Shown piece after piece: positions 1-64,000 of a DNA stretch of 64,000 nt. Below the pieces are notes generated by a model. It saw nothing but the letters and a program-made list of their open reading frames with translations. It searched no databases and was not told where the DNA came from. Both the position numbers and the translations under genes were made by a program. Origin of the DNA: Acidobacteriota bacterium (GTDB lineage Bacteria > Acidobacteriota > Terriglobia > 20CM-2-55-15); NCBI GenBank assembly GCA_022821145.1, contig JAJEEE010000033.1, positions 1 to 64,000 on the forward strand, written 5' to 3'. Within the stretch, counting starts at the first letter, position 1. Each line of letters begins with the position of its first letter.

Positions 1-606
1 TATCGTCCCCAGCGTGCCGTTGCAGGCCTCCTCGAGCCAGTAGGCCAGGTACAGGTCGTCGCGGATCTTGACGTAGGACGCCGGGCCGCTCCATTCCATG
101 CCGCCGGCGCCGTCCTGGCCGAAGATGATCCACGACAGCGAGTGGGGCGTCGTGTACAGGTGCATCGACGTCAGCCCGGGGGAGTAGTTCCAGGTCAGCG
201 CCCGGCCGACCAAGTCGTCGGTGAACGCGTGCCGGTCATAACGGGGCGGTGTCGCGCCGTCCGTGTCGACGACGCCGAACCAGGTCTCGGCCGCGGCCTC
301 GTTGGCGATGTAGGGCGTGCCGATCGTGCCGTGGATGGCGGTGACCAGCGCGCTGTCGAAGTCGGCCACGACCTTCAGGCAGTCGTGATCGGGCTCGCCC
401 CCGAGCAGGTGGCCGAACATGATCACGCCGGGCGCCGACTCCCACGACTCGTAACGCTCCTCGCGCCACGCGCTCTCGCCCTCCCAGCGCCATTCGAGCG
501 TCTGGATGTCGTCGAAGCGGTACTCGACGGCCTTGCCGTTGTCGAAGCGCAGGGTCAGCTCCCGACCGGCGAGATAGTCGCTGACCGGGCTCTTGTTCCC
601 CGCCAT
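1..606 (-). CDS. MoaF-like protein, 3' end cut by window edge
   Basis: 202 codons are visible from the ATG at 606; the C-terminus lies beyond the left edge. The N-terminal half (residues ~10-110, beginning LAGRELTLRFDNG) is a lipocalin-like beta-rich domain of the MoaF N-terminal type. The second half (from ~127, TDDLVGRALTWNYSPG, then YVKIRDDLYLAYWLEE at ~178-193) matches the MoaF C-terminal domain. MoaF was named from a molybdenum cofactor cluster, but its activity is not established and no other moa gene is nearby, so a small-ligand-binding role is as likely. It starts 27 bp after the stop of the paralogous gene upstream, so the two are probably co-transcribed. No clear ribosome site precedes the ATG. 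Confidence 0.7.
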   Translation of the reverse strand, partial: MAGNKSPVSDYLAGRELTLRFDNGKAVEYRFDDIQTLEWRWEGESAWREERYESWESAPGVIMFGHLLGGEPDHDCLKVVADFDSALVTAIHGTIGTPYIANEAAAETWFGVVDTDGATPPRYDRHAFTDDLVGRALTWNYSPGLTSMHLYTTPHSLSWIIFGQDGAGGMEWSGPASYVKIRDDLYLAYWLEEACNGTLGTI

Positions 607-633
607 CGCGCTGGGCCCGGGAAAGACCGACGC

Positions 634-1566
634 CTAGGTCACGGCCCGGACCTCGGCCTCGGTCATCGTCCAGTCGTTGCGCATCGGCCGGTAGACCCGG
701 CGCGCGCCCTTCTCCTCGGACGGCGGGGCGGCGCCGGCGACGTCGCCGAACGCCTCGAACTGCGCGATCTGCCCCAGCCACTCGCCGCTGCCTCGGAACA
801 CGTAGTACTCGAGCGCGTCGGCCGCGTCGAAGCCCAGGCGCACGCCCACCTGTTCCACGCGGTTCACGTCCATCGCGTAGAGCGTCATCGTGCCCGAGAA
901 CTCGCACTCGGTGCGGGAATAGATGTAGACCTCGTCGTTGATCTTGACGTAGTCGGACGGTCCGCAGAAACCCAGCTCGCCGCCGAAGCGCGTCAGCTCG
1001 ACGAAATTCGAGTAGAACGTCGACGGATAGAACTCCAGCGTCTCGACGCCCGTATCCTGCCTCCAGTAGAAGCCCTTGCCCTCGACGCGGTTGGTTCGGG
1101 CGTGCCGCGACTCGGGCGGCGGGGAGCCGTTTCGCTCGACGTAGCCGAAGTACACCTCGCGCTGGACCTCGCGGTTGTCCAGGAAACCGCTGAACCACAC
1201 TTCGAACACGGTCGCCAGGCCGGTGTCCTCGTCCAGGACGACGTTGTAGCCGCGCTGCGTGCCCGGGACCATGTGCGAGAACAACGTCACGTGGTCCAGC
1301 GTCAACGCGCCGTAACCGGCGCCGACCGCGGGGCCGTCATTCTCGGAGAGCTCCAGACGCCGTTCGTCGTCGAACCGGTAACCGAGCGCCGGACCGTTGT
1401 CGGTGACGATGCGGAGCGTACGGCCGGCCAACGCGTCGGACAGGGCCGACGCGCTCGAAGGACCGTCCTCGGCGGCGGTCAGCTTCTCGTCGATCTGCTC
1501 CGCCGTGAGTTGCGTATAGGCGATGCGGTGCATCTGCTCTTGCGGATACGCCCGATCCTGTTGCAC
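634..1566 (-). CDS. MoaF-like protein
   Basis: 310 aa. Residues ~40-150 carry the MoaF N-terminal pattern (SDALAGRTLRIVTDNG) and ~185-280 the C-terminal pattern (PSDYVKINDEVYIYSRTECE), with about 30 extra charged residues at the end. No signal peptide, so presumably cytoplasmic. The start is a GTG at 1566 preceded by GGGGGTGA; an ATG at 1533 is a weaker alternative. It forms a tandem paralogous pair with the gene at 1-606. It is divergent from the secreted protein at 1644, leaving 77 bp for two promoters. Function is not known; the family assignment rests on both halves matching MoaF-like sequences. Confidence 0.65.
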   Translation of the reverse strand: MQQDRAYPQEQMHRIAYTQLTAEQIDEKLTAAEDGPSSASALSDALAGRTLRIVTDNGPALGYRFDDERRLELSENDGPAVGAGYGALTLDHVTLFSHMVPGTQRGYNVVLDEDTGLATVFEVWFSGFLDNREVQREVYFGYVERNGSPPPESRHARTNRVEGKGFYWRQDTGVETLEFYPSTFYSNFVELTRFGGELGFCGPSDYVKINDEVYIYSRTECEFSGTMTLYAMDVNRVEQVGVRLGFDAADALEYYVFRGSGEWLGQIAQFEAFGDVAGAAPPSEEKGARRVYRPMRNDWTMTEAEVRAVT

Positions 1567-1643
1567 GATTCACCCCCGATTCGAACCCCGTCATGTTAAC
1601 CGAACGCCGACAGTACCGGGAGAAACTTCCCAAGGAGAGACCG

Positions 1644-3044
1644 ATGCCGAAGGTTCTCGTTCTATCCGCCGCAGCAGGGTTACTGACGGGCGCCGCCGTC
1701 GAGGCGCAGCAGGTGGCCGACATCGGGTTCGACAGCGTCGGCCGCGCCGCGCCGCTCTTGGCGGCTATTCCCGCGCCCACGCCCGCGGACCTGGCGACGA
1801 TCGAGGCCTTTCCGCCCAGGGACGCCATGGTGGGCCCGTCCCGGTTGGCCATGCCGGGCCCCGGCGGCGAAGTCGCGTATTCGGACGAAGGATCTGCCTG
1901 GGACGGCGCCGTCCCGGATGAAGTCGAGCCGCTCCCGGTCGACCTCTTCACGTCCGAGGACTTCTACGCCGACCGCGAGCTGTGGAGCGATCCGCGCTAC
2001 TTCCGGTGCAACAGCCCGTTCGCCGTGGAGGCGCAGTGGGCCACCGGCGCCGTCGGCGACGACCCGCCGCGGACGGCCGCCTGGGGATACTGTGACCGGG
2101 ACTACCCGCGCGAGGCCATCGTCAGCCCGTATCCCTTCGAGACGGCCGAGGCCCACTACGCGGCGCTGCTCGAGGAAACGCGCGAACGCGGCGGCCCCAC
2201 CGAGCACACCTACGCCACCGTGCCGGGCGAGTGGAGCGGGCGCTACGTGTGGCCCCGGGGCCAGAACTGGTATGCGGAGCTGCTGTGGAACCAGGTCCCG
2301 ACGATCCTGTCGCTGCTGACCGAGGAGTACCGGACGCGCATGGTGCAGGAAGCGTACCACCAGGGGCGCACCAACGCGCCGCAGTGGCCGGCCCAGTATT
2401 GCTGGCCCGAGGGGTTCATGCGCCGCTGGCACTACCACGGCGTGACGAACCAGCCGCACTCGGTGCTGGTCACGCCCGAGCTGGTGCAGTTCCTGGCCGG
2501 CGACGCGGACAATTTCGTCACGAACATCCACATCGGGCGGGAGTTCAACATGGATGGCGCGGTGCCGCGGCTCGGGGCCGACGTGCCGCAATGGTACGGG
2601 GAGACGATCGGCTTCTGGGACCGGGACGCGCTGATCACCTGGACGTCGAACATCCAGGGCTGGAAGGTCCACGGCAACCCCGAGTTCTCGAGCCGGTTGC
2701 AGACGGTCGAGATCTATACCCCGAACCGCGACGCGGACGGCCGTTTCATCGGCCTCAACCACGAGGGGATCTTCTACGACCCGGAGGCGCTGGTGGAACC
2801 GATCCGCATGGTGCGCAACCTGGACCGGATCGGCGGTTTCGGCGAGGGCGACCCCTACACGTTCATCGAGTGCACGGCGTCGATCTTCCCCCTCGGCGGT
2901 CTCGCCACGCCGGTCGCCCCCGGCACGGTGATCGAGTACACCGTGCCCGACATGTTCGGCCGGCCGTGGGCCCAGATCTGGCGGGAATACCACGAGCAGG
3001 GCATGACGCGGCCGGAGGACGAGGACATCTTCAGCTTCGACTAG
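1644..3044 (+). CDS. Secreted protein of unknown function, paralogue of 4390-5748
   Basis: 466 aa. The ATG at 1644 is chosen because AAGGAGAGA sits 4 nt upstream and the N-terminus becomes a clean signal peptide (MPKVLVLSAAAGLLTGAAVEA, cleavage before QQV). The mature protein has conserved aromatic and Cys blocks: [42 protein letters not shown] and [20 protein letters not shown]. The last block resembles the G[ED][ST][IV]GxWDxD signature also found in the 38236-39042 protein. It ends in an acidic tail (RPEDEDIFSFD) shared with its paralogue on the opposite strand. I do not recognise a characterised family; the DUF6152 gene beside its paralogue suggests an envelope or extracellular role. Confidence 0.85.
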   Translation: MPKVLVLSAAAGLLTGAAVEAQQVADIGFDSVGRAAPLLAAIPAPTPADLATIEAFPPRDAMVGPSRLAMPGPGGEVAYSDEGSAWDGAVPDEVEPLPVDLFTSEDFYADRELWSDPRYFRCNSPFAVEAQWATGAVGDDPPRTAAWGYCDRDYPREAIVSPYPFETAEAHYAALLEETRERGGPTEHTYATVPGEWSGRYVWPRGQNWYAELLWNQVPTILSLLTEEYRTRMVQEAYHQGRTNAPQWPAQYCWPEGFMRRWHYHGVTNQPHSVLVTPELVQFLAGDADNFVTNIHIGREFNMDGAVPRLGADVPQWYGETIGFWDRDALITWTSNIQGWKVHGNPEFSSRLQTVEIYTPNRDADGRFIGLNHEGIFYDPEALVEPIRMVRNLDRIGGFGEGDPYTFIECTASIFPLGGLATPVAPGTVIEYTVPDMFGRPWAQIWREYHEQGMTRPEDEDIFSFD

Positions 3045-3078
3045 CGCCTGTCCCTCGGCATGGTGATCGCCGCGCGCC

Positions 3079-3292
3079 AGTGTGGTGTCTCACGATCAAG
3101 CGCACTCGATTCCGGGAGGCCTGGTCTCTCTTGAACTGACGCCTCGCTGCGCTCGTTGTCCACCCGCGGCGAGGAACGCCACGGGTCCAATAGAGCGTAT
3201 GCCAGTGTCTTCAGCGCCCTACAGAGCTCGGCATCTCGGCCGAACGACCGAGTCGACGCGACCTTCCGGGTACCGTGAACAGGTCCTAGTCT
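3079..3292. repeat. Degenerate copy 1 of a ~240-bp interspersed element
   Basis: The left end (CCAGTGTGGTGTCTCACG) aligns with the left ends of the copies at 5930 and 47749. The conserved core around 3136-3175 (CTGACGCCTCG ... TTGTCCACCCGCGGCGAGG) is nearly identical in all three. The right end reads GTGAACAG then GTCCTAGT and has lost the terminal repeat. There is no credible ORF inside. It abuts the stop codon of the GNAT gene at 3286-3288. Confidence 0.7.
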
Positions 3293-3756
3293 AATGCGAG
3301 TTCCATGTAGACCGTGTCTTCGATGGGATTCTCGTAGTAGGCAGGAATCTCGCGAAAGCCCAGCGAGCGGTAGAGTTCGCGGGCCGTCGTCATCGCGCGG
3401 AGCGTATCGAGCACCATCCGGCCGTATCCCAGGCCACGGGCCTCGTCGACGACCGCCGCCGCCAGCCGCCGGCCGATTCCGCGCCCGCGGCCCGATGGCC
3501 GGACATACAGCCTCTTCATCTCGCAGACATCGTCTCGGAACGGCCGCACCGCAACGCATCCGACGATTTCTTCGCCGAGCCGCGCGAGCAACAAGCAACC
3601 GCGGGGCGGGGCGTACATTCGCGCCAGATCGTCGAGTTCCGCGCCGAAGTTCTGGAAGCTCAGATCCAGACCGATGTCTCGGGCATATTCCTGGAACAGG
3701 CCGCGCGCCTCAAGGAAGTCTCGCGGCGTTGTCGCAGCGGTAATGATCGCCTCCAT
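3286..3756 (-). CDS. GNAT-family N-acetyltransferase
   Basis: 156 aa, the usual length of a single GNAT domain. The acetyl-CoA pyrophosphate loop (motif A) is seen as RPSGRGRGIGRRL at ~86-98 after the beta4 strand CEMKRLYV. The C-terminal LYRSLGFREIPAYYENP is typical of the family. Substrate cannot be predicted; it is probably a small amine or peptide N-terminus. Its stop codon (TAG) lies at the right edge of a degenerate repeat element. The start codon lies in a short inverted repeat (GCCTCC-ATGT-GGAGGC, 3745-3760) that could fold over it in the mRNA. No ribosome site is evident. Confidence 0.85.
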   Translation of the reverse strand: MEAIITAATTPRDFLEARGLFQEYARDIGLDLSFQNFGAELDDLARMYAPPRGCLLLARLGEEIVGCVAVRPFRDDVCEMKRLYVRPSGRGRGIGRRLAAAVVDEARGLGYGRMVLDTLRAMTTARELYRSLGFREIPAYYENPIEDTVYMELALD

Positions 3757-3886
3757 GTGGAGGCAAGATTATGGGTCTTCCGGGCAGGTTTTCGAAACTC
3801 CGATCAGCCCGCCTCGGGTCCGATTCATCGAGGGTTTCCGTTCGGGGTTCGCCCGACTCGTCGAACAAGCACCCGTGTACGGCCCT

Positions 3887-4372
3887 TCACTCCGTCGGCG
3901 TCGGCAGCTCTCCGTTTCCGCTCAGCGTGTTGCCTTCAACCGAGTCGCAGTGCATCCCGGGCTCGGGCGGCGTCCGGTCCGGGCATCGGAACAGGCCGCC
4001 TTCGCGCGAGCCGGCCGGCTCGCCGTTCCGCAGCGGGTGCAGGCCGACGCTGAAGACCGTGCCGGGGGCGAACGTGTTCACCGAGATGCCCTGCCGGGCC
4101 ATCTGCGCCGACGGGCCCATCTCCACGGACCACACGATCGGTTCGCCGTCGTCGCCGCGCACGACGTTCGTGCGCGCCGCGTTCATCGGCGCGAAGAAGA
4201 TCTGCAGGTGGTTCGGCGCCGGATCGACGCGCGTGACCACGCCGGTGAACACCCGCGTCGCGCGCAGGTCGTACATCGCGAACGAGTGGTGCGCCTCGAC
4301 GGAGGCGGCCAGCACGGCCGCGGCGGCGAGCGCCGCGCCGCTCAGAGCAACCACATTGACATGACGTTTCAT
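3887..4372 (-). CDS. DUF6152-like secreted protein (copy 1 of 3)
   Basis: 161 aa with a signal peptide (MKRHVNVVALSGAALAAAAV...EA). The diagnostic HHSF of DUF6152 begins the mature protein at residue ~28, followed by FTGVVTRVDPAPNHLQIFF, the 'PH' beta-strand block of the family. The usual short ending is replaced by a longer Cys-containing tail (RCPDRTPPEPGMHCDS). It starts 17 bp after the stop of the 4390-5748 gene and is almost certainly in its operon. Family function is unknown; it is a small exported beta-barrel-like domain common in acidobacterial genomes. Confidence 0.8.
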   Translation of the reverse strand: MKRHVNVVALSGAALAAAAVLAASVEAHHSFAMYDLRATRVFTGVVTRVDPAPNHLQIFFAPMNAARTNVVRGDDGEPIVWSVEMGPSAQMARQGISVNTFAPGTVFSVGLHPLRNGEPAGSREGGLFRCPDRTPPEPGMHCDSVEGNTLSGNGELPTPTE

Positions 4373-4389
4373 TTGTCCCCCCATCCCGC

Positions 4390-5748
4390 CTAATCGAAGC
4401 TGAAGATGTCTTCCTCTTCCGGTCTGTCCATGCCCTGCTCGAAGTACCGTTCCCAGAGCTGTCCCCAGGGACGCCCGTACATGTCCAGCATCTCGTAGTC
4501 GAACACGGCGCCCGGCGACATCGGCGTCCCGACGCCGTCGATCGGGAAGATCGTCTGCAGGCACTCGACGAAGACGTACGGGTCCGTGTCCGGATCCTCG
4601 AAGTTGCCGGTCCGGACGTAGTTCCGGACGATCCGCACCGGCTCGACCAGGGCCTCGGGATCGTAGAAGATCGCCTCGTGGTTGAGGCCCAGGAAGTTGC
4701 CCTCGGCGTCCCGGTTCGGGGCGTATATCTCGATCGTCTGCAGCATGTTCGAGTGCTCGGGCGCGGCGTGCACCTTCCAGCCCTGGATGTTCGAGGTCCA
4801 CGTGATCAGGGTGTCCTGGTCCCAGAACCCGATCGTCTCGCCGTACCAGCGCGGCACGTCGGCGCCGAGCCGGGGCACGACGCCCTCCATGTTGAACTCG
4901 CGGCCGACGTGGATGTTCGTGATGAAGTTGCGCGCCACGCCGGCCAGGATCTGCACCATCGTCGGGGTCACCATGATGTGGTGTTCCCAGACGGCGGCCT
5001 CGTGCCACCGCCGCATGAAGCCCTCGGGCCAGCAGTACTGCGACTGCCACTGCGGGTTGTTGGTGTTCCCGTGGTGGTAGGCCTCCTGCACGAAGTAGGT
5101 CTGGTATTCGTCGGTCAGCAGCGACAGGACGGTCGGCGCCTGCACGTGGCGCATGCGGTACCAGTACTGGTTGCCCGGCGTGCGGCCCGGGTGCATGTAG
5201 ACGCCGGTCCATTCGCCGGGCACGGTGGCGTAGGTGTGCTCGGTGGGGCCGCCGCGCCCGCGCGTCTCCTCCATGAGCGCCTCGTAGTGTTCCTGGGCCG
5301 TCTCGAACGGGTAGGGACTGACGATGGCCTCGCGCGGGTAGTCCCGGTCGCACATGCCCCACGGCGCCGTCACGGGCGGGTTGTCGCCCATCAGGCCGCC
5401 GCGGCCCCACAGGTCCTCGATCGCGGCCGACGAGTTGCAGCGGAAATACCGCGGATCGCTCCACAGCTCGCGGTCGGCGTAGTAATCGTCGGAGGTGAAC
5501 AGGTCGCGCTCGAGCGGTTCGATCCCCGGGGGCGCGTCGCCGTTGCGCGCGGCGACGATCGGGGTGCCCCCGCCGCGCATCGTGGCGCCCGTCATCTCGT
5601 ACTCGTTCAGGTCGGCCAGCATCGGCGCGCCGCGGCCGACGCTCTCGAAGCCCGGGTCGGCCACCGTCTGCGCCGCCGCGGTCACTGCGACGGCCGCGAC
5701 CGCCGAAACGACCGCCATCGCGCCGCGCGTCCAAACACCTCTCATCAT
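4390..5748 (-). CDS. Secreted protein of unknown function, paralogue of 1644-3044
   Basis: 452 aa. The ATG at 5748 follows AGGAGGA by 6 nt; a longer reading from 5808 lacks such a site. A signal peptide ([17 protein letters not shown]...AAA) precedes [18 protein letters not shown], which matches the mature start of the 1644 protein. All the conserved blocks are kept: [61 protein letters not shown] and DEDIFSFD-like ending EEEDIFSFD. The two genes are inverted relative to each other ~1.3 kb apart, so they could recombine. Function is unknown; it is operonic with a DUF6152 gene. Confidence 0.85.
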
Positions 5749-5929
5749 CGTGATTCCTCCTGCGGGCATGCGCCACCGTCCACCGCCGGCGAGCACGGCT
5801 TCCAGCAAACTACTTCCCCTGTTCCGCGCTTGTCCACAGAATTATACGCGCCCGGCGCGCGGTTCGTTACCTGTGCGACGGTCCGGCCCTCTGCTAGCAT
5901 GGCGGGGTGTGCGTTCCGGAGACTCCAGC

Positions 5930-6174
5930 GTCGTGTCACACGAGTTCGTGCGATTGATTCAACGGATTCGTTTTCTTGGACTGACGCCTCGGCTCCGCCT
6001 CGTTGTCCACCCGCGGCGAGGAACGCCGGGGGTCCAATGGAGCATACCGATAGTGGGTTCAGTGAGTTCTAGATCCAGGCATCGCCCGCGATCGCCGGGA
6101 ACGCCGGTACCGGCAGTCGATGCTCGAACCAGAGGACCGTACTCGTGTCTTGTCGCGAACATACGTGACACGAC
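5930..6174. mobile_element. MITE-like element, copy 2, with 6-bp target duplication
   Basis: The 245-bp unit starts GTCGTGTCAC (5930-5939) and ends GTGACACGAC (6165-6174), a perfect 10-bp terminal inverted repeat. It is flanked on both sides by TCCAGC (5924-5929 and 6175-6180), the expected footprint of transposition. It carries the same core as copies 1 and 3 and no ORF large enough to be a transposase. It sits between the 4390-5748 gene and the radical SAM gene and ends 37 bp before the latter's start, so it may influence that gene's transcription. Confidence 0.8.
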
Positions 6175-6210
6175 TCCAGCACGCCCGCGCGCCCGCTGGA
6201 CGCGCCCGTG

Positions 6211-7461
6211 ATGCCGGCTCGATTCGCCCGGGCGATGATGCGGCTGGCCGGCTCCCGGGCCGCCGCTCCCGCGAAGTACCTGCTCGGCCGTCTGCCGGTT
6301 CTCGATCGACGCGTGCGGCGGCTCTACGCCCGCGCCCTGGACGATCCGCCCAGCCGGCGCTTCCTCGCCCGGACCGATGGCCTGGCGGTTTCGAGCTCAT
6401 CGCTCACCGGCCGCTTCTGCGGCGCGCCCTTCCGCCAGATGGACCTGTACGAGTACGGCCAACTCGGCGTGTGCTGCATCACGTGGCTGCCGACGACGGT
6501 GGGGGATCTCAACCGGGAGAGCGTGGCCGAGGCCTGGAACTCGGAGACCGCGCGGGCCATCCGCGAGAGCATCTTCGACGGCAGCTTCCGGTACTGCGAC
6601 CACGCCGTCTGCCCCCGGATCCAGTCCGGCGAGCTGCCCACGCTGGAAGAGGCCGCGAAGGATCCCGAGTTGGGACCTTATGTTCGCGGGCGCCGCGTGG
6701 AACTGGACGCCGGCCCGACCTTCATCAACCTGTGCAACGATCCGTCCTGCAACCTGCGCTGCCCCAGTTGCCGGGCCGGGACGATCCAGTACACCGCGGG
6801 TCCGGACTACGAGCGCCGCAAGCGGCTGCTGGACACGCTGGTCGACGAGGTCTTCGCCACCCCGACGGCGCGGGCGTTCACGCTGAACGTCACCGGCTCG
6901 GGCGACCCGTTCGGGTCGCGCATGTTCCGCGAGTTCCTGTTCGCGCTGGACGGCTCGCGGTTTCCGAACCTCAAGATCAACCTGCAGAGCAACGGCGTCC
7001 TGTTCACGCCCGAGACATGGCGCCGGATCGCGAAGATCCACACGAACCTGCAAGGCGTGCTGGTCTCGTTCGACGCCGCGAGCGAGACGACCTACGCCGT
7101 CACCCGTCCGCCCGGTCGCTGGGACGTCCTGCTCGAGAACACGGCGCACCTGGCGGAGCGGCGCCGGGCGGGCGATTTCGATCGCTTGAGGCTGGACTTC
7201 GTCGTTCAGTTGGACAACTACACCGAGATGCCCGACTTCGTGCGCCTCGGCCGGCGGCTCGGCGTGGACCAGGTGTCCTTCTCGTTGCTGGTGGACTGGG
7301 AAACGTGGCCGGAGGCGACGTTTCGGGACAAGTGCATCTGGAGAGGCGACCATCCACGGTTCGCCGATTTCCTGGACGTGTTGCGGGATCCGCTCTTCGA
7401 CGATCCGTTCGTGGACCTGGGCAACGTCACCGCGTACCGTGAACGGGCCGTCGAGGTCTGA
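6211..7461 (+). CDS. Radical SAM protein with an N-terminal SPASM-like domain
   Basis: 416 aa. The SAM-binding [4Fe-4S] motif CNLRCPSC is at ~180-187. Before it, residues ~70-140 form a SPASM/auxiliary-cluster region: Cys70, GVCC (~88-89), then LNRESVAEAWNSE, the typical SPASM helix, and FRYCDHAVCPRI. In most SPASM enzymes (PqqE, sactisynthases, anSME) this domain is C-terminal; here the order is reversed. The core continues with LNVTGSGDPFGS and LQSNGVLF strands. Such enzymes usually modify peptides or proteins, but no precursor peptide is visible. The ATG at 6211 follows a GTG at 6208. It is followed 6 bp later by the sigma-54 regulator gene. Confidence 0.85.
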   Translation: MPARFARAMMRLAGSRAAAPAKYLLGRLPVLDRRVRRLYARALDDPPSRRFLARTDGLAVSSSSLTGRFCGAPFRQMDLYEYGQLGVCCITWLPTTVGDLNRESVAEAWNSETARAIRESIFDGSFRYCDHAVCPRIQSGELPTLEEAAKDPELGPYVRGRRVELDAGPTFINLCNDPSCNLRCPSCRAGTIQYTAGPDYERRKRLLDTLVDEVFATPTARAFTLNVTGSGDPFGSRMFREFLFALDGSRFPNLKINLQSNGVLFTPETWRRIAKIHTNLQGVLVSFDAASETTYAVTRPPGRWDVLLENTAHLAERRRAGDFDRLRLDFVVQLDNYTEMPDFVRLGRRLGVDQVSFSLLVDWETWPEATFRDKCIWRGDHPRFADFLDVLRDPLFDDPFVDLGNVTAYRERAVEV

Positions 7462-7467
7462 GGGCCC

Positions 7468-8847
7468 GTGACCGCCCCGTCCCATCGGAAGCCGGAGGCC
7501 GCGCCCCGGGTCCTGATCGCCGACGACCAGCCGGACATCATCGACGCGCTCCGCCTGCTTCTGAAGGGCGAGGGCTATCGATGCGAGTCCGCCGCGTCGC
7601 CGAAGGCGGCCCTGGAAGCGGTCGAGTCCGGTCTGTTCGACAGCGCGATCATCGATCTGAACTACGCGCGCGACACGACGTCCGGATCCGAGGGGCTGGA
7701 CCTGCTGGAGGGGATCCGGCGCGTCGATGCGGCGCTGCCCGTCATCGTCATGACCGCCTGGGGCACGATCGACCTGGCCGTGGACGCCATGCGGCGCGGC
7801 GCGCGCGACTTCGTGCAGAAGCCGTGGGAAAACGCGCGCATGATCGCCATCGTGCGCTCGCAAGTGGATCTGTGCCGGGCGTTGCGGCGCGGCGAGCGCC
7901 TGGAAGCCGAGAACCGGCTGCTCCGGACGGAAGGACGTCCGGCGCTCGTCGCCGAGTCGGACGCCATGCGCGCGGTCCTGCGGCTGGTGACCCGCGTGGC
8001 GCCCACGGACGCGAACGTCCTGATCACCGGCGAGCACGGCACGGGCAAGGAGGTCGTCGCCCGGACCGTGCACGCGCTGTCGGGACGCGCCGGCCGGGGC
8101 ATGGTCACCGTCAACATCGGCGGCCTGGCCGAGGGCGTGTTCGAGAGCGAGCTGTTCGGCCACGTCCGGGGCGCCTTCACCGGCGCCCGCGCGGACCGCA
8201 TGGGCCGGTTCGAGGCGGCCGACGGCGGGACGCTGTTCCTGGACGAGATCGCCAACATCACGCCCATGCAGCAGGCCCGGCTGCTGCGCGTGCTCGAGTC
8301 GGGAGAGATCGAGCGGGTGGGATCGTCCGAGACGCGTTCCCTCGACGTGCGCGTGTTGTCGGCGACGAACGCGAACCTGCACGACGAGGTCGCCGAGGGA
8401 CGCTTCCGCGAAGACCTCCTGTTCCGCCTGAACACGGTGGAGGTCCACGTGCCGCCCCTGCGCGACCGGCCGGCCGACATCGCGCCCCTGGCCGAGCACT
8501 TCCTGGGCGCCTACGGCGAGCGTTACAAGAAGACGCTGCGGGGGTTCGAGACGGGCGCCGTCGAACGGCTCGAACGCCATGCGTGGCGTGGCAACGTCCG
8601 CGAGCTCGACCACGCCGTCGAACGGGCCGTGATCCTGGCCGGCGGCGATCGGATCGCGGCGGCGGACCTGTCGCTCGACGCCCCCGGCGGCCCCGTGTTG
8701 CTGGAAGAGATGAGCCTGGACTCGGCCGAGGCGTTCCTGATACGCAAGTCGCTGGCGCGCCACGACGGCAACGTCAGCCTGGCGGCCGCGTCGCTGGGGC
8801 TGAGCCGCAGCGCGCTGTATCGGAGGATCGAGCGCCACGGCATCTGA
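7468..8847 (+). CDS. Sigma-54-dependent response regulator, NtrC/NtrX type
   Basis: 459 aa with the full three-domain architecture. The receiver domain is ~14-130 with phospho-acceptor Asp63 (IIDLNY), the TAW switch at ~97 and the KPW lysine at ~118. The AAA+ domain has Walker A GEHGTGKE (~188-195), the sigma-54-contacting GAFTGA loop (~235-240) and Walker B TLFLDE. The C-terminal Fis-type helix-turn-helix is ~425-457 (NVSLAAASLGLSRSALYRRI). It activates RNA polymerase-sigma54 from upstream sites. The start is GTG at 7468, 6 bp after the radical SAM stop; the kinase gene follows after 27 bp. Two strong sigma-54 promoters in this window (14657, 23451) are plausible targets. Confidence 0.95.
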   Translation: MTAPSHRKPEAAPRVLIADDQPDIIDALRLLLKGEGYRCESAASPKAALEAVESGLFDSAIIDLNYARDTTSGSEGLDLLEGIRRVDAALPVIVMTAWGTIDLAVDAMRRGARDFVQKPWENARMIAIVRSQVDLCRALRRGERLEAENRLLRTEGRPALVAESDAMRAVLRLVTRVAPTDANVLITGEHGTGKEVVARTVHALSGRAGRGMVTVNIGGLAEGVFESELFGHVRGAFTGARADRMGRFEAADGGTLFLDEIANITPMQQARLLRVLESGEIERVGSSETRSLDVRVLSATNANLHDEVAEGRFREDLLFRLNTVEVHVPPLRDRPADIAPLAEHFLGAYGERYKKTLRGFETGAVERLERHAWRGNVRELDHAVERAVILAGGDRIAAADLSLDAPGGPVLLEEMSLDSAEAFLIRKSLARHDGNVSLAAASLGLSRSALYRRIERHGI

Positions 8848-8874
8848 CGCGGTGCGGCAGAGTCTCCACTCCCG

Positions 8875-10239
8875 ATGAAACCCTTCAAGCACGAATCTCG
8901 GATCGGGCTCCTGGCGCTGGCGGCCGGCGTTCCCTGCTCGCTGGACGCGTTCGCGCTGCTGATGACGGGCGACTACTCCGCGTTGCTGCGGTGGACCGTG
9001 TCCGCCGCCATCCTCGCAGGGTGGACGTGGGCGGCGATGGCGGCGCGCGCGAGCGTCGTCTTCCCGATGCAGACCGTGGCCAACCTGCTCGCGGGACTGC
9101 GGGAAGGGGACTACTCGATCCGGGGCCGCAGCCACCGGGAGGACGACGCCATCGGCGCCGTCGTTCGCGAAATCAACCAGATCACCGAAGTCGTCCGGTA
9201 CCGGCGCCTGGACGCCATCGACGCCACGGCGCTGCTGGAGAAGGTGATGGAGGAGATCGACGTCGCCATCTTCGCGTTCGACGCCTCCGCGCGGCTCCGC
9301 CTGGTCAACCGCGTGGGCGAGCGCCTGCTCGGGCGGCCGCGCCAGCGCCTGTTCGGAGCGCCGGGCGCGGAACTGGGGCTGGCCGAGTGCCTGACGGGCG
9401 ACACCCCGCGCCTGGCGGAGTTCGATTTCGCGGCCGGCGGGGCGCGTTGGGAGCTGAGGCGCACGAGCCTGATCCACCAGGGGAAGCCGCACCAGTTGAT
9501 CGTGCTCTCGGACCTGAGCCGCACGCTGCACGAGGAGGAGCGGCGCGCCTGGCAGCGGCTGATCCGGGTCCTGGGACACGAGCTGAACAACTCGCTGACG
9601 CCGATCAGCTCGGTGTCGAGCAGCCTGCAGACGCTGATCGGACGGCCGGACCCCCCGGAGGACTGGGAAGCCGACCTGCGCCAGGGGCTCGCGGTCATCT
9701 CCAGCCGCGCGGCGTCGCTGGCCCGTTTCGTCGAGTCCTACACGAAGCTGGCCCGCATACCCCGTCCGACGATCGAGGCCGTGGACCTGCCCGCGCTGCT
9801 TCGCCGCGTCGCCGGTCTGGAAACACGCATGCCCGTGCGAGTGTCCGGCGGTCCGGAAGTGACCGTCGAGGCCGACGCCGGGCAGATCGAGCAACTGGTG
9901 ATCAACCTCGTGCGCAACGCGGTCGACGCGGCGCTGGAGACCCGGGGCGGCGTGGAGATCGGCTGGACGCGGATCGAGGATCGGCGCGTGGAGGTGCAGG
10001 TCATCGACGAGGGCCCGGGAATCACCAGCACCGCCAACCTGTTCGTTCCGTTCTTCACGACGAAGCAGGGCGGGTCCGGCATCGGCCTGGCGATGTGCCG
10101 GCAGATCGCCGAGGGCCACCGCGGCGCGGTCACGCTGGACAACCGTCCGGAGGGGCGCGGTTGCATAGCGCGGCTGCGGCTGCCGATCGAGGGGCCCGAC
10201 GCCAGCCGAACGCGGGAGCCGGCTCGAGTCCGGGATTAG
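8875..10239 (+). CDS. Sensor histidine kinase, NtrY-like
   Basis: 454 aa. Two N-terminal membrane segments (~10-30 and ~40-58) separated by a very short loop are followed by a HAMP-like stretch (~62-110) and a PAS-like domain (~115-212). The H-box LGHELNNSLTPI places the phosphorylated His at ~235. The ATPase domain shows N box NLVRNAVDA, G1 DEGPGI, PFFTTKQ and G2 GGSGIGLAM. The near absence of a periplasmic loop suggests it senses a cytoplasmic or membrane signal. It pairs with the adjacent response regulator in the same operon, an NtrYX-like arrangement. Confidence 0.93.
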   Translation: MKPFKHESRIGLLALAAGVPCSLDAFALLMTGDYSALLRWTVSAAILAGWTWAAMAARASVVFPMQTVANLLAGLREGDYSIRGRSHREDDAIGAVVREINQITEVVRYRRLDAIDATALLEKVMEEIDVAIFAFDASARLRLVNRVGERLLGRPRQRLFGAPGAELGLAECLTGDTPRLAEFDFAAGGARWELRRTSLIHQGKPHQLIVLSDLSRTLHEEERRAWQRLIRVLGHELNNSLTPISSVSSSLQTLIGRPDPPEDWEADLRQGLAVISSRAASLARFVESYTKLARIPRPTIEAVDLPALLRRVAGLETRMPVRVSGGPEVTVEADAGQIEQLVINLVRNAVDAALETRGGVEIGWTRIEDRRVEVQVIDEGPGITSTANLFVPFFTTKQGGSGIGLAMCRQIAEGHRGAVTLDNRPEGRGCIARLRLPIEGPDASRTREPARVRD

Positions 10240-10417
10240 CGCCGCACGTCCTCGCCCCGAAGCGCAGAAGTTGCAGGATCGTCTCGGGCGTTCGACTTTC
10301 CGGTCCGCCCCGGCGTCTCGGAAACACGACGACCGGCGACGGGCGGCTCGCGAAGTCGAGGCGAAAGAACCGCGGGGCGCCCGACAAACTCCGATGGACC
10401 GGTCGCGAGGTGTTCCG

Positions 10418-12175
10418 ATGAACCCGTCGGGTCCAGGTGTATCGCACGTTCTGCTGCTCGGAGCGGTGTTGCAGGCCACGCCGTTCGGCACGGTCGTTCC
10501 GCCGGACGGCGTCGAGATCTACCCCGTGCCGAGGTCGATCGCCGGGGACCCGGCGGTCGATCCGGCTCCCGACGCGGTCATCGAAGGCGTTGTCCTCGAT
10601 GCGTCGACCTCACGGCCGATCGACGGTGCCCGGGTGACGCTGACTCCCGTGCAAGTGGACCCGATCGCGGGCGCAACCTTGCGCCCGGGCGCGCCGTATC
10701 GCGGTGTGTCCGACGCCGACGGCCGATTCGTCGTGGAAGCGCTTCCGGGTCTTTACGACGTGAGCGCCGATGCCGACGGGTTCGTGAGCGGGTCGGTTCG
10801 GGGCCTGCGTGCGCACGTGTCGCTGGCGGCCGGACAGCGGGTCCGGGACTGGGGGGTGCGTTTGACACGCGGGGCCGCGGTGACCGGCGCGGTCCGCGAC
10901 GCCAACGGGGATCCCGTGGAGGGCGCCGTGGTGACCGCGGTCCGGGAGTCGTTCCGGCTGGGGCGCCGCACGTTGGGTCCGTGCGATTTCCCGCCGCCGC
11001 GCGGCGGCGCGAGCCAGACGACCGGCGAGCGCGGGGAGTACCGGCTGTTCGACTTGGCGCCGGGGAACTACTACGTGGCGGCTCAGTTCGGGGGCGCCGC
11101 GTGCGACGTGCCGGCGTACTACCCGGGTGTCGTGGATCCGATCCTCGCCGCGCCGATCCGAGCGATCACGGGCGGCGAGGTCTCGGGCATCGACATCGTG
11201 GCGCCTCGGGACGCCCGGTACGGCGTCCGGTTCGAAGTCCTCGACCGGAGCGGCATGTCGGACGAGCGGTCACGGCATGTGCGTATCGTGCGGCGGGGCG
11301 CGGACGGCGTCGAGAGCAGCGTGCTGGCGGGTTCGGCCGACCGCACGTTGCGCCGGCTCGGCGCCGGCCGTTTCGCGACGTTGCCCGTTCTTCCGCCAGG
11401 TTCGTATGACCTGTACGTGAACGATTCGGTGTCCTACGGTTCGGTCTCCGCCGGCCGCCTGGACTTCGACGTCCGCGACCGGGACGTCGAGGCCGGCGTG
11501 CTGGTCATTCCGCCGCCGGTACCGATCCAGGGCGTGGTTCGTACGGCGGAGCGCGCGCCTCCGTCCGCCGATGGGCCACTCGACGTCGTTCTGGAGCCAC
11601 TGGAGGGATGGCATGAGAGTATCCCCTCGCTCTACTGGTTCGGACTCGAGGCGTCGGGCGAGTTCGCGGGCGAACGGAGCGTCCTGAGGATAAGCGGCGT
11701 TGCCGAGGGCCGGTATCGAGTCCGCATGACGGGTCTCGAGCCCGACATGTACCTGTCCTCGATCCGCTACGGCGGCGAGGACGCGTCGGTGCGAGGATAC
11801 GTGGACGTCTCCGCGGATCGTGCCGGCCGCCGCATCGAGTTGGTCGTCGACGGACCGGGCGGCGTGCTGGAGGGCGTTGTCCGGGATGGGCGGGATGCGC
11901 CCGTCCCCGGCAGGCGTGCGGTCGTCGTTCCGCTGGGTCCGCATCGCGGAAACCTGGGCCGTTTTCGGTCGGTCTTCACCGATCGGTCCGGCCGCTTCAT
12001 CGTGCGCGGGTTGCCGCCGGGCGACTACGGCGTTCTGGCGTGGGAACACGTGGCCGACGACGCCTGGTTCCGGCCCGAATTCATACGGCCCCTGGAGACG
12101 CGGATGACGCGCGTTCACGTCGAGAAGGGGGACTTTGAAACGCTCGATATACGGATCATCGCGCGCGATGAATGA
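10418..12175 (+). CDS. Secreted carboxypeptidase-regulatory-like domain protein
   Basis: 585 aa from the ATG at 10418, chosen for the GAGGTG 6-7 nt upstream and because it gives a short hydrophobic leader (VSHVLLLGAVLQA). Repeated transthyretin-like beta-sandwich modules of the CarboxypepD_reg type follow. Their hallmarks are IEGVVLDASTSRPIDGARV ... SDADGRFVVEALPGLYDV at ~50-130, GAVRDANGDPVEGAVV ... GEYRLFDLAPGNYYV at ~165-230, and LEGVVRDGRDAPVPG ... SGRFIVRGLPPGDYGV near the C-terminus. Such domains act as extracellular adhesive or structural modules. It overlaps the next gene (a similar protein). The 178 bp upstream shows no promoter I trust. Confidence 0.85.
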   Translation: MNPSGPGVSHVLLLGAVLQATPFGTVVPPDGVEIYPVPRSIAGDPAVDPAPDAVIEGVVLDASTSRPIDGARVTLTPVQVDPIAGATLRPGAPYRGVSDADGRFVVEALPGLYDVSADADGFVSGSVRGLRAHVSLAAGQRVRDWGVRLTRGAAVTGAVRDANGDPVEGAVVTAVRESFRLGRRTLGPCDFPPPRGGASQTTGERGEYRLFDLAPGNYYVAAQFGGAACDVPAYYPGVVDPILAAPIRAITGGEVSGIDIVAPRDARYGVRFEVLDRSGMSDERSRHVRIVRRGADGVESSVLAGSADRTLRRLGAGRFATLPVLPPGSYDLYVNDSVSYGSVSAGRLDFDVRDRDVEAGVLVIPPPVPIQGVVRTAERAPPSADGPLDVVLEPLEGWHESIPSLYWFGLEASGEFAGERSVLRISGVAEGRYRVRMTGLEPDMYLSSIRYGGEDASVRGYVDVSADRAGRRIELVVDGPGGVLEGVVRDGRDAPVPGRRAVVVPLGPHRGNLGRFRSVFTDRSGRFIVRGLPPGDYGVLAWEHVADDAWFRPEFIRPLETRMTRVHVEKGDFETLDIRIIARDE

Positions 12176-13787
12176 ACCGGGCGTCCGAGGGTGGCTCGCC
12201 GGAACGGTCGCGGTCCTGGCGTTGGCGTCGCCTCACGCGTTGGATTCGCGGCCTCGGGCCGCAGTCCAGGCCACGGCCGGCATCGAGGCGGTCGTCCTCG
12301 ACGGCTCCTCGGACGCCGCGCTGAGCGGCGTGCGGGTCCGGATCCAAGGCACGGAATTCGCGACGATCACCGACCCGGACGGGCGTTTCCAGTTCACGGG
12401 CGTCCCCGAAGGGACCCACAGACTGGTTGCCGACAGGAACGGTTATATTCCCGCGCGGCTGCACGGCCGCACTTCGACCGGTATTGCCGGCGTGCCCGTG
12501 CGGTTGAGGGCGGGTCAGACGCTCAACGCGGTGCTCCGGCTGTACCCGGCCGCGTCGATCCGGGGCCGGGTGATCGGTGAGGACGGACAGCCGGTCCAGG
12601 GCGCGGCGGTGGACGCCTACCAGGTGGTCTTCGACGATTTCGGTCGAATCGAACACCGTGTCGCGGCCCGGACCCGGACCAACGATCTGGGCCGGTTCGG
12701 ATTCGACACGCTGGGAGAGGGCCGATACGGATTGCGTTTCGAGCGGACGCGGTTCCGCGGCGGCATTCCGGACGGCATGTTCCCGTGGCGCTACTACCCC
12801 GGCACAACCGATGCGGACGAGGCGATCCTGATCGGCACTGTGTCCGGCGTCGCGACCGAATTGCGGCCGGTCACGCTCCGTGAAGCCCCGGGCGGGACGC
12901 TTCGCATCGAGGTCCTCGGCGCCGCGGCCTCCGACCCCTCCGCATCGATTCGAATCGAGCTGCGGCAGGCGGACGAATTCCCGATCCTTACGCTCGGCGC
13001 GCCGCTCGACGCGATTCCGGAAATCGGCCCACTGCCGCAGGGCGACTATCGGCTGGGAATCGTCACGTCATCCCGGCGCGGCGGCGCGCGGGACGTGTCC
13101 ATCCTCGGCGGCCCGAATACCGTGCCGATCCGACTCTTCGCCGAGGCGCGCGTCACCGGCCGCGTCGTGCTCGAAGACCCCGGCGCCGACGGGGAAACGA
13201 CACCGGCCGCGGGCGCCGCGATCTCCCTGAGCCCGCGTGCCCGGCTGCCGAGGCAGCTCTTCGATCCATCGGCCGTTTCCGACGACCAGGGACATTTCGA
13301 TTTGGAGGCGGTTCCGGGAGGAGAATACCGTGTCAACGTGGACGCGCCGCCGGGCCGCTACCTGCGCGGGATCGTGAACGCCGGAGGGACGCTCGTCGAC
13401 GACCGGCTGACCCTGGACGGCGGCGCGATCGACCTGACCGTCGTGCTCGGAACTCCCGGGGGCGTTGTCGAGGGCGTGCTCGTCGATTCGGATGGCGGGC
13501 CCGTTCCCGAGGGGGTCGTCGTCCTGGTCCCGGAAGATCCGGACCTCGCCTATAGGCTGCGGGCGACGACCGCCTCCGCCGAGGGGACGTACAGGTTTCC
13601 GGACGTGGCGCCGGGCGACTATTCGCTGTACGGTTGGCGGGAGTTGCCGGGCGCCGCGTACCGCAACGCCGGGTTCATGGAGGAGTGGTCCGGCCGTAGG
13701 CGTCCTGTAGTCGTGACGCCGGGAGCGCGAGTCACGATCGATCTGCACGTGTTGGACCACTTGCCCGAGCCAGCGCCGTCCCGTTGA
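12168..13787 (+). CDS. Secreted carboxypeptidase-regulatory-like domain protein
   Basis: 539 aa from the ATG at 12168, which overlaps the previous gene's stop and suggests coupled translation. A TTG at 12135 with GAGAAGGGGGA just upstream would add 11 residues and is a real alternative. A leader (WLAGTVAVLALASPHA) precedes beta-sandwich modules: IEAVVLDGSSDAALSGVRV ... DPDGRFQFTGVPEGTHRL (~40-90), IRGRVIGEDGQPVQGAAV ... LGRFGFDTLGEGRYGLRF (~130-185) and VEGVLVDSDGGPVPEGVVV ... GTYRFPDVAPGDYSLYGW at the end. It has the same general design as the upstream gene and the protein at 21459. Binding target is unknown. Confidence 0.83.
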   Translation: MNEPGVRGWLAGTVAVLALASPHALDSRPRAAVQATAGIEAVVLDGSSDAALSGVRVRIQGTEFATITDPDGRFQFTGVPEGTHRLVADRNGYIPARLHGRTSTGIAGVPVRLRAGQTLNAVLRLYPAASIRGRVIGEDGQPVQGAAVDAYQVVFDDFGRIEHRVAARTRTNDLGRFGFDTLGEGRYGLRFERTRFRGGIPDGMFPWRYYPGTTDADEAILIGTVSGVATELRPVTLREAPGGTLRIEVLGAAASDPSASIRIELRQADEFPILTLGAPLDAIPEIGPLPQGDYRLGIVTSSRRGGARDVSILGGPNTVPIRLFAEARVTGRVVLEDPGADGETTPAAGAAISLSPRARLPRQLFDPSAVSDDQGHFDLEAVPGGEYRVNVDAPPGRYLRGIVNAGGTLVDDRLTLDGGAIDLTVVLGTPGGVVEGVLVDSDGGPVPEGVVVLVPEDPDLAYRLRATTASAEGTYRFPDVAPGDYSLYGWRELPGAAYRNAGFMEEWSGRRRPVVVTPGARVTIDLHVLDHLPEPAPSR

Positions 13788-13807
13788 TGACGGCGCGATG
13801 GCGATCG

Positions 13808-14143
13808 TCAGGTCAAGACGCGGAGAGCGGCCTCGGGCGCCCGGTCCAGGACCCGCAGCAATGCGCGCGCGGCGCCGGTCGGGCAGCGCTTTCCCTGCTC
13901 CCGATTCCGGACCGTGTCGGCCGGAACGTCGATCCGCCGCGCGAACTCGACCTGCGTCAAACCGAGGCGGCGGCGAACCCGGCGCGCGTAACGCGCCATT
14001 TTCCGCATCGCCTCGGCGGCGTCCTGTTGCTGCTGCAAGGCCAGATCGGCCTCCGTGGCGTTGTCGACGACGGAAGGATCGATCCTGCCTTCAGGCAGGC
14101 TCCGGGGATCGCCCGGATCAGTCCGGACGCGAGTCGTTTTCAT
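13808..14143 (-). CDS. XRE-type helix-turn-helix antitoxin of a BrnT-like pair
   Basis: 111 aa. The C-terminal half is a classic HTH (RRRLGLTQVEFARRIDVP ... TVRNREQGKR) that should bind the operon's own promoter. The N-terminal half is the extended segment expected to wrap the toxin. Its ATG (14143-14141) overlaps the toxin's TGA by an ATGA quartet, so translation is coupled. Classical BrnA antitoxins have a ribbon-helix-helix; this one has an XRE fold instead. It converges on the 12168-13787 gene with 20 bp between stops. Confidence 0.8.
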   Translation of the reverse strand: MKTTRVRTDPGDPRSLPEGRIDPSVVDNATEADLALQQQQDAAEAMRKMARYARRVRRRLGLTQVEFARRIDVPADTVRNREQGKRCPTGAARALLRVLDRAPEAALRVLT

Positions 14144-14400
14144 ATTTCCCGAACCTCCGTCCGGTTGGCCTTGCGGGCCGAAATGACGCGGATAACCGGA
14201 CCGCGCGCCGTGTAGGTCACGACACGGATGCGTCCCTCGATCCTTGCCAAGCAGCCGGTAGCGATCCTCACCAGAATTCCATCGGCGGTCCGGCCAGACG
14301 ATACGGCTCGGATCGAGGAACGCGCGATCGCATCCGCGATATCGAAGCCGCGCTGCAGGAAACATCCATGGCTCTTGGCGTCGTCCCACTCGAACTCCAC
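14140..14400 (-). CDS. BrnT-family RelE-fold toxin
   Basis: 86 aa, normal BrnT length. The opening MEFEWDDAKSHG and the closing VIRVISARKANRTEVREI match the family (usually FEWDPAK and RIISARKA-R). BrnT toxins are ribonucleases that inhibit translation when not held by the antitoxin. The start is GTG at 14400; an in-frame stop lies just upstream. The toxin gene comes first and the antitoxin second, the BrnTA order. The middle is less typical (GCFLQRGFDIADA), so activity is not assured. Confidence 0.8.
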   Translation of the reverse strand: MEFEWDDAKSHGCFLQRGFDIADAIARSSIRAVSSGRTADGILVRIATGCLARIEGRIRVVTYTARGPVIRVISARKANRTEVREI

Positions 14401-14603
14401 GACGATTCAGTTGTAGGCCAATGGCCTGTCGCTGCCAACACCGAACACCGATCCGCAAAGTCGGAACCGACCGCTTCCGTTGGGTGAGCGACCCGTGGGA
14501 TGGCGGCTTCGACTTCCCGATTTCGGGACGGAGTGTACCGGTTCCGGACACCGGGGACGGGCGCGGACTCGGTTCAGCGTGGCGGAGGCGGGGACGGCCG
14601 TCC

Positions 14604-14632
14604 TACAAGTCGTTGTCGAACCGAGACTTGTA
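14604..14632. promoter_or_regulatory. Inverted repeat, candidate activator site upstream of sigma-54 promoter
   Basis: TACAAGTC (14604-14611) and GACTTGTA (14625-14632) form a perfect 8-bp inverted repeat. Written as CAAGT-N15-ACTTG it matches the repeat at 23397-23425, and its centre lies 41 bp upstream of the -24 GG of the sigma-54 promoter (42 bp at the other locus). It is a likely binding site for an NtrC-type activator such as the product of 7468-8847. Confidence 0.7.
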
Positions 14633-14656
14633 ACGGGCGTCCCGGAACCGCGTCCT

Positions 14657-14673
14657 GTGGCATGCTGCTTGCA
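14657..14673 (+). promoter_or_regulatory. Sigma-54 promoter
   Basis: GTGGCATGCTGCTTGCA matches the -24/-12 consensus TGGCACG-N4-TTGCW with one mismatch. GG is at 14659-14660 and GC at 14671-14672, exactly 12 bp apart. Transcription would start near 14684, about 16 nt before the permease ATG at 14700, whose ribosome site GGGGAGGTGGA lies in between. Confidence 0.8.
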
Positions 14674-14699
14674 GTACTCCAGGTTCTGGGGAGGTGGAG

Positions 14700-17183
14700 A
14701 TGAATCGAACGATCGAACACTTCCGGCAGGACTTCCGGCGCGGCATGCGCCTACTTGGGCGGAACCCCCGGTTCACCGCCGTGACCGTGCTGACGCTGGC
14801 GCTCGGAATCGGCGCCACGACGGCGATCTTCAGCGTGCTGTACGCGACGGTCCTGGCGCCGCTGCCGTATCCGGATCCGGACCGCCTGGTCTTGATCAAC
14901 GGCGTCAGCGCCGGCGGTTTCGCCCCCGGGCAGCCCGTCGACGCGCTGGAACACTTGCGCCGGAACAGCCGGACGCTGGCCTCGGTCGCCACGCTTCGGA
15001 CGGGCGGCGTCAACGTCACGCTCGGAGGGCCGGCCGGCGCCGAGCGGGTCTTCGCCGAACAGGTCAGCGTTCACACCTTCCGCGTGCTGGGCGTGGAGCC
15101 GGTGCTGGGCCGCTGGTTCGAGGAGGAGAACGCCGTTGTCCAGGGGAACGCGAACCCGGAAATGATCATCAGCTACGGCGTCTGGCAGCGCGCGTTCGGA
15201 GGCGATCCCGGTGTGATCGGCCGGTCGCTGCCGGGGTGGACGGCCGGTTGGGGCACGACGATCGTGGGCGTCATGCCGCCCGGATTCTACACCCGTCCCC
15301 AGGCTGCCGACTCCGGAATATGGGGCGTCCTGGAGAACCCGGGTCCGACGATCGGCCGCCTGCGCGGCGGTGCCTCCATCGAAGAGGCGCGGGCCGAGAT
15401 GGAGGTGTTGCTGGGGCAGTGGGACGCGGAACCGGACTTCGAACGCGACTGGGCGGTCCAGTTGACGCCCCTCGATGAGGTGTACCGCGCCGGGTACGCC
15501 CGCCCGCTGGCGATGTTGCTGGGCGCGGTGGGGTTCGTCCTGCTGATCGCGGCGGTCAACGTGGCCAACCTGCAGTTGAACCGGGGCATCACGCGCGAGT
15601 CCGAGATGGCCGCCCGCGCGGCGCTGGGGGCGCGGCGCGGCCGGTTGATGGGGCAACTTCTCGTCGAGAACGGAGTGCTGGTGTTGGCCGGCGGCGCGCT
15701 CGGCGTCCTGGTGGCTCTCGCCGGCATCCGCCTGTTCGTGGCCGTGGCGCCGACGTTCTACCTTCCGACCGAGGAGTTCGTCCTCAACGGACCGGTCCTG
15801 GCTTTCGCGCTGGGCATCTGCCTGGTCACCGGCATGCTCTCCGGCCTGTTGCCCGGGTTGCGCGCGTCGAAGCCCGATCTTCAGGCCGTGATGAACCGGG
15901 GCGGCCGGGGAACCCCCGTCGGCGCGCGGCTGGGCGTCCGGCGGGTCCTGGTGGTGGCGGAGGTCGCCCTGGCGATGGTCCTGCTCGTCGGCGCCGGTCT
16001 GATGATCAACAGCTACGTGCGGTTCACCGGAGTCGACATCGGCATGGACCCGGAGAACGTCCTGCAGATGGACGTCAACTTCAACGGCATCGACCGATAC
16101 CGGGTCCGGCGCGCCAGCAACCACTACACGGTGCTGCCCGAGATCTCCAACTACTACACGCGCGTCATCGAACGGCTGTCGGCCATTCCGGGCGTCGAGT
16201 CCGTCGCCTCCACCAGCGGCTTTCCGCCGCGGGGCGGGATGACGGTCCCGTTCCGCGTCATCGGCGGCGGCGAGGAGACGGCGCTCGGCGGCGTCCAGGC
16301 GTTCTACAACGAGGTGAGCCCGGGCTTTTTCGACACCATGCGCGTTCCGGTGCTTCAGGGACGGGACTTCACGGATCGGGACGACGAGAACGCCCCGGGA
16401 GTCGTGATCATCAGCGAGACCGCCGCGCGCCGGTACTTCGGAACCGAGAGCCCCATCGGGCGGTCGATTCTTGCCGACGTGGCGGGGAGCAACCCGGAGC
16501 TGGAGAACGACCGGGTACGGGAGGTCGTGGGTGTGGTGGGTGACGTCCGGAGGGGCCTGCGTTTGGAATTCGGTCCCGTGCTGTATGTTCCGTATCGGCA
16601 GAACCTGGACGACTATCCCAGCTTCGCCCACTTCTGGATCCACGCGCTCCAGTACTTCGTCGTGCGGACCTCGGGCGACCCCGCAAGCCTCGCGCCCCAG
16701 GCGCGCCAGGTATTCCTGGACATCGATCCCACCGTGGCCGTCGAAGGCCTGATGCCGATGCGCGACATTCTCTCGTCGCAGGCCTCGGGACAAGCCTTCT
16801 GGATGCGCCTGCTGGGCATCTTCGCGGCGTTGGGCGTGTTCCTGGCCGCCATCGGCATCTACGGCGTCGTGTCCTATGCCGTCGGGCAGCGGATGCGCGA
16901 GTTCGGAATCCGCGCCGCGATGGGGGCTTCGCGCGCCGACGTCCTGCGCCTCGTGCTGAAGGACGGCGTGGTGTTGACCGGCATCGGGCTGTTGCTGGGC
17001 ATCGGCGGCGCCTGGGTCGCAACGCGCCGACTGGAGAGCGAGCTGTTCGGCATCAGCCGGATGGACCCGGCAACGATCGTGGCCGTCGCCGCCGCGCTGG
17101 TGCTGGTGGCGCTGGCCGCCTGTCTGGCGCCGGCGTTCCGCGCGTCGCGGGCCACTCCGATGACGGTCCTGCGGGTCGAGTGA
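14700..17183 (+). CDS. ADOP-type ABC transporter permease (MacB/FtsX superfamily)
   Basis: 827 aa. The ATG at 14700 follows GGGGAGGTGGA. The N-terminal membrane helix (~25-45, FTAVTVLTLALGIGATTAIFS) and LPYPDPDRLV are hallmark ADOP sequences. The order is MacB_PCD periplasmic domain, three-helix FtsX domain (~280-410), second MacB_PCD (~440-680) and a second FtsX domain (~700-825, with GIYGVVSYAVGQRMREFGIRAA). There is no ATP-binding domain, so it must borrow an ATPase or act without one. It is preceded by a sigma-54 promoter and a probable activator site, so it is likely inducible through the two-component system in this window. Confidence 0.92.
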   Translation: MNRTIEHFRQDFRRGMRLLGRNPRFTAVTVLTLALGIGATTAIFSVLYATVLAPLPYPDPDRLVLINGVSAGGFAPGQPVDALEHLRRNSRTLASVATLRTGGVNVTLGGPAGAERVFAEQVSVHTFRVLGVEPVLGRWFEEENAVVQGNANPEMIISYGVWQRAFGGDPGVIGRSLPGWTAGWGTTIVGVMPPGFYTRPQAADSGIWGVLENPGPTIGRLRGGASIEEARAEMEVLLGQWDAEPDFERDWAVQLTPLDEVYRAGYARPLAMLLGAVGFVLLIAAVNVANLQLNRGITRESEMAARAALGARRGRLMGQLLVENGVLVLAGGALGVLVALAGIRLFVAVAPTFYLPTEEFVLNGPVLAFALGICLVTGMLSGLLPGLRASKPDLQAVMNRGGRGTPVGARLGVRRVLVVAEVALAMVLLVGAGLMINSYVRFTGVDIGMDPENVLQMDVNFNGIDRYRVRRASNHYTVLPEISNYYTRVIERLSAIPGVESVASTSGFPPRGGMTVPFRVIGGGEETALGGVQAFYNEVSPGFFDTMRVPVLQGRDFTDRDDENAPGVVIISETAARRYFGTESPIGRSILADVAGSNPELENDRVREVVGVVGDVRRGLRLEFGPVLYVPYRQNLDDYPSFAHFWIHALQYFVVRTSGDPASLAPQARQVFLDIDPTVAVEGLMPMRDILSSQASGQAFWMRLLGIFAALGVFLAAIGIYGVVSYAVGQRMREFGIRAAMGASRADVLRLVLKDGVVLTGIGLLLGIGGAWVATRRLESELFGISRMDPATIVAVAAALVLVALAACLAPAFRASRATPMTVLRVE

Positions 17184-17406
17184 TGGGTTGGGGGAATGCG
17201 GTGGTGAGCATGGGGGCCGCGCCGCGAAGTATGGTGCGGGAAGTCGTGTTCGCCGTTAGTGTCCAACCCGCAACGATGCTTGTTCATCGGTCGGGATCCG
17301 CTGATGATCGGCCAACCCACACCGGCTCCGCGGCGGTTATGCCCGACGCGGAGCTTGCCGGCGCCGAGAAAACGATCGGACGCGTGCGGAAGCCGGGAAG
17401 ACGCGC

Positions 17407-19797
17407 ATGATCGGCGCCGCGGCTGAAATCGTGCGCGAGACAAGAGTCGCGCTGAAGGGCCTGGGACGCCGTGGCCTCTTTACCGTTGCGGCTGTTTCGA
17501 CGTTGGCGTTCGGCGTCGGTGTTACGGCGGCCATGTTCGCGTTCGTCGACGCGGTCGTCATGCGGACCGTACCGTATCCCGATCCGGACAGGGTCGTTTC
17601 TCTGGGACCGGTGTCGGACTACGAATTCGAAAACGTCGTCTCCGTCAACTCGGCGTTTCAGGCGGTAGCCGCCACCCGAACCATCAACGTGAACGCACGA
17701 CACGGAGAATACGCCCAGATGCTGAATGCCCGGGCCGTGACGGGTGGATTCTTCGATGTCCTTGGCGTCACGCCGGTGCTCGGTAGAAGCTTCAGCGCGG
17801 ATGAATTCGCGGTATTGTCCCGGATCGGTAACGCGGCCATCATCTCCGAGGGCCTCTGGCGCGATTGGTTCGGCGGAGACCCGGACGTTCTCGGGCAGAC
17901 AATTGCGGTCAACGGAGCAACCGATCCGACAGATCTCATCTCGATGGGACATGTCGTCGTTGTCGGCGTTCTGTCGAGCCGATTCGAGTTTCCGGTCGAT
18001 CCGTATGGCGCTCGCTTTGACCTGCTGCTTCCGTTTCGCGTCGATCCCGACCGGCAGCCGCGCGTTTTGGCGTCGGGTCTGGCGCGGCTTCGCCCGGGTG
18101 TCACCGCGGCCGCTGCGCAGCTCGAGTCGGACCAGCGCGCGGCCCTGATTCGACAGTACTATCCGGATTTCGATCGCCGAGCGAGTGTCTCGGGACTTCG
18201 CGACGATGTCCTGGAAGCCGACTACTCGAAGGCCCTTCTGTTTCTGTTGGCGGCCGCGGGCCTGGTATATCTACTTTCGGTCGCCAACGTCACGAATCTC
18301 TTTCTGTCGCAGACCCTTTCACGAACCCGTGACGTACTCACCCACTCTGCCCTTGGGGCGGGCCGAACCCGCATACTGCGTAGATTCGTCGTCGAAGGAA
18401 TTCTGATCGGGGTCGTTGGCGGTTTGTCCGCCGTTGCCGTGGCCACCGGTCTGATTCGCATCGGCCGCCGCTTCGTACCGCCGGAGATACCGTACGCCGA
18501 AGATGTCCATGTAAGCTGGACGGTACTGCTGTTCTGCATCGTGCTCGCCACGGTCGGGGGCGTCATGGTCGGTCTCGCAGCCGGCGCCCGGGTCCTGAAA
18601 CGCTCAGCATTCGAGACACTCCGCGTTGGAGGGGCCGCCGGATGGGGCCGCGTTTTCGGCCGAGTCATGCCTGCCCTTGTCACGTTGCAGCTTGCGGTCG
18701 CGTTGATCCTTCTCGTCGCTTCAGGCCTTCTCTTGAAGAGTTTCGTTCGGCTGACCAGCGTCGACCTCGGATTCGATCCGTCGAACGTGATCGTCGCGAG
18801 AATGTACGACATCGTGGTTCCGTATCCGCTGCAACCCGACCGTTGGAGGCGGGTCTACGGCGACGCCATGGAGCGCGTTCGCGCCATGCCCGGAGTCGAG
18901 TCCGCCTCGTTCAGCCGCAGGTTGTTGGTGGATGGCGCTCCCCAGAGGCGTGCGTTGCGCGTCGATGGCGACCTGATCATGGCCGAGAGCAACCTGGTGA
19001 GTGACGGTTACTTCCGGACGATGGGGATTCCCATACTGGACGGACGCGACTTCGAGCGCGACGAGGATGCTCCCGTGGCTGTCGTCAGCGAGGCCTTGGC
19101 CCGGCAAGCGTGGGGCGAGGCCGACGTCGTCGGGCGCACTATCGTCGTCGGGCGCACTCTTGACACGTACGCCGTGATCGGCGTCGTCGGTGATGTTCGC
19201 GCCCGGGGATACGACGACGACGTCACGGGCATGCTCTACAGTTCTTTCGTCAGGCGTCCACGGAACGGCGCGATCGTCGTCAAGACGACGGGCGATGCGA
19301 CCATGCTGGCCGGGAGTATCGGGGACGAGTTGAGCGATGTCGACGATGCGTTGCCCCGACCGGAACTGGAGACGATGTCTGGATACGTCCGCGATTCCGT
19401 TCTCTTCGCTCGAGTTCGCACGACGCTCATCGGCATGTTCGCGGTTCTGGCGACGGGAGTGGCGGTGCTGGGAATCTACGGCGTGACGTCGATGATCCTG
19501 CGCCAGAGAAGAGGCGAGGTCGCGATCCGAATCGCCATGGGCGCCACGACCGGTGACATCGTGTGGCTCTTCGGCCGCCATGGACTCCTGTGGACGTCCG
19601 TCGGCATCGGCATCGGACTGATGGCTTCGTACGTGTCGGTCCGATCCTTGTCGGCGTTCGTCTTCGGTATCGAGACAACGGACGTTCCGACGTTTGTTGC
19701 CGGTGCGGTCTCCCTAGCGGCCGCTGCCGGCGCCGCGACTCTTGTCGCGGCGTTTACGCAGTCCCAGGTGAGTCCGTCCGATCTCCTCCGATCTTGA
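17407..19797 (+). CDS. ADOP-type ABC transporter permease
   Basis: 796 aa, the usual ADOP length. It begins with a cytoplasmic stretch and helix (FTVAAVSTLAFGVGVTAAMF), then VPYPDPDRVV. The duplicated MacB_PCD-FtsX architecture is visible, with the second FtsX marked by VLGIYGVTSMILRQRRGEVAIRIAMG. It is more divergent from its neighbours than the pair at 25595/28093. It lies 223 bp after the previous permease; that gap shows no sigma-54 site. Immediately downstream is the wreck of another ADOP gene. The substrate is unknown. Confidence 0.9.
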   Translation: MIGAAAEIVRETRVALKGLGRRGLFTVAAVSTLAFGVGVTAAMFAFVDAVVMRTVPYPDPDRVVSLGPVSDYEFENVVSVNSAFQAVAATRTINVNARHGEYAQMLNARAVTGGFFDVLGVTPVLGRSFSADEFAVLSRIGNAAIISEGLWRDWFGGDPDVLGQTIAVNGATDPTDLISMGHVVVVGVLSSRFEFPVDPYGARFDLLLPFRVDPDRQPRVLASGLARLRPGVTAAAAQLESDQRAALIRQYYPDFDRRASVSGLRDDVLEADYSKALLFLLAAAGLVYLLSVANVTNLFLSQTLSRTRDVLTHSALGAGRTRILRRFVVEGILIGVVGGLSAVAVATGLIRIGRRFVPPEIPYAEDVHVSWTVLLFCIVLATVGGVMVGLAAGARVLKRSAFETLRVGGAAGWGRVFGRVMPALVTLQLAVALILLVASGLLLKSFVRLTSVDLGFDPSNVIVARMYDIVVPYPLQPDRWRRVYGDAMERVRAMPGVESASFSRRLLVDGAPQRRALRVDGDLIMAESNLVSDGYFRTMGIPILDGRDFERDEDAPVAVVSEALARQAWGEADVVGRTIVVGRTLDTYAVIGVVGDVRARGYDDDVTGMLYSSFVRRPRNGAIVVKTTGDATMLAGSIGDELSDVDDALPRPELETMSGYVRDSVLFARVRTTLIGMFAVLATGVAVLGIYGVTSMILRQRRGEVAIRIAMGATTGDIVWLFGRHGLLWTSVGIGIGLMASYVSVRSLSAFVFGIETTDVPTFVAGAVSLAAAAGAATLVAAFTQSQVSPSDLLRS

Positions 19798-19805
19798 CGG
19801 CAGGT

Positions 19806-20660
19806 CGGGCAGTTTGGCGGGGAGGAAGTGAGAACGCCCGGAGCGAGGACGCACGCGCCGGGGCGCCCCCGACGGCGATCATCAGCGACGGTTTGTGGAG
19901 GAATCAGTTCGGGTCCGACCCCGAGATCATCGGCCGCCTGATCCGTCCGCGCCCCAGCACAGGAACTTTGGGCGGTCTGGAGTATCCACCGCTGGAGATC
20001 GTCGGAGTGCTTCCCCGGGACTTCCGGTCACCGGCCGATCTGGAGGCGCGGGACATATGGACCGTTTCGGATCCGATCGTTTCCCGCACAGGCCTGGAGT
20101 TGGCGTGTCTGCCCGCGGTGGAGAGCAGCCTGTCGATTCACGCCGCCGCCGGCGCGGGCCGCGGCCGGCTGGCCCGAATCACGATGGCGCGGTCCGTACT
20201 GTTGTGCCTGGCCGGGGGGCTGATGGGGATGCTGCTGGCCATCGCGGCGCACGATCTCGTGTCGGCGAATCCGCCCTTGAGTTTCCCGCGGCAAGTGGAC
20301 ATTCGCATGGAGTCCGGCGTGCTGCTGTTCTCGTTCGGCTTGTCGGTTGTCTGTTCGCTGTTGATCGCTTCCGTGCCGGCGATCCGCGCGTCGCGTCCCA
20401 ACCTGGGAGCCCTGCTGGCCAGCGCCGACCGTTCGACGACGGAGAGCCGCGGCCGTCGGGGTTTCCTGAACGTGTTGACGGCGGTTCAGTGCGGTGTCAC
20501 GCTTGTGCTCGTCTTCGCTGCGGGTTTATTGATACACACATTCTGGATCCTGACCGCGATCGACACGGGATTCGATCCCGATAATCTCATGGCGTTTTCC
20601 GTATCGTTGCCGGGCGACTATTCGGTGGTCGCTCGGCAGAACGCGCTCGAGCGGGCCAAG
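19806..20660 (+). pseudogene. Remnant of an ADOP-type permease
   Basis: The reading frame preserves recognisable ADOP pieces in order: GAPPTAIISDGLWRNQFGSD, then LEIVGVLPRDFRSPADLEARDIWTV. An abrupt jump near 20075-20145 skips roughly 150 residues of the family, then GAGRGRLARITMARSVLLCLAGG, AIRASRPNLGALLASA and LTAIDTGFDPDNLMAFSVSLPGD follow. The N-terminal third and the whole second half are missing, and the following lipoprotein gene begins where the second periplasmic domain should continue. No start codon with a ribosome site serves it. It is interpreted as a deletion-ridden pseudogene. Confidence 0.75.
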
Positions 20661-20667
20661 GAGTGTC

Positions 20668-21273
20668 ATGCAGCGCACAGTCTGTCTTTTCGTCGTTTTG
20701 ATCGCGCTGGTCGTTTTTGGTTGTGCACGCGTTACGGTCGACGAACCGATCGGCGCCGCGGCCGTTCCGCTCGATCCCGATCGGTGGGAAGGCGCGTGGC
20801 AGGTCATCGGCAGGGGTGACAGGGATGTCGCTCTCGTTGAAGTCGTGGATCCGGACAACGGCGTGCTCCGCGTCCAGGGTTACCCCGTCCGGACCGCGGA
20901 CCTGATCGTGCATCTCCGTTCGCACGGAACCGGCGTGTTCGCCAACTATCGACTCGCAGCCGCTCCCGACGATGGTCCGTACGATTGGGTCCGAGTCGAT
21001 CTCGGCGACGAGCGCGTTCTGTTCTGGGAACCTGTCACCGCGCGTTTCGCAGAGCTGGTGCGGGACGGACTCTTGCCCGGGACGGTCAGCGAACGGACCC
21101 CAAGTGCGACCGGGCCCGGGAACGTGATCATGGACGTGGACCTGATGGGACTCGAACCGGTCCACGTCGATCGGATCGCGTCGTCGGAACAGGGTTCGTT
21201 GTTCGGTTGGGAAGAGCCGGTGATCCTGATCCGTTCGGATCGCCTCGTGGACGCGTCAACCGTGACGCCGTAA
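20668..21273 (+). CDS. Hypothetical lipoprotein
   Basis: 201 aa. The signal peptide ends in a lipobox (ALVVFGC, Cys19), so it is predicted to be lipid-anchored. AAGGAG lies about 7 nt upstream of the ATG. The mature part is a compact beta-rich acidic domain (WEGAWQVIGRGDRDVALVEV, DWVRVDLGDERVLFWEPV) of no family I recognise. It sits between a permease pseudogene and a secreted CarboxypepD_reg gene, within the transporter array, so an envelope role is likely but not shown. Confidence 0.75.
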   Translation: MQRTVCLFVVLIALVVFGCARVTVDEPIGAAAVPLDPDRWEGAWQVIGRGDRDVALVEVVDPDNGVLRVQGYPVRTADLIVHLRSHGTGVFANYRLAAAPDDGPYDWVRVDLGDERVLFWEPVTARFAELVRDGLLPGTVSERTPSATGPGNVIMDVDLMGLEPVHVDRIASSEQGSLFGWEEPVILIRSDRLVDASTVTP

Positions 21274-21458
21274 CGACCCGACCGCCCGGAGGCCCGCATC
21301 TGGAACGGGAGGCCGGTTCACCGCCTACCGATTCATCCGGAGGCCCGTCTAAGTTTACGCGCCAGTCGGGAATCGGGGCTGGGAACCGGTCGCGCGCGCC
21401 GAGTGCCCACTTCTCGTGTGGAGCGCAGACAACCTGCTCGTCGGGGGAGATTCGAAGC

Positions 21459-23180
21459 ATGGTCACAGCCGGTCTGCTCGCGGCCGTGTTGGCGTGGGGC
21501 GGTGCGCAGTCGGAAGCCGTCTCGACCGCGGGCGCGGCCGTCTTCGAGGGTATCGTGGCGGCCGCCGGGTCCGGACAGCCCATCGACAACGCACGCATCA
21601 CGATGCGCCGCGTCGATGCCGCCATCGACTCCCCCGGCGCGCTGACGGTCCCCGTGGCGACCGATGCTCAAGGCCGTTTCCGGGTCACCGGTATCGAGCC
21701 GGGACGGTACCAGGTTACGGCGGAAGCGGAAGGGTTCATCGCGGCGTCGTTCGGCGCGCGCACGGCCGGTGGGCGGGGGATGACGATCGCCGTCGCCGAG
21801 AACGCGCACCTGAACTTGCCCTTTCGGATGATCCCGAGCGGCGTGATCACCGGGCGTGTCTTCGACCCGTCCGGCCGACCCGTCGCCGGCGCGCGCGTCC
21901 AGGCGCACGTCGTCCGTTACACGCGCGGCATCCGTGAACTGGAGCCGTTGACCTTCCGTGCGCTCCGAGCCAGCCTGGCGGTCGTCCCCTCGGCGTCCGG
22001 CACGAACGATCTTGGGGAGTACCGCCTCTACGGGCTGCCTCCCGGCGAGTACTACCTGAGCGCAACGGTCCGGCGGCCGGAACGCCTGCCGTCCGTAGCC
22101 GATCTCTCTTCGCGATCCGAAGAGCCGATGTCCATCTCGGGCGCTATCACGACGCCGCAGGGAACTGTGTCCACCGTCTTCACCACATCGGATATCACCT
22201 ACAGCGACATCTTCTATCCCAACGCGGTCGATCCGGCGTACGCCGCCCCGGTCGCGCTGGGTCCGGCCCAGGAGTTGCGGGGGGTGGATTTCCGATGGAG
22301 CCCCGCCGAGATGCGATCGATCAGCGGGGCGATCTCCGGTTCCGGCCGCGACCCGGACGTGTACATGCGGAGACGCGGGGCGGCGACGTTCGTCGAGTTG
22401 CGGAACCGGGGCGGGCCGGGGCAGCTTCGCGTCGACGGGATCGCGCCGGGCTCGTACGAGCTCACGGCCCTCGTGACCGGCGCCGGCGCGCTCTTCGCCG
22501 TGACCCACGTCGATGTCGTGGACCGCGACGTCGAGGGCGTCAGCCTCGAACTGGCTCCGGGGACCGTCATCGGCGGCCGCGTGCGCGCCGACGTGGCGGA
22601 CCCCGGCGCGCTGGAACTGGAAGAGCTCTGGCTCACGGTCACCCCGCTGGTGCGCGAGTCCTCATCCGCCCTTGTCCGAATCGATGCGCAGGGCGCGTTC
22701 GTGATTCGGAACGTCGGGCCCGTGAGCTATCGGCTGTCCGTGAACGGGTTGCCGGAAGGCGTCTACGTCCAATCCGCCGTGATGGGCGGGACCGACGTCC
22801 TCAACGGCCGGCTCACGATGCCTCCCGGCGACCAGCCGATCGAGATCCGGCTGGGCGATGGGGCCGGCCGCGTCGCCGCCGTCGTCACCGACGCGGCGGG
22901 GCGGCCCGCCTGGAGCTCCCTGGCCGTCCTGGTCCCGGAGCCGCCCCGCCGATCGCGCAGCGACCTGTACTTGAACGGGGTCACCGATCAGGACGGCCGG
23001 CACGTCTGGGGCTCCGTGCCGCCCGTCGAATACAAATTGTTCGCATGGCAAACGATCGATGACGGCGCATATGAGAACGGGGAGTATATTCGGCCGTACG
23101 AACGTTACGGCGTCCCCGTCAGCGTCGCGCGAGGCGGGTCGGTCACCGCGCGTGTCCGAGAGATCCCGGGGGACCGATAG
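21459..23180 (+). CDS. Secreted carboxypeptidase-regulatory-like domain protein
   Basis: 573 aa from the ATG at 21459, which has GGGGGAGA 8 nt upstream. A short signal peptide (VTAGLLAAVLAWGGAQS) leads into FEGIVAAAGSGQPIDNARI ... DAQGRFRVTGIEPGRYQV (~25-85) and ITGRVFDPSGRPVAGARV ... LGEYRLYGLPPGEYYL (~125-195). A last module near the C-terminus ends DQDGRHVWGSVPPVEYKLF. Same architecture as the proteins at 10418 and 12168; all three lie near ADOP permeases. It is probably an extracytoplasmic scaffold or sensor module. It precedes the sigma-54-driven macA operon. Confidence 0.85.
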   Translation: MVTAGLLAAVLAWGGAQSEAVSTAGAAVFEGIVAAAGSGQPIDNARITMRRVDAAIDSPGALTVPVATDAQGRFRVTGIEPGRYQVTAEAEGFIAASFGARTAGGRGMTIAVAENAHLNLPFRMIPSGVITGRVFDPSGRPVAGARVQAHVVRYTRGIRELEPLTFRALRASLAVVPSASGTNDLGEYRLYGLPPGEYYLSATVRRPERLPSVADLSSRSEEPMSISGAITTPQGTVSTVFTTSDITYSDIFYPNAVDPAYAAPVALGPAQELRGVDFRWSPAEMRSISGAISGSGRDPDVYMRRRGAATFVELRNRGGPGQLRVDGIAPGSYELTALVTGAGALFAVTHVDVVDRDVEGVSLELAPGTVIGGRVRADVADPGALELEELWLTVTPLVRESSSALVRIDAQGAFVIRNVGPVSYRLSVNGLPEGVYVQSAVMGGTDVLNGRLTMPPGDQPIEIRLGDGAGRVAAVVTDAAGRPAWSSLAVLVPEPPRRSRSDLYLNGVTDQDGRHVWGSVPPVEYKLFAWQTIDDGAYENGEYIRPYERYGVPVSVARGGSVTARVREIPGDR

Positions 23181-23396
23181 GAAGGAATCACGGTGCGGCG
23201 GATGGGAGGTACATCGGAGTGTCGTCGAAATCCTGGGTCGTTCGGTACAACGTCCCACCACGGTCCCGACATGGCGCATCGGCGGGCGTCGTTGTGCGGG
23301 TTCACTGCCCGTATTCGAAACCGTGCGTCCCGATTCCGAACACCCGACACCGCGCGCGGAGGCGAGTCCGATCTTCGTCGCGAGTCGGCAGGTCAT
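23181..23396. other. Intergenic region, no gene seen
   Basis: No ORF here has a ribosome site or protein-like sequence on either strand. The regulatory elements for the downstream macA-like gene occupy the right part of the same 367-bp gap (23397-23467). Confidence 0.5.
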
Positions 23397-23425
23397 CGCA
23401 AGTTGTTGTTGCGTGGGTACTTGCG
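23397..23425. promoter_or_regulatory. Inverted repeat, candidate activator site
   Basis: CGCAAGT (23397-23403) and ACTTGCG (23419-23425) are perfect inverted arms around a 15-nt spacer. The inner arms and the spacer length (CAAGT-N15-ACTTG) are the same as at 14604-14632, and the centre is 42 bp upstream of the -24 GG. Confidence 0.7.
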
Positions 23426-23450
23426 CGCCTGACACGCACGAGTTCGCCGG

Positions 23451-23467
23451 TTGGCATGCGGTTTGCA
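23451..23467 (+). promoter_or_regulatory. Sigma-54 promoter of the macA-like operon
   Basis: TTGGCATGCGGTTTGCA has GG at 23453-23454 and GC at 23465-23466, the obligatory 12-bp spacing. The core TGGCATG-N4-TTGCA is identical to the promoter at 14657. Expected start of transcription is near 23478, about 70 nt before the GTG of the adaptor gene. Confidence 0.82.
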
Positions 23468-23547
23468 CTGTGGAGTTCGCGGACGTGGCCGGTGCTCTGC
23501 GCCGTTGAAAGTCGACGCGCGGCGCGGCCGAAACGACTGGAGGCACG

Positions 23548-24798
23548 GTGGACATAGCCAGACCCGACCGACTGCGGGCGAAACGGATCCGGCGCGTGTT
23601 GTACGGCTTTTTGGCCGTCGTCGTCGTGGGCGGCGTGTCGATGGCCGTGTCGCGGCTGGAGCCGGCGGCCCCGTCCGTGGAGGCGGCGACGGTCTACACC
23701 GACACGGTCCAGCGCGGGGAGATGGTGCGGCAGGTGCGCGGGATCGGGCGGCTGGCGCCGGAGGAGATCCGGTGGATCCCGGCCACGACCTCCGGGATCG
23801 TGGAGCGGATTCTGGTGCAGCCGGGCGTGGAGGTGACGCCCGACACGGTGATCGTGGAGTTGAGCAGCCTGGAGCTGGAGCAGCAGACGCGGGACGCGGA
23901 GTTGCAGGTGGCGGCGGCCGAGGCGGGTCTCGAGAACCTGCGCGTGCAGTTGGCCAGCACGCGGATCGACCGTGAGGTGACGGCGGCGCAGGTCGAGGCG
24001 GACTACCGGCGTGCGCAACTGCGTTTCGAGGCGGATTCCGAGCTGGCGGCCAGCGAACTGTTGTCGAGTCTGGACCTGGAGTTGTCGCGGATGGCGGCCG
24101 ACCAGGCGCGCGACCGGTACGACATGGAGCAGGAACGCCTGGCGATGGTCGACGCGGCGCAGGAGGCGCAGTTGGCGGCCGAGCAGGTGCGGTTGGATCA
24201 GTTGCGGATTCTCTACGACCTGCGGCGGGGGCAGTTGTCGCGGTTGCAGGTGCGGGCCGGGGTGTCGGGCGTGCTGCAGCAGGTGCCGGTGGAAGTGGGC
24301 GCGCAACTCGGTCCGGGGACCAACATCGCGCGGGTGGCGGATCCGGAGCGCCTGATGGCGGAGCTGGAGATCGCCGAGACCCAGGCGCGCGACGTGCAGG
24401 TGGGGCAGTACGTGTCCATCGACACGCGGAACGGGATCATTCCGGGGACGGTGACGCGCGTGGATCCGGCCGTCCTGGAAGGGACCGTGCGCGTGGACGT
24501 GCGGTTGGACGGCGCACTGCCGAGGGGCGCGCGGCCGGACCTGAGCGTGGACGGGACGATCGAGATCGAGCGGCTGGAGAACGTCATTTACGTGGGGCGG
24601 CCGGCCTACGGGCAGGCCGACAGCACGGTGGGACTGTTCCGGATGACGGCCGACGGGCACGCCGAGCGGACGCGCGTGCGGCTGGGACGGGCCTCGGTGA
24701 GCACGATCGAGGTCGTGGAAGGGCTCGACGTGGGTGACGAGGTGATCCTGTCGGATATGTCGCAGTGGGACGAGTTCGACCGGGTGCGGTTGAACTGA
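23548..24798 (+). CDS. MacA/HlyD-family periplasmic adaptor subunit
   Basis: 416 aa, GTG start. A single N-terminal membrane helix (~16-36, VLYGFLAVVVVGGVSMAV) anchors it. The barrel-sandwich half-motif GIVERILVQPGVEVTPDTVI is at ~88-107, followed by a long coiled-coil hairpin (~115-235, rich in E, Q, A, R, L). The returning half SGVLQQVPVEVGAQLGPGTNI follows, then beta-barrel and membrane-proximal domains. It would bridge an inner-membrane MacB-type transporter to an outer-membrane channel. It is the first gene of an operon with the ATPase (28 bp later) and permeases, downstream of a sigma-54 promoter. Confidence 0.92.
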   Translation: MDIARPDRLRAKRIRRVLYGFLAVVVVGGVSMAVSRLEPAAPSVEAATVYTDTVQRGEMVRQVRGIGRLAPEEIRWIPATTSGIVERILVQPGVEVTPDTVIVELSSLELEQQTRDAELQVAAAEAGLENLRVQLASTRIDREVTAAQVEADYRRAQLRFEADSELAASELLSSLDLELSRMAADQARDRYDMEQERLAMVDAAQEAQLAAEQVRLDQLRILYDLRRGQLSRLQVRAGVSGVLQQVPVEVGAQLGPGTNIARVADPERLMAELEIAETQARDVQVGQYVSIDTRNGIIPGTVTRVDPAVLEGTVRVDVRLDGALPRGARPDLSVDGTIEIERLENVIYVGRPAYGQADSTVGLFRMTADGHAERTRVRLGRASVSTIEVVEGLDVGDEVILSDMSQWDEFDRVRLN

Positions 24799-24826
24799 GA
24801 TTGGACGGACGAACGGGGAGGACGGC

Positions 24827-25552
24827 ATGACGGAAACGGCTCCGGTGATCGAGATGCGAGGCGTGTCGAAGGTGTTCCTGACCGACGAAGTGGAAACGCA
24901 TGCGCTGGCGGGAGTGGACTTGCGGGTCGAGCGGGGCGAGTACGTGGCCGTGTCGGGCCCCTCGGGGTGCGGGAAGTCGACGCTGTTGTCGATCATGGGG
25001 TTGCTGGACTCGCCGACCGAGGGCCACTACGCCCTGAACGCGCGGGACGTGTCGGATCTGAAGCACTCCGAGCGGGCGCGGATCCGGAACCGGGAGATCG
25101 GGTTCATCTTCCAGGCGTTCAACCTGATCGGGGACCTGACCGTGTACGAGAACGTCGAGTTGCCGCTGACCTACCGGGGCATGCCGTCCTCGGAGCGGCG
25201 GAAGGCCGCGCTGGAGGCGCTGGAGCGGGTGGAGATGTCGCACCGGCTCAAGCACTATCCGTCGCAGTTGTCGGGGGGCCAGCAGCAGCGCGTGGCCGTG
25301 GCGCGCGCCCTGGGTGGGTCGCCGTCCATCCTGCTTGCGGACGAGCCGACCGGGAACCTGGACTCGAAGAACGGGGAGGCGGTTATGGCGCTGCTGGGCG
25401 AGCTGCACCAGGAGGGTTCGACGATCTGCATGGTGACGCACGACCCGCGCTACTCCCGGCACGCCGGCCGTGAGATCCACCTCTTCGACGGCGCCATCGT
25501 CGATCCCTCCCACATGGACGACGGCGCGCATTCGGAGCTGGTCCCGCAGTAA
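24827..25552 (+). CDS. ABC transporter ATP-binding protein, MacB/LolD type
   Basis: 241 aa, a complete ATPase: Walker A GPSGCGKST (~44-52), Q-loop FIFQAFNL, signature LSGGQQQRVAVARAL, Walker B ILLADEPTGNLD and switch His in MVTHDPRYSRHAGR. This subclass powers mechanotransmission-type FtsX/MacB permeases. It is the only ATPase gene in a window with five intact ADOP permeases, so it may serve several of them. GGGGAGGACGGC precedes the ATG. It is co-operonic with the adaptor upstream and the permeases downstream. Confidence 0.95.
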   Translation: MTETAPVIEMRGVSKVFLTDEVETHALAGVDLRVERGEYVAVSGPSGCGKSTLLSIMGLLDSPTEGHYALNARDVSDLKHSERARIRNREIGFIFQAFNLIGDLTVYENVELPLTYRGMPSSERRKAALEALERVEMSHRLKHYPSQLSGGQQQRVAVARALGGSPSILLADEPTGNLDSKNGEAVMALLGELHQEGSTICMVTHDPRYSRHAGREIHLFDGAIVDPSHMDDGAHSELVPQ

Positions 25553-25594
25553 GCGTCCGGGGATCCCGGAGGTCGTATCGGGAGGGCGCTCGAC

Positions 25595-28057
25595 ATGCTA
25601 CGGGACCTTCTACGCGAATTCCGTTACGCCGTCCGCCGCATAGCGAAGGACAAGGCGCAGACCGCAACAATCGTGGCGACACTCGCGCTGGCCATTGGCG
25701 CGAACACGGCGATCTACTCGGCCGTCCACGGCATTCTGATTCGCCCGTTGCCGTATCCGGACCCGGAGCGGCTCGTGCGCATCCTGTCCTTCGTTGGAGC
25801 GCGCGAAGACCCGTCGAGTTCGTCGGTCCCTGATTTTCGCGATTGGAAGGAAGGCGCCACGACCTTCGACGCAATGGCAGGACTCCGCCGCCTGACCATG
25901 GTGGGCGAAGGTCAACCGCCCGCCGATGTGTCCGCTCTTCCAACAACGCTGGAATACCTGAACTTGGTTGGTGCGCTCGCCACGTCCGGCAGGCTGATCG
26001 CCCCGGATGACATTCAACCCGGCGCGCAACCGGTTGCAGTATTGACTCATGCGTATTGGATGCGCCAGTACGGCGGCGACACCGGGGTCGTCGGGCAGTC
26101 CATCCGATTGGGGCGGCGCCGAGTCGAATTCGACGACGGCGTCTTCAGGACCGAAGTCGACTTCAGCGTCTATACGGTCATAGGAGTTGCGGCGCCGCTG
26201 GGCGGTCCACTGACTGCCGACGTTGATGTGTTCGTTCCGTGGATCATGGAGACGGACCCATTACGGGAGAACCGCAACACGTTCACGTTGCCCATGGTCG
26301 TCGGGCGGCTTCGTCCGGGCGTCGCGATAGAGGACGCACAGGCGGAGTTGAACCGGATCCAAGCCGAAACGATCCGGGAGCAGCCCGGGGCGCGCGTCGC
26401 AGCCCCCCGTCTCGAACCGCTTCACGCTGAAATAGTCGCCGACGCACGTCCTGCGCTCGTTGTTTTGCAGGTAGCGACGGCGCTGGTGTTGCTGATCGCG
26501 ATCAGCAACATCGCCAACGTGCTCTTGTTGCGCGGAAGCTCCCGGCAATACCAACTGGCGGTTCAAGCCGCCTTGGGCGCGAACCGTTGGAGGCTGGCAG
26601 TTGGCCATCTGACGGAATCGATCACGTTGTCACTGCTGGCGGCGTTGGGCGGCGTCGTGGTCGCATTCGTTTGCCTCAGGACGCTTATCGTCATTGCCCC
26701 ACAGGGCATTCCGAGATTGGACGAGATCGTGCTCGACGGCGCCGTGTTGTCGGTGACGTTCGCCGTTGCAATTGTTTCCGGACTGCTTTCCGGGCTGGTG
26801 CCGGTCGTTTCGTTACGCCGGACGCTCATGTGGAGGGGCGGCGGCGTCGGTGTGGAGGGCGGTTTGGGCGGCCGCAGGCTGCGAGCTGGGCTGTTGATGG
26901 TGCAACTCGCCCTCTCGTTCGTGCTTCTGGTGGGGACAAGCCTCATGCTCCGCAGTTTCAACACGTTGCGCGGAGTTCCGATCGGCGTGAATCCGGACCA
27001 GGTGGTCACGTTTTCGCTGGGAACCGGAATAGGCGGTTTCCTGCTCGGTCCGTCCGGACGGGCTCAGATACGGGCGCTGCAAGACTACCGGGTCGCGGCA
27101 GAACACGTGAGCACGCTCCCCGGCGTAAGGGCTGTGACGTTGAGCAGTCAGGCGCCCCTGACGAGAAGCATCGGGATGGCATCGTTGGAGATCCTGACCG
27201 GATCGCGACAAGGGGAAACGCATATGGGCGTGGGGATGGTGGCCGTTGCGGAGAATTTTTTCGAGTTCATCGGCAGCCAACCCATCGCGGGCCGGCTGTT
27301 TCAGGAATTCGACGCGGCGCGCCGCGACGACGTCGTTGTCGTCGATTCCGATCTGGCCCGCCTCATTTGGCCCCAGGAGTCCGCCGTAGGCCAACGTATC
27401 CGCTTGTTCGGCCACGACTCCGAAGTCGTTGGCGTCGTGGAGCCCATCCGTTACGCCGAATTGGCCGAAGAGCTCAGGCCCAAGCTCTATCATCCGTTGG
27501 GCCGTGACGGCGGCATGTTCGGCAGCGCCGTCCTGGTCAGTCACGACGGCGACGCCGATGCGATCATGAGCCGGATCGAGGCTCGTGTGACGACCCTCGG
27601 CGGAGACGTCCGGCTCCTTGATCTGCAACCGCTCGGCGCCCTGTACGACGAATACCTCCGGGAGCCGCGGTTCTACATGATGTTGTCCACCGCGCTCGGC
27701 TTCCTGGCGTTGATCGTGGCCGCCGTGGGCGTGTACGGGGTCACCGCTTCTTCGGTGGCCGAACGCACGAACGAGATCGCGTTGCGAACGGCCTTGGGGG
27801 GAGCGCGTTTCCAGATCGTCCGCTCGTTCTATCGTCGGCACGTCGCGCTGTTCGCTCTCGGGCTGGGTCTGGGATTGCTGGGCGCCGCGTGGCTGACGCG
27901 GTATCTCCGCGGACTGCTCTTCGAGATTCAACCGGCGGACCCGACGGCCTGGATCGCGACGGCCATCGTCCTGGGCCTGGTGACGTTCATCGCGGCCTCG
28001 ATCCCGCTGGCTCGCGCGCTCCGCGTCGATCCGGCCGCGTATCTTCACAGGGAGTAG
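25595..28057 (+). CDS. ADOP-type ABC transporter permease
   Basis: 820 aa. It starts LLREFRYAVRRIAKDKAQTA, the cytoplasmic prefix typical of ADOP, then helix TIVATLALAIGANTAIYSAV and LPYPDPERLV. The duplicated periplasmic/FtsX architecture is complete, ending in VGVYGVTASSVAERTNEIALRTALGGA and three helices. It lies 42 bp downstream of the ATPase gene, so it is the best candidate partner of the MacA/ATPase pair. The next gene is a near copy with almost identical DNA at both ends, so the two arose by tandem duplication. Confidence 0.92.
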   Translation: MLRDLLREFRYAVRRIAKDKAQTATIVATLALAIGANTAIYSAVHGILIRPLPYPDPERLVRILSFVGAREDPSSSSVPDFRDWKEGATTFDAMAGLRRLTMVGEGQPPADVSALPTTLEYLNLVGALATSGRLIAPDDIQPGAQPVAVLTHAYWMRQYGGDTGVVGQSIRLGRRRVEFDDGVFRTEVDFSVYTVIGVAAPLGGPLTADVDVFVPWIMETDPLRENRNTFTLPMVVGRLRPGVAIEDAQAELNRIQAETIREQPGARVAAPRLEPLHAEIVADARPALVVLQVATALVLLIAISNIANVLLLRGSSRQYQLAVQAALGANRWRLAVGHLTESITLSLLAALGGVVVAFVCLRTLIVIAPQGIPRLDEIVLDGAVLSVTFAVAIVSGLLSGLVPVVSLRRTLMWRGGGVGVEGGLGGRRLRAGLLMVQLALSFVLLVGTSLMLRSFNTLRGVPIGVNPDQVVTFSLGTGIGGFLLGPSGRAQIRALQDYRVAAEHVSTLPGVRAVTLSSQAPLTRSIGMASLEILTGSRQGETHMGVGMVAVAENFFEFIGSQPIAGRLFQEFDAARRDDVVVVDSDLARLIWPQESAVGQRIRLFGHDSEVVGVVEPIRYAELAEELRPKLYHPLGRDGGMFGSAVLVSHDGDADAIMSRIEARVTTLGGDVRLLDLQPLGALYDEYLREPRFYMMLSTALGFLALIVAAVGVYGVTASSVAERTNEIALRTALGGARFQIVRSFYRRHVALFALGLGLGLLGAAWLTRYLRGLLFEIQPADPTAWIATAIVLGLVTFIAASIPLARALRVDPAAYLHRE

Positions 28058-28092
28058 GGTGTGATGTTCAATTCGCTGCAACGGCGCGTGAG

Positions 28093-30561
28093 ATGATTCC
28101 GGACCTTCTACGCGAATTCCGTTACGCGTTCCGTCGCATCGCGAAGGACAAGGCGCAGACCGCAACGATCGTGGCGACGCTGGCGCTGACCATCGGCGCG
28201 AACACGGCGATTTACTCGGCCGTCCACGGCATTCTGATTCGGCCGTTGCCGTATCCCGAACCGGAGCGGCTCGTGCGCGTCCACACCTCCAGATACCATC
28301 CTCTCGAGGATCGAGAGTACGGGGACGAGTCATCCATCCCCGATTTCCGCGACTGGAAGGGAAACACTGCGACCTTCGCGGCGATGGAGGGGATCCGCCA
28401 TATATGGTTGGTTGACGACAGTGAATCGCCGGCCGACGTGTCCGCTGTTCGCGTGACGCCAGGATTTCTGGCCCTGGTCGGCGCTCGGGCCCAGTCCGGG
28501 CGGTTGCTCGCCTCCATGGACTTGCGACCCGGCGCCCCTCCCGTCGCCGTATTGACCCACGCGTACTGGATGAGCCGTTACGGCGGCGACGACAGGGTGG
28601 TCGGGCAATCGATCCGGCTCGGCGAGCCGCGGGCGGAATCGGACGGGGGCGTGTTCAGGTACCCGATCGACTATGCCGTCTACACCGTAATCGGTGTGGC
28701 GGCGCCGCTGAGCGGTCCTCTGACCGAAGACCTCGAAGTGTTCGTTCCTTGGAACATGGAAACGGACCCGTTGCGGGAGAACCGCAACACCTTTCATTTG
28801 CCAATCGTAGGACAGCTTCGTCCAGGTGTTTCCGTTGAGGAAGCGCAGGCCGAGCTGGACCGGATCCGCGCCGACTTGAATCGGGAACAGTCCGGGGCCG
28901 GCGTGTCGGCCCCCCTTGTCGAATCGCTTCACGATCGAACGGTCGCCGAGGTGCGCCCCGCGCTCCTCGTTCTGCAGGGTGCGACGGCGCTCTTGTTGTT
29001 GATTGCAGTCACCAACGTCGCCAACGTGCTCCTGTTGCGCGGAAGCTCTAGGAAGTCCCAACTGCTGGTTGACGCCGCGTTAGGCGCCAACCGTTGGCGC
29101 TTGGCCGGAGGCCATGTCGCTGAATCGATCATCCTGTCAGTTGCGGGGGCCTTGGCGGGTCTGGGCGTGGCACATGTATGCCTCAGGACGCTTCGTGCCG
29201 TTTCCCCGGGATGGATTCCCAGGCTCGACGAGGTCGCGCTCGACGGCGCGGTGTTGTCCGTGACGTTTCTGGTTGCGGCCGGGTGCGGCCTGCTTTTGGC
29301 GCTCGCGCCCATGGTCGGGCTCCGGCGCAACCTCATGTGGAAAGGCGGCTCGGTCGCCACGGCGGGAGGCGCCCGTCACCGCCGGCTCCTAAACGGTTTG
29401 GTTGTAGCGCAAGTCACCCTCTCGTTCGTGCTCCTGGTGGGGACCGGACTCATGCTCCGAAGCTTCGTGGCGCTCCGCGGCGTTCCGATCGGCATCGATC
29501 CGCGGCAGGTGGTCACGTTTTCTTTCGGGCCAGGAAGCATTACGGCCGGCCCGTCCGGACCGGCCAGGAGCAGGATGCTTCAGCAGTACCGAGAGGCGTC
29601 GGAGCACTTGGCGGAAATACCCGACGTACGCGGCGTTACGTTGACCAGTCAGGCTCCCTTGGAAGGAAGCGCCGTGGCGGTGTCCGTGGAAATATTGACC
29701 GGCTTGCGCCAGGGAGAAACAACTTCCCCCGTCGAACTCGTGGCCGTGGCCGAGAACTTCTTCGAGTTCGTCGGAAGCCAAGTCGTTGCGGGCCGCCTCT
29801 TCCTTGAATCGGACGCGGCCCGGGCGAGCGATGTCGTCGTCGTGGATTCCGAGTTGGCCCGAGTGATGTGGCCGGCGGAGTCCCCTCTCGGCCAGCGCGT
29901 GCGGATTTACGGCCAGGATTCCGAAGTCATCGGTGTCGTCGAGCCCATCCGTTACGCGGGGTTGGAGGACGAGCTCCGGCCGAAGCTCTATCATCCGCTG
30001 GAGCGTGCGGGCGGAGGAGCGTTCGGCACCACCGGGTTGGTGCGGCACGACGGCGGCGCCCAGGCGATGATAAGCCGGATCGAGGCGCGGCTCGCGACAC
30101 TCGGTGACGACGTCGCGCCAGTCGATCCGCGGCCGCTCGAAGCCGTGTACGACGAGTACCTGAGCGAGCCGCGCTTTTACGTGTGGTTGTCCACGGCGCT
30201 CGGCCTGTTGGCTTTGACGGTGGCTGGCGTGGGCGTTTACGGCGTGACCGCGTCCGTCGTCGCCGAACGCAAGAACGAGTTCGCGTTGCGAATGGCCTTG
30301 GGGGGAGCGTGGTTCCAGATCGTCCGCTCGTTCTATCGCCGGCACGCCGTGCTTCTCGTCCTCGGGCTGGGTCTGGGACTTCTGGGCGCCGCGTGGCTGA
30401 CGCGGTATCTCCGGGGCCTGCTCTTCGAGATTCAGCCAGCGGATTCAACGGCCTGGATCGCGACGGCGATCGTGCTGAGCCTGGCGACGCTCGTCGCGGC
30501 CTCGATCCCGCTGACTCGGGCGCTCCGCGTCGATCCGGCCGCGCATCTTCACCGGGAGTAG
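28093..30561 (+). CDS. ADOP-type ABC transporter permease (tandem duplicate)
   Basis: 822 aa from the ATG at 28093, aligned with the start of its twin. It shares LLREFRYAFRRIAKDKAQTA, GANTAIYSAVHGILIRPLPY and an almost identical last ~100 residues (FYRRH-V-L--LGLGLGLLGAAWLTRYLRGLLFEIQPAD). The periplasmic domains have drifted more, suggesting different ligands. It lies 35 bp after the twin, so co-transcribed from the sigma-54 promoter at 23451. No ATPase domain. Confidence 0.92.
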   Translation: MIPDLLREFRYAFRRIAKDKAQTATIVATLALTIGANTAIYSAVHGILIRPLPYPEPERLVRVHTSRYHPLEDREYGDESSIPDFRDWKGNTATFAAMEGIRHIWLVDDSESPADVSAVRVTPGFLALVGARAQSGRLLASMDLRPGAPPVAVLTHAYWMSRYGGDDRVVGQSIRLGEPRAESDGGVFRYPIDYAVYTVIGVAAPLSGPLTEDLEVFVPWNMETDPLRENRNTFHLPIVGQLRPGVSVEEAQAELDRIRADLNREQSGAGVSAPLVESLHDRTVAEVRPALLVLQGATALLLLIAVTNVANVLLLRGSSRKSQLLVDAALGANRWRLAGGHVAESIILSVAGALAGLGVAHVCLRTLRAVSPGWIPRLDEVALDGAVLSVTFLVAAGCGLLLALAPMVGLRRNLMWKGGSVATAGGARHRRLLNGLVVAQVTLSFVLLVGTGLMLRSFVALRGVPIGIDPRQVVTFSFGPGSITAGPSGPARSRMLQQYREASEHLAEIPDVRGVTLTSQAPLEGSAVAVSVEILTGLRQGETTSPVELVAVAENFFEFVGSQVVAGRLFLESDAARASDVVVVDSELARVMWPAESPLGQRVRIYGQDSEVIGVVEPIRYAGLEDELRPKLYHPLERAGGGAFGTTGLVRHDGGAQAMISRIEARLATLGDDVAPVDPRPLEAVYDEYLSEPRFYVWLSTALGLLALTVAGVGVYGVTASVVAERKNEFALRMALGGAWFQIVRSFYRRHAVLLVLGLGLGLLGAAWLTRYLRGLLFEIQPADSTAWIATAIVLSLATLVAASIPLTRALRVDPAAHLHRE

Positions 30562-30751
30562 TGGTCGGAAATCGATCCATCTTTGAGCCGTTCCGGGAGT
30601 GCGATCCGAATCCGGAGTCGTTCCGTCGGTTGGCGTACCGGAGTGGCGCAGCAGCGAGACAAGTGAGTCAGGACGCCGCGGCGTTCGAATACCAGGAACG
30701 GTTGCCGTGGCCGGGGAACTCAACGAGCCGATCCGACGTGGGAAAGGTCGC

Positions 30752-31393
30752 ATGACGATCCGAGCCGTCTTCCTGGACGTGGGCGAAACGGTCATCAATG
30801 AGACCCGGCCGTGGTCCCTGCTCGCCGACCGAATCGAGGTGCCGCGCATGACGTTCTTCAGCGTCCTCGGCGCCCTCATCGTCGAAGGTCGCAATCACCG
30901 CGAGCTTCTCGAAATCGTGCGTCCGGATCTGGAAAAGCGCGAAGATTTCGATCGCCTCATCAACGAGACGGATTATCGCTTTCTGCCGGAAGATGTGTAT
31001 GGGGACGTTCGGCCCTGCCTGATCGAATTGAAGCGGCGCGGCTATTACGTCGGCGTCGCGGGAAATCAGGCGGTCGAGCGCGAGGACGACATTCGAGGCA
31101 TGGGATTGACGGCGGACTCCATCGCGACTTCCGGCCGATGGGGGGTCGCAAAGCCGGAACCGGCCTTCTTTGAGCGCCTCATCGCCGAGTGCGGGTACCC
31201 GGCCGGCGAGATCGTGTACGTCGGCGACCGCGTCGACAACGACATCGTTCCGGCGGACCGGGCCGGCATGATCCCGGTTCACATCGTCCGGGGGCCGTGG
31301 GGTCATCTCCATCGCAATCGCCCCGACGCACGGCGGGCGCGGGCGCAGATCCGGACGCTGTCGGAGTTGCCGGCGGCGGTCGAGAGTCTCTGA
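30752..31393 (+). CDS. HAD-superfamily hydrolase
   Basis: 213 aa from the ATG at 30752 (GGGAAAGG upstream). HAD motif I is FLDVGETV (nucleophile Asp; the usual second Asp replaced by Gly, as in several HAD branches). Motif II is around GVAGNQ, motif III is the Lys of GVAKPEPAFF, and motif IV is VYVGDRVDNDIVPA. An alpha-helical cap lies between motifs I and II (~20-90). It is probably a small-molecule phosphatase or dehalogenase-like enzyme; the substrate is unknown. It sits between two permease genes and may be co-transcribed with the downstream one (33-bp gap). Confidence 0.88.
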   Translation: MTIRAVFLDVGETVINETRPWSLLADRIEVPRMTFFSVLGALIVEGRNHRELLEIVRPDLEKREDFDRLINETDYRFLPEDVYGDVRPCLIELKRRGYYVGVAGNQAVEREDDIRGMGLTADSIATSGRWGVAKPEPAFFERLIAECGYPAGEIVYVGDRVDNDIVPADRAGMIPVHIVRGPWGHLHRNRPDARRARAQIRTLSELPAAVESL

Positions 31394-31426
31394 CGCATGG
31401 GAGCGGTCGGGTCAAGGAGAATCCGG

Positions 31427-34024
31427 ATGACGGAACACACCGGGCGCGGCGTTTACGGTGGATCGCTTGTGGGTGAATTGCGCCACGCCGTTCGTCGATT
31501 GGCGAAACGTCCCGCCGCATCGTCAACGGCGGTGTTGACCTTGAGTCTGGCGATCGGGGCGGCGGTGTCCATGTTCGGCGTGATCGACCGTACGTTGATC
31601 CGGCCGCTGGATGTGCCCGAGCCGTCGCGCCTGGTCACGGTGCGTCAACCGGCCAATGTTCGCGGCGTGGAGGTGCAGCGCACGGGGATGTGGTGGTCCG
31701 TTTACGAGCGCATGCTCGCCATCCCGTGGTCGACGTTGAGCGCCATCGGCGCTTCCAGCGACCGCATCGCGCCGGACGTCGAGGTGCAGTTCGCGGCGTT
31801 CGGCGATGATGCGCCCATCGAGCGCGTTCGGGGCTTGTTCGTGACCGCGAACTACTTTCGCGTTCTGGGACTGAGGCCGGCCGCCGGCCGCGACTTCGCG
31901 CCGGTTGATGACACGGCCGGCGCCCCTCCGACCGCGATGCTGAGCCATCGCGTTTGGCGGGCCCGATTCGGGAGCGACGACGCAATACCGGGCCGGACGA
32001 TCCACGTCAACGGCGTCACGGTTCGCATCATCGGCGTGGCGCCGCCCGGCTTCGGCCGCATCGTTCTCGGCGGCGCGCCTCCCGAGTTGTACTTCCCCTT
32101 GCATGCCGCGCCTCGTTTGCTTGAAGCCAGTGGTGTGACCGTCGCTCCCGAGGAAGGGCGAATATTCTTCGGAGACTTCCCGAACGCTGTCGCGTCTCCG
32201 GTTTCTCCCATCATGACGTTGGACATCGTGGGACGCATCCGGGAGGGGGCGGGACTGGAGCAGGCGCAGGCGGAGTTCGCCGCCCGTGTCGATGACGGGG
32301 AGGGGCGCGCGCTGATTCGGCTCAGCGACATCGCGTTGCCGTTGGACTCGCGAGCCGATATCGGGCGGTTGGTCGCATTGCTGGCCGCGGCGGTCACGCT
32401 CGCGCTGCTGATCGGATGCGCCAACCTGGTCGGTGTTCTGAGGGCGGGAGCGGAACTTCGGAGCGGGGATCTGGCCGTGAGCGCGGCACTGGGGGCTGGC
32501 AGACTCCGTCTGGCGCGCGGTGCTGTCCTGGAGGCGATGTTGTTGGGTTTGGCGGGCGGGTGCGTGGGACTCGTTCTGGCGCGGTGGATCGACCGTGCGA
32601 TGTTCAGCCTCGTGCTCCCGGGCGGCGTTCCCATGGTGTCACCGGATGTCGGCGTGGACGGGCGCGTGGTGCTGATCGCCGTGTTGACGTCGGTGACCGC
32701 CGTGATCGTCATCAGTTCGGGTTCGGCTTCGGCTTGGGCCCGGGTCAATGTCGTTCAGGCATTGCAGCGGAGAGCCGCGTCGCCGCGCCTGCGCGCGACG
32801 CAGTGCCTGGTCGCCGTGCAGATAGGGCTGAGCGTCTTGTTGGTGTTCGGCGCTCTACTGTTCGTACGGAGTGTCCGGGAAGCGCTGGACGCCGACCTGG
32901 GTTTCGAGCCCGAACGCTTGTTGTCGTTGACCGCGGACTGCGGGCCAAGACTCGGTTGTGCCGAAATCAGCAACGTGAGTTGGGATTCGCGGATGAGTTC
33001 GGTGCGCGTTCCGGGCGCGTTGACGGTGGCTTCGGTGGAAGCCTTGGCGGAACGCATACGCGTGATTCCCGGAATTGCATCGGTCACCGTTGCGCCGACT
33101 CCGATGCGGCATGGCAGTAACAGATCCGAGACTGAGTTGCGCGTCGACGGCGAGACGATCGAACTGGCGACGCCGTTGGACGTGATCTACGCGGACGCGA
33201 GTTATTTCGAGGCCCTCGGCCAGGACGTGGTTCGAGGCCGCACGTTCGGCGGGGTCGACACGCTCGCGTCGGCGCCCGTCGGGATCGTCAACGAGTCCAT
33301 GGTGCGCCGATTCTGGCCGGATGGGGACGCGCTGGGGCGGGAGTTCGCGCTCGGGTCGGACGCACCGGTCACGGTCGTGGGCATCGCGGAAGATGTCCGG
33401 TTGAGGGACCTCCGCGAAGAGGCGCCTCCGATCGCCTACATGGCTCGGACTCAGGACCCGTTTTCCGAGTCGGGGCGGATCGCGGCGCTCGCTCGGGCGG
33501 ATCTGATGTTGCGTGCAGCGACCGATTCGGCGCCGCTTGTCGCGCCACTCGAGCGCGCCGCGGCGGAGGTGGACTTGGCCATCGCCGAGGTCGTGTCCAT
33601 GGACGACCACCTCGCCGTTCTGCTCATGCCGCAGCGGACGGGCCGGGCCTGGTTGGTCGTGCTGGCCGCGGTGGGGTTGTCCCTGTCCCTGGTCGGTGTC
33701 TACGGTCTGGTCTCGATGGCGTCCGCACGCATGGCGAAGGAGATCGGGATCCGCCGGGCGTTGGGCGCCGAGCCCGGCGCCGTGATGTGGACGCTGGCAC
33801 GACGCGCGCTCTGGCCGGTGGCGATCGGTTTGGCGGGAGGGTCGGCGTTGGCGTATGGGTCGGGGCGGTACGCGGACCGATTCATGTACGGCATCAGCGG
33901 TTCGGATCCGGGGACGATCGTGCTGACGGGCGCGTTGCTGGCGCTGGCCGCCGTGGCCGCGGCGCTCGTCCCGATCCGCCGTGCGCTGCGGGCCGACGTC
34001 GTCAACGCGCTGCGAGCGGACTAG
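31427..34024 (+). CDS. ADOP-type ABC transporter permease
   Basis: 865 aa from the ATG at 31427, which has AAGGAGA 6 nt upstream. The prefix LVGELRHAVRRLAKRPAAS leads to helix TAVLTLSLAIGAAVSMFG. The MacB_PCD and FtsX repeats are complete, ending VGVYGLVSMASARMAKEIGIRRALGAEPGAV plus three helices. The second periplasmic domain has an unusual Cys pair (LTADCGPRLGCAEIS) that could form a disulfide. No ATPase domain. It is the last member of the array and is followed by the VWFA-domain protein. Confidence 0.92.
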   Translation: MTEHTGRGVYGGSLVGELRHAVRRLAKRPAASSTAVLTLSLAIGAAVSMFGVIDRTLIRPLDVPEPSRLVTVRQPANVRGVEVQRTGMWWSVYERMLAIPWSTLSAIGASSDRIAPDVEVQFAAFGDDAPIERVRGLFVTANYFRVLGLRPAAGRDFAPVDDTAGAPPTAMLSHRVWRARFGSDDAIPGRTIHVNGVTVRIIGVAPPGFGRIVLGGAPPELYFPLHAAPRLLEASGVTVAPEEGRIFFGDFPNAVASPVSPIMTLDIVGRIREGAGLEQAQAEFAARVDDGEGRALIRLSDIALPLDSRADIGRLVALLAAAVTLALLIGCANLVGVLRAGAELRSGDLAVSAALGAGRLRLARGAVLEAMLLGLAGGCVGLVLARWIDRAMFSLVLPGGVPMVSPDVGVDGRVVLIAVLTSVTAVIVISSGSASAWARVNVVQALQRRAASPRLRATQCLVAVQIGLSVLLVFGALLFVRSVREALDADLGFEPERLLSLTADCGPRLGCAEISNVSWDSRMSSVRVPGALTVASVEALAERIRVIPGIASVTVAPTPMRHGSNRSETELRVDGETIELATPLDVIYADASYFEALGQDVVRGRTFGGVDTLASAPVGIVNESMVRRFWPDGDALGREFALGSDAPVTVVGIAEDVRLRDLREEAPPIAYMARTQDPFSESGRIAALARADLMLRAATDSAPLVAPLERAAAEVDLAIAEVVSMDDHLAVLLMPQRTGRAWLVVLAAVGLSLSLVGVYGLVSMASARMAKEIGIRRALGAEPGAVMWTLARRALWPVAIGLAGGSALAYGSGRYADRFMYGISGSDPGTIVLTGALLALAAVAAALVPIRRALRADVVNALRAD

Positions 34025-34104
34025 CCGAGTCGTTCAGGCGATCTTGCCCCCTAGGGCATGCCCCCACGCGATATATGATCGACCTTGACTTGCGTCGAAA
34101 CGTC

Positions 34105-35724
34105 ATGCGCAGCCGTTGTGCATTTCTGGTGTCGTTTGCGATGATTTCGCTCGCGCTGTGCCATGCGCCCGCGCTGGCGGCCCAGGATGTGCTGCGCGTC
34201 GAAACGCGCCTGGTGCTGATCGACGTCGTCGTGCGTGACGGCGGGCGGTTCGTTTCGGATCTCTCGCCGGAAGACTTCACAATTTACGACAACGGCATCG
34301 AACAGCAGGTCGCGCTCTTCGAAGTCGTCGTCGCCGAGACGCCGGCGTCGTTCGAACCGGCGGTCAACGGCGTGACGAACAGGGTCGAGGCGCCGGGAGA
34401 ACGCACGGGTGTCACCGTGCTGCTCGTCGACCAGGTCAACGCGGACCCGGCGACGCAGATCAAGGCGCGCGGCGAAGTCCTCGATTTCATCGAATCCGCG
34501 GACGCATCCCGTCAACTCGTGGCGATCTACAGCCTCGGCCGCGAGGGTCTGGAGGTTCTTCAGGGTTACACGCGGGATCGGAGCGAACTCAGGCGCGCCG
34601 CGTCCCGCATCGAGCCGAAGCAATCGATCGAGCTGGCGCTGGCCGGGCAGGCCGGGGTGACCGGCCGGTTCGGCGCCGGGGGCGGGGAAGTGGGCCTGGA
34701 CCCCGAGCTGGAGGATGCCCGGCGGGTCGCGAACGAAGAGAGCGACATCGCGCGGCGGGCGCTGCGCCTCGACCGGCAGGCGGCGCGGCGGTTTCTGGAC
34801 CGGCGCGTCGCGGTGACCGCGGAGGCGCTCGACGCGATCGCGGCCCAGCTCGACGGTTTCAGCGGCCGCACCAGCCTCGTATGGCTGTCCGGAAGCTTTC
34901 CGTTTTCCTTCGACGCGAACAACTACTTCGACAGCCGCACGGAGGTCTACGACGGCGCCGCGGCGCGGCTCGAACGGGCGGGGCGCTCGCTGATTCGCGC
35001 GGGAGTGGCGGTCTATCCGGTCGACGCCCGCGGCCTGTTCGCGTTCATGCCTCCGGGCACGGAGACGGTGTTCGCGATCGCGGAGGCCACCGGCGGGCGG
35101 GCGTCGGTGAACACCAACGGCGTCACGGAGGCGATGATCGAAGCCGCAGGTGACGCGGCGGCGCGGTACGTGCTGGGCTTCTATCCCTCGGATGGCGCTT
35201 CGGACGGGTCGTTCCACACCCTGCGGGTCGAGGTCGCGGGCGAGGGTCGGGATGTCCGACACCGGCGCGGATACTACGGTTTCGGAGCCATGGAGTCGAC
35301 CGTCGCCCAGCGGCGCGAACGCATGCAGTCGCTGATCCTCAGTCCCCTGGACGCCACCGCCATCGAGCTCGCATCCGAGACCGGCGCCTCGGGCGTGGGA
35401 GCCGGGGAACTGGAGACGTGGGTCCGCATCGACCCGGGTGTCCTCGACCTCGAATCGATCGGGGGTTCGTGGGTCGGGGAAGTCGACGTCGCCTGGCTCG
35501 TCGCCGGCGAGGGGAACACGCGATCGGAAGTGCGCTACAACACGGCTCGAATCGACATCGCCGACGAGGACTACGACGCGGCGCGGCGCGATGGCGTCGT
35601 CGTTCTCCGTCACATCCATGGCACGAGCCCCGGCCGTTGGCTCCGCGTCGCCGTTCGGGAATGGACCCGCGACGCCGAGGGATCGCTGTGGGTCCCTCTA
35701 GGCGACGCACCGGATGGCGAATAG
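34105..35724 (+). CDS. Secreted VWFA-related acidobacterial protein
   Basis: 539 aa from the ATG at 34105; an ATG at 34075 is possible but overlaps a -10-like TATGAT. The signal peptide (CAFLVSFAMISLALCHAPALAA) is followed by VRDGGRFVSDLSPEDFTIYDNG, the standard opening of the VWFA-related acidobacterial domain. A von Willebrand A-type fold comes next (VLLVDQVNADPATQ, LVWLSGSFPFSFD, VYPVDARGLFAF, GGRASVNTNGVTEA). The metal-site DxSxS is replaced by D-x-x-N, as in this subfamily. A C-terminal beta domain (~400-539) follows. It is likely exported and involved in protein contacts at the envelope. Confidence 0.88.
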   Translation: MRSRCAFLVSFAMISLALCHAPALAAQDVLRVETRLVLIDVVVRDGGRFVSDLSPEDFTIYDNGIEQQVALFEVVVAETPASFEPAVNGVTNRVEAPGERTGVTVLLVDQVNADPATQIKARGEVLDFIESADASRQLVAIYSLGREGLEVLQGYTRDRSELRRAASRIEPKQSIELALAGQAGVTGRFGAGGGEVGLDPELEDARRVANEESDIARRALRLDRQAARRFLDRRVAVTAEALDAIAAQLDGFSGRTSLVWLSGSFPFSFDANNYFDSRTEVYDGAAARLERAGRSLIRAGVAVYPVDARGLFAFMPPGTETVFAIAEATGGRASVNTNGVTEAMIEAAGDAAARYVLGFYPSDGASDGSFHTLRVEVAGEGRDVRHRRGYYGFGAMESTVAQRRERMQSLILSPLDATAIELASETGASGVGAGELETWVRIDPGVLDLESIGGSWVGEVDVAWLVAGEGNTRSEVRYNTARIDIADEDYDAARRDGVVVLRHIHGTSPGRWLRVAVREWTRDAEGSLWVPLGDAPDGE

Positions 35725-35823
35725 TCCACGTCCGGGATCGGGCCGTGAGGCGGCACGGCCGCACCGGGTCGACCGTTTTCTGGTACATTCCCTCCCCATC
35801 GATCATTCACCGAGGAGGTTCCC

Positions 35824-36282
35824 ATGGCAGTCGAGCCCATCCCGTCCGGTTACCACAGCGTGACGCCCTACATCATCGTCGATGGCGGGGCGCAGGCGAT
35901 CGAGTTCTACACGAAAGCCTTCGGCGCGGAGGAGATGGCGCGCATGCCGGGCCCCGAGGGCAGGATCATGCACGCGGAGATCAAGATCGGAGACTCCCCC
36001 GTCATGCTGGCCGACGAGTTTCCCGACATGGGCGCGAAGGGACCCAAGGCGTTCGGCGGATCGCCGACGTCGCTGATGATCTACGTGGAGGACGTCGACG
36101 CGGTGTTCGGGAGGGCCCTCGAAGCGGGGGCGACGGAAGTTCGCGCCGTGCAGAACCAGTTCTACGGGGACCGTTCCGGAACGTTGAAGGACCCGTTCGG
36201 GCACCAGTGGACGATCGCCACGCACGTGGAGGACGTGAGCGACGAGGATCTCCAGCGGCGAATGGCCGAGGCGGGTTACTGA
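35824..36282 (+). CDS. VOC-family protein, PhnB/glyoxalase-like
   Basis: 152 aa with GAGGAGGT upstream of the ATG. It opens YHSVTPYIIVDGGAQAIEFYTKAFGAEE, the first half of a vicinal-oxygen-chelate fold; the second is SLMIYVEDVDAVFGRALEAGATEV ... DRSGTLKDPFGHQWTIATH. The PFGHxW ending and GDS are typical of PhnB-like proteins. Members bind or modify small molecules; the reaction here is unknown. It is convergent with the DUF6152 gene 19 bp downstream. Confidence 0.88.
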   Translation: MAVEPIPSGYHSVTPYIIVDGGAQAIEFYTKAFGAEEMARMPGPEGRIMHAEIKIGDSPVMLADEFPDMGAKGPKAFGGSPTSLMIYVEDVDAVFGRALEAGATEVRAVQNQFYGDRSGTLKDPFGHQWTIATHVEDVSDEDLQRRMAEAGY

Positions 36283-36301
36283 CCCGGCCGCGCCGGGCGA
36301 C

Positions 36302-36685
36302 TTACCGGCTGCCGTACAGGAACAGCTCTCGGCCGTCCGAAGTAACGATCCTGTCCAGCCGCAGGATGCGAGATCCGTCCGTGAAGCGGAATCCCGTGCC
36401 GGTGATGACGTCGCCCGCCTTCAGCGTGTCCCGGTCCCAGCCGTTGTTCCTCATGCGGTTCAGGCTGGGGCCTCCGACTTCCCATTGCTCGACGGCGCCG
36501 TCGTCGTTCCGCACGTCGAGGTCGATCATGACGTGGGGATTCGACCAGCGGTACCCGGTCACCGTACCCTCGACGGTGACTTCCGTCGAGCGATTGACCG
36601 GCCATCGATGATGCGAGGACAACGGTACGGCGGCGATGAGCAATGCGGTGGCGCCGAACGCCAGCGCTTGCAGCCTGGTGACCAT
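36302..36685 (-). CDS. DUF6152-like secreted protein (copy 2 of 3)
   Basis: 127 aa. The ATG at 36685 follows GGAGGTG. A signal peptide (MVTRLQALAFGATALLIAAV) ends just before SSHHRWPVN, the HH opening of the family. Then come TVEGTVTGYRWSNPHVMIDLDV, EQWEVGGPSLNRMRNNGW and LKAGDVITGTGFRFTDGS, the standard DUF6152 order. It stands alone here, unlike copies 1 and 3, which are paired with larger secreted proteins. No biochemical function is established for the family. Confidence 0.82.
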   Translation of the reverse strand: MVTRLQALAFGATALLIAAVPLSSHHRWPVNRSTEVTVEGTVTGYRWSNPHVMIDLDVRNDDGAVEQWEVGGPSLNRMRNNGWDRDTLKAGDVITGTGFRFTDGSRILRLDRIVTSDGRELFLYGSR

Positions 36686-36902
36686 GTTCCACCTCCAACA
36701 GGATTCTATCGGATTGCCGCGCCGCGACAAGCATTCCGGCGTCCCCGTTCCGATGTTCCTGTCGACGCGCGGAATCGCCTCGGGCTGCGTGACGGGCGCG
36801 TTTCACGAAGCCGGCGCTGTTTCGTGCAAGCGGAAGCCCGTATCCATCGAACCTCTCCGTCGATCGAGATCGGGCTCCCGGGTGGGACACCAAAGCCACT
36901 CC

Positions 36903-36911
36903 TGATATGAT
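36903..36911 (+). promoter_or_regulatory. Extended -10 promoter element of the DUF104/MazF operon
   Basis: TGATATGAT (TG-n-TATGAT) ends 9 nt before the antitoxin ATG, with GGAGG immediately after it. No convincing -35 is present, as expected for an extended -10 promoter. Confidence 0.4.
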
Positions 36912-36919
36912 CGGAGGCC

Positions 36920-37120
36920 ATGAGCACCAAAGCCCAGTACCGCAACGGCGTCTTCGAGCCCCTCGAGGAAGTGATCAACGGCGATCCGGGAACCATCTAC
37001 CGGGTCTTTTCGGAGGATGAATTGAGGGGGCTCGCCGGGGATTTGGCATGGCTGAAGGGATCGCAGCGGAGCTTCGACTTCTGGGAGAATCAGGAGGATG
37101 CCGTCTACGACCGCCTATAG
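36920..37120 (+). CDS. DUF104-like antitoxin
   Basis: 66 aa with GGAGG just upstream. KAQYRNGVFEPLEEV is the DUF104/AF2212-type opening (KAxYxNGVFxPLE), a small beta-strand domain found in antitoxins. The C-terminal half (LAWLKGSQRSFDFWENQEDAVYD) is a helical tail suited to toxin binding. The next gene, a MazF-like toxin, overlaps it by 23 bp, so the two are translated together. It should neutralise that toxin and possibly repress the promoter. Confidence 0.78.
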   Translation: MSTKAQYRNGVFEPLEEVINGDPGTIYRVFSEDELRGLAGDLAWLKGSQRSFDFWENQEDAVYDRL

Positions 37121-37448
37121 ACAAGGCGACATCGTGCTCGTCTCCTTTCCCTTCACCGACCTGACGTCGTCCAAGAGACGTCCCGCGCTGATCCTTTCCC
37201 CGGACTTCTTCAACGCCGCGACAGAGGATCTTGTACTGGCCGCGATCACCTCGAATGTAAAGGACGACTCGGACGCGATCCGATTGTCCGTCGCCGATTT
37301 TGCCGACGGCCGGCTTCCCAAGAAATCCATCGTCAAGACGACCAAGCTGTTCACGATGCACTCGTCGCTGATCTTGAGGAGAGTTTGCGCTCTCAAGAGA
37401 GAGAAGACGGAAGAAGTGCTTCGGTTCGTGCGGGAATTTTTTTCGTGA
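37098..37448 (+). CDS. MazF/PemK-family endoribonuclease toxin
   Basis: 116 aa. The ATG at 37098 is preceded by CAGGAGG. The SH3-like barrel hallmarks are YRQGDIVLVSFPFTDLTSSKRRPALIL (with the RPAL catalytic Arg region) and AITSNV, the MazF TS motif. The C-terminal helix (KREKTEEVLRFVREFF) is typical. Such toxins cut mRNA at short sequences. It overlaps its DUF104-like antitoxin; a second, different MazF pair lies at 58344-58936. Confidence 0.9.
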   Translation: MPSTTAYRQGDIVLVSFPFTDLTSSKRRPALILSPDFFNAATEDLVLAAITSNVKDDSDAIRLSVADFADGRLPKKSIVKTTKLFTMHSSLILRRVCALKREKTEEVLRFVREFFS

Positions 37449-37822
37449 ACGGAACGGGTTTTCCGACGAAGGAACGAACCCGGGCGGGTCGGGAGGTCGC
37501 GGCCGCCTTTTTGCGAAGTCTTCGCCCATGTGCGCGGCGAAGAAGTGGATCTGCCCGAGCGCGTCGTGGACGATCCCGCCGCCCCCTCGGACATCTCCGG
37601 GTGTAATCGCGTGTCGCGTGTCGGTCGTCCCGCTGGAATCGGCTGCCGGAACGATTCGTGAATCGTCGCCGTTCCACAGCCCCTCGGATACGCCGGGCTC
37701 TGCAGCTCCAAAGGTTTGTCGAGCGGCTGTCGATCAATCCGCGGCGCGGGCTAACCATCGATTGCAACGCCGCCGGGATTGAAGGAAAATCGAGCCGATT
37801 CGGCATCGCAAGGAGGATTTCC
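37449..37822. other. 374-bp region without an assigned gene
   Basis: No plus-strand ORF has a start and ribosome site until the AAGGAGG for 37823. A minus-strand frame around 37500-37735 reads protein-like (GIVHDALGQIHFFAAHMGEDF) but has no start codon or ribosome site and no family I recognise. It could be a decayed gene fragment. Confidence 0.4.
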
Positions 37823-38233
37823 ATGAAGCGATGGGTTGGCGCCGGTCTGGCGTCCGGACTCGCCGTCCTCGGCGCCGTGGCGCCTGCGGGGGCGCATCAC
37901 TCGTTCGCCGCCGCGTACGACCTGGACGACCCCGTGACCATCGAGGGCGTGATCGTCGAGGTGCGGTTGACGAACCCGCACGCGTTCTTCTTTCTGGACG
38001 TCCGCAACGAAGCGGGCGACTTGGAGCGGTGGGAGTTCGAGGCCGGAACGCCCAGCGGCATGATTCGCAACGGATACAGCCCCGACGTCATCAAGACGGG
38101 CGACGCGGTGACCATCCGCGGATTCCGCGCCTACGAGGACGACGCGACCAACGGCATGTTGAGAGAGCTCGTGACCGCGGACGGCGCCGTCTACGGCATG
38201 TTCGGCCCCCGGGAAGGGCCGGGCGCGCGTTAG
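37823..38233 (+). CDS. DUF6152-like secreted protein (copy 3 of 3)
   Basis: 136 aa. AAGGAGG lies 8 nt upstream of the ATG. The signal peptide (MKRWVGAGLASGLAVLGAVAPAGA) is followed directly by HHSFAAAYD, the archetypal DUF6152 start. VTIEGVIVEVRLTNPHAFFFLDV, ERWEFEAGTPSGMIRNG and IKTGDAVTIRGFRAY are family blocks in order. The next gene starts 2 bp after its stop and is the secreted partner usually found beside DUF6152. Function is unknown. Confidence 0.85.
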   Translation: MKRWVGAGLASGLAVLGAVAPAGAHHSFAAAYDLDDPVTIEGVIVEVRLTNPHAFFFLDVRNEAGDLERWEFEAGTPSGMIRNGYSPDVIKTGDAVTIRGFRAYEDDATNGMLRELVTADGAVYGMFGPREGPGAR

Positions 38234-38235
38234 CG

Positions 38236-39042
38236 ATGTCTGCGATGAACCGTGTCCTGACCGCGACGCTGGCGTGCATCCTGCCGGCGGCCCTGGTTCT
38301 GGCGGCCCCGCAAGAGGCGGACGAAACCGCGCCGGGGCCGGTCCCGCGCATGGCCGACGGCCGGCCGGACCTGTCGGGCGTGTGGTGGGGCGGCGCCGAT
38401 GTCGGCGGGCCCGGGTTCGGGCGCGGCGGCGGGGGCCGCGGCGGACGCGGCGGTCCACCGCCGGAGACATTCACGGGCCTGTACACGCCGGAAGCCGCGG
38501 CGCACGCCGCGACCCTGGGCGATGAGGACGACCCGACGCTGAAGTGCATCCCGACGGCGTTCGGCACCATGAACGTGCGGTTCTGGGACGTGGGCGCCGT
38601 CGGGCAGATCGTGTCCACGCCCGAGTTCGTCGTGATGCTGACCGAGACCTACCACGCCTTTCAGTTGATCCCGACCGACGGCCGGCCGCACCGCGACGTC
38701 GTGCCGCCGTCGTTCCGCGGCGATTCCGTAGGTCGATGGGATGGCGACACCTTCGTCGTGGAAACCGTCAACTTCACCGACGACACGTGGATCTGGGCCG
38801 AAGGGCGCGTGTCGCACCACTCCGATGAGCTTCGCATCGTGGAGCGCTACCGCCGCCTCGACGCCGACACGCTCGAGATCGAGGCCACGATCGAGGACCC
38901 GGGCGTGCTGACGCGGCCGTGGACGGTGCCGACGCAGACGCTCGTCCTGGCGCCGTTCGACCAGTTGCTGCCGCTGGACTGCACGGGCGTCGAGACGCTC
39001 GGCCTCATGGAGAGCGCGGCCGAGGAAACCGGGGATCGATAA
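38236..39042 (+). CDS. Secreted protein encoded next to DUF6152
   Basis: 268 aa. The signal peptide (MNRVLTATLACILPAALVLAA) is followed by PRMADGRPDLSGVWWGG, a recurring opening in acidobacterial and proteobacterial DUF6152-linked proteins. A glycine/arginine-rich low-complexity stretch follows (~55-78). The second half has DGRPHRDVVPPSFRGDSVGRWDGDTFVVETVNF, DELRIVERYRRLDADTLEIE and TRPWTVPT. The GDSVGRWDGD motif resembles [12 protein letters not shown] in the proteins at 1644 and 4390, so these may be distant relatives. It starts 2 bp after the DUF6152 stop. Function unknown. Confidence 0.82.
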   Translation: MSAMNRVLTATLACILPAALVLAAPQEADETAPGPVPRMADGRPDLSGVWWGGADVGGPGFGRGGGGRGGRGGPPPETFTGLYTPEAAAHAATLGDEDDPTLKCIPTAFGTMNVRFWDVGAVGQIVSTPEFVVMLTETYHAFQLIPTDGRPHRDVVPPSFRGDSVGRWDGDTFVVETVNFTDDTWIWAEGRVSHHSDELRIVERYRRLDADTLEIEATIEDPGVLTRPWTVPTQTLVLAPFDQLLPLDCTGVETLGLMESAAEETGDR

Positions 39043-39188
39043 GGCTACCCGCCCCGGTCCACGCGGGACGGATTTCCGAAGCGCGGCAAGACGCGACGGT
39101 GAAAAAGGCGCCGCCGCGCCCGCCGGGAGAGTGGCTGCCCGGCGTCGGTTTCCCGGAAGGCTGCGGGCCAAGTCGATCCGAAGCGGCG

Positions 39189-39455
39189 TCAGCGTCGCAG
39201 TCGCGCTCCAATCTCCCATCCGCGCCGGCCTCCGTGGCGCATCAACTGCTCGGCCACCCAGTCGACATCCGCCAGGGTGGGACGAAAAGCGGGATCGGAC
39301 GACCAGAAGCAGGAGGCTTGGAACTCGCGGAACGCACGGCGCGCCTCCCGTACACGCACCATGTCGCGCGCCGTCTTGCTGTCCAGCGTGCGGCGGCTGG
39401 CGCGGCCGCCCCGGCGACCGATCGAAGCCAGATACTCTCGTACGGGATCCGCCAC
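39189..39455 (-). CDS. Conserved small hypothetical protein
   Basis: 88 aa, basic. It has the short REYLASIGRRGGRASRRTLD opening followed by ARDMVRVREARRAFREF, CFWS and a C-terminal GGRRGWEIGARL. Proteins with this layout occur widely beside nucleotidyltransferase or toxin-like genes, but no function is known to me. The start is GTG at 39455; an in-frame TAA lies 9 nt upstream, so the start cannot be much earlier. An AT-rich patch with two ACATAT repeats (39481-39495) upstream may hold its promoter. Confidence 0.6.
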   Translation of the reverse strand: MADPVREYLASIGRRGGRASRRTLDSKTARDMVRVREARRAFREFQASCFWSSDPAFRPTLADVDWVAEQLMRHGGRRGWEIGARLRR

Positions 39456-39518
39456 GTACAGAACTTAACCCGCTTACGATACATATCCAACATATAAAGT
39501 CGTTTATCAGGAGAATAC

Positions 39519-40256
39519 TCAGTCCGCCCGCACGGCGTCGAGAACGAGCGCCTCGACCCGCGCCCATACTTCCGGGTCGCGGTCCATCTTGGCGTGCGCG
39601 ACGCGTCCGATGGTCTTGAACCATCCCAGGCCGGACAGGTCGATGTCCCGGTTCTCGTAGTCGAACTCGAAGTTGCCGACGATCCGCGTGCGATCCGGAT
39701 CGGCGGCCCGGATCCGGGCTTCGCCCCGGATCAGCATCCCGTTCTGCTGGTGAAGGTTCGCGGCGGCCCGCACGTTGGGCGGGATCTCCTCGTCGCCGAT
39801 GCCGATGCTGTCGACCTGCACGGTCAGCCGCACCGGCACGCCCAACGCGTCCAACTGCCGGGCGAACTTGACGACCGCGGCGCCGCCGAAGCTCTGGCCG
39901 TAAACGATCAGCCGCGCGGAGGCGCGTTCCGCGGTGTCCAGCATCCCGTCCCGGTTCCGGTCCAGCGAGTTGCGGACGAGTTCGACGGCGATGCCGCGCT
40001 TGCGGTTCTCGACGGTCTCGATGTGCACGCCGGCGAGGTTCAGGCCGCGGAGCTTGGCCGCGAGCCGTCCGACGCCCACCTCGCGGTCGTCCCACGCGTC
40101 GCGTCCGCCGAGAAAGCCCAGGATCAGCGTGTCGTCGTCCGCCACGGGCGTCGGCGTCGAGAAGTGGACGTAGCGCTGTCCCCGGGAGGCGCAGCCGACG
40201 GCCAGCAGGCCGGCCAGCACGACGAACGCGAGCCGATGAAGAGTCATCCGGCGCAT
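39519..40256 (-). CDS. Alpha/beta-hydrolase-like lipoprotein
   Basis: 245 aa from the ATG at 40256 (a second ATG is at 40247). The signal peptide ends in a lipobox (LLAVGC), so it is lipid-anchored. ILGFLGGRDAWDD gives an N-terminal strand-loop, and LIVYGQSFGGAAVVKFARQL is a nucleophile elbow (G-x-S-x-G, Ser in GQSFG). The likely catalytic His is less obvious (RVAHAKMD near the end), so the triad is incomplete on inspection. It has an EF-hand-like DRNRDGMLD segment that may bind calcium. It is divergent from the PQQ dehydrogenase gene with 106 bp between. Confidence 0.72.
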   Translation of the reverse strand: MRRMTLHRLAFVVLAGLLAVGCASRGQRYVHFSTPTPVADDDTLILGFLGGRDAWDDREVGVGRLAAKLRGLNLAGVHIETVENRKRGIAVELVRNSLDRNRDGMLDTAERASARLIVYGQSFGGAAVVKFARQLDALGVPVRLTVQVDSIGIGDEEIPPNVRAAANLHQQNGMLIRGEARIRAADPDRTRIVGNFEFDYENRDIDLSGLGWFKTIGRVAHAKMDRDPEVWARVEALVLDAVRAD

Positions 40257-40296
40257 GGAACATGAAACGGTTCGTCGAACGGCCGCGTCAAGGATA

Positions 40297-40302
40297 TATA
40301 GT
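40297..40302 (+). promoter_or_regulatory. Possible -10 of the PQQ dehydrogenase gene
   Basis: TATAGT in an AT-rich patch (GGATATATAGTG) lies 60 bp upstream of the ATG at 40363. A small palindrome GTTCG-T-CGAAC precedes it by about 16 bp. No good -35 is seen. Confidence 0.3.
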
Positions 40303-40362
40303 GTGGCGCGAGCGCGCGCGTCCGTGCGGTCGGGGTGCGCGGTGCCGACAACGGAGCCTTGC

Positions 40363-42066
40363 ATGAAGACCGATCTCGTTTTGACGATGCTGTGCGTGTG
40401 GGTCGTTTCGCCCGCGGCGTGGGCCCAGTCCGAAGAGCGGCCCTGGGAGCCGATCACCGCCGAGCGGTTGCTCGACCCCGAGGACGGCGACTGGATCAGC
40501 TACCGGCGCACGTACGACGCGGTGGGGTTCAGCCCGCTCGATAGTATCAACCGGTCGAACGTCGCGGATCTCCGCCCGGTCTGGGCGTATTCGATGCGGG
40601 ACAACAGCCGGTGGGTGCCGACGCCCATCGTCGCCAACGGCCTGATGTACGTCGCCGAAGGCAGCGGCCGCGTCGTCGCTTTCGATGTCCCGTCGGGCGA
40701 GGTCGCCTGGATCCATCTGCGCACCTATCCCGACGACATCGGCCTGTCCCAGGCCTACAACCGCCACCGGGGCGTTTCCATCCTGGAGGACACCGTCTTC
40801 TGGGGCACGGCCGACTCCCACCTCGTCGCGCTCGACGCGCGGACCGGCGAGCAGTTGTGGGAGGTCCGGACCGGCGACTACACGACCGGGGCGGGTCACA
40901 ACCACCCGCCCCTTGTGGCCGACGGGAAGGTGATCATCGGCTTCACGGGCGGTGACCTGAACGCCCGCGGCGAGGTCGCGGCGTTCGAGACCGAAACGGG
41001 CGACCTGTTGTGGCGGACCTACACCGTGCCCGCCCCCGGCGAGCCGGGGTCGGAGAGCTGGGCCGAGAGCGAGATGCCGCCCCTGGGCGGGGCCACCTGG
41101 GGCACGTTCAGCTACGACCCGGACCTCGGTCTGGTGTACGTGGGCACGGGCCAGCCCGTGCCGTGGGCGACGACGCTGCGCGGCCCCGGCGACGCGTTGT
41201 ACACGAACTCCATACTGGCGCTCGACATCGACACGGGCGAGATCCAGTGGCACTTCCAGGTGGTGCCCGCCGACAACTGGGACATGGACACGCCCTACGA
41301 GAGCATGCTCGTCGACCTGACGATCGACGGCGAAGTCCGGCAGGCGCTGATCGAGACCAGCAAGATCGGTTGGGGCGTGGTGCTGGACCGGGCCACCGGC
41401 GAGTTCCTGCACGCGTTCCGGACCGCCTACGACAACATCGTCACCGAATGGACCGCCGAGGGGCGGCCGGTCTACAACCCCGAGGTGGTCCCGTCGCCCG
41501 AGGACGTGGACTCGGACCGGGTATTCGAGGTCTGCCCGCACCTGCACGGCGCGCGCAACCTGAACTCGCCGAGCTACAGCCCGAGGAACGGCCTGTACTA
41601 CGTCGGGATCAACAACACCTGCATGGACGCGCGTTTCACCGCCGACGAGCCCGGCCGCCGATACGTGGGGATGACGTCCACGCCGAAGCTCGTGCCCGGC
41701 TACGACTACGTCGGCGAGTTCGTCGCCTTCGACCCGGTGCGGGGCGAGCGCGCCTGGGCGTACCGCCCGCCCAGCGGCGCCGCTATGACGGCGGCGGCGC
41801 TGGCCACAAGCGGGGACGTCGTGTTCGGGGGTACCGCGGACCGCTACTTCTTCGCGCTCGACGCCGACACCGGCGAGCGGCTCTGGCAGACGCGCCTGAA
41901 CGGCGACATCTCCGGCGCCCCGGTCACGTTCGAGGTCGACGGACGCCAGTACGTCGCGGTCGCGGCCGGCGGCCGCATCGGCCAGACCACGTCGTTCGCC
42001 ACCCTGACCGGCGTGGACGTCCCGCAGGGCAGCGGCGTGGTGTGGGTGTTCGCGTTGCCGGAGTAG
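40363..42066 (+). CDS. PQQ-dependent dehydrogenase, eight-bladed propeller type
   Basis: 567 aa with a signal peptide (MKTDLVLTMLCVWVVSPAAWA), so periplasmic. GGAG precedes the ATG. Repeated tryptophan-docking blades are visible: ALDARTGEQLWEVRTGD, AFETETGDLLWRTY, ALDIDTGEIQWHFQ and ALDADTGERLWQTRL. The catalytic-base region reads PADNWDMDTP (PNDxWDxD in methanol/ethanol dehydrogenases), and DWISYRRTYDAVGFSPLDSIN is the family's N-terminal block. I see no vicinal Cys pair. The substrate is probably a small alcohol or aldehyde. It is followed after 35 bp by the exported MmgE/PrpD gene, likely co-transcribed. Confidence 0.88.
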   Translation: MKTDLVLTMLCVWVVSPAAWAQSEERPWEPITAERLLDPEDGDWISYRRTYDAVGFSPLDSINRSNVADLRPVWAYSMRDNSRWVPTPIVANGLMYVAEGSGRVVAFDVPSGEVAWIHLRTYPDDIGLSQAYNRHRGVSILEDTVFWGTADSHLVALDARTGEQLWEVRTGDYTTGAGHNHPPLVADGKVIIGFTGGDLNARGEVAAFETETGDLLWRTYTVPAPGEPGSESWAESEMPPLGGATWGTFSYDPDLGLVYVGTGQPVPWATTLRGPGDALYTNSILALDIDTGEIQWHFQVVPADNWDMDTPYESMLVDLTIDGEVRQALIETSKIGWGVVLDRATGEFLHAFRTAYDNIVTEWTAEGRPVYNPEVVPSPEDVDSDRVFEVCPHLHGARNLNSPSYSPRNGLYYVGINNTCMDARFTADEPGRRYVGMTSTPKLVPGYDYVGEFVAFDPVRGERAWAYRPPSGAAMTAAALATSGDVVFGGTADRYFFALDADTGERLWQTRLNGDISGAPVTFEVDGRQYVAVAAGGRIGQTTSFATLTGVDVPQGSGVVWVFALPE

Positions 42067-42101
42067 ATGTCCGGCATCGATCGTCGAACGAGAGGCGCCT
42101 C

Positions 42102-43541
42102 ATGATGACTCGTCGCCGGTTGTTGCAGGGAGCGCTCGGCGTCGGCGGCGTCCTGGCCGCGTCCCGTTCGTCGCGCGCGGCGCGCCAGGACGGTTCGCCG
42201 TCCGACGCAGGCTTGGCCCTCGCCCTGGCGCGCGAGTTGAACGCCGTCCGGTTCGACGACCTCCCGGCGCTCGCCGTCGAGCACGGCAAGATGATCGTGG
42301 CCAGCACGTTGGCCAGCGCCGCCAGCGGCTCCGGCCTGGAGCCCGCGCGCATCGTCCGGGACTTGGCGCTCGAGCATGCCGGCCGCGGCGACGCCACGCT
42401 CTGGTTCGACGGGGGCCGGGCGCCCGCGCACGAGGCCGCGCGGGTCAACGCCATGTTGAGCGACGCGGCGGCCTCCGACGACAGCGACATCCGCAACACC
42501 GCGCACTACGGGACGGCCTTGACGGCGGCGGGGATGGCCATGGCGGAGCGCGCCGGCGGGACGGGCCGGGACCTGCTCGTTGCCATCGCGGTGGGCTACG
42601 AGGCGGCCGGGCGGCTCGGGGACGCGCGGGCCGGGGGGCGGGGCGGCATCCATGCTTCGCAGGTCGTCGGCTTCGCCTCGGCGGTCGCCGCGGGGCGGAT
42701 GCTGGGCCTGACCGACGCGCAGTTGGCGCACGCGATCGGGCTCACCGCGTTCACCATGGGCGGACTGGCGATCGGCACGTTCAGTTGGGCGCGTCAGTAC
42801 ATGGGCGCGAACGCGGCGTTCACGGGCGCCTACGCGGCGATGGCGGCCGGCCGGGGCTACACGGTCAACGCGGACGTGCTGGAGCCGCCCCGCGGGTGGA
42901 TCGGCGTCTACGGGGGCGGGGACGCCGCGGCCGTGGCGCCGGACGGCGAGGCGTGGGACATCGTCCGGTTCCTGGCGATCAAGCTCTGGCCGGGGGCCCA
43001 TCCGTACTCGGGTACGGTCGAGGCGGCGGTGAACGCGGGCCGCATGGCCGGCGCCGCGCCGGAGGAGATCGACGCGATCCTGGTTTCCGGACCCAACCGG
43101 ACGACCGTCGGGGGGAGCCGCCGTCCGGCGAGTTACACCGAAGGCATCACCAGCTTGCCGTATTTCGTCGCGTCGGCTGTCGCCGACGGCGAGTTCTCGT
43201 GGGTTCACGGAACGCCCGAAAAGATGTTCGATCCGGCGCTCCATCCGCTGATGGACCGGGTGATGCTGGACCCGTCCCCGCCGGACGTCGGCTACGCGTG
43301 GGGGTGGGGCGGCACGGTGACGATCGTCACCCGCTCGGGCGCGCGGTTCACCAGCACCGTCCAGGCGCCCCGCGGATCGGCGCCGCGCGGCATCGAATGG
43401 AGCGACGTCGACGCCAAGTACCGCGAGTTGATGCCCGGCGCGGGCCTGTCGCCGGAACGGATCGAGCGGAGCCTGGAGTGGATCCACGACATGGAGCGCG
43501 CCGAGCGGGCGTCGGAGTTGATGGATTTCCTGGTCGTCTGA
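42102..43541 (+). CDS. MmgE/PrpD-family protein with a Tat-like signal
   Basis: 479 aa. The N-terminus MMTRRRLLQGALGVGGVLAA is a twin-arginine export signal (TRRRLLQ). The body is an MmgE/PrpD fold: LPALAVEHGKMIVASTLASA, HEAARVNAMLSDAAASDDSD, LLVAIAVGYEAAGRLG and KLWPGAHPYSGTVEAAVNA. The family includes 2-methylcitrate dehydratase and cis-aconitate decarboxylase, normally cytoplasmic. Export would be unusual, but it fits the periplasmic PQQ dehydrogenase encoded just upstream. The exact substrate is unknown. A second MmgE/PrpD without a signal is at 44408-45781. Confidence 0.85.
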   Translation: MMTRRRLLQGALGVGGVLAASRSSRAARQDGSPSDAGLALALARELNAVRFDDLPALAVEHGKMIVASTLASAASGSGLEPARIVRDLALEHAGRGDATLWFDGGRAPAHEAARVNAMLSDAAASDDSDIRNTAHYGTALTAAGMAMAERAGGTGRDLLVAIAVGYEAAGRLGDARAGGRGGIHASQVVGFASAVAAGRMLGLTDAQLAHAIGLTAFTMGGLAIGTFSWARQYMGANAAFTGAYAAMAAGRGYTVNADVLEPPRGWIGVYGGGDAAAVAPDGEAWDIVRFLAIKLWPGAHPYSGTVEAAVNAGRMAGAAPEEIDAILVSGPNRTTVGGSRRPASYTEGITSLPYFVASAVADGEFSWVHGTPEKMFDPALHPLMDRVMLDPSPPDVGYAWGWGGTVTIVTRSGARFTSTVQAPRGSAPRGIEWSDVDAKYRELMPGAGLSPERIERSLEWIHDMERAERASELMDFLVV

Positions 43542-43551
43542 GCCGGCGGCT

Positions 43552-43620
43552 TCAACCGCGTTCGAACGGATTCAGAAGCTCGAGCGCGAGTTGTTCGAAA
43601 TCGTGCGCGTTCGGGGTCGC
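43552..43620 (-). pseudogene. C-terminal scrap of a PIN-domain toxin
   Basis: In the frame ending at the TGA 43552-43554 the last residues read TPNAHDFEQLALELLNPFERG, which is the standard C-terminus of VapC/PIN toxins (TRNxxDFxxLGVELLNPF). The rest of the PIN domain is missing; the antitoxin gene runs straight into this scrap in another frame. It is interpreted as a deletion that removed most of the toxin. Confidence 0.6.
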
Positions 43621-43844
43621 GACCGCGGCGGCGTCAACGTATCCGTCCGGGCCTCGGGCGCGAGGAGCAGTGGCTTCAGATCTGGCTTGGCCCGCCTCTG
43701 CAATCGCCTCCACTGATCGATTGGCGCCAGCACGGCTATTTCGATGCCCCGCCGGGTCACGATCCGGGGACCGTCGGTCAAGCTGGTCTCGAGCAACTCG
43801 CCGAATCGCGCCTCGGCGTCTTGAACTGGCCAAGTCTTGCTCAT
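43572..43844 (-). CDS. Phd/YefM-type antitoxin with an aberrant C-terminus
   Basis: 90 aa. The N-terminal half is a normal Phd/YefM domain: WPVQDAEARFGELLETSLTDG, PRIVTRRGIEIAVLAPIDQWRRL. The toxin-binding tail is recognisable up to LLAPEARTDTLTPPRSRP (~75). The final ~15 residues are out-of-frame readthrough of a PIN-toxin remnant. The partner toxin is therefore lost, leaving a solitary antitoxin that may still bind DNA. It lies 86 bp downstream of the SRPBCC gene. Confidence 0.7.
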   Translation of the reverse strand: MSKTWPVQDAEARFGELLETSLTDGPRIVTRRGIEIAVLAPIDQWRRLQRRAKPDLKPLLLAPEARTDTLTPPRSRPRTRTISNNSRSSF

Positions 43845-43930
43845 TCAGTTCCCCTCATTCCCATGAAACGACCAGACAAAGGGCCAGTTCGATGCAGGCT
43901 TGAACGCAAAGCGAAAAGGACCGCTGACCC

Positions 43931-44392
43931 CTACGAGTCCGTGCTCGACGTCGCGAAGCGCTCCGCCAACCGCTTGCGGCGGAATTCGAAGATTCGAGCC
44001 AGATCGCGGGCCACGAACAGCCGGTTCGCCGGCGCGCCTCCCCAGACGGCGTAGCGCACTCGATCCTCGACGCTCGTGCCGCCGTCGACCGGCCGGAAGC
44101 GGTGTTCGTGGACCCACATCCTGTACGGACCGCGGATCTGCTCGTCGACGAAACGGTGGGGCGGTTCCCAGGCCGTGATACGGCTTCGCCACCGGATGGG
44201 AATCCCGCGAAGGCGGAGCCGGTAGTCGATCTCCGCGTCCTCGGCGATCGTGATTGGACCCGGCGTGAGGATTCTGAAGTGGAGCCACCTGGGTGTCATC
44301 AGATCCAGGTTCCCGGCGTCGGCGAAGAAGGGGAAGATCTCGGCGGGTTCCCCGGGAACCACGATGCGGCTCTTGAATTCGAACGTTCTCAC
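43931..44392 (-). CDS. SRPBCC/START-like ligand-binding protein
   Basis: 153 aa, GTG start. The fold hallmarks of the polyketide cyclase/SRPBCC superfamily are present: FEFKSRIVVPGEPAEIFPFFADAGNLDLMTP (first strand and paired helices), ITAWEPPHRFVDEQIRGPYRMWVHEHRF (central strands) and the long C-terminal helix (ARDLARIFEFRRKRLAERF). These proteins bind hydrophobic ligands in a helix-grip pocket. It starts 15 bp after the stop of the mmgE-like gene, so it is probably the last gene of the leftward SDR-tct-mmgE operon. Confidence 0.85.
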   Translation of the reverse strand: MRTFEFKSRIVVPGEPAEIFPFFADAGNLDLMTPRWLHFRILTPGPITIAEDAEIDYRLRLRGIPIRWRSRITAWEPPHRFVDEQIRGPYRMWVHEHRFRPVDGGTSVEDRVRYAVWGGAPANRLFVARDLARIFEFRRKRLAERFATSSTDS

Positions 44393-44407
44393 GTCACGGT
44401 CCTTCGT

Positions 44408-45781
44408 CTATGCCCACGGCGGCCGGACGGCGCCCGTGCCTCCCTCCAAACCGTTGGCCCATTCCGCGATGGCTTCGGCCATGGCCGGATCCGCTCCCCC
44501 GTATTCGAGATTGGCCGCGCACTTCCGGACCAACGCGTCGCGGCCCAGGGGTTCCCGGGCGCCGCCGCGCAGGTGCGGCTGGCTCTCCTCCACGACCGAG
44601 CCGTCGTTCAGCACCGCGCGGATGCGTCCCGTGTAGTTCCTCGGGTATTCGTCGTCGGGATCGACGCGGTAGGCGACGCGCGTCGCCAGGGCCCGCACCT
44701 CGGGGTCGGAAACGGCCGCCGTGTCGAACTCGGCCAGCCCCGCGCCGCCGCGGACCATGGCGACCGCGATGCAGTAGGGCGTGCTGAACTTGGCGGCGTA
44801 ACCGTTCGGCGGGTTGCGCTTCGCCTCGAGCGGTTCCCAGAGACGATGGACGGTGCCTTCGCCGACCGGGCAGGTCATCTCGGCGATGTCCTCGGCGCGG
44901 ACGCCGCGGGCGCGGAGGCGCAGGGCGCAGTCGATGAAGGGCTGGGTCATCGTGCCGCACGCGTAGGGCTTGAACGCGATCCGGGCCGTTTCCCATCGTC
45001 GGCCCAGGTCGGCGGTCAGAACGTCCGGATCGTGGGACGCGGAGGGCGCGAACGCGTTCAGGAAGCCGTGCGCGCCCTCGAAAACCGTCGCCGGGCCCCG
45101 GAAGCCGGCGCGAGCCATCGCCGCGGCGCGGAGGCCGGACTGCGCGGCCCAGCCCGCGTGCATCCGCTTGGTCCACGAGCCGTCGGCCAGGTACTCGATG
45201 ATGCCCGACGCCATGCTGCCGGCGATCCCGAACGCGTTCGCCGTCGCCGCCGACGGGGCCCGGGTCGCGGCGGCGACGGCGGCCGCGGCGCCCATCGCGC
45301 CGATGACCGCCGTGGGATGAAATCCCGCGGCGTGGGTGGCCTTGCCGGCGGCCAGACCCAGGCGGCACATCAATTCATGGCCGGCGGCGAGGCCCCGCAG
45401 GACGTCGGGTCCGGTCCGGCCCTCGGCCTCGGCAACGGCCAAGACCGCCGGCACGACGACGGCGCCGGGATGCACGGGGCATCCCTCGAACGTGCTGTCG
45501 TAGTCCTCGCCGTGCGCCGCCGTGCCGTTGATCATGGCCGCGGCCTCGGGCGAGCGGCGCTCGCCGGCGCCGATGACACTCGCGGGACCGCTTCCCGTCC
45601 ATGACTTCCGGACGGCCGACACATACTCGGTCCCCCGGGCGGCGAACGCCAGTCCCACGGTGTCGATGACGGCGTCGGCCAAGGCCCGGGTCACCGCGCC
45701 GGGCAGCGCCTCGCTCGCGAGGTCCTCGATCCAGGCGGCCAGCGTCGCGGCCGCCGGCGCGTTGTCCCCGCCGCTACGCAT
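44408..45781 (-). CDS. MmgE/PrpD-family protein
   Basis: 457 aa from the ATG at 45781. There is no signal peptide, so cytoplasmic. Family blocks: ALADAVIDTVGLAFAARG (~28-45), AAMINGTAAHGEDYDSTFEG with the conserved HGxDYD, HPGAVVVPAVLAVAE, GFHPTAVIGAMGAAAAVA, FKPYACGTMTQPFID and KFSTPYCIAVAM. It is probably a dehydratase, decarboxylase or isomerase acting on a tricarboxylate such as 2-methylcitrate or cis-aconitate. Its start overlaps the tctA stop by 8 bp, so it is translationally coupled to the transporter, linking uptake to use. Confidence 0.9.
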   Translation of the reverse strand: MRSGGDNAPAAATLAAWIEDLASEALPGAVTRALADAVIDTVGLAFAARGTEYVSAVRKSWTGSGPASVIGAGERRSPEAAAMINGTAAHGEDYDSTFEGCPVHPGAVVVPAVLAVAEAEGRTGPDVLRGLAAGHELMCRLGLAAGKATHAAGFHPTAVIGAMGAAAAVAAATRAPSAATANAFGIAGSMASGIIEYLADGSWTKRMHAGWAAQSGLRAAAMARAGFRGPATVFEGAHGFLNAFAPSASHDPDVLTADLGRRWETARIAFKPYACGTMTQPFIDCALRLRARGVRAEDIAEMTCPVGEGTVHRLWEPLEAKRNPPNGYAAKFSTPYCIAVAMVRGGAGLAEFDTAAVSDPEVRALATRVAYRVDPDDEYPRNYTGRIRAVLNDGSVVEESQPHLRGGAREPLGRDALVRKCAANLEYGGADPAMAEAIAEWANGLEGGTGAVRPPWA

Positions 45782-47261
45782 GGGCCTCCTTTCGACGGCT
45801 CCGGAACCGGGTCCCGACCGAGCCCACGACGACGAGCGCCGCAATGGAAAGCAGGACCACCGCGACGGGGTCTTCCAGGAAGATCGCATGGTCTCCGCCC
45901 GAGAGCAGGAGCGCGCGGCGGTAGTTGGATTCGACCAGCGACCCCAGCACGACGCCGAGCACCACGGGGAGCAGCGGGAATCCCAGAACGCGCATGACGA
46001 CGCCGGCCATTCCGGCCGCCAGCGTCAGGCCCAGGTCGAACAGGCTGCCGTTGATCGAGTAGATACCGGAGAGGATCAGCGCGTAGATGAAGGCCATCAG
46101 TACGGGCTTGGAGCGGTTGACCAGCCAGAGGCACACGGGAAGCGCCGCGCCGCCGATGACGATCAGGGAGACGTTCGCCGCGAACAGTCCGGCATAGAGA
46201 CCGGTGATCGCGTCGGCGTTCTCCTCGAACAGGCGCGGCCCCGGGATCAGGCCGTGAACCAGGAACCCGCCCAGGAGTATGGCGGCCGAGTTGGAGCCGG
46301 GGATCCCGAAGCTCAGCAGGGGCACGAGCGCCGTGGCGGCGACCGTGTTGTTGGCGGTTTCCGGCGCGGCGACGCCCTCGGGCGAGCCCCGGCCGAACTC
46401 CTCCGGCGCCCGCGACCATCGGCGCGCCTCGTTGTAGGACAGGAACGACGCGATCGTGCCGCCTGCGCCCGGGATGACGCCTTCGACGGCGCCGACGACG
46501 GAACCGATCAGTTGCGGCTTCACCAGCCGCCGGCGGAGCCGGGTGCCCGGCCACCGGATGCGCGCCGATTCGGACGACGCCTTTTGCCACGCGCCCTGGC
46601 CGGCCTGGAGAAACAGCTCGCTGACGGCGAACAGGCCCACCATGACCAGGATCGGCGCGACGCCGTCGAGCAGGTCGGGCTGTCCGAAGGTGAAGCGGGG
46701 AACGCCCGAGACCGGATCCGAACCGATGGTCGCGACCATCAGGCCCAGCAGGCCGGCCGCCAGACCCTTCAGGAGCGACGGGCCCGCCAGCGACGCGATC
46801 ACGCCCAGGCCCAGGACCCCGAGCGCGAAATACGACATCGGCGTGAACCGGAGCGCCAGCTCGGCCAGCGGCCGCGTCAACGCCATCAGCACCAGCAGGC
46901 CGACGAAGCCGCCCAGCACGCCCGAGTAGAGCGATATCCCAAGGGCTTCGCCGCCGCGGCCCGCGAGCTTCATCGGATAGCCGTCCAGAAGCGTCGCCGC
47001 CGCCGCGTTGGTGCCCGGCGTGCGGATCAGGATGGCCGGGATCGAACCCCCGTATTCCGCGCCGACGTAGGTGGCCGCCAGCAGGACGATCGCCGAGCGG
47101 GGCTCCATGCCGTAGGTGAACGGGAGCAGGAGCGCCATGCTGATCGAGGGCGAGATCCCGGGCAGGGCCCCGCCCAGGATGCCCCACGCCACGCCGGCGG
47201 CCGCCGCGAGCGCGATCGGGGTGGTGACGAGCATCCGGAGCCCGTCGACGACGGTTTCCAT
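45774..47261 (-). CDS. tctA: Tripartite tricarboxylate transporter large membrane subunit TctA
   Basis: 495 aa, normal TctA length, about 11-12 membrane segments. Signature sequences: GILGGALPGISPSISMALLLPFTYGM near the N-terminus, GAEYGGSIPAILIRTPGTNAAAATLLDGYPM, VVGAVEGVIPGAGGTIASFLSYNEAR and LLSFGIPGSNSAAILLGGFLVHGLIPGP. It imports tricarboxylates using a periplasmic binding protein and an ion gradient. The ATG (47261) shares one base with the tctB stop (TGATG); its own stop overlaps the mmgE-like start. It acts with TctB and TctC encoded upstream. Confidence 0.95.
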   Translation of the reverse strand: METVVDGLRMLVTTPIALAAAAGVAWGILGGALPGISPSISMALLLPFTYGMEPRSAIVLLAATYVGAEYGGSIPAILIRTPGTNAAAATLLDGYPMKLAGRGGEALGISLYSGVLGGFVGLLVLMALTRPLAELALRFTPMSYFALGVLGLGVIASLAGPSLLKGLAAGLLGLMVATIGSDPVSGVPRFTFGQPDLLDGVAPILVMVGLFAVSELFLQAGQGAWQKASSESARIRWPGTRLRRRLVKPQLIGSVVGAVEGVIPGAGGTIASFLSYNEARRWSRAPEEFGRGSPEGVAAPETANNTVAATALVPLLSFGIPGSNSAAILLGGFLVHGLIPGPRLFEENADAITGLYAGLFAANVSLIVIGGAALPVCLWLVNRSKPVLMAFIYALILSGIYSINGSLFDLGLTLAAGMAGVVMRVLGFPLLPVVLGVVLGSLVESNYRRALLLSGGDHAIFLEDPVAVVLLSIAALVVVGSVGTRFRSRRKEAHA

Positions 47262-47737
47262 CACCCACCCCAGAGCGCCGGCCACAACCCGGCGGGCATG
47301 TCGAGCCCGAGGGCGCCGTCGAAGAATATCCAGAACGCCGCGCCGCCGCCGGCCGCGATGGCGGCGAGACGCCACCGGGCCGGCTCGCCCTGATACAGCG
47401 CGGCGGCGGCCATCACGCCGGCGAGCGCCAACGGGTAGCCGAGGAACGTCACCGCGGCCAGGTAGGCGGCCCCGATCCCGAGCATGGCGGCGGCCTTCAG
47501 CAGCCGGCGGCCTTCCAGGTCGGCAAGCCGCGGCGCGGCGCGGCCGAGCGACCACGCCGCTGCGGACTTCACCGCCATCGCCAGCCCCATCGCCGCGCCC
47601 AGCACGGCATAGATGCGGGGAATGCCCGCGGCGCCGACCGCGTCGTCCAGCGCGCTGGGGTTGATGTCGCCCGCGAGCCCGTAGTATCCCGCCGCGACGA
47701 GCAGCAACAGCAGGGCGCCGGCCAGGTCTTTCATCAT
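47261..47737 (-). CDS. tctB: Tripartite tricarboxylate transporter small membrane subunit TctB
   Basis: 158 aa with four hydrophobic segments (~5-25, 38-60, 83-102, 105-145), the usual TctB topology and length. The opening DLAGALLLLLVAAGYYGLAGDI is typical of the family. There are two candidate ATGs, at 47737 and 47734. A MITE-like element ends only 11 bp upstream of the first ATG, so the region that would normally carry the ribosome site and link to tctC is disturbed; no good ribosome site remains. It is coupled to tctA by a one-base overlap. Confidence 0.88.
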   Translation of the reverse strand: MMKDLAGALLLLLVAAGYYGLAGDINPSALDDAVGAAGIPRIYAVLGAAMGLAMAVKSAAAWSLGRAAPRLADLEGRRLLKAAAMLGIGAAYLAAVTFLGYPLALAGVMAAAALYQGEPARWRLAAIAAGGGAAFWIFFDGALGLDMPAGLWPALWGG

Positions 47738-47748
47738 GGCGGCCAGTG

Positions 47749-47988
47749 TCGTGTCACACGAGTTCGTGCGCTTGATTCAACGGATCTGTTTTCTTGGACT
47801 GACGCCTCGGCTCCGCCTCGTTGTCCACCTGCGGCGAGGAACCCCGCGGGTCCGAATAGGCGTTCGATAGTGGATTCCATGACTTGCACCGGCGCATCAC
47901 CCGAATTCGCCGAGACTGCCCCTGCCGACGGTCGATACTCGGGCCGCATGACCGTCGCCGTGTCTTGTCGTGAACAGCGTGACACGAC
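47749..47988. mobile_element. MITE-like element, copy 3, between tctC and tctB
   Basis: The 240-bp unit is bounded by GTCGTGTCAC (47749-47758) and GTGACACGAC (47979-47988). Its core (CTGACGCCTCGGCTCCGCC ... GGCGAGGAA) matches copy 2 closely over its left ~110 bp. The flanks GCCAGT and ACTAGT are alike at 4 of 6 positions, suggesting an old target duplication. There is no transposase ORF. It separates tctC from tctB within an otherwise tightly overlapping operon. Confidence 0.8.
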
Positions 47989-47989
47989 A

Positions 47990-48955
47990 CTAGTCGAGGA
48001 CGCCGGACTCCCGCAGGAACGCCTCGGTGTCGGCCGCGAACGCCTCGATGAACCGGGCGAACTCCGGGCGGGGCATGAAGGCGGGCGACAGCATCGCGCC
48101 GGAGTAGACCTCGCGGTACTCGGGATCTTCCAGAAGGTCCCGAACCGCGCCTTCCCAGGTTTCCACGATGTCCGGCGGCGTGTTCGGCGGTCCCATCAAG
48201 CCGCGGAACTTGGTCACGGCGACGTCGTAGCCGGATTCGCCGACGGTGGGCACCTCCGGCAGACCGGGCAGCCGCGCCTCGCTGAACACGGCGAGCAGGC
48301 GCAGGCGTTCGGCGTCGAGCTGGCCGCGAATCTCCTGGGCCTCGCCGACGCCGATGTCCAGCGTGCCGTTCAGGACGTTGAGGATCAGGTCGCCGCCGCC
48401 GTCGTGGCTGATGATGGCCGCCTCCACGTCCGCCGCCCGCGCAAGGCGCTCCAGCGCCTGCCGCTCCAGCGACCCCGGGGACGCGGCGCCCCACCGGCCC
48501 GCGCCCGTCCGCGCAATCCGCATGACGTCGGCCAGCGTCTCGAACCCGCTTTCGGCGCGGGTGTAGACGACTTCCTGGTCCAGGAATACGTTGACGATCG
48601 GGTCCAGGTCCGCATACGTGTTCGCCGGGCGGCTCATCAGCGACGTGAAGATGAAGCTGGGCGTGGCGGCATAGAACACGCTGCCGTCCGGGGGCGCGTT
48701 GGCCACCCGGCTCATGGCGCGCGCGCCGCCGCCGCCCGTGACGTTCTCCACCACGAAGTCCACGCCCATGCGGGGGCCGAGCCGGCGCGCCATCTCGCGC
48801 AGGAACACGTCGCTCCCGCCGCCGGGGCTGGAATGCGTGACGAGGGTGACGATGGCGTGGGGGTACCCGCCTTCGGCGCCGGGCGGCGCGTCGCCGGCGG
48901 CGCAGCCGGTGGCCAGCGCCGCCAGGATTCCCAGGATCGCCCGCACGCGGTTCAC
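47990..48955 (-). CDS. tctC: Tripartite tricarboxylate transporter substrate-binding protein TctC
   Basis: 321 aa, GTG start at 48955 overlapping the SDR stop by a GTGA quartet. The signal peptide ends in LAALATGC, a lipobox, so this solute receptor is probably lipid-anchored rather than free. The Bug-family landmarks are VTHSSPGGGSDVFLREMARRLG, the phosphate-free carboxylate loop ENVTGGGGARAMSRVANAPPDGSVF, NVFLDQEVVYTRAESGF, LPGLPEVPTVGESGYDV and FRGLMGPPNTP. It captures the carboxylate for TctAB. Its TAG stop lies 1 bp from the end of the inserted MITE. Confidence 0.93.
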   Translation of the reverse strand: MNRVRAILGILAALATGCAAGDAPPGAEGGYPHAIVTLVTHSSPGGGSDVFLREMARRLGPRMGVDFVVENVTGGGGARAMSRVANAPPDGSVFYAATPSFIFTSLMSRPANTYADLDPIVNVFLDQEVVYTRAESGFETLADVMRIARTGAGRWGAASPGSLERQALERLARAADVEAAIISHDGGGDLILNVLNGTLDIGVGEAQEIRGQLDAERLRLLAVFSEARLPGLPEVPTVGESGYDVAVTKFRGLMGPPNTPPDIVETWEGAVRDLLEDPEYREVYSGAMLSPAFMPRPEFARFIEAFAADTEAFLRESGVLD

Positions 48956-49695
48956 GGCATGAAGCGGCCGCCGCTGACGTGGAGCGTCTGGCCGGTGACG
49001 TAGGGTTCGCCGGGGTCGGCCAACGAGAGCACGGCCCGCGCGACGGCTTCGGGGCTGCCGGGGGCGTGGCCGGCCTCGTCCAGGAAGGGAGCCCGCCGCC
49101 CGTCGGGCCGGACGCCGGTGTCGATCGCGCCCGGTACGACGCAGTTGGCCCGGATCCGCCCCAGGCCCTCTTCGGCCAACGCACGGGTCAGGCCGATCAG
49201 TCCGGCCTTGGCCGTGATCACGTGGACGCGCCCGGTTTTCGGGCGATGGGCGCTGAGACCCCCGATGTTGACGATGGCGCCGTTCCGGTCCCGGGGCAGC
49301 CGGCGGAACAACTCTCGCGAGGTCAGGAACGCGCCGGTCAAGGTCACGTCGAGGACCGAGGTCCACGCGGCGCGCGTGGTCGTTTCCAGGGGCTCTTCCG
49401 GGCGGATCGCGGCGTTGTTGACGAGGATGGACACCGGTCCCAGCCGGGCGCCGATCTCGTCGAAGCCGCCCAGGACGGCGGCTTCGTCCTCGACCTTCAC
49501 CAGCATGCCGCAACGTGCGTCCTCGCCGCCGTCGAGTGCGCTCAACGCCGCTTCCAGCGCCTCCGGGTCCGAGGCGCCCCAGATGCACACCCGCGCCCCG
49601 GCGGCGCGGAGCGCGCGCGCGATGGCGAGGCCGATGTTCCGGCTGCCGCCCGTCACCAGGGCCACTTCCGAGCTGAGATCGGTGGGTGGACTCAT
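48952..49695 (-). CDS. Short-chain dehydrogenase/reductase lacking the catalytic Tyr
   Basis: 247 aa from the ATG at 49695. The cofactor loop is VTGGSRNIGLAIARAL (TGxxxxIG) and NNAAI follows the fourth strand. At the active site the usual YxxxK reads VITAK (after GRVH), so the catalytic Tyr is replaced by Val, with a His one position before. The usual Asn of helix 4 is Thr (DVTLTGAF). VVPGAIDTGVRPD and VTGQTLHVSGGRF are normal. It is either a divergent enzyme using His or a non-catalytic binder. It is the first gene of the leftward operon with tctC, divergent from tcuA. Confidence 0.85.
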   Translation of the reverse strand: MSPPTDLSSEVALVTGGSRNIGLAIARALRAAGARVCIWGASDPEALEAALSALDGGEDARCGMLVKVEDEAAVLGGFDEIGARLGPVSILVNNAAIRPEEPLETTTRAAWTSVLDVTLTGAFLTSRELFRRLPRDRNGAIVNIGGLSAHRPKTGRVHVITAKAGLIGLTRALAEEGLGRIRANCVVPGAIDTGVRPDGRRAPFLDEAGHAPGSPEAVARAVLSLADPGEPYVTGQTLHVSGGRFMP

Positions 49696-49754
49696 CTCGA
49701 TGACCGCGCCCGATGTTACCAGACGACATGCGGGTTCGCCCGGAAGCGGTTCGA

Positions 49755-51167
49755 ATGCGAGAATGGCAGGCGATCGTGCCCATCGCACACACATGCGACG
49801 TGGCCGTCGTCGGGGGCGGCAATGCCGGACTGTCGGCGGCCCTGTCGGCGAGCGAGGCCGGCGCGCGCGTGCGTGTCTTCGAGCGCGCGCCGGAGACGTT
49901 CCGCGGCGGAAACAGCCGTCACACGCGCAACATGCGCTGCATGCACGATGCGCCGACCGGTTTCCTCACCGGCGCCTATCCGGCGGAGGAGTACCTTTCG
50001 GACCTGGTCGGCGTGACCGCCGGGCGCACCGACCGGGCACTGGCGCGCCTCGTCATCGGGCAGTCCCTCGAGGCCGCCGCCTGGATGCGGCGCCGCGGGG
50101 TCCGTTTCCAGCCGCCGCTGGAAGGCACGCTCCAGCTTGGACGCACCAACGCGTTCTTTCTGGGCGGCGGGAGGGCGTTGTTGAACGCGTACTATCGCGA
50201 GGCCCGGCGCCGGAATATCGAAGTGTTGTACGACGCCGAGGTCGTCGGGATGGACATCTCCGGCGGGAGGGTCGATGGCGTTGCGGTCGTTCACGAGGGT
50301 CGCCGTCTGGACGTTCGACCGAAAGCGCTCGTCGCGGCGTCCGGCGGTTTCGAGGCCAACCTGGACTGGCTCGGCCAGGTCTGGGGCGAGGCGGCCGGCA
50401 ACTTCAAGGTGCGCGGCTCGCCGTTCAACACGGGGCGGCTGCTCCGCGTCCTCCTCGACCACGGCGCCGAACCGGCCGGCGAGCCGGGCGAATGTCACGC
50501 CGTGGCCGTCGACGCGCGGGCGCCCCGCTTCGACGGGGGCATCGTCACGCGGTTGGACAGCCTGCCGCTGGGCATCGTCGTGAACAACCGCGCCCAACGC
50601 TTCCACGACGAGGGCGAGGACTGGTGGCCGAAGCGTTACGCGACCTGGGGCCAGTTGATCGCGCGGCAACCGGATCAGATCGCATGGTCCATCATCGACT
50701 CCAAGGTGGTGGGCCGCTTCATGCCGTCCGTGTTCCCGCCGATCCGGGCCGACTCCATCGGCGAACTGGCCGCCCGGCTGGGTCTGCCCGTCGACGCGCT
50801 CGAGGCAACGGCGGCGCGGTTCAACCGGTCGGTCGTGGCGGGCCGTTTCGATCACCGGGCGCTGGACGACTGCCGGACCGAGGGCCTTCAGCCTCCCAAG
50901 TCGCACTGGGCGCAGGCGCTGGACCGGCCGCCGTTCTTCGGCTATCCGCTGCGTCCGGGCATCACGTTCACCTACCTCGGCGTGGGCGTGAACGATCGGG
51001 CCGCGGTTCGTTTCGAGGGCGGACGGATCAGCCCGAACGTCTTCGCCGCGGGAGAGATCATGGCGGGCAACATCCTGGGCCGGGGCTACCTCGGCGGCCT
51101 GGGCATGACGATCGGCACGGTGTTCGGCCGGATCGCCGGACGGGAGGCCGCGCGTGCCGCCGCCTGA
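49755..51167 (+). CDS. tcuA: FAD-dependent tricarballylate dehydrogenase TcuA-like
   Basis: 470 aa from the ATG at 49755; an upstream ATG at 49713 would add 14 residues and cannot be excluded. The dinucleotide fold is CDVAVVGGGNAGLSAALSA with VFERAPETFRGGNSRHTRNMRC, typical of TcuA. The fumarate-reductase-like capping domain follows (GGGRALLNAYYREA). The C-terminal FAD contact is FAAGEIMAGNILGRGYLGGLGMTIGTVFGRIAG. TcuA oxidises tricarballylate to cis-aconitate. The next gene is its electron-transfer partner TcuB, overlapping by 14 bp; the Tct transporter lies divergently. Confidence 0.9.
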   Translation: MREWQAIVPIAHTCDVAVVGGGNAGLSAALSASEAGARVRVFERAPETFRGGNSRHTRNMRCMHDAPTGFLTGAYPAEEYLSDLVGVTAGRTDRALARLVIGQSLEAAAWMRRRGVRFQPPLEGTLQLGRTNAFFLGGGRALLNAYYREARRRNIEVLYDAEVVGMDISGGRVDGVAVVHEGRRLDVRPKALVAASGGFEANLDWLGQVWGEAAGNFKVRGSPFNTGRLLRVLLDHGAEPAGEPGECHAVAVDARAPRFDGGIVTRLDSLPLGIVVNNRAQRFHDEGEDWWPKRYATWGQLIARQPDQIAWSIIDSKVVGRFMPSVFPPIRADSIGELAARLGLPVDALEATAARFNRSVVAGRFDHRALDDCRTEGLQPPKSHWAQALDRPPFFGYPLRPGITFTYLGVGVNDRAAVRFEGGRISPNVFAAGEIMAGNILGRGYLGGLGMTIGTVFGRIAGREAARAAA

Positions 51168-52416
51168 TCCAGCCGCCGAGAGCGGGGCCGTCGCCGAGGG
51201 CGGGATCGTCGCCGAGGGCGCGCGGATCATGACGATCTGCAACGCGTGCCGCTATTGCGAGGGCTTCTGCCCGGTGTTTCCGGCGATGGAGCGCCGGAGG
51301 GTCTTCCTCGAAGCCGACATGAACTACCTGGCGAACCTGTGCCACAACTGCGGCGAGTGCTTCCACGCGTGCCCGTACACGCCGCCTCACGCCTTCGAGG
51401 TCAACGTGCCGCGGACGCTGGCCGAAATCCGCGCCCGGTCCTACGGCCGGTACGCGTGGCCGCGGGCTCTCGGACGTGCGTTCGAAAACAACGGCACGCT
51501 CATGGCGTCGATCCTCGCGCTGAGCCTGCTGCTGGCGGTGGCGAGCGGCGCGGCGACGGGCCGCATGCTGGCGCCCGCCGGCGCCGTCTTCTACGACGTG
51601 ATGCCCCATGGCGTGATGGTGGGCGTCTTCGGCACGGCCTTCGCGGCCGCCGCCGCCATCCTGGCCGTGGGCTTGGTGCGGTGCGTGCGGGAGTCCGGCC
51701 CGAACGCGGCGCAGTTGGCGCGCCCGGCCGTTTTGTGGAAGGCCGCGCGCGACGCCCTGAGCCTCCGTCACCTGGATTCGGGCGGCCGCGGCTGCGCTTC
51801 GCCCGACGAGCGTCCGAGCCCGGCCCGAAGACTGTGGCACCATTGCACCTTCTACGGCTGCCTGCTGTGCTTCGCGTCCACGGTCGTGGCCGCCGTCTAC
51901 CACTACGGAGGCTCGACGGCGCCGTACGACTACCTCAGCCTGCCGGTCGTCCTGGGCACGCTGGGCGGCGTCGGGCTGCTGATCGGCCCGGCGGGCCTGT
52001 ATCGCCTGCGCCGGCGGCGCGATCCGGCCGTCGGCGACCCCGCGCAAGACGGTATGGACCAGGCTTTCCTCGCGATGCTGTTCCTGACGAGTGCGACCGG
52101 CCTGATGCTGCTGGTATTCCGGGAGACTCGGGCGATGGCGCCGTTGCTGTGGGTTCACCTCGGCGTGGTCCTGGCGCTGTTCCTGGCGCTGCCGTACGGG
52201 AAGTTCGTCCATGGCGTCTATCGCTTCGCGGCGCTCCTTCGATACGGCCTCGAATCGGAATCCGACGCATCCACGCGATCCGCGCCGCGTTTGGGTGGCG
52301 CCGGGCCGCCGCTCGTGGCACAATCCCGACGAAACCGAGCGGATTCCCGCGAAACGTCTCGCGGTCCGGACCAAGGAGAAGATCATGTGCGACGAAAAGA
52401 CCGTGAGGGACAATGA
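51154..52416 (+). CDS. tcuB: Tricarballylate utilisation 4Fe-4S/membrane protein TcuB-like
   Basis: 420 aa, GTG start overlapping tcuA by 14 bp. Two cluster motifs lie at the N-terminus: CNACRYCEGFCPVFP (~29-43) and CHNCGECFHACPYTPP (~63-78). About six hydrophobic helices follow, with candidate heme or quinone-site His residues (MPHGVMVG, WHHCTFYG, VYHYGG, WVHLG). TcuB reoxidises TcuA's FADH2 by passing electrons to the quinone pool. The C-terminal ~50 residues are charged and disordered-looking, and the last 32 bp overlap the next gene, which suggests the native stop may have been lost. Confidence 0.9.
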   Translation: MPPPDPAAESGAVAEGGIVAEGARIMTICNACRYCEGFCPVFPAMERRRVFLEADMNYLANLCHNCGECFHACPYTPPHAFEVNVPRTLAEIRARSYGRYAWPRALGRAFENNGTLMASILALSLLLAVASGAATGRMLAPAGAVFYDVMPHGVMVGVFGTAFAAAAAILAVGLVRCVRESGPNAAQLARPAVLWKAARDALSLRHLDSGGRGCASPDERPSPARRLWHHCTFYGCLLCFASTVVAAVYHYGGSTAPYDYLSLPVVLGTLGGVGLLIGPAGLYRLRRRRDPAVGDPAQDGMDQAFLAMLFLTSATGLMLLVFRETRAMAPLLWVHLGVVLALFLALPYGKFVHGVYRFAALLRYGLESESDASTRSAPRLGGAGPPLVAQSRRNRADSRETSRGPDQGEDHVRRKDREGQ

Positions 52417-53263
52417 CGCGTTCCTTACCGGCGATGGAAAGCTGACCCGGCGCCAGTTCGGCGCGCTTTCGGCCGGAGCGGGCCTGGCGATGATACTGCC
52501 CAGCCCGGCCAACGCGCAGGCGGTCACCGAGACCGACGTGGACGTCCCGACGCCCGACGGCATCGCGGACTGCTACTTCGTGCATCCGTCCGACGGCGTG
52601 TATCCCGGCGTCATCGTCTGGCCCGACATTCTCGGCCTGCGTCCGGCGTTCCGTATGATGGGGCGGCGCCTGGCCGAGTCGGGCTACTCCGTGCTGGTGG
52701 TGAACCCGTTCTACCGCGGCGCCCGCGCCCCGGTCGTTCCCGAGGGCGCCAGCTTCCAGGACGAGTCGACGCGCAACATCGTGTTCCCGTTGGCCGGCCA
52801 GTTGAACGCCCAGACACACGTGAGCGACGCGGGGGCCTTCGTCGAGTTCCTGGACGCGCAGGCGGCGGTCGACACGAACCGGAAGATCGGCACGACGGGG
52901 TACTGCATGGGCGGCCCCATCGTCATGCGGACGGCGGCCGCCGTGCCGGACCGCATCGGCGCCGGCGCGTCGTTCCACGGGGGCGGCCTGGTCACCGACG
53001 CCGACGACAGCCCGCACCGGCTGATTCCCGAGATGGACGCCCAGTTCCTGTTCGCCATCGCCGAGAACGACGACGAGAGCGATCCGGAAGCGAAGAACGT
53101 GTTGCGGCAGTCCTTCGACGCGGCCGGGCTGGAAGCCGAGATCGAGGTCTACGAGGGCGCCCTGCACGGCTGGTGCCCGCCGGACTCGGCCGTGTACCAC
53201 GAAGCCCAGGCGGAGCGGGCGTGGAGCCGGCTCCTGGTGCTGTTCGAGAACGCGTTGGGTTAG
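52385..53263 (+). CDS. Dienelactone hydrolase-family protein with a Tat-like signal
   Basis: 292 aa. AAGGAGAAG lies upstream of the ATG at 52385. TRRQFGALSAGAGLAMIL at ~20-38 is a twin-arginine signal, so it is probably exported. The alpha/beta-hydrolase core carries the Cys nucleophile elbow of dienelactone hydrolases, GTTGYCMGGPIV (~160-171), and the catalytic His in YEGALHGWCPP. The acid residue is likely in FAIAENDDESD. The substrate is unknown; it may hydrolyse lactones or esters. Its TAG abuts the stop of the convergent amidohydrolase with no gap. Confidence 0.9.
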   Translation: MCDEKTVRDNDAFLTGDGKLTRRQFGALSAGAGLAMILPSPANAQAVTETDVDVPTPDGIADCYFVHPSDGVYPGVIVWPDILGLRPAFRMMGRRLAESGYSVLVVNPFYRGARAPVVPEGASFQDESTRNIVFPLAGQLNAQTHVSDAGAFVEFLDAQAAVDTNRKIGTTGYCMGGPIVMRTAAAVPDRIGAGASFHGGGLVTDADDSPHRLIPEMDAQFLFAIAENDDESDPEAKNVLRQSFDAAGLEAEIEVYEGALHGWCPPDSAVYHEAQAERAWSRLLVLFENALG

Positions 53264-54607
53264 TTACTCGGCGTGCGACGCCGCGATGGCCTCCAGGCGC
53301 GCGTCGATCTCGGCGCCGGGATGCCATCGGCCGGCGACCATCACGCCGTCCGGTGCGCGGATGGCGCCGAGGTCGTCGAGCGGGTTGGCCTCCAGCAGGA
53401 TCAGGTCCGCGCGCTGACCCTCGGCGATCGTGCCGAACGCGTCCTCGTTCCCGAAATACTCCCCGACGCTGCGTGTTCCGGAAACGATCACCTCGTAGGG
53501 CGACATCCCGGCCGCGACCATCCGCTCCATCTCGCGGTGGATCGAGAACCCGGGGACGCTGAACACCTGGGGCGCGTCCGTGCCCAGCAGGATGCGGGCG
53601 CCCGAGGCGTGCAGCGCCTCGAGGATGCGCATCCGGTTGGCGATCTGGCGTTCGGCGGCGCCGGCGTCGAACGCGTCCCCCGATCGCACCGACTCGACCC
53701 GGGCGGACCACTGCGCCACGGTCTCGGGCGGCATGTAGCGGGATTCCTCGTAACCCTGGACCGTTTCCAGCGGCAGCGTCCCGCGCAGGGCCTCCCATAG
53801 GGCCATCGTCGGCACGGCCCAGGCGCCGGCCTCGATCGTCCGGCCGACGATGTCCTCCAGGCGGGCCTCGTCGACGACGCCGTCGTCCCCCACGACGTAG
53901 GCCTCGTATCCGTCCAGGTGCTCGAAGGTTTCCTGGCCCGCGTCGATGGCGTGCGCGATTCCGACCTCGGCGGGCACGTGGCCGCCGAAACGGATGCCTT
54001 CCTCGCGGGCGGTCTCGGCCATCGCGTCAAAGGTAGCCACGTCGAGCCCGCCCTGGACCTTCAGCAGATGCCACCCCGCGGCCGCCTGGTCGCGGACGCG
54101 CTGGACGGCCTCCTCGGGCGTCGCCACCGAGTTGCCGCTGAAGCCGGGCCCGGCCAGGTAGAGGTTCGGACCCGCAACGGCGCCGCTGTCGACTTCCGCG
54201 CGCAGGTCCAACTGTCCGTCGCCGCCCTGCATGCCCCGCACGGTGGTCACGCCGTTGGCGACGTACAGGAAGAGAACGTCTTCGGTAAGCTGCCGCGGCG
54301 AGTCCGCCCTGGGGACGTGCCCGTGCATCTCGGCCAGTCCGGGCATCAGGTAGCGGCCATCGCCCTCGACGACGGCCGCGCCGTCCGGGACGTCGGTCTC
54401 GCCGACCGGACCGACCGCGACGATCCGGTCGCCCGAGACCAGGACGGTCTGGTCGTTGACGACGCGCTCCGAGTCCATGGGTATGACGGTGACGCCGACG
54501 AACGCCGTCACGGGATCGACGTCGGGCGCCGGCGCCGGGTCCATCGGCGCGCATGACGCGACGGCCGCGGCGGCCGCGATCGGAAGAATGCGGAACGGGT
54601 TCTTCAT
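53264..54607 (-). CDS. Exported amidohydrolase (lipoprotein)
   Basis: 447 aa. The signal peptide MKNPFRILPIAAAAAVASC ends in a lipobox-like AVASC. Metal ligands of the amidohydrolase superfamily are present: HGH in MPGLAEMHGHV, the bridging Lys in WHLLKVQGG, His in RFGGHVP, His in TFEHLDG and the catalytic Asp in RILLGTDAP. The beta-sandwich closes with GTIAEGQRADLILLEANP. It resembles imidazolonepropionase/prolidase-like exported members; it likely cleaves cyclic amides or dipeptides. A strong hairpin (54621-54660) sits 14 bp before its ATG and separates it from the selenoprotein gene. Confidence 0.92.
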   Translation of the reverse strand: MKNPFRILPIAAAAAVASCAPMDPAPAPDVDPVTAFVGVTVIPMDSERVVNDQTVLVSGDRIVAVGPVGETDVPDGAAVVEGDGRYLMPGLAEMHGHVPRADSPRQLTEDVLFLYVANGVTTVRGMQGGDGQLDLRAEVDSGAVAGPNLYLAGPGFSGNSVATPEEAVQRVRDQAAAGWHLLKVQGGLDVATFDAMAETAREEGIRFGGHVPAEVGIAHAIDAGQETFEHLDGYEAYVVGDDGVVDEARLEDIVGRTIEAGAWAVPTMALWEALRGTLPLETVQGYEESRYMPPETVAQWSARVESVRSGDAFDAGAAERQIANRMRILEALHASGARILLGTDAPQVFSVPGFSIHREMERMVAAGMSPYEVIVSGTRSVGEYFGNEDAFGTIAEGQRADLILLEANPLDDLGAIRAPDGVMVAGRWHPGAEIDARLEAIAASHAE

Positions 54608-54620
54608 GGCAGCCTCACGT

Positions 54621-54660
54621 GCGGAGGCCCGTTTCGACGCGAGCCGAAACGGGCCTCCGC
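54621..54660 (-). terminator. Perfect 16-bp stem hairpin between selenoprotein and amidohydrolase genes
   Basis: GCGGAGGCCCGTTTCG (54621-54636) is the exact complement of CGAAACGGGCCTCCGC (54645-54660), with an 8-nt loop. No T-run follows in the leftward direction; the amidohydrolase ribosome site (GTGAGG) begins 2 nt after it. It may act as a terminator, an attenuator or an mRNA-stabilising 5' hairpin. Confidence 0.65.
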
Positions 54661-54696
54661 CAAGAGATTGGACCGGGCGGTCGATGCCGGTCCCCG

Positions 54697-56424
54697 CTAT
54701 CTCCAGTCGTCGACGCGAACGCTGCGGGAGTAGCCGCACTCGTTCACGCTCCAGCGAATGTTCCCGCTGCCGCCCACGACGACCACCTCGACGTTCTGGA
54801 GGTAGGGGATCGGGGCGTCGTCGGGCAGCGTCAGCCAGGTGGCGTATGGCTCGCGGCCGGCGCGCGCCGGACCGAGCCGGTAGTTGATGACCTCCTGGTC
54901 GAGCCAGTAGTGGTACTTGGGAGTCGTCACGTTGGTCTCGACCCAGTCGATGAGCTTCTCCTTGGTGTCGAACCCGAACCGCAGGAACGGTCCGGTCACG
55001 GCCGGATCCACCAGGAGCAGCTTGCTGCTCCGTTGCGGCGGTCCGACGCCGCCGATGAAGCGCTTGAGCACCCACTCCCAGTCCTCGTCCCGGAGGACCA
55101 TCATCGTGTTCTGGCTTTGGCATCCCGAGAAGGTCGATATGACGCTCTCGCCGGCGTTGAACCCCTTCTGCACGTGGAGGGGGTCCCAACCGTCCGGCAG
55201 GCCCTCGACGTTCTCGGCGAACACCGCGGGCACCGTGCTCATCGGGTTGCCCTGGACGCCCATGTAGGTGTGGCCGGGGCGCGAGCCGCCGGTGACGTTC
55301 GACGACAACAGCCCCCACGACCGGCCGATCAGCGTTCCGGCGTTGTTGTACGGGCCGAGCGCGCCGGTCCCGGAGTTCAACTGCAGCTCGTCGACGATCG
55401 GGCCGTTGGCGACGGCCATGCCCGCCATCGACGACGTCGAGCTGGAGCGCGCGTTGGTCTGCGACGCGGCCAGCGCCAGGATGGCGGGGAAATACTCGGG
55501 CTTGGCGCCGGCCATCACGGCGTTGATGGCGACGGTCTCGACCGTGTACTCCCATGCCTCGCGCACGCCGGTCACGCGCATCCGGCCGATGATCTCGTCG
55601 CGCGGATGCGACGTCCGGGCCAGCATCTCGTCGACGCGCTCCTCGGTGGGCATCACGATCGGCATCTGGTCGCTCCAGAACCGGTCGTCGAAGTACTGCT
55701 GAATGTTCGCCTGCGTGTCGGGTCCGATCAATCGCTGCCTGGGCCGCTCATACGGTCCGGTCTTCGTTTCCTCGTCGTTCAGCGGCCGCGTCAGGTGACC
55801 GATGATCTCCTCCATGAGCGGCTGATGGGTCACCGGATCGAGCCCGGCGACGTATTCGGCCAGCTCGGCCGGCGTCTTGCCGCCCACCGGGGTGGGCGTG
55901 AACGCCAGGCGCAGGGCCGGCATGCCCTCCTCGACCGCCTTGTCGCGGACCAGGTCGGCGAGCGCGTCGACGATGACGCCGACCGCGGGCACTCCATACT
56001 CGCGTTCGATTCTGGCAACGTGGCCGACGACCGCCGGCGCACAGGTGCTTCAATGGCCGATGGCCATGATCATCATGCCGCCGACGGACTGGATCTCCCT
56101 CCAGAGCTCCGGATCGTCGGCGGTATAGATGCCGCGCTTGATTCGGAATTCCGTCTCGACGTCCGGCATGTTCACGGCCATCCACTTCTGCATCTCCTGC
56201 AGGAAGAGGTCCCCGCCGTTGAACGTCACGTCGACCAGGTAGATCGTCGCCCCGTCCAGGGTGTCCGGGCGTGGGGCCATGGCGCTGCGCTCGATGACGG
56301 GCGCGATCCCGGTCGGGTTCAACACCGTGTAGAGCGGTTCGTCCGAAGAGCCCTGCGCCGCCAAGCCCGTCGCCGCCAGCGCCAGCGCCAGACCCGCGCC
56401 GCCGCCGAGTCGTATCCACTTCAT
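54697..56424 (-). CDS. Exported UxxC selenoprotein (UGA read as selenocysteine)
   Basis: 575 aa when the single in-frame TGA (56050-56052) is read as Sec125. The ATG at 56424 follows GGAGGG, and a signal peptide (MKWIRLGGGAGLALALAAT) leads the protein. The segment before the TGA (DTLDGATIYLVDVTFNGGD, EIQSVGGMMIMAIGH) and after it (STCAPAVVGHVARIEREYGV) is one continuous fold in the same frame. The motif becomes H-Sec-S-T-Cys, a Sec-x-x-Cys redox pair with Cys128. It resembles the UGSC-type (seleno)protein family by recall. The ~430-residue part after Sec ends in NECGYSRSV. A bulged GGUC-loop hairpin follows the UGA. It is divergent from a thioredoxin-fold operon. Gene callers would report a 124-aa and a ~431-aa ORF. 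Confidence 0.85.
56019..56043 (-). promoter_or_regulatory. Candidate bacterial SECIS hairpin
   Basis: In the mRNA the stem UGUG-(bulged C)-GCCGGC pairs with GUCGGC-CACG around the apical loop GGUC: ten pairs, two of them wobble, one bulge. The loop begins 18 nt after the UGA. E. coli fdhF SECIS, as I recall it, also has a GGUC apical loop, a single bulged base and a loop start 19 nt after UGA. SelB-type elongation factors read such loops. Confidence 0.75.
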
Positions 56425-56519
56425 TTCGCTATCCCTCCGCGTAGGAGTCGAGTGAGTTGCGGTTGCCTGTCGGCGCATCATATACCGGTTCGGATGGAGA
56501 AGGAACCGAAACGGCGTCG

Positions 56520-56528
56520 TGATATAGT
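56520..56528 (+). promoter_or_regulatory. Extended -10 of the rhodanese operon
   Basis: TGATATAGT (TG-n-TATAGT) lies 35 bp upstream of the rhodanese ATG, in the 139-bp gap shared with the divergent selenoprotein gene. A TATATGAT on the opposite strand (56478-56485) could serve the selenoprotein. No clear -35 for either. Confidence 0.4.
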
Positions 56529-56563
56529 GGGCCATCGCTCTCGATCCAAGGGGGATCCTGGCC

Positions 56564-57049
56564 ATGAAGCAGACACGGGGCAAGCCGGCCTGGGCCCGTC
56601 CGGCCGCGGTTTTCGCGGCGTGCGTCCTGGCCTCGGGCGCGGGCTTCGCGCAGGAAGGCGAGTTCATCGACGGCGAGTTCGTCGAGTTCTTCGAGTACGT
56701 TCCCGACTTCATGCCGCCGGACGAGCTGTTGGGTCTCATCGAGGCGGGTTCCGAGGACATCGTCATCGTCGACACGGCGGCCGAACTGATCTGGGAGGAG
56801 GAGCGCATCCCCGGATCCGTCAACTATCCGTGGGTGCACGAGCTGGCGCTTCCGGTCACGCTCCCGCGCGACAAGACGCTGGTGGTCTACTGCGCGTGCA
56901 ACGATCACGAGGACTCCGTCGACATCGCCCAGAAACTGAGCTTCGCCGGCTACCTGGACGTGAAGGTGCTCGAGGGGGGCTGGTTCAAGTGGCTGGACCT
57001 GGAGTACCCGATCGAAGGCGCCGCGTTCGAGGAGGTCTCGACGCAATGA
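56564..57049 (+). CDS. Exported rhodanese-like sulfurtransferase
   Basis: 161 aa. A signal peptide (residues ~1-29, ending GAGFAQ) suggests a periplasmic protein. The single rhodanese domain has DIVIVDTAAELIWEEERIPGSVNYPW, the domain's DxR/IPGA-like block, and the active-site loop YCACNDHEDS with catalytic Cys in CACNDHE. The C-terminal VLEGGWFKWLDLEYPIE is typical. It would carry persulfide sulfur or act as a thiol-redox protein. Its stop overlaps the start of the next gene (ATGA), and three redox genes form one operon facing the selenoprotein. Confidence 0.88.
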   Translation: MKQTRGKPAWARPAAVFAACVLASGAGFAQEGEFIDGEFVEFFEYVPDFMPPDELLGLIEAGSEDIVIVDTAAELIWEEERIPGSVNYPWVHELALPVTLPRDKTLVVYCACNDHEDSVDIAQKLSFAGYLDVKVLEGGWFKWLDLEYPIEGAAFEEVSTQ

Positions 57050-57603
57050 CGGCCCGGACGAGGACGCTTCCCCTGGCCGGCGTGGCGGTGTGGCTGCTCG
57101 CGGGCGCGCCGGCCCTGGCCCAGAGCGAAATCTCCGGTCTGGACGTCGGCGCGCCGACGCTTTCGATTCCCGTCCTGGACGTCACGGGCGAGTACCAGGG
57201 CCGGCCGATCTGCTACGTCTGCGAGTTTCAGGACGATCCGAACGTCCTGGGGTTCTTCCGCGACGCCGGCGAGGACACGGCCGAGCTGATCGTGCGGCTC
57301 AACGACCTGTACGTCGAGCACAAGGATCGGGGCTTCAAGGCGGTGGCCATGGTCGTGGCCGGCGAAGAGGCCGCCCCGTGGCTCGAGGAACTGAACCGGA
57401 CCGAGGACATCGAGATTCCCCTGACCGTGTTCAGGCGCGGCCCGAGGGATGTCGCAGCGCGGCTGTACGAGTTGAACCTCGACGTCCGGAACACGTTCTT
57501 CGTCACCGTCGACCGCTTCGTCCGGGCCAACGTGGCCGACATCGGCCCCGGGGAGTGGGACCGGGTCGCCGACGCGACGGCGGCCATGCTGGCTGCCCCA
57601 TGA
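57046..57603 (+). CDS. Exported thioredoxin-fold protein with CxxC
   Basis: 185 aa with a signal peptide (LPLAGVAVWLLAGAPALA). The mature start IPVLDVTGEYQGRPICYVCEF holds a C-Y-V-C pair at the first strand-helix turn, where thioredoxins have CxxC. FKAVAMVVAGEEAAPWLEEL and NTFFVTVDRFVRANV correspond to later strands of a redoxin fold. The usual cis-Pro is probably IEIPLTVF. It overlaps the rhodanese stop and the next TlpA gene by ATGA junctions, so all three are made together. It is likely a periplasmic disulfide or persulfide exchange protein. Confidence 0.78.
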   Translation: MTARTRTLPLAGVAVWLLAGAPALAQSEISGLDVGAPTLSIPVLDVTGEYQGRPICYVCEFQDDPNVLGFFRDAGEDTAELIVRLNDLYVEHKDRGFKAVAMVVAGEEAAPWLEELNRTEDIEIPLTVFRRGPRDVAARLYELNLDVRNTFFVTVDRFVRANVADIGPGEWDRVADATAAMLAAP

Positions 57604-58106
57604 CGCACATCCGCCGCGCGCTGGCCGGCGTCCTCGTCGCATGCCTGGCGGGGGCCGGGGCGGCCGCGCAGTCCGACGGCATTCCGGTCGTTACCGCCGA
57701 CGAGGTGCACGCGCTCATCGCCGCGCGCGCGGGCAAAGTCGTCGTCGTGAACTTCTGGGCCAGTTGGTGTCCGCCCTGCGTCGAGGAATTCCCCGATCTG
57801 ATCCGGTTCCACCGCGACTACGAGCCGCGGGGATCGGAGGTGCTGGCGGTCTCGATGAACGCCGAGGACGAGCTCGACGACGTCGCCGAGTTCCTCGACG
57901 ACTTCGAGACGCCCTTCACGGTCGTCCGCGCCGCCAGCCAGGAGCTGCCCTTCCTCCAGGCGATCGACGAGAACTGGTTCGGCGAGATGCCCACCACCCT
58001 GATCTTCGACGCCGCGGGCGCCCCGGTTCACATGTACAAGCGCCAGGTCCACTACGACGAGCTGGCCGCCGACGTCACCCCCCTGCTGCCGGACGCGGGC
58101 CCGTAG
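57600..58106 (+). CDS. TlpA/ResA-like thioredoxin
   Basis: 168 aa with a signal peptide (ALAGVLVACLAGAGAAA). The active site is VVVNFWASWCPPCVEEFPDLI (WCPPC at ~72-76) and the cis-Pro loop is GEMPTTLIFD. This is a periplasmic disulfide reductase of the TlpA/ResA class, often used for cytochrome c or copper-site maturation. Here it is the third gene of the rhodanese operon and may reduce the divergent selenoprotein or its partners. The last 75 bp are partly duplicated downstream (58145-58220). Confidence 0.92.
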   Translation: MTHIRRALAGVLVACLAGAGAAAQSDGIPVVTADEVHALIAARAGKVVVVNFWASWCPPCVEEFPDLIRFHRDYEPRGSEVLAVSMNAEDELDDVAEFLDDFETPFTVVRAASQELPFLQAIDENWFGEMPTTLIFDAAGAPVHMYKRQVHYDELAADVTPLLPDAGP

Positions 58107-58144
58107 GGTCGCGAAGCCGCCGCGCGACGAATTCAATGGGTTCG

Positions 58145-58220
58145 CATGTACACGCGCCAGGTCCACTACGAGGAACCGGCCTCCGACGTCGCCCCTCCTG
58201 ATGCCGGACGCGGGTCCGTC
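58145..58220 (+). repeat. Degenerate duplicate of the tlpA-like 3' end
   Basis: CATGTACACGCGCCAGGTCC and what follows match 58031-58106 in the TlpA-like gene with scattered changes and small indels, 114 bp further on. The duplicate has no start codon or function of its own and is probably a local duplication now decaying. Confidence 0.7.
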
Positions 58221-58288
58221 TGCTTTCCCTCCGACATGTGCTCGCTGGATTGACGACGCCATCAGTTCGACACGGTGCCGGATTCGAC

Positions 58289-58309
58289 GTACACACGAAT
58301 AGTGTGTAC
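58289..58309. promoter_or_regulatory. Palindromic operator of the RHH/MazF operon
   Basis: GTACACAC (58289-58296) and GTGTGTAC (58302-58309) are perfect inverted arms with a 5-bp spacer, 35 bp upstream of the antitoxin ATG. Ribbon-helix-helix antitoxins bind such repeats to repress their own operon. Confidence 0.65.
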
Positions 58310-58343
58310 CATCGGAACATGCCCTTGGCGTGGAGGTCAGCTT

Positions 58344-58586
58344 ATGAGGCGGATCAACGTCACCCTTCCTGAGGAGACCATCCGTTTGATGAATCGAGTC
58401 GCGGGCAAGGGACAACGCAGTCGCCTCGTGGACCGGGCCGTTCGACAGTACGTCCAGAGTCTTGGCCGTGCTCAGTTGAGCCGGGCGCTCGAGACAGGCG
58501 CGCAGGACCGGGCCGATCGCGATCTCGACCTCGTGGCCGAGTGGTTCGATCTTGACCGGGAGGCATGGCCGTCGAACGCACGATAG
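58344..58586 (+). CDS. Ribbon-helix-helix antitoxin
   Basis: 80 aa from the ATG at 58344, with GGAGG upstream. MRRINVTLPEETIRLMNRVAG is the beta-strand and first helix of a CopG/MetJ-type ribbon-helix-helix. GQRSRLVDRAVRQYVQ is the second helix. The C-terminal helix (DRDLDLVAEWFDLDREAW) is rich in acidic and aromatic residues and should wrap the toxin. It overlaps the MazF-like toxin gene by 22 bp. A palindrome just upstream is its likely operator. Confidence 0.88.
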   Translation: MRRINVTLPEETIRLMNRVAGKGQRSRLVDRAVRQYVQSLGRAQLSRALETGAQDRADRDLDLVAEWFDLDREAWPSNAR

Positions 58587-58936
58587 ACCGACCCTGTCGG
58601 GGCGACGTCTATCTGGTCAATTTCGATCCGACGCTGGGCGCTGAGATTCGAAAGACGCGTCCAGCCCTGATCTTGCAGAACGACATCGCCAACCGGCACA
58701 GCCCGATCACGATCGTGGCGGCCCTGACTTCGAAGGTCGACGAGAAGCTGTATCCAACCGAGGTTCTCGTGAAGGCCCGCGAGGGTGGCCTCGCATCCGA
58801 CTCGGCAGTCCTGCTGAACCAGATTCGCTCGATCGACCGGCGGCGGCTCGTGAAGAGGTTGGGCAAGCTGCGGACGGAAACAATGGCGAACGTCGACCGA
58901 GCCCTGCGGATCAGCTTGGGGCTGATGGAAATCTAG
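58565..58936 (+). CDS. MazF/PemK-family endoribonuclease toxin
   Basis: 123 aa. PCRGDVYLVNFDPTLGAEIRKTRPALIL is the MazF opening with the catalytic Arg region, ITIVAALTSKVD holds the conserved TS, and SDSAVLLNQIRSIDRRRLVKRLGKL the C-terminal half with Q-I-R. It is a sequence-specific mRNA interferase. It overlaps the RHH antitoxin gene and belongs to a different branch from the MazF at 37098. Confidence 0.93.
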   Translation: MAVERTIDRPCRGDVYLVNFDPTLGAEIRKTRPALILQNDIANRHSPITIVAALTSKVDEKLYPTEVLVKAREGGLASDSAVLLNQIRSIDRRRLVKRLGKLRTETMANVDRALRISLGLMEI

Positions 58937-59099
58937 CGGACGGTCGCGGCTGAACTCCCAAGAGGCGCTCATCGCTTCTTCGGCCTCCTTCTCGAACGGT
59001 ATGGCTCCAGGAACGTTGCACGCATCACGGACCTTCGGGAACTGTCAATGCGCAGCGGACGCCGAGCGTGTCCAGCAATTCTCCGCGCGCGCGCCGCCC

Positions 59100-59105
59100 T
59101 ATAAT
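59100..59105 (+). promoter_or_regulatory. Probable -10 of the GlcD-like gene
   Basis: A consensus TATAAT lies 15 bp before the ATG at 59121, implying a very short leader. No good -35 is seen in the 184-bp gap. Confidence 0.4.
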
Positions 59106-59120
59106 GGCGGCAGGATCGCC

Positions 59121-60497
59121 ATGACCGTCGCCGAGGAACTCGCCTCCATCGTCGGGTCGTCCCACGTCCACACGGACCCGCCCACGATCGCCGAGAACAG
59201 CACCGACGCCACGCGCCGTTGCCACCCGGCCGACGTCGTCGTGTTTCCGGCCGACGCCGCCGAGGTGTGCCGGATCGTCCGCCTGGCGGACCGGGATCGG
59301 ATCCCGATCGTCTCGCGCGGCGGCGGCGTGGGGTACGCCGGGGGGGCCGTCCCCGTCCGGGGCGGCATCGTGATCGGGATGAAGCGCATGAACCGCATCC
59401 TCGAGATCGATCCCGTCGACCTGGTGGCCGTCGTCGAGCCCGGCGTCATCACCGGCGACCTGCACGACGCGGCCGCGGCCCGGGGCGTGTTCTATCCTCC
59501 CGATCCGGCCAGCCTCCGGAAGTCGACCATCGGCGGCAACATCGCCCACAACGCCGGCGGTCCGCGCGCGTTCAAGTACGGCGTGACGCGGCAGTTCCTG
59601 CTGGGCCTCGACGTCGTGCTGCCGAACGGCTGCCTGATCTCGACGGGCGGACGCGTCGTCAAGAACGCGTCGGGTTACGACCTGACCGGGCTGATGTGCG
59701 GGTCGGAGGGGACGCTGGGCGTGATCACGCGGGCGATTCTTCGGCTGCTGCCCGCGCCGCCGGCCTCGCGGACGCTCATGGCGCTCTTCGGCTCGGCGAG
59801 GGATTGCGCGCAATCGGCGTGCGCGCTGGTGGGCGCCGGCATCGTGCCGTCCAAGCTGGAGTTCGTGGACGGGGCGTCCGTCGCGGCGCTCCGCCGCTAC
59901 GTGGCCGACGAAGGCCTGGCGACGCCGGTGGAACTGCCTCCCACGGTCCGCGCCATGCTGCTGGTCGAGGTCGACGGCGCGTCCGACGGCCTGGACGCCG
60001 CCGCCGCCCGCGTCCGGTCCGCACTGGAGCCCCGCGCGCTCCGCCTGGTCGAGTCCGGGCACGGCGACGCGCTCTGGGAGCTGCGCCGTCACCTGTCGCC
60101 GGCGGTCGCGCGGATCCGCCCGGACAAGATCAACGAGGACATCGTGGTCCCGCGCCGGCGCGTCCCCGACTACCTGGAGGCCATGGAGCGTCTCGAGCGC
60201 GAGTGCGGCCTGCCGATCGTGTGTTTCGGCCACGTGGGCGACGGCAACATCCACGTCAACCTGATGCTGGACGCGTCCGATGCGGCGCAGGCGGCGTCGG
60301 CGGCGGGCGCGAAGGCGCGGATCTTCGAGCTGGCCGTGGAGATGGGCGGGACGATCTCGGGTGAGCATGGCATCGGCATCATGAAGTCGGATTTCCTGCA
60401 CCTGGCGCACGCGCCGGCGGCCATCGAGGCGATGAAGGCCGTGAAGCGGGCGCTGGATCCCAAGGGCATCATGAACCCGGGGAAGATCTTTCCGTGA
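59121..60497 (+). CDS. FAD-linked oxidase, GlcD/D-lactate dehydrogenase type
   Basis: 458 aa, cytoplasmic. The PCMH FAD-binding half has PADAAEVCRIVRLADRDRIPIVSRGGGVGYAGGAVP and FYPPDPASLRKSTIGGNIAHNAGGPRAFKYG; SGYDLTGLMCGSEGTLGVITRAILRL closes it. The C-terminal catalytic half has FGHVGDGNIHVNLM (HVGDGNxH metal/substrate motif) and GTISGEHGIGIMKSDFL. It oxidises a 2-hydroxy acid such as glycolate or D-lactate. No glcE/glcF partner follows. The start at 59121 is set by the family N-terminus. Confidence 0.93.
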   Translation: MTVAEELASIVGSSHVHTDPPTIAENSTDATRRCHPADVVVFPADAAEVCRIVRLADRDRIPIVSRGGGVGYAGGAVPVRGGIVIGMKRMNRILEIDPVDLVAVVEPGVITGDLHDAAAARGVFYPPDPASLRKSTIGGNIAHNAGGPRAFKYGVTRQFLLGLDVVLPNGCLISTGGRVVKNASGYDLTGLMCGSEGTLGVITRAILRLLPAPPASRTLMALFGSARDCAQSACALVGAGIVPSKLEFVDGASVAALRRYVADEGLATPVELPPTVRAMLLVEVDGASDGLDAAAARVRSALEPRALRLVESGHGDALWELRRHLSPAVARIRPDKINEDIVVPRRRVPDYLEAMERLERECGLPIVCFGHVGDGNIHVNLMLDASDAAQAASAAGAKARIFELAVEMGGTISGEHGIGIMKSDFLHLAHAPAAIEAMKAVKRALDPKGIMNPGKIFP

Positions 60498-60628
60498 CGC
60501 TCCGGGCGGCGGCGGGCGCGCGGGACCGGCTCGGAGGCGGCCTGCTGTTTCCTCGTCGGCAGGAAGGTCCTCGAAATCGGGCTTGATGCTAATATAGGGG
60601 CCTGACTGCAGGTCGCGGGGAGGTTGCG

Positions 60629-61249
60629 ATGCGGTGTCTCGTGACGCTATGGATCGGGGTCCTCCTGGCCGCTCCGGCCGGGTTGGCGCAGGAACAATCC
60701 GTCGGCGGCGCATTGGACTACGAGGTGCGCGCCCCGGAGAACCTGTTCTTCGGCACGGGCGTCTCGAGCGGCGGGCCGTACTACGACGTTCCGATCACGG
60801 AGCTTCCCACCGAGGGCGTCCTGATCAAGCTGCCCTACACGCAGAAGGGCGGGCAGCTGACGTTCGACGTCCACCACCGAGTCGGCCTGTCCGACGACTT
60901 CGGCTTGCCGGCCGAGATCATGACCGTCGTCGAGGTCATGACCGGAGGGACCAACCGCTTGGGCATCTATACGCTTCTGGACCAGATCGGACAGGACGCG
61001 GCCGCGGTCGAACCCATCGAACGCGCGAGCGACGTCGAGATCGATCGTTACGTCAGCCCGCTGTCGGTCAAGACGATCTCGATCAACACCGAGCCCGGCC
61101 CCCAGTCCATCAGCGTCGTCGGCCGGGACCTGAACGTCACGCGTTCCGGGCGGACCACGCGCGTCGACACGCCGGGCACACGGATCGCGATGATCTCGAA
61201 CATCCGGTTCGAGGAAATCCGCGAGGGCACGCCGCTCTCGTTCGACTGA
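60629..61249 (+). CDS. Secreted hypothetical protein
   Basis: 206 aa. GGGGAGGTTGCG is immediately upstream of the ATG. The signal peptide (MRCLVTLWIGVLLAAPAGLA) is clean. The mature protein is beta-rich and acidic (APENLFFGTGVSSGG, LIKLPYTQKGGQLTFDVHH, VEVMTGGTNRLGIYTLLDQIG, SISVVGRDLNVTRSG), with no Cys after the leader. I do not recognise a family. A TGCTAATAT promoter-like element lies 34 bp upstream. It is convergent with the glycosyltransferase gene. Confidence 0.75.
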   Translation: MRCLVTLWIGVLLAAPAGLAQEQSVGGALDYEVRAPENLFFGTGVSSGGPYYDVPITELPTEGVLIKLPYTQKGGQLTFDVHHRVGLSDDFGLPAEIMTVVEVMTGGTNRLGIYTLLDQIGQDAAAVEPIERASDVEIDRYVSPLSVKTISINTEPGPQSISVVGRDLNVTRSGRTTRVDTPGTRIAMISNIRFEEIREGTPLSFD

Positions 61250-61278
61250 GTCGCGCGAGGCCGCGGAAAGGGGGCGGA

Positions 61279-62406
61279 TCAGCGGCCCGCCGCCGACTCG
61301 TACGCCTTCCGGACCTTCTCGGCCGCCGTCTTCCACGAGTACCGGGCGACGCGGCCGGTCCCCTTTTCGACCATGGCCCGGCGCAGGTCCGCGTCGTCGA
61401 GGAGCCGCTTCATCGCGCGCGCGATCTCGAACACGTTCTCGGGATTGACCAGTAGCGCGGCGTCTCCCAGCACTTCCGGCAACGACGCCGCGTTGGAGGC
61501 GACCACGGGCGTGCCGTTCGCCATCGCTTCGAGAGGGGCGAGCCCGAAGCCCTCGTAGAGCGAGGGCAGGGCGAAAAGCATCGCCGCCTCGTAGAACACC
61601 TGCAGCGCGGGTCCGGGAACCGTGCCCAGGAACCGGACATCCCCCTGCACCCCGCTGCGTACGGCCGTCGACCGCAGGTGCGGGTGGCGGCTGACCCCTT
61701 CGCCGATGATGATCAGCTTCAGGTTCCTGAAGTCCGCGTCGTCCCGGACTTCGTTCTGCAGCACCGCAAAGGCCTCGATCAACCGGTGAATGTTCTTGTG
61801 GGGCTTGATCTGTCCGGCGTACAGGATGAACGGCGACTTGAGCTGGTACCGTTCCAGGACGTGCTGCTGTTCGCCGGCGTCATGGCGGTGCGTGAAGCGG
61901 CCGTCGAGCGCGTTGTGGATCACGCGCGATTTTCCCGGTTCCATGTCGAAGATGTTGACCAGGTCCTTCCGCGTCGACGCCGAGACCGCGATCACGCAGT
62001 CGGCCCGCCCGACGACGTGCCGCGTATACAGGTATCGGCGGTAGTTCTCGAACTTGGACGAGCCCTGTGGCGGAAACAGCAGGTGAACGCAGTCGTGGAT
62101 GGTCACCGTCAACCGCGACGGCACCCACACCGGCGCCCGGTAGTGAGGGACGTGGAAGACCTGGATGCCGTGCCTCCGGAGGCGCCAGGGAATGCGCACG
62201 TGCAGGTTCCAGAAACCGTTGTCGTCGGGAATGTCGATTCGAGCGAAGTTGGCGGCTAACGGCCCGAGCTCCAGGAAGTGCCGCCGGGAACCGAGGAGGA
62301 AATACTCGTTGTCGTTGTCGATGTTCGAAAGGTTGCGGACGAGGTTCCAGATGTGTGTGCCGATGCCGAACTCGTGGACTCTCCGGATGTCGATCGCGAC
62401 GCGCAT
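61279..62406 (-). CDS. Family 4 (GT-B) glycosyltransferase
   Basis: 375 aa. The N-terminal acceptor domain has IDIRRVHEFGIGTHIWNLVRNL with the glycine-rich loop and VFHVPHYRAPVWVPSRLTVTIHD. The C-terminal nucleotide-sugar domain has FILYAGQIKPHKNIHRLIEAF and the EX7E motif EGFGLAPLEAMANGTPVVAS. It transfers a sugar, probably to a cell-surface polysaccharide or lipid; donor and acceptor are unknown. It is a single gene between a hypothetical and the nfeD operon, divergent from the latter. Confidence 0.92.
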   Translation of the reverse strand: MRVAIDIRRVHEFGIGTHIWNLVRNLSNIDNDNEYFLLGSRRHFLELGPLAANFARIDIPDDNGFWNLHVRIPWRLRRHGIQVFHVPHYRAPVWVPSRLTVTIHDCVHLLFPPQGSSKFENYRRYLYTRHVVGRADCVIAVSASTRKDLVNIFDMEPGKSRVIHNALDGRFTHRHDAGEQQHVLERYQLKSPFILYAGQIKPHKNIHRLIEAFAVLQNEVRDDADFRNLKLIIIGEGVSRHPHLRSTAVRSGVQGDVRFLGTVPGPALQVFYEAAMLFALPSLYEGFGLAPLEAMANGTPVVASNAASLPEVLGDAALLVNPENVFEIARAMKRLLDDADLRRAMVEKGTGRVARYSWKTAAEKVRKAYESAAGR

Positions 62407-62456
62407 GCTTCAGGGCGGGGCTTCATCACGGGTTCCTAGAATATCCGCCCCGGATT

Positions 62457-62464
62457 GCTATAAT
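62457..62464 (+). promoter_or_regulatory. Extended -10 promoter of the nfeD operon
   Basis: TGC-TATAAT, a near-perfect extended -10, ends 7 bp before the ATG at 62472. Transcription would start at or within a few bases of the start codon, so the mRNA may be leaderless. Confidence 0.55.
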
Positions 62465-62471
62465 CAACACC

Positions 62472-63785
62472 ATGATGCTGGCAGGCCGGAGACCCCTCCC
62501 GCGCCTCTCCGCGGCGGCCTTGGCCGTCTGCGCCTTACCGCTCGCGGCGAACGCCCAGACGCCGACGCTGCTGCAAGTGGAGCTGGCCGACGTTATCCAC
62601 CCGGTCAGCGCCGAATACCTCGACGAGGCATTGGCCTACGCCGGGGAAATCGACGCCGCGGCCGTCGTGATTCGACTGGACACCCCCGGCGGGCTGGTCG
62701 ATTCGATGCGCGCCATGGTCGAGTCGATTCTGGCGTCGGAGGTTCCGGTGGCGGTCTGGGTCGGTCCCAGCGGCGTACGCGCCGCCTCGGCCGGTTTCTT
62801 CATTCTCCTGTCCGGCGACCTGGCGCTCATGGCGTCGGGGACCAACACCGGCGCGGCCCATCCCGTGTCCTCGTTCGGGGCCGAAATCGGCGAGGTCATG
62901 GAAGAGAAGATCGTCAATGACGTGGCGGCGTTTCTGCGGAGCTACGTCGCCCGGCGCGGCCGGAATCCGGAAGAAGCCGAGCTGGCCGTGACCGAAAGCA
63001 AGTCGTTAACGGCGGAGGAGGCGCTCGAGGAAGGCTTCATCGACGCGGTCGTGGCCGGCGTCCCCGAGTTGATCGAAATGTTCGACAACGCCGAGATCAC
63101 CCGATTCGACGGCCGCGTCGAGACGCTCGCCCTCGAGGGCGCCGCCGTGGAGGTCTACGAGATGAACGCCCGGCAGCGGTTGCTGTCGGCGATCATGAAC
63201 CCCAACATCGCGCTGGTCCTGGGAGTCGTCGGACTGTTGGGGTTGTACATGGAGATCACCAATCCCGGACTGATCTTTCCGGGCGTCATCGGGGGGATCA
63301 GCCTCGTCCTGGCGCTGTTCGCGTTCAACCTGCTTCCGACCAACCTGACCGGCGTTCTGCTGATCGTGCTGGCGATCGGGCTGTTCGTCGTGGAGGCGAC
63401 CGTGCCCAGCGGGGGCATACTGGCGCTGGGCGGGGCGGCGGCCCTGATCTTCGGCGGGCTGATGCTGGTCCAGGGCCCGATTCCCGAGCTCCAGATGCAG
63501 TGGGCGCCCGTCGTGGCCATCGCGCTGTCGCTCGCCTTCATCACCGTGTTCCTCGTCCGCCTGGTGTTGATCGCGCACCGGAAGAAAGCCGTCACGGGGC
63601 GCCGGGGGTTGATCGGCGAGATCGGAACCGCGTCAACGAAAGTGCACCGGGACGGAAAGGTGATGGTGCACGGAGAATACTGGGGCGCCCGGTCGCCGCA
63701 ACCCATCGAGCCCGGCGCCCGGGTGCGCGTCGTCGGGATGGACGGCCTCAGCATCGAGGTCGAACCCGTCCGTGAGGAGATCTGA
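62472..63785 (+). CDS. NfeD family ClpP-like membrane serine protease
   Basis: 437 aa from the ATG at 62472 (a second ATG follows at once). A signal peptide is followed by the ClpP/SppA-like domain: [43 protein letters not shown] (nucleophile Ser in ASAGFF) and the Lys base in [18 protein letters not shown]. Four to five membrane helices follow (~225-365), then the C-terminal OB-fold ([20 protein letters not shown] ... [18 protein letters not shown]). It degrades or processes membrane proteins with its stomatin partner. Its TGA shares one base with the next gene's ATG. Confidence 0.93.
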
Positions 63786-64000
63786 TGCCATCGACTGCGT
63801 TACTGATCGTTCTTGCCGTTTTTCTGCTGTGGTTGTTCAACTCCGTTCTGATCCTCCGCGAATACGAACGCGCGGTGATCTTCCGGCTCGGGCGGCTCCT
63901 CGATGACGCCAAGGGCCCGGGTCTCATCCTGGCCTTCTTCCCGATTGACAAGGCCGTCCGGGTCAGCCTGCGGACGATCACGATGGACGTGCCCACGCAG
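63785..64000 (+). CDS. Stomatin/slipin-type SPFH protein, 5' part
   Basis: The first 72 codons are visible; the rest is beyond the right edge. The start shares one base with the NfeD stop (TGATG). An N-terminal membrane helix ([19 protein letters not shown]) is followed by [23 protein letters not shown], the conserved SPFH opening, and [15 protein letters not shown]. Together with NfeD it forms a membrane-microdomain protease pair, the usual genomic arrangement for slipin/QmcA proteins. Confidence 0.93.

Follow-up and report, generated by a model that had tools for sequence, protein, structure and literature searches.

A predicted exported selenoprotein joining a UGSC domain to an uncharacterised domain, encoded beside thioredoxin-type genes in an Acidobacteriota genome

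Structure of the Locus and the In-Frame UGA

On the minus strand of the window (the whole stretch of 64,000 nucleotides that was analysed), a frame of 575 codons (54697..56424) extends from ATG at 56424, which is preceded by a GGAGG ribosome site, to TAG at 54697, and its sole interruption is the TGA at 56050..56052 (codon 125), the putative selenocysteine codon (Sec125), which is followed by Cys128 in the motif U-S-T-C. Standard gene finding yields two separate ORFs here, which the initial annotation had regarded as a single frame parted solely by this TGA and containing a Sec-x-x-Cys motif, and this description was found to be correct. Divergently from the selenoprotein gene, on the plus strand, three genes encode a rhodanese-domain protein (56564..57049), a redoxin-like protein with the motif CYVC and no Pfam match (57046..57603), and a TlpA/AhpC-type thioredoxin-like protein with the motif WCPPC (57600..58106). 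All three products have signal-like leaders, and the genes form an operon in which each start overlaps the preceding stop (ATGA). Downstream of the selenoprotein gene, on the minus strand, is a gene encoding an amidohydrolase with a lipoprotein-like N-terminus (53264..54607).

Homologues were searched for in one genome per species (84,980 species), which yielded 49 sequences, full length for the most part, from Acidobacteriota, Gemmatimonadota, Pseudomonadota, Chloroflexota, Rokuibacteriota, Poribacteria, Latescibacterota, and other phyla. Codon 125 was TGA in 46 of the 49 homologues and a Leu codon in the other three (L066, L069, and L073), with Cys at this position in none of them; the protein similarity spanning the TGA, on which the initial annotation had relied, was thereby traced to 46 loci. 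Judged by these alignments, the two ORFs are one gene, which would encode a single selenoprotein. That a true stop or a sequencing error splits a dead gene, as the two ORFs listed by the gene finder might suggest, has practically no probability and is refuted by the recurrence of the TGA at the same codon in the 46 loci and in a 96% identical gene of a same-genus genome; third-base conservation in the SECIS element also speaks against it (see below). The motifs in relatives included U-S-S-C, U-S-A-C, U-G-G-C, and U-S-G-C, and the three Leu homologues had LDTC at the site of Sec125, with the downstream Cys retained. SelB was present in the genomes of two of these three, so that loss of selenocysteine decoding does not explain the Leu codon, and these proteins must either function without selenocysteine or do something else.

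The source genome (4.18 Mb, 99% complete) contained selA (545 bits), selB (380 bits), and selD (360 bits), all above the cut-offs, together with a tRNA-Sec (75 bits) with the anticodon UCA (ARAGORN), that is, all the sel genes that the initial annotation had named. Other genes of the window are terminated by TGA, which indicates that UGA is an ordinary stop here. Decoding of the UGA as another amino acid, such as Trp, or plain readthrough would agree with a sole fact, namely, the frame being open beyond the UGA, and its probability is negligible in view of the termination of other genes by TGA, the complete selenocysteine machinery, the conserved SECIS-type hairpin, and the previous recognition of UGSC proteins as a selenocysteine family. 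Among the 24 homologue-bearing genomes tested, 20 had SelB above the cut-off; among the four that remain are two small assemblies, one with a fragmented SelB match, as well as the genome of the Leu homologue L069.

The SECIS Hairpin

Immediately 3′ of the UGA, the minus-strand transcript of 56019..56043 can form a hairpin of 10 bp with one bulged C and a GGUC loop (56029..56032), which begins with the 18th nucleotide 3′ of the UGA. This structure is present as described in the initial annotation; the conserved core, however, is smaller and consists of the 4-bp upper stem and the GGUC loop (56025..56036), which were kept in 29–30 of 30 sequences, with G-U, G-C, and A-U alternating at one of the four pairs. 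The lower stem varied among clades, being unpaired at one pair in 14 of the 30 sequences, and the full 10-bp stem is therefore particular to close relatives. Compared with shuffled sequence, the hairpin had no significantly different folding energy (z = −0.86). The folding check thus recovered the described structure but no energetic distinction, and the case for a SECIS element rests on conservation. In Rfam scans of the window, no family reached the gathering score and no SECIS model matched.

Third-base entropy was assessed in 95 codon columns of fourfold-degenerate residues from 28 Sec homologues. Codons 130–133 (CCG GCG GTC GTC/GCC), which correspond to the loop and upper stem, had an entropy of zero, ranked 1–4 among the 95 columns, and were the sole ones with an invariant third base, whereas the next lowest value was 0.62 and the median was 1.49. 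In the two Leu homologues checked for this pattern, it was lost (GTG and GTT at codon 132). This invariance is strong comparative evidence for a SECIS element under selection. The bulge of the E. coli fdhF SECIS is located 4 bp below the loop; the hairpin of the window shares with it the GGUC apical loop, the 4-bp upper stem, and the close position to the UGA but differs in having the bulge 6 bp below the loop.

Domain Structure of the Predicted Protein

The N-terminal domain (residues 33–195; 55840..56328, minus strand) matched Pfam UGSC (PF24696) with 82.3 bits (cut-off 25) over model positions 1–162 of 172, i.e., approximately the whole model, with Sec at the motif position and a SECIS-type hairpin downstream. 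The NCBIfam model NF041046 gave 59.2 bits, which is under its equivalog cut-off of 125, and would therefore not name this protein; according to these scores, the protein is assigned to the wider UGSC family and not to the NF041046 equivalog group. It differs from the proteins described by both models in the U-S-T-C motif, the literal U-G-S-C being absent, as well as in an extra domain of 350 residues and in its predicted export. UGSC is a known selenoprotein family that is abundant in ocean samples, and its members rank among the most abundant selenoproteins of aquatic metagenomes (PMC2398784); a literature search for the function of UGSC proteins found no paper. In the 2008 Global Ocean Sampling study, UGSC was reported as fused to a conserved domain of unknown function, Unknown_1 (PMC2398784, Figure S1A), and that fusion probably has the same architecture as the window protein. 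The main text of that study mentions neither export nor the gene neighbourhood of the fusion (PMC2398784).

In the confident AlphaFold model of the whole protein (pLDDT 87, pTM 0.85), the UGSC domain had an alternating beta/alpha, doubly wound arrangement and not the thioredoxin topology, with Sec125 in a loop between the strand 117–123 and the helix 128–143. Foldseek comparison of the whole model with the PDB returned flavodoxin-like matches for this domain; no match reached E below 0.001, and none of the 50 best was a thioredoxin. A profile search of the whole protein against PDB sequences gave nothing convincing. A likely Trx-like fold was suggested for UGSC proteins in 2008 (PMC2398784); the model indicates that this is probably wrong for the window protein.

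The C-terminal domain (residues 222–575; 54700..55761, minus strand) matched no model of Pfam or NCBIfam, and single scans of 37 members revealed no consistent Pfam match for it. The initial annotation was right about the joined product of 575 amino acids but left this second, uncharacterised domain of about 350 residues unmentioned. Modelled alone, the domain was likewise predicted confidently (pLDDT 86, pTM 0.87); Foldseek found no match to it in the PDB at E below 0.001, and a profile search against PDB sequences gave nothing convincing. Its best Foldseek matches, class I fumarate hydratase and Toblerone-fold cyclic amide hydrolases, had TM-scores of about 0.2 and were rejected as fortuitous or, at most, worth keeping as a lead.

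Same-class genomes have the fusion split into two directly adjacent genes: one encodes UGSC alone and contains its own TGA, in U-G-S-C-T-T-C, and in the product of the other a thioredoxin-like domain (Redoxin, CPTC motif) precedes the C-terminal domain. Thus, the stand-alone UGSC members of relatives neighbour the very domain that is fused to UGSC in the window protein, and recombination among a thioredoxin fold, the C-terminal domain, and the selenocysteine-bearing UGSC domain is a classical sign of working together. A role of the C-terminal domain in substrate binding is a guess. Overall, the decoding and the domain structure proposed for the window protein are strongly supported by the sequence comparisons.

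Export and Gene Neighbourhood

The predicted N-terminal signal peptide MKWIRLGGGAGLALALAATGLAAQ (56352..56424, minus strand) is of the Sec type, without twin Arg, and consists of a hydrophobic stretch that ends Ala-rich. Leaders, assessed by hydrophobicity only, were detected at the same place, although with different letters, in all 12 members of the clade of the window protein (support 100/100), as well as in a second clade of three; leaders were also found in the same-class clade, members of which occur up to four times in one genome, and there they look twin-arginine-like (NRRKMLSLLG). The branch that includes Chloroflexota, Rokuibacteriota, and others lacks leaders, and its Chloroflexota and Rokuibacteriota proteins begin near residue 30. 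When placed on the tree, the export label changed only three times, which is why export is regarded as an old and stable property. Export of the window protein, and with it the extracytoplasmic selenoprotein proposed in the initial annotation, is well supported by the clade-wide conservation of predicted leaders. The start could be misassigned or the leader could be a mere membrane anchor, with the protein being cytoplasmic as in the leaderless Chloroflexota and Rokuibacteriota homologues; this is very unlikely given the strong ribosome site before the ATG at 56424, the position of the hydrophobic leaders throughout the clade, and the leaders on the neighbouring proteins.

In the same class (L133–L135; G044, G117, G181, G231, G237, and G243), up to four exported fusion selenoprotein paralogues per genome were observed, some of them in tandem. 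One paralogue (L099/L135) had the motif U-D-G-C, and the L133 copies adjoin PQQ-type dehydrogenases and a cytochrome c-like gene. Several exported copies have PQQ-type dehydrogenases nearby, and the window itself contains one (40255..42066).

The rhodanese and redoxin-like genes adjoin the homologue in records L025/L074, L026, L028, L029, L030, and L034, which are assigned to Acidobacteriota, Gemmatimonadota, and Pseudomonadota. The TlpA-like gene was found at the same loci except for L026, the match at L034 being weak. Signal-less homologues had no such neighbourhood of rhodanese, redoxin-like, and TlpA-type genes. The amidohydrolase gene was seen in same-genus relatives only and is, for this reason, probably outside the system; the nearer remaining neighbours in the window were likewise common to same-genus relatives only.

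Relationship to the GrdB Family

A stand-alone UGSC protein gave weak matches to the selenocysteine region of GrdF (E = 0.0015) and of GrdB (E = 0.0067). In a profile–profile comparison, the UGSC domain of the fusion matched a GrdB-like family with E = 1.9 × 10−7, a probability of 94%, and a score of 53.5, with Sec aligned on Sec, whereas 100 block-shuffled controls scored at most 26.7 and the reversed profile 16.5; when the Sec and Cys columns were masked, the score was 35.9. The window protein gave no match to PF07355 (GrdB/PrdB), and no pyruvoyl-bearing partner (GrdE/PrdA) was found among the nine neighbours scanned with Pfam. On this profile evidence, the UGSC domain is taken to be a distant relative of the selenocysteine region of glycine reductase GrdB. 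The likeness to GrdB/PrdB (PF07355, TIGR01917; selenocysteine subunits of glycine and D-proline reductases) is a distant homology around UxxC, and the window protein differs from these subunits in its predicted export and its different second domain.

Genes for short GrdB-like proteins that contain a TGA in frame, mostly as U-P-x-C (L104–L117), are widespread in the phylum, and PF07355 covers the proteins only up to the selenocysteine codon. The source genome itself contains at least two further genes with in-frame TGA, which are adjacent on contig C9 at about 61000–63500 (L132) and encode a peroxiredoxin (T-P-V-U) and a GrdB-like protein (U-P-L-C).

Proposed Function

GrdB-type enzymes cleave C-N bonds by means of their selenocysteine and are re-reduced by thioredoxin. 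The gene of the window probably encodes one exported selenoprotein acting as an extracytoplasmic, thioredoxin- or thiol-coupled selenocysteine reductase that is served by the neighbouring TlpA-type thioredoxin. SelB and tRNA-Sec would decode the UGA as selenocysteine at the hairpin just 3′ of the codon, and the signal peptide would direct export of the protein through the inner membrane. In the UGSC domain, Sec125 would be exposed at the end of a strand, beside Cys128, with the former as the nucleophile or redox residue and the latter as its resolving partner. The selenolate would probably attack a substrate that the C-terminal domain helps to hold, and the resulting Se-S bridge or seleno-adduct could be resolved via Cys128, after which the TlpA-type thioredoxin would re-reduce the enzyme, as thioredoxin does for GrdB-type reductases. 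We infer this catalytic cycle and the partnership with thioredoxin from homology, synteny, and domain fusion.

A thioredoxin-like thiol-disulfide role was suggested for UGSC proteins in 2008 (PMC2398784), and, accordingly, the exported protein might act on protein disulfides or peroxides, as a thiol-disulfide exchanger or a repair enzyme, and not as a small-molecule reductase. Although the UxxC motif and the thioredoxin and rhodanese neighbours agree with such a role, the alternating beta/alpha domain of the AlphaFold model, with flavodoxin-like matches and no thioredoxin in the best 50, and the profile similarity to GrdB argue against it, and we regard it as possible but not likely. For the reductase favoured here, a more specific form can be proposed, in which, in Acidobacteriota, Pseudomonadota, and Gemmatimonadota, an extracytoplasmic GrdB-like selenocysteine domain, a counterpart of the glycine/proline reductase selenoproteins, would reductively cleave a small molecule at a C-N, C-S, or C-halogen bond, the molecule being held by the domain of undescribed fold and the electrons being supplied by a dedicated TlpA-type thioredoxin. 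This form is unlikely; extracytoplasmic reductive cleavage of a small molecule is a reasonable guess, though one of low probability, owing to the selenocysteine chemistry of GrdB-type enzymes and to the link between C-F cleavage of fluoroacetate and GrdB-like genes (PMC10838667).

The UGSC selenoprotein family and, as reported in 2008, the fusion of UGSC to an unknown domain were already known (PMC2398784). The present analysis bears out all the main points of the initial annotation and adds the old exported fusion lineage with signal peptides, its exported rhodanese, redoxin-like, and TlpA-type thioredoxin neighbours in several phyla, the split fusion in relatives, where the C-terminal domain is joined to a thioredoxin domain instead, the distant kinship of UGSC with GrdB, and a UGSC domain predicted without the thioredoxin fold. 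A lineage of selenoproteins with clear signs of export, of which some same-class relatives have as many as four copies in one genome, is thus added, and its fusion genes are cut at the UGA by automatic annotation. Since this lineage offers a partner domain and a partner gene of the thioredoxin type, both conserved, as well as a connection with the known chemistry of GrdB, its function can be tested with a few purified proteins, and the neighbourhood and distant kinship provide the first testable idea of what that function is.

The more distant neighbours suggest no substrate, since the genes for the tricarboxylate transporter, MmgE/PrpD, amidohydrolase, and FAD and Fe-S proteins were not conserved beside the selenoprotein gene in other phyla. 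At 44408–49184 and 49713–52416 of the window, the translations indicate tripartite tricarboxylate transporter-like and MmgE/PrpD-like proteins beside a pair of FAD and Fe-S proteins resembling TcuA/TcuB (FAD domain identified by Pfam), which together are possibly a cluster for tricarboxylate uptake and breakdown. At 58275–58936, a small ORF with a ribbon-helix-helix-like translation overlaps an ORF with a MazF/PemK-like translation, which represents a possible toxin–antitoxin pair.
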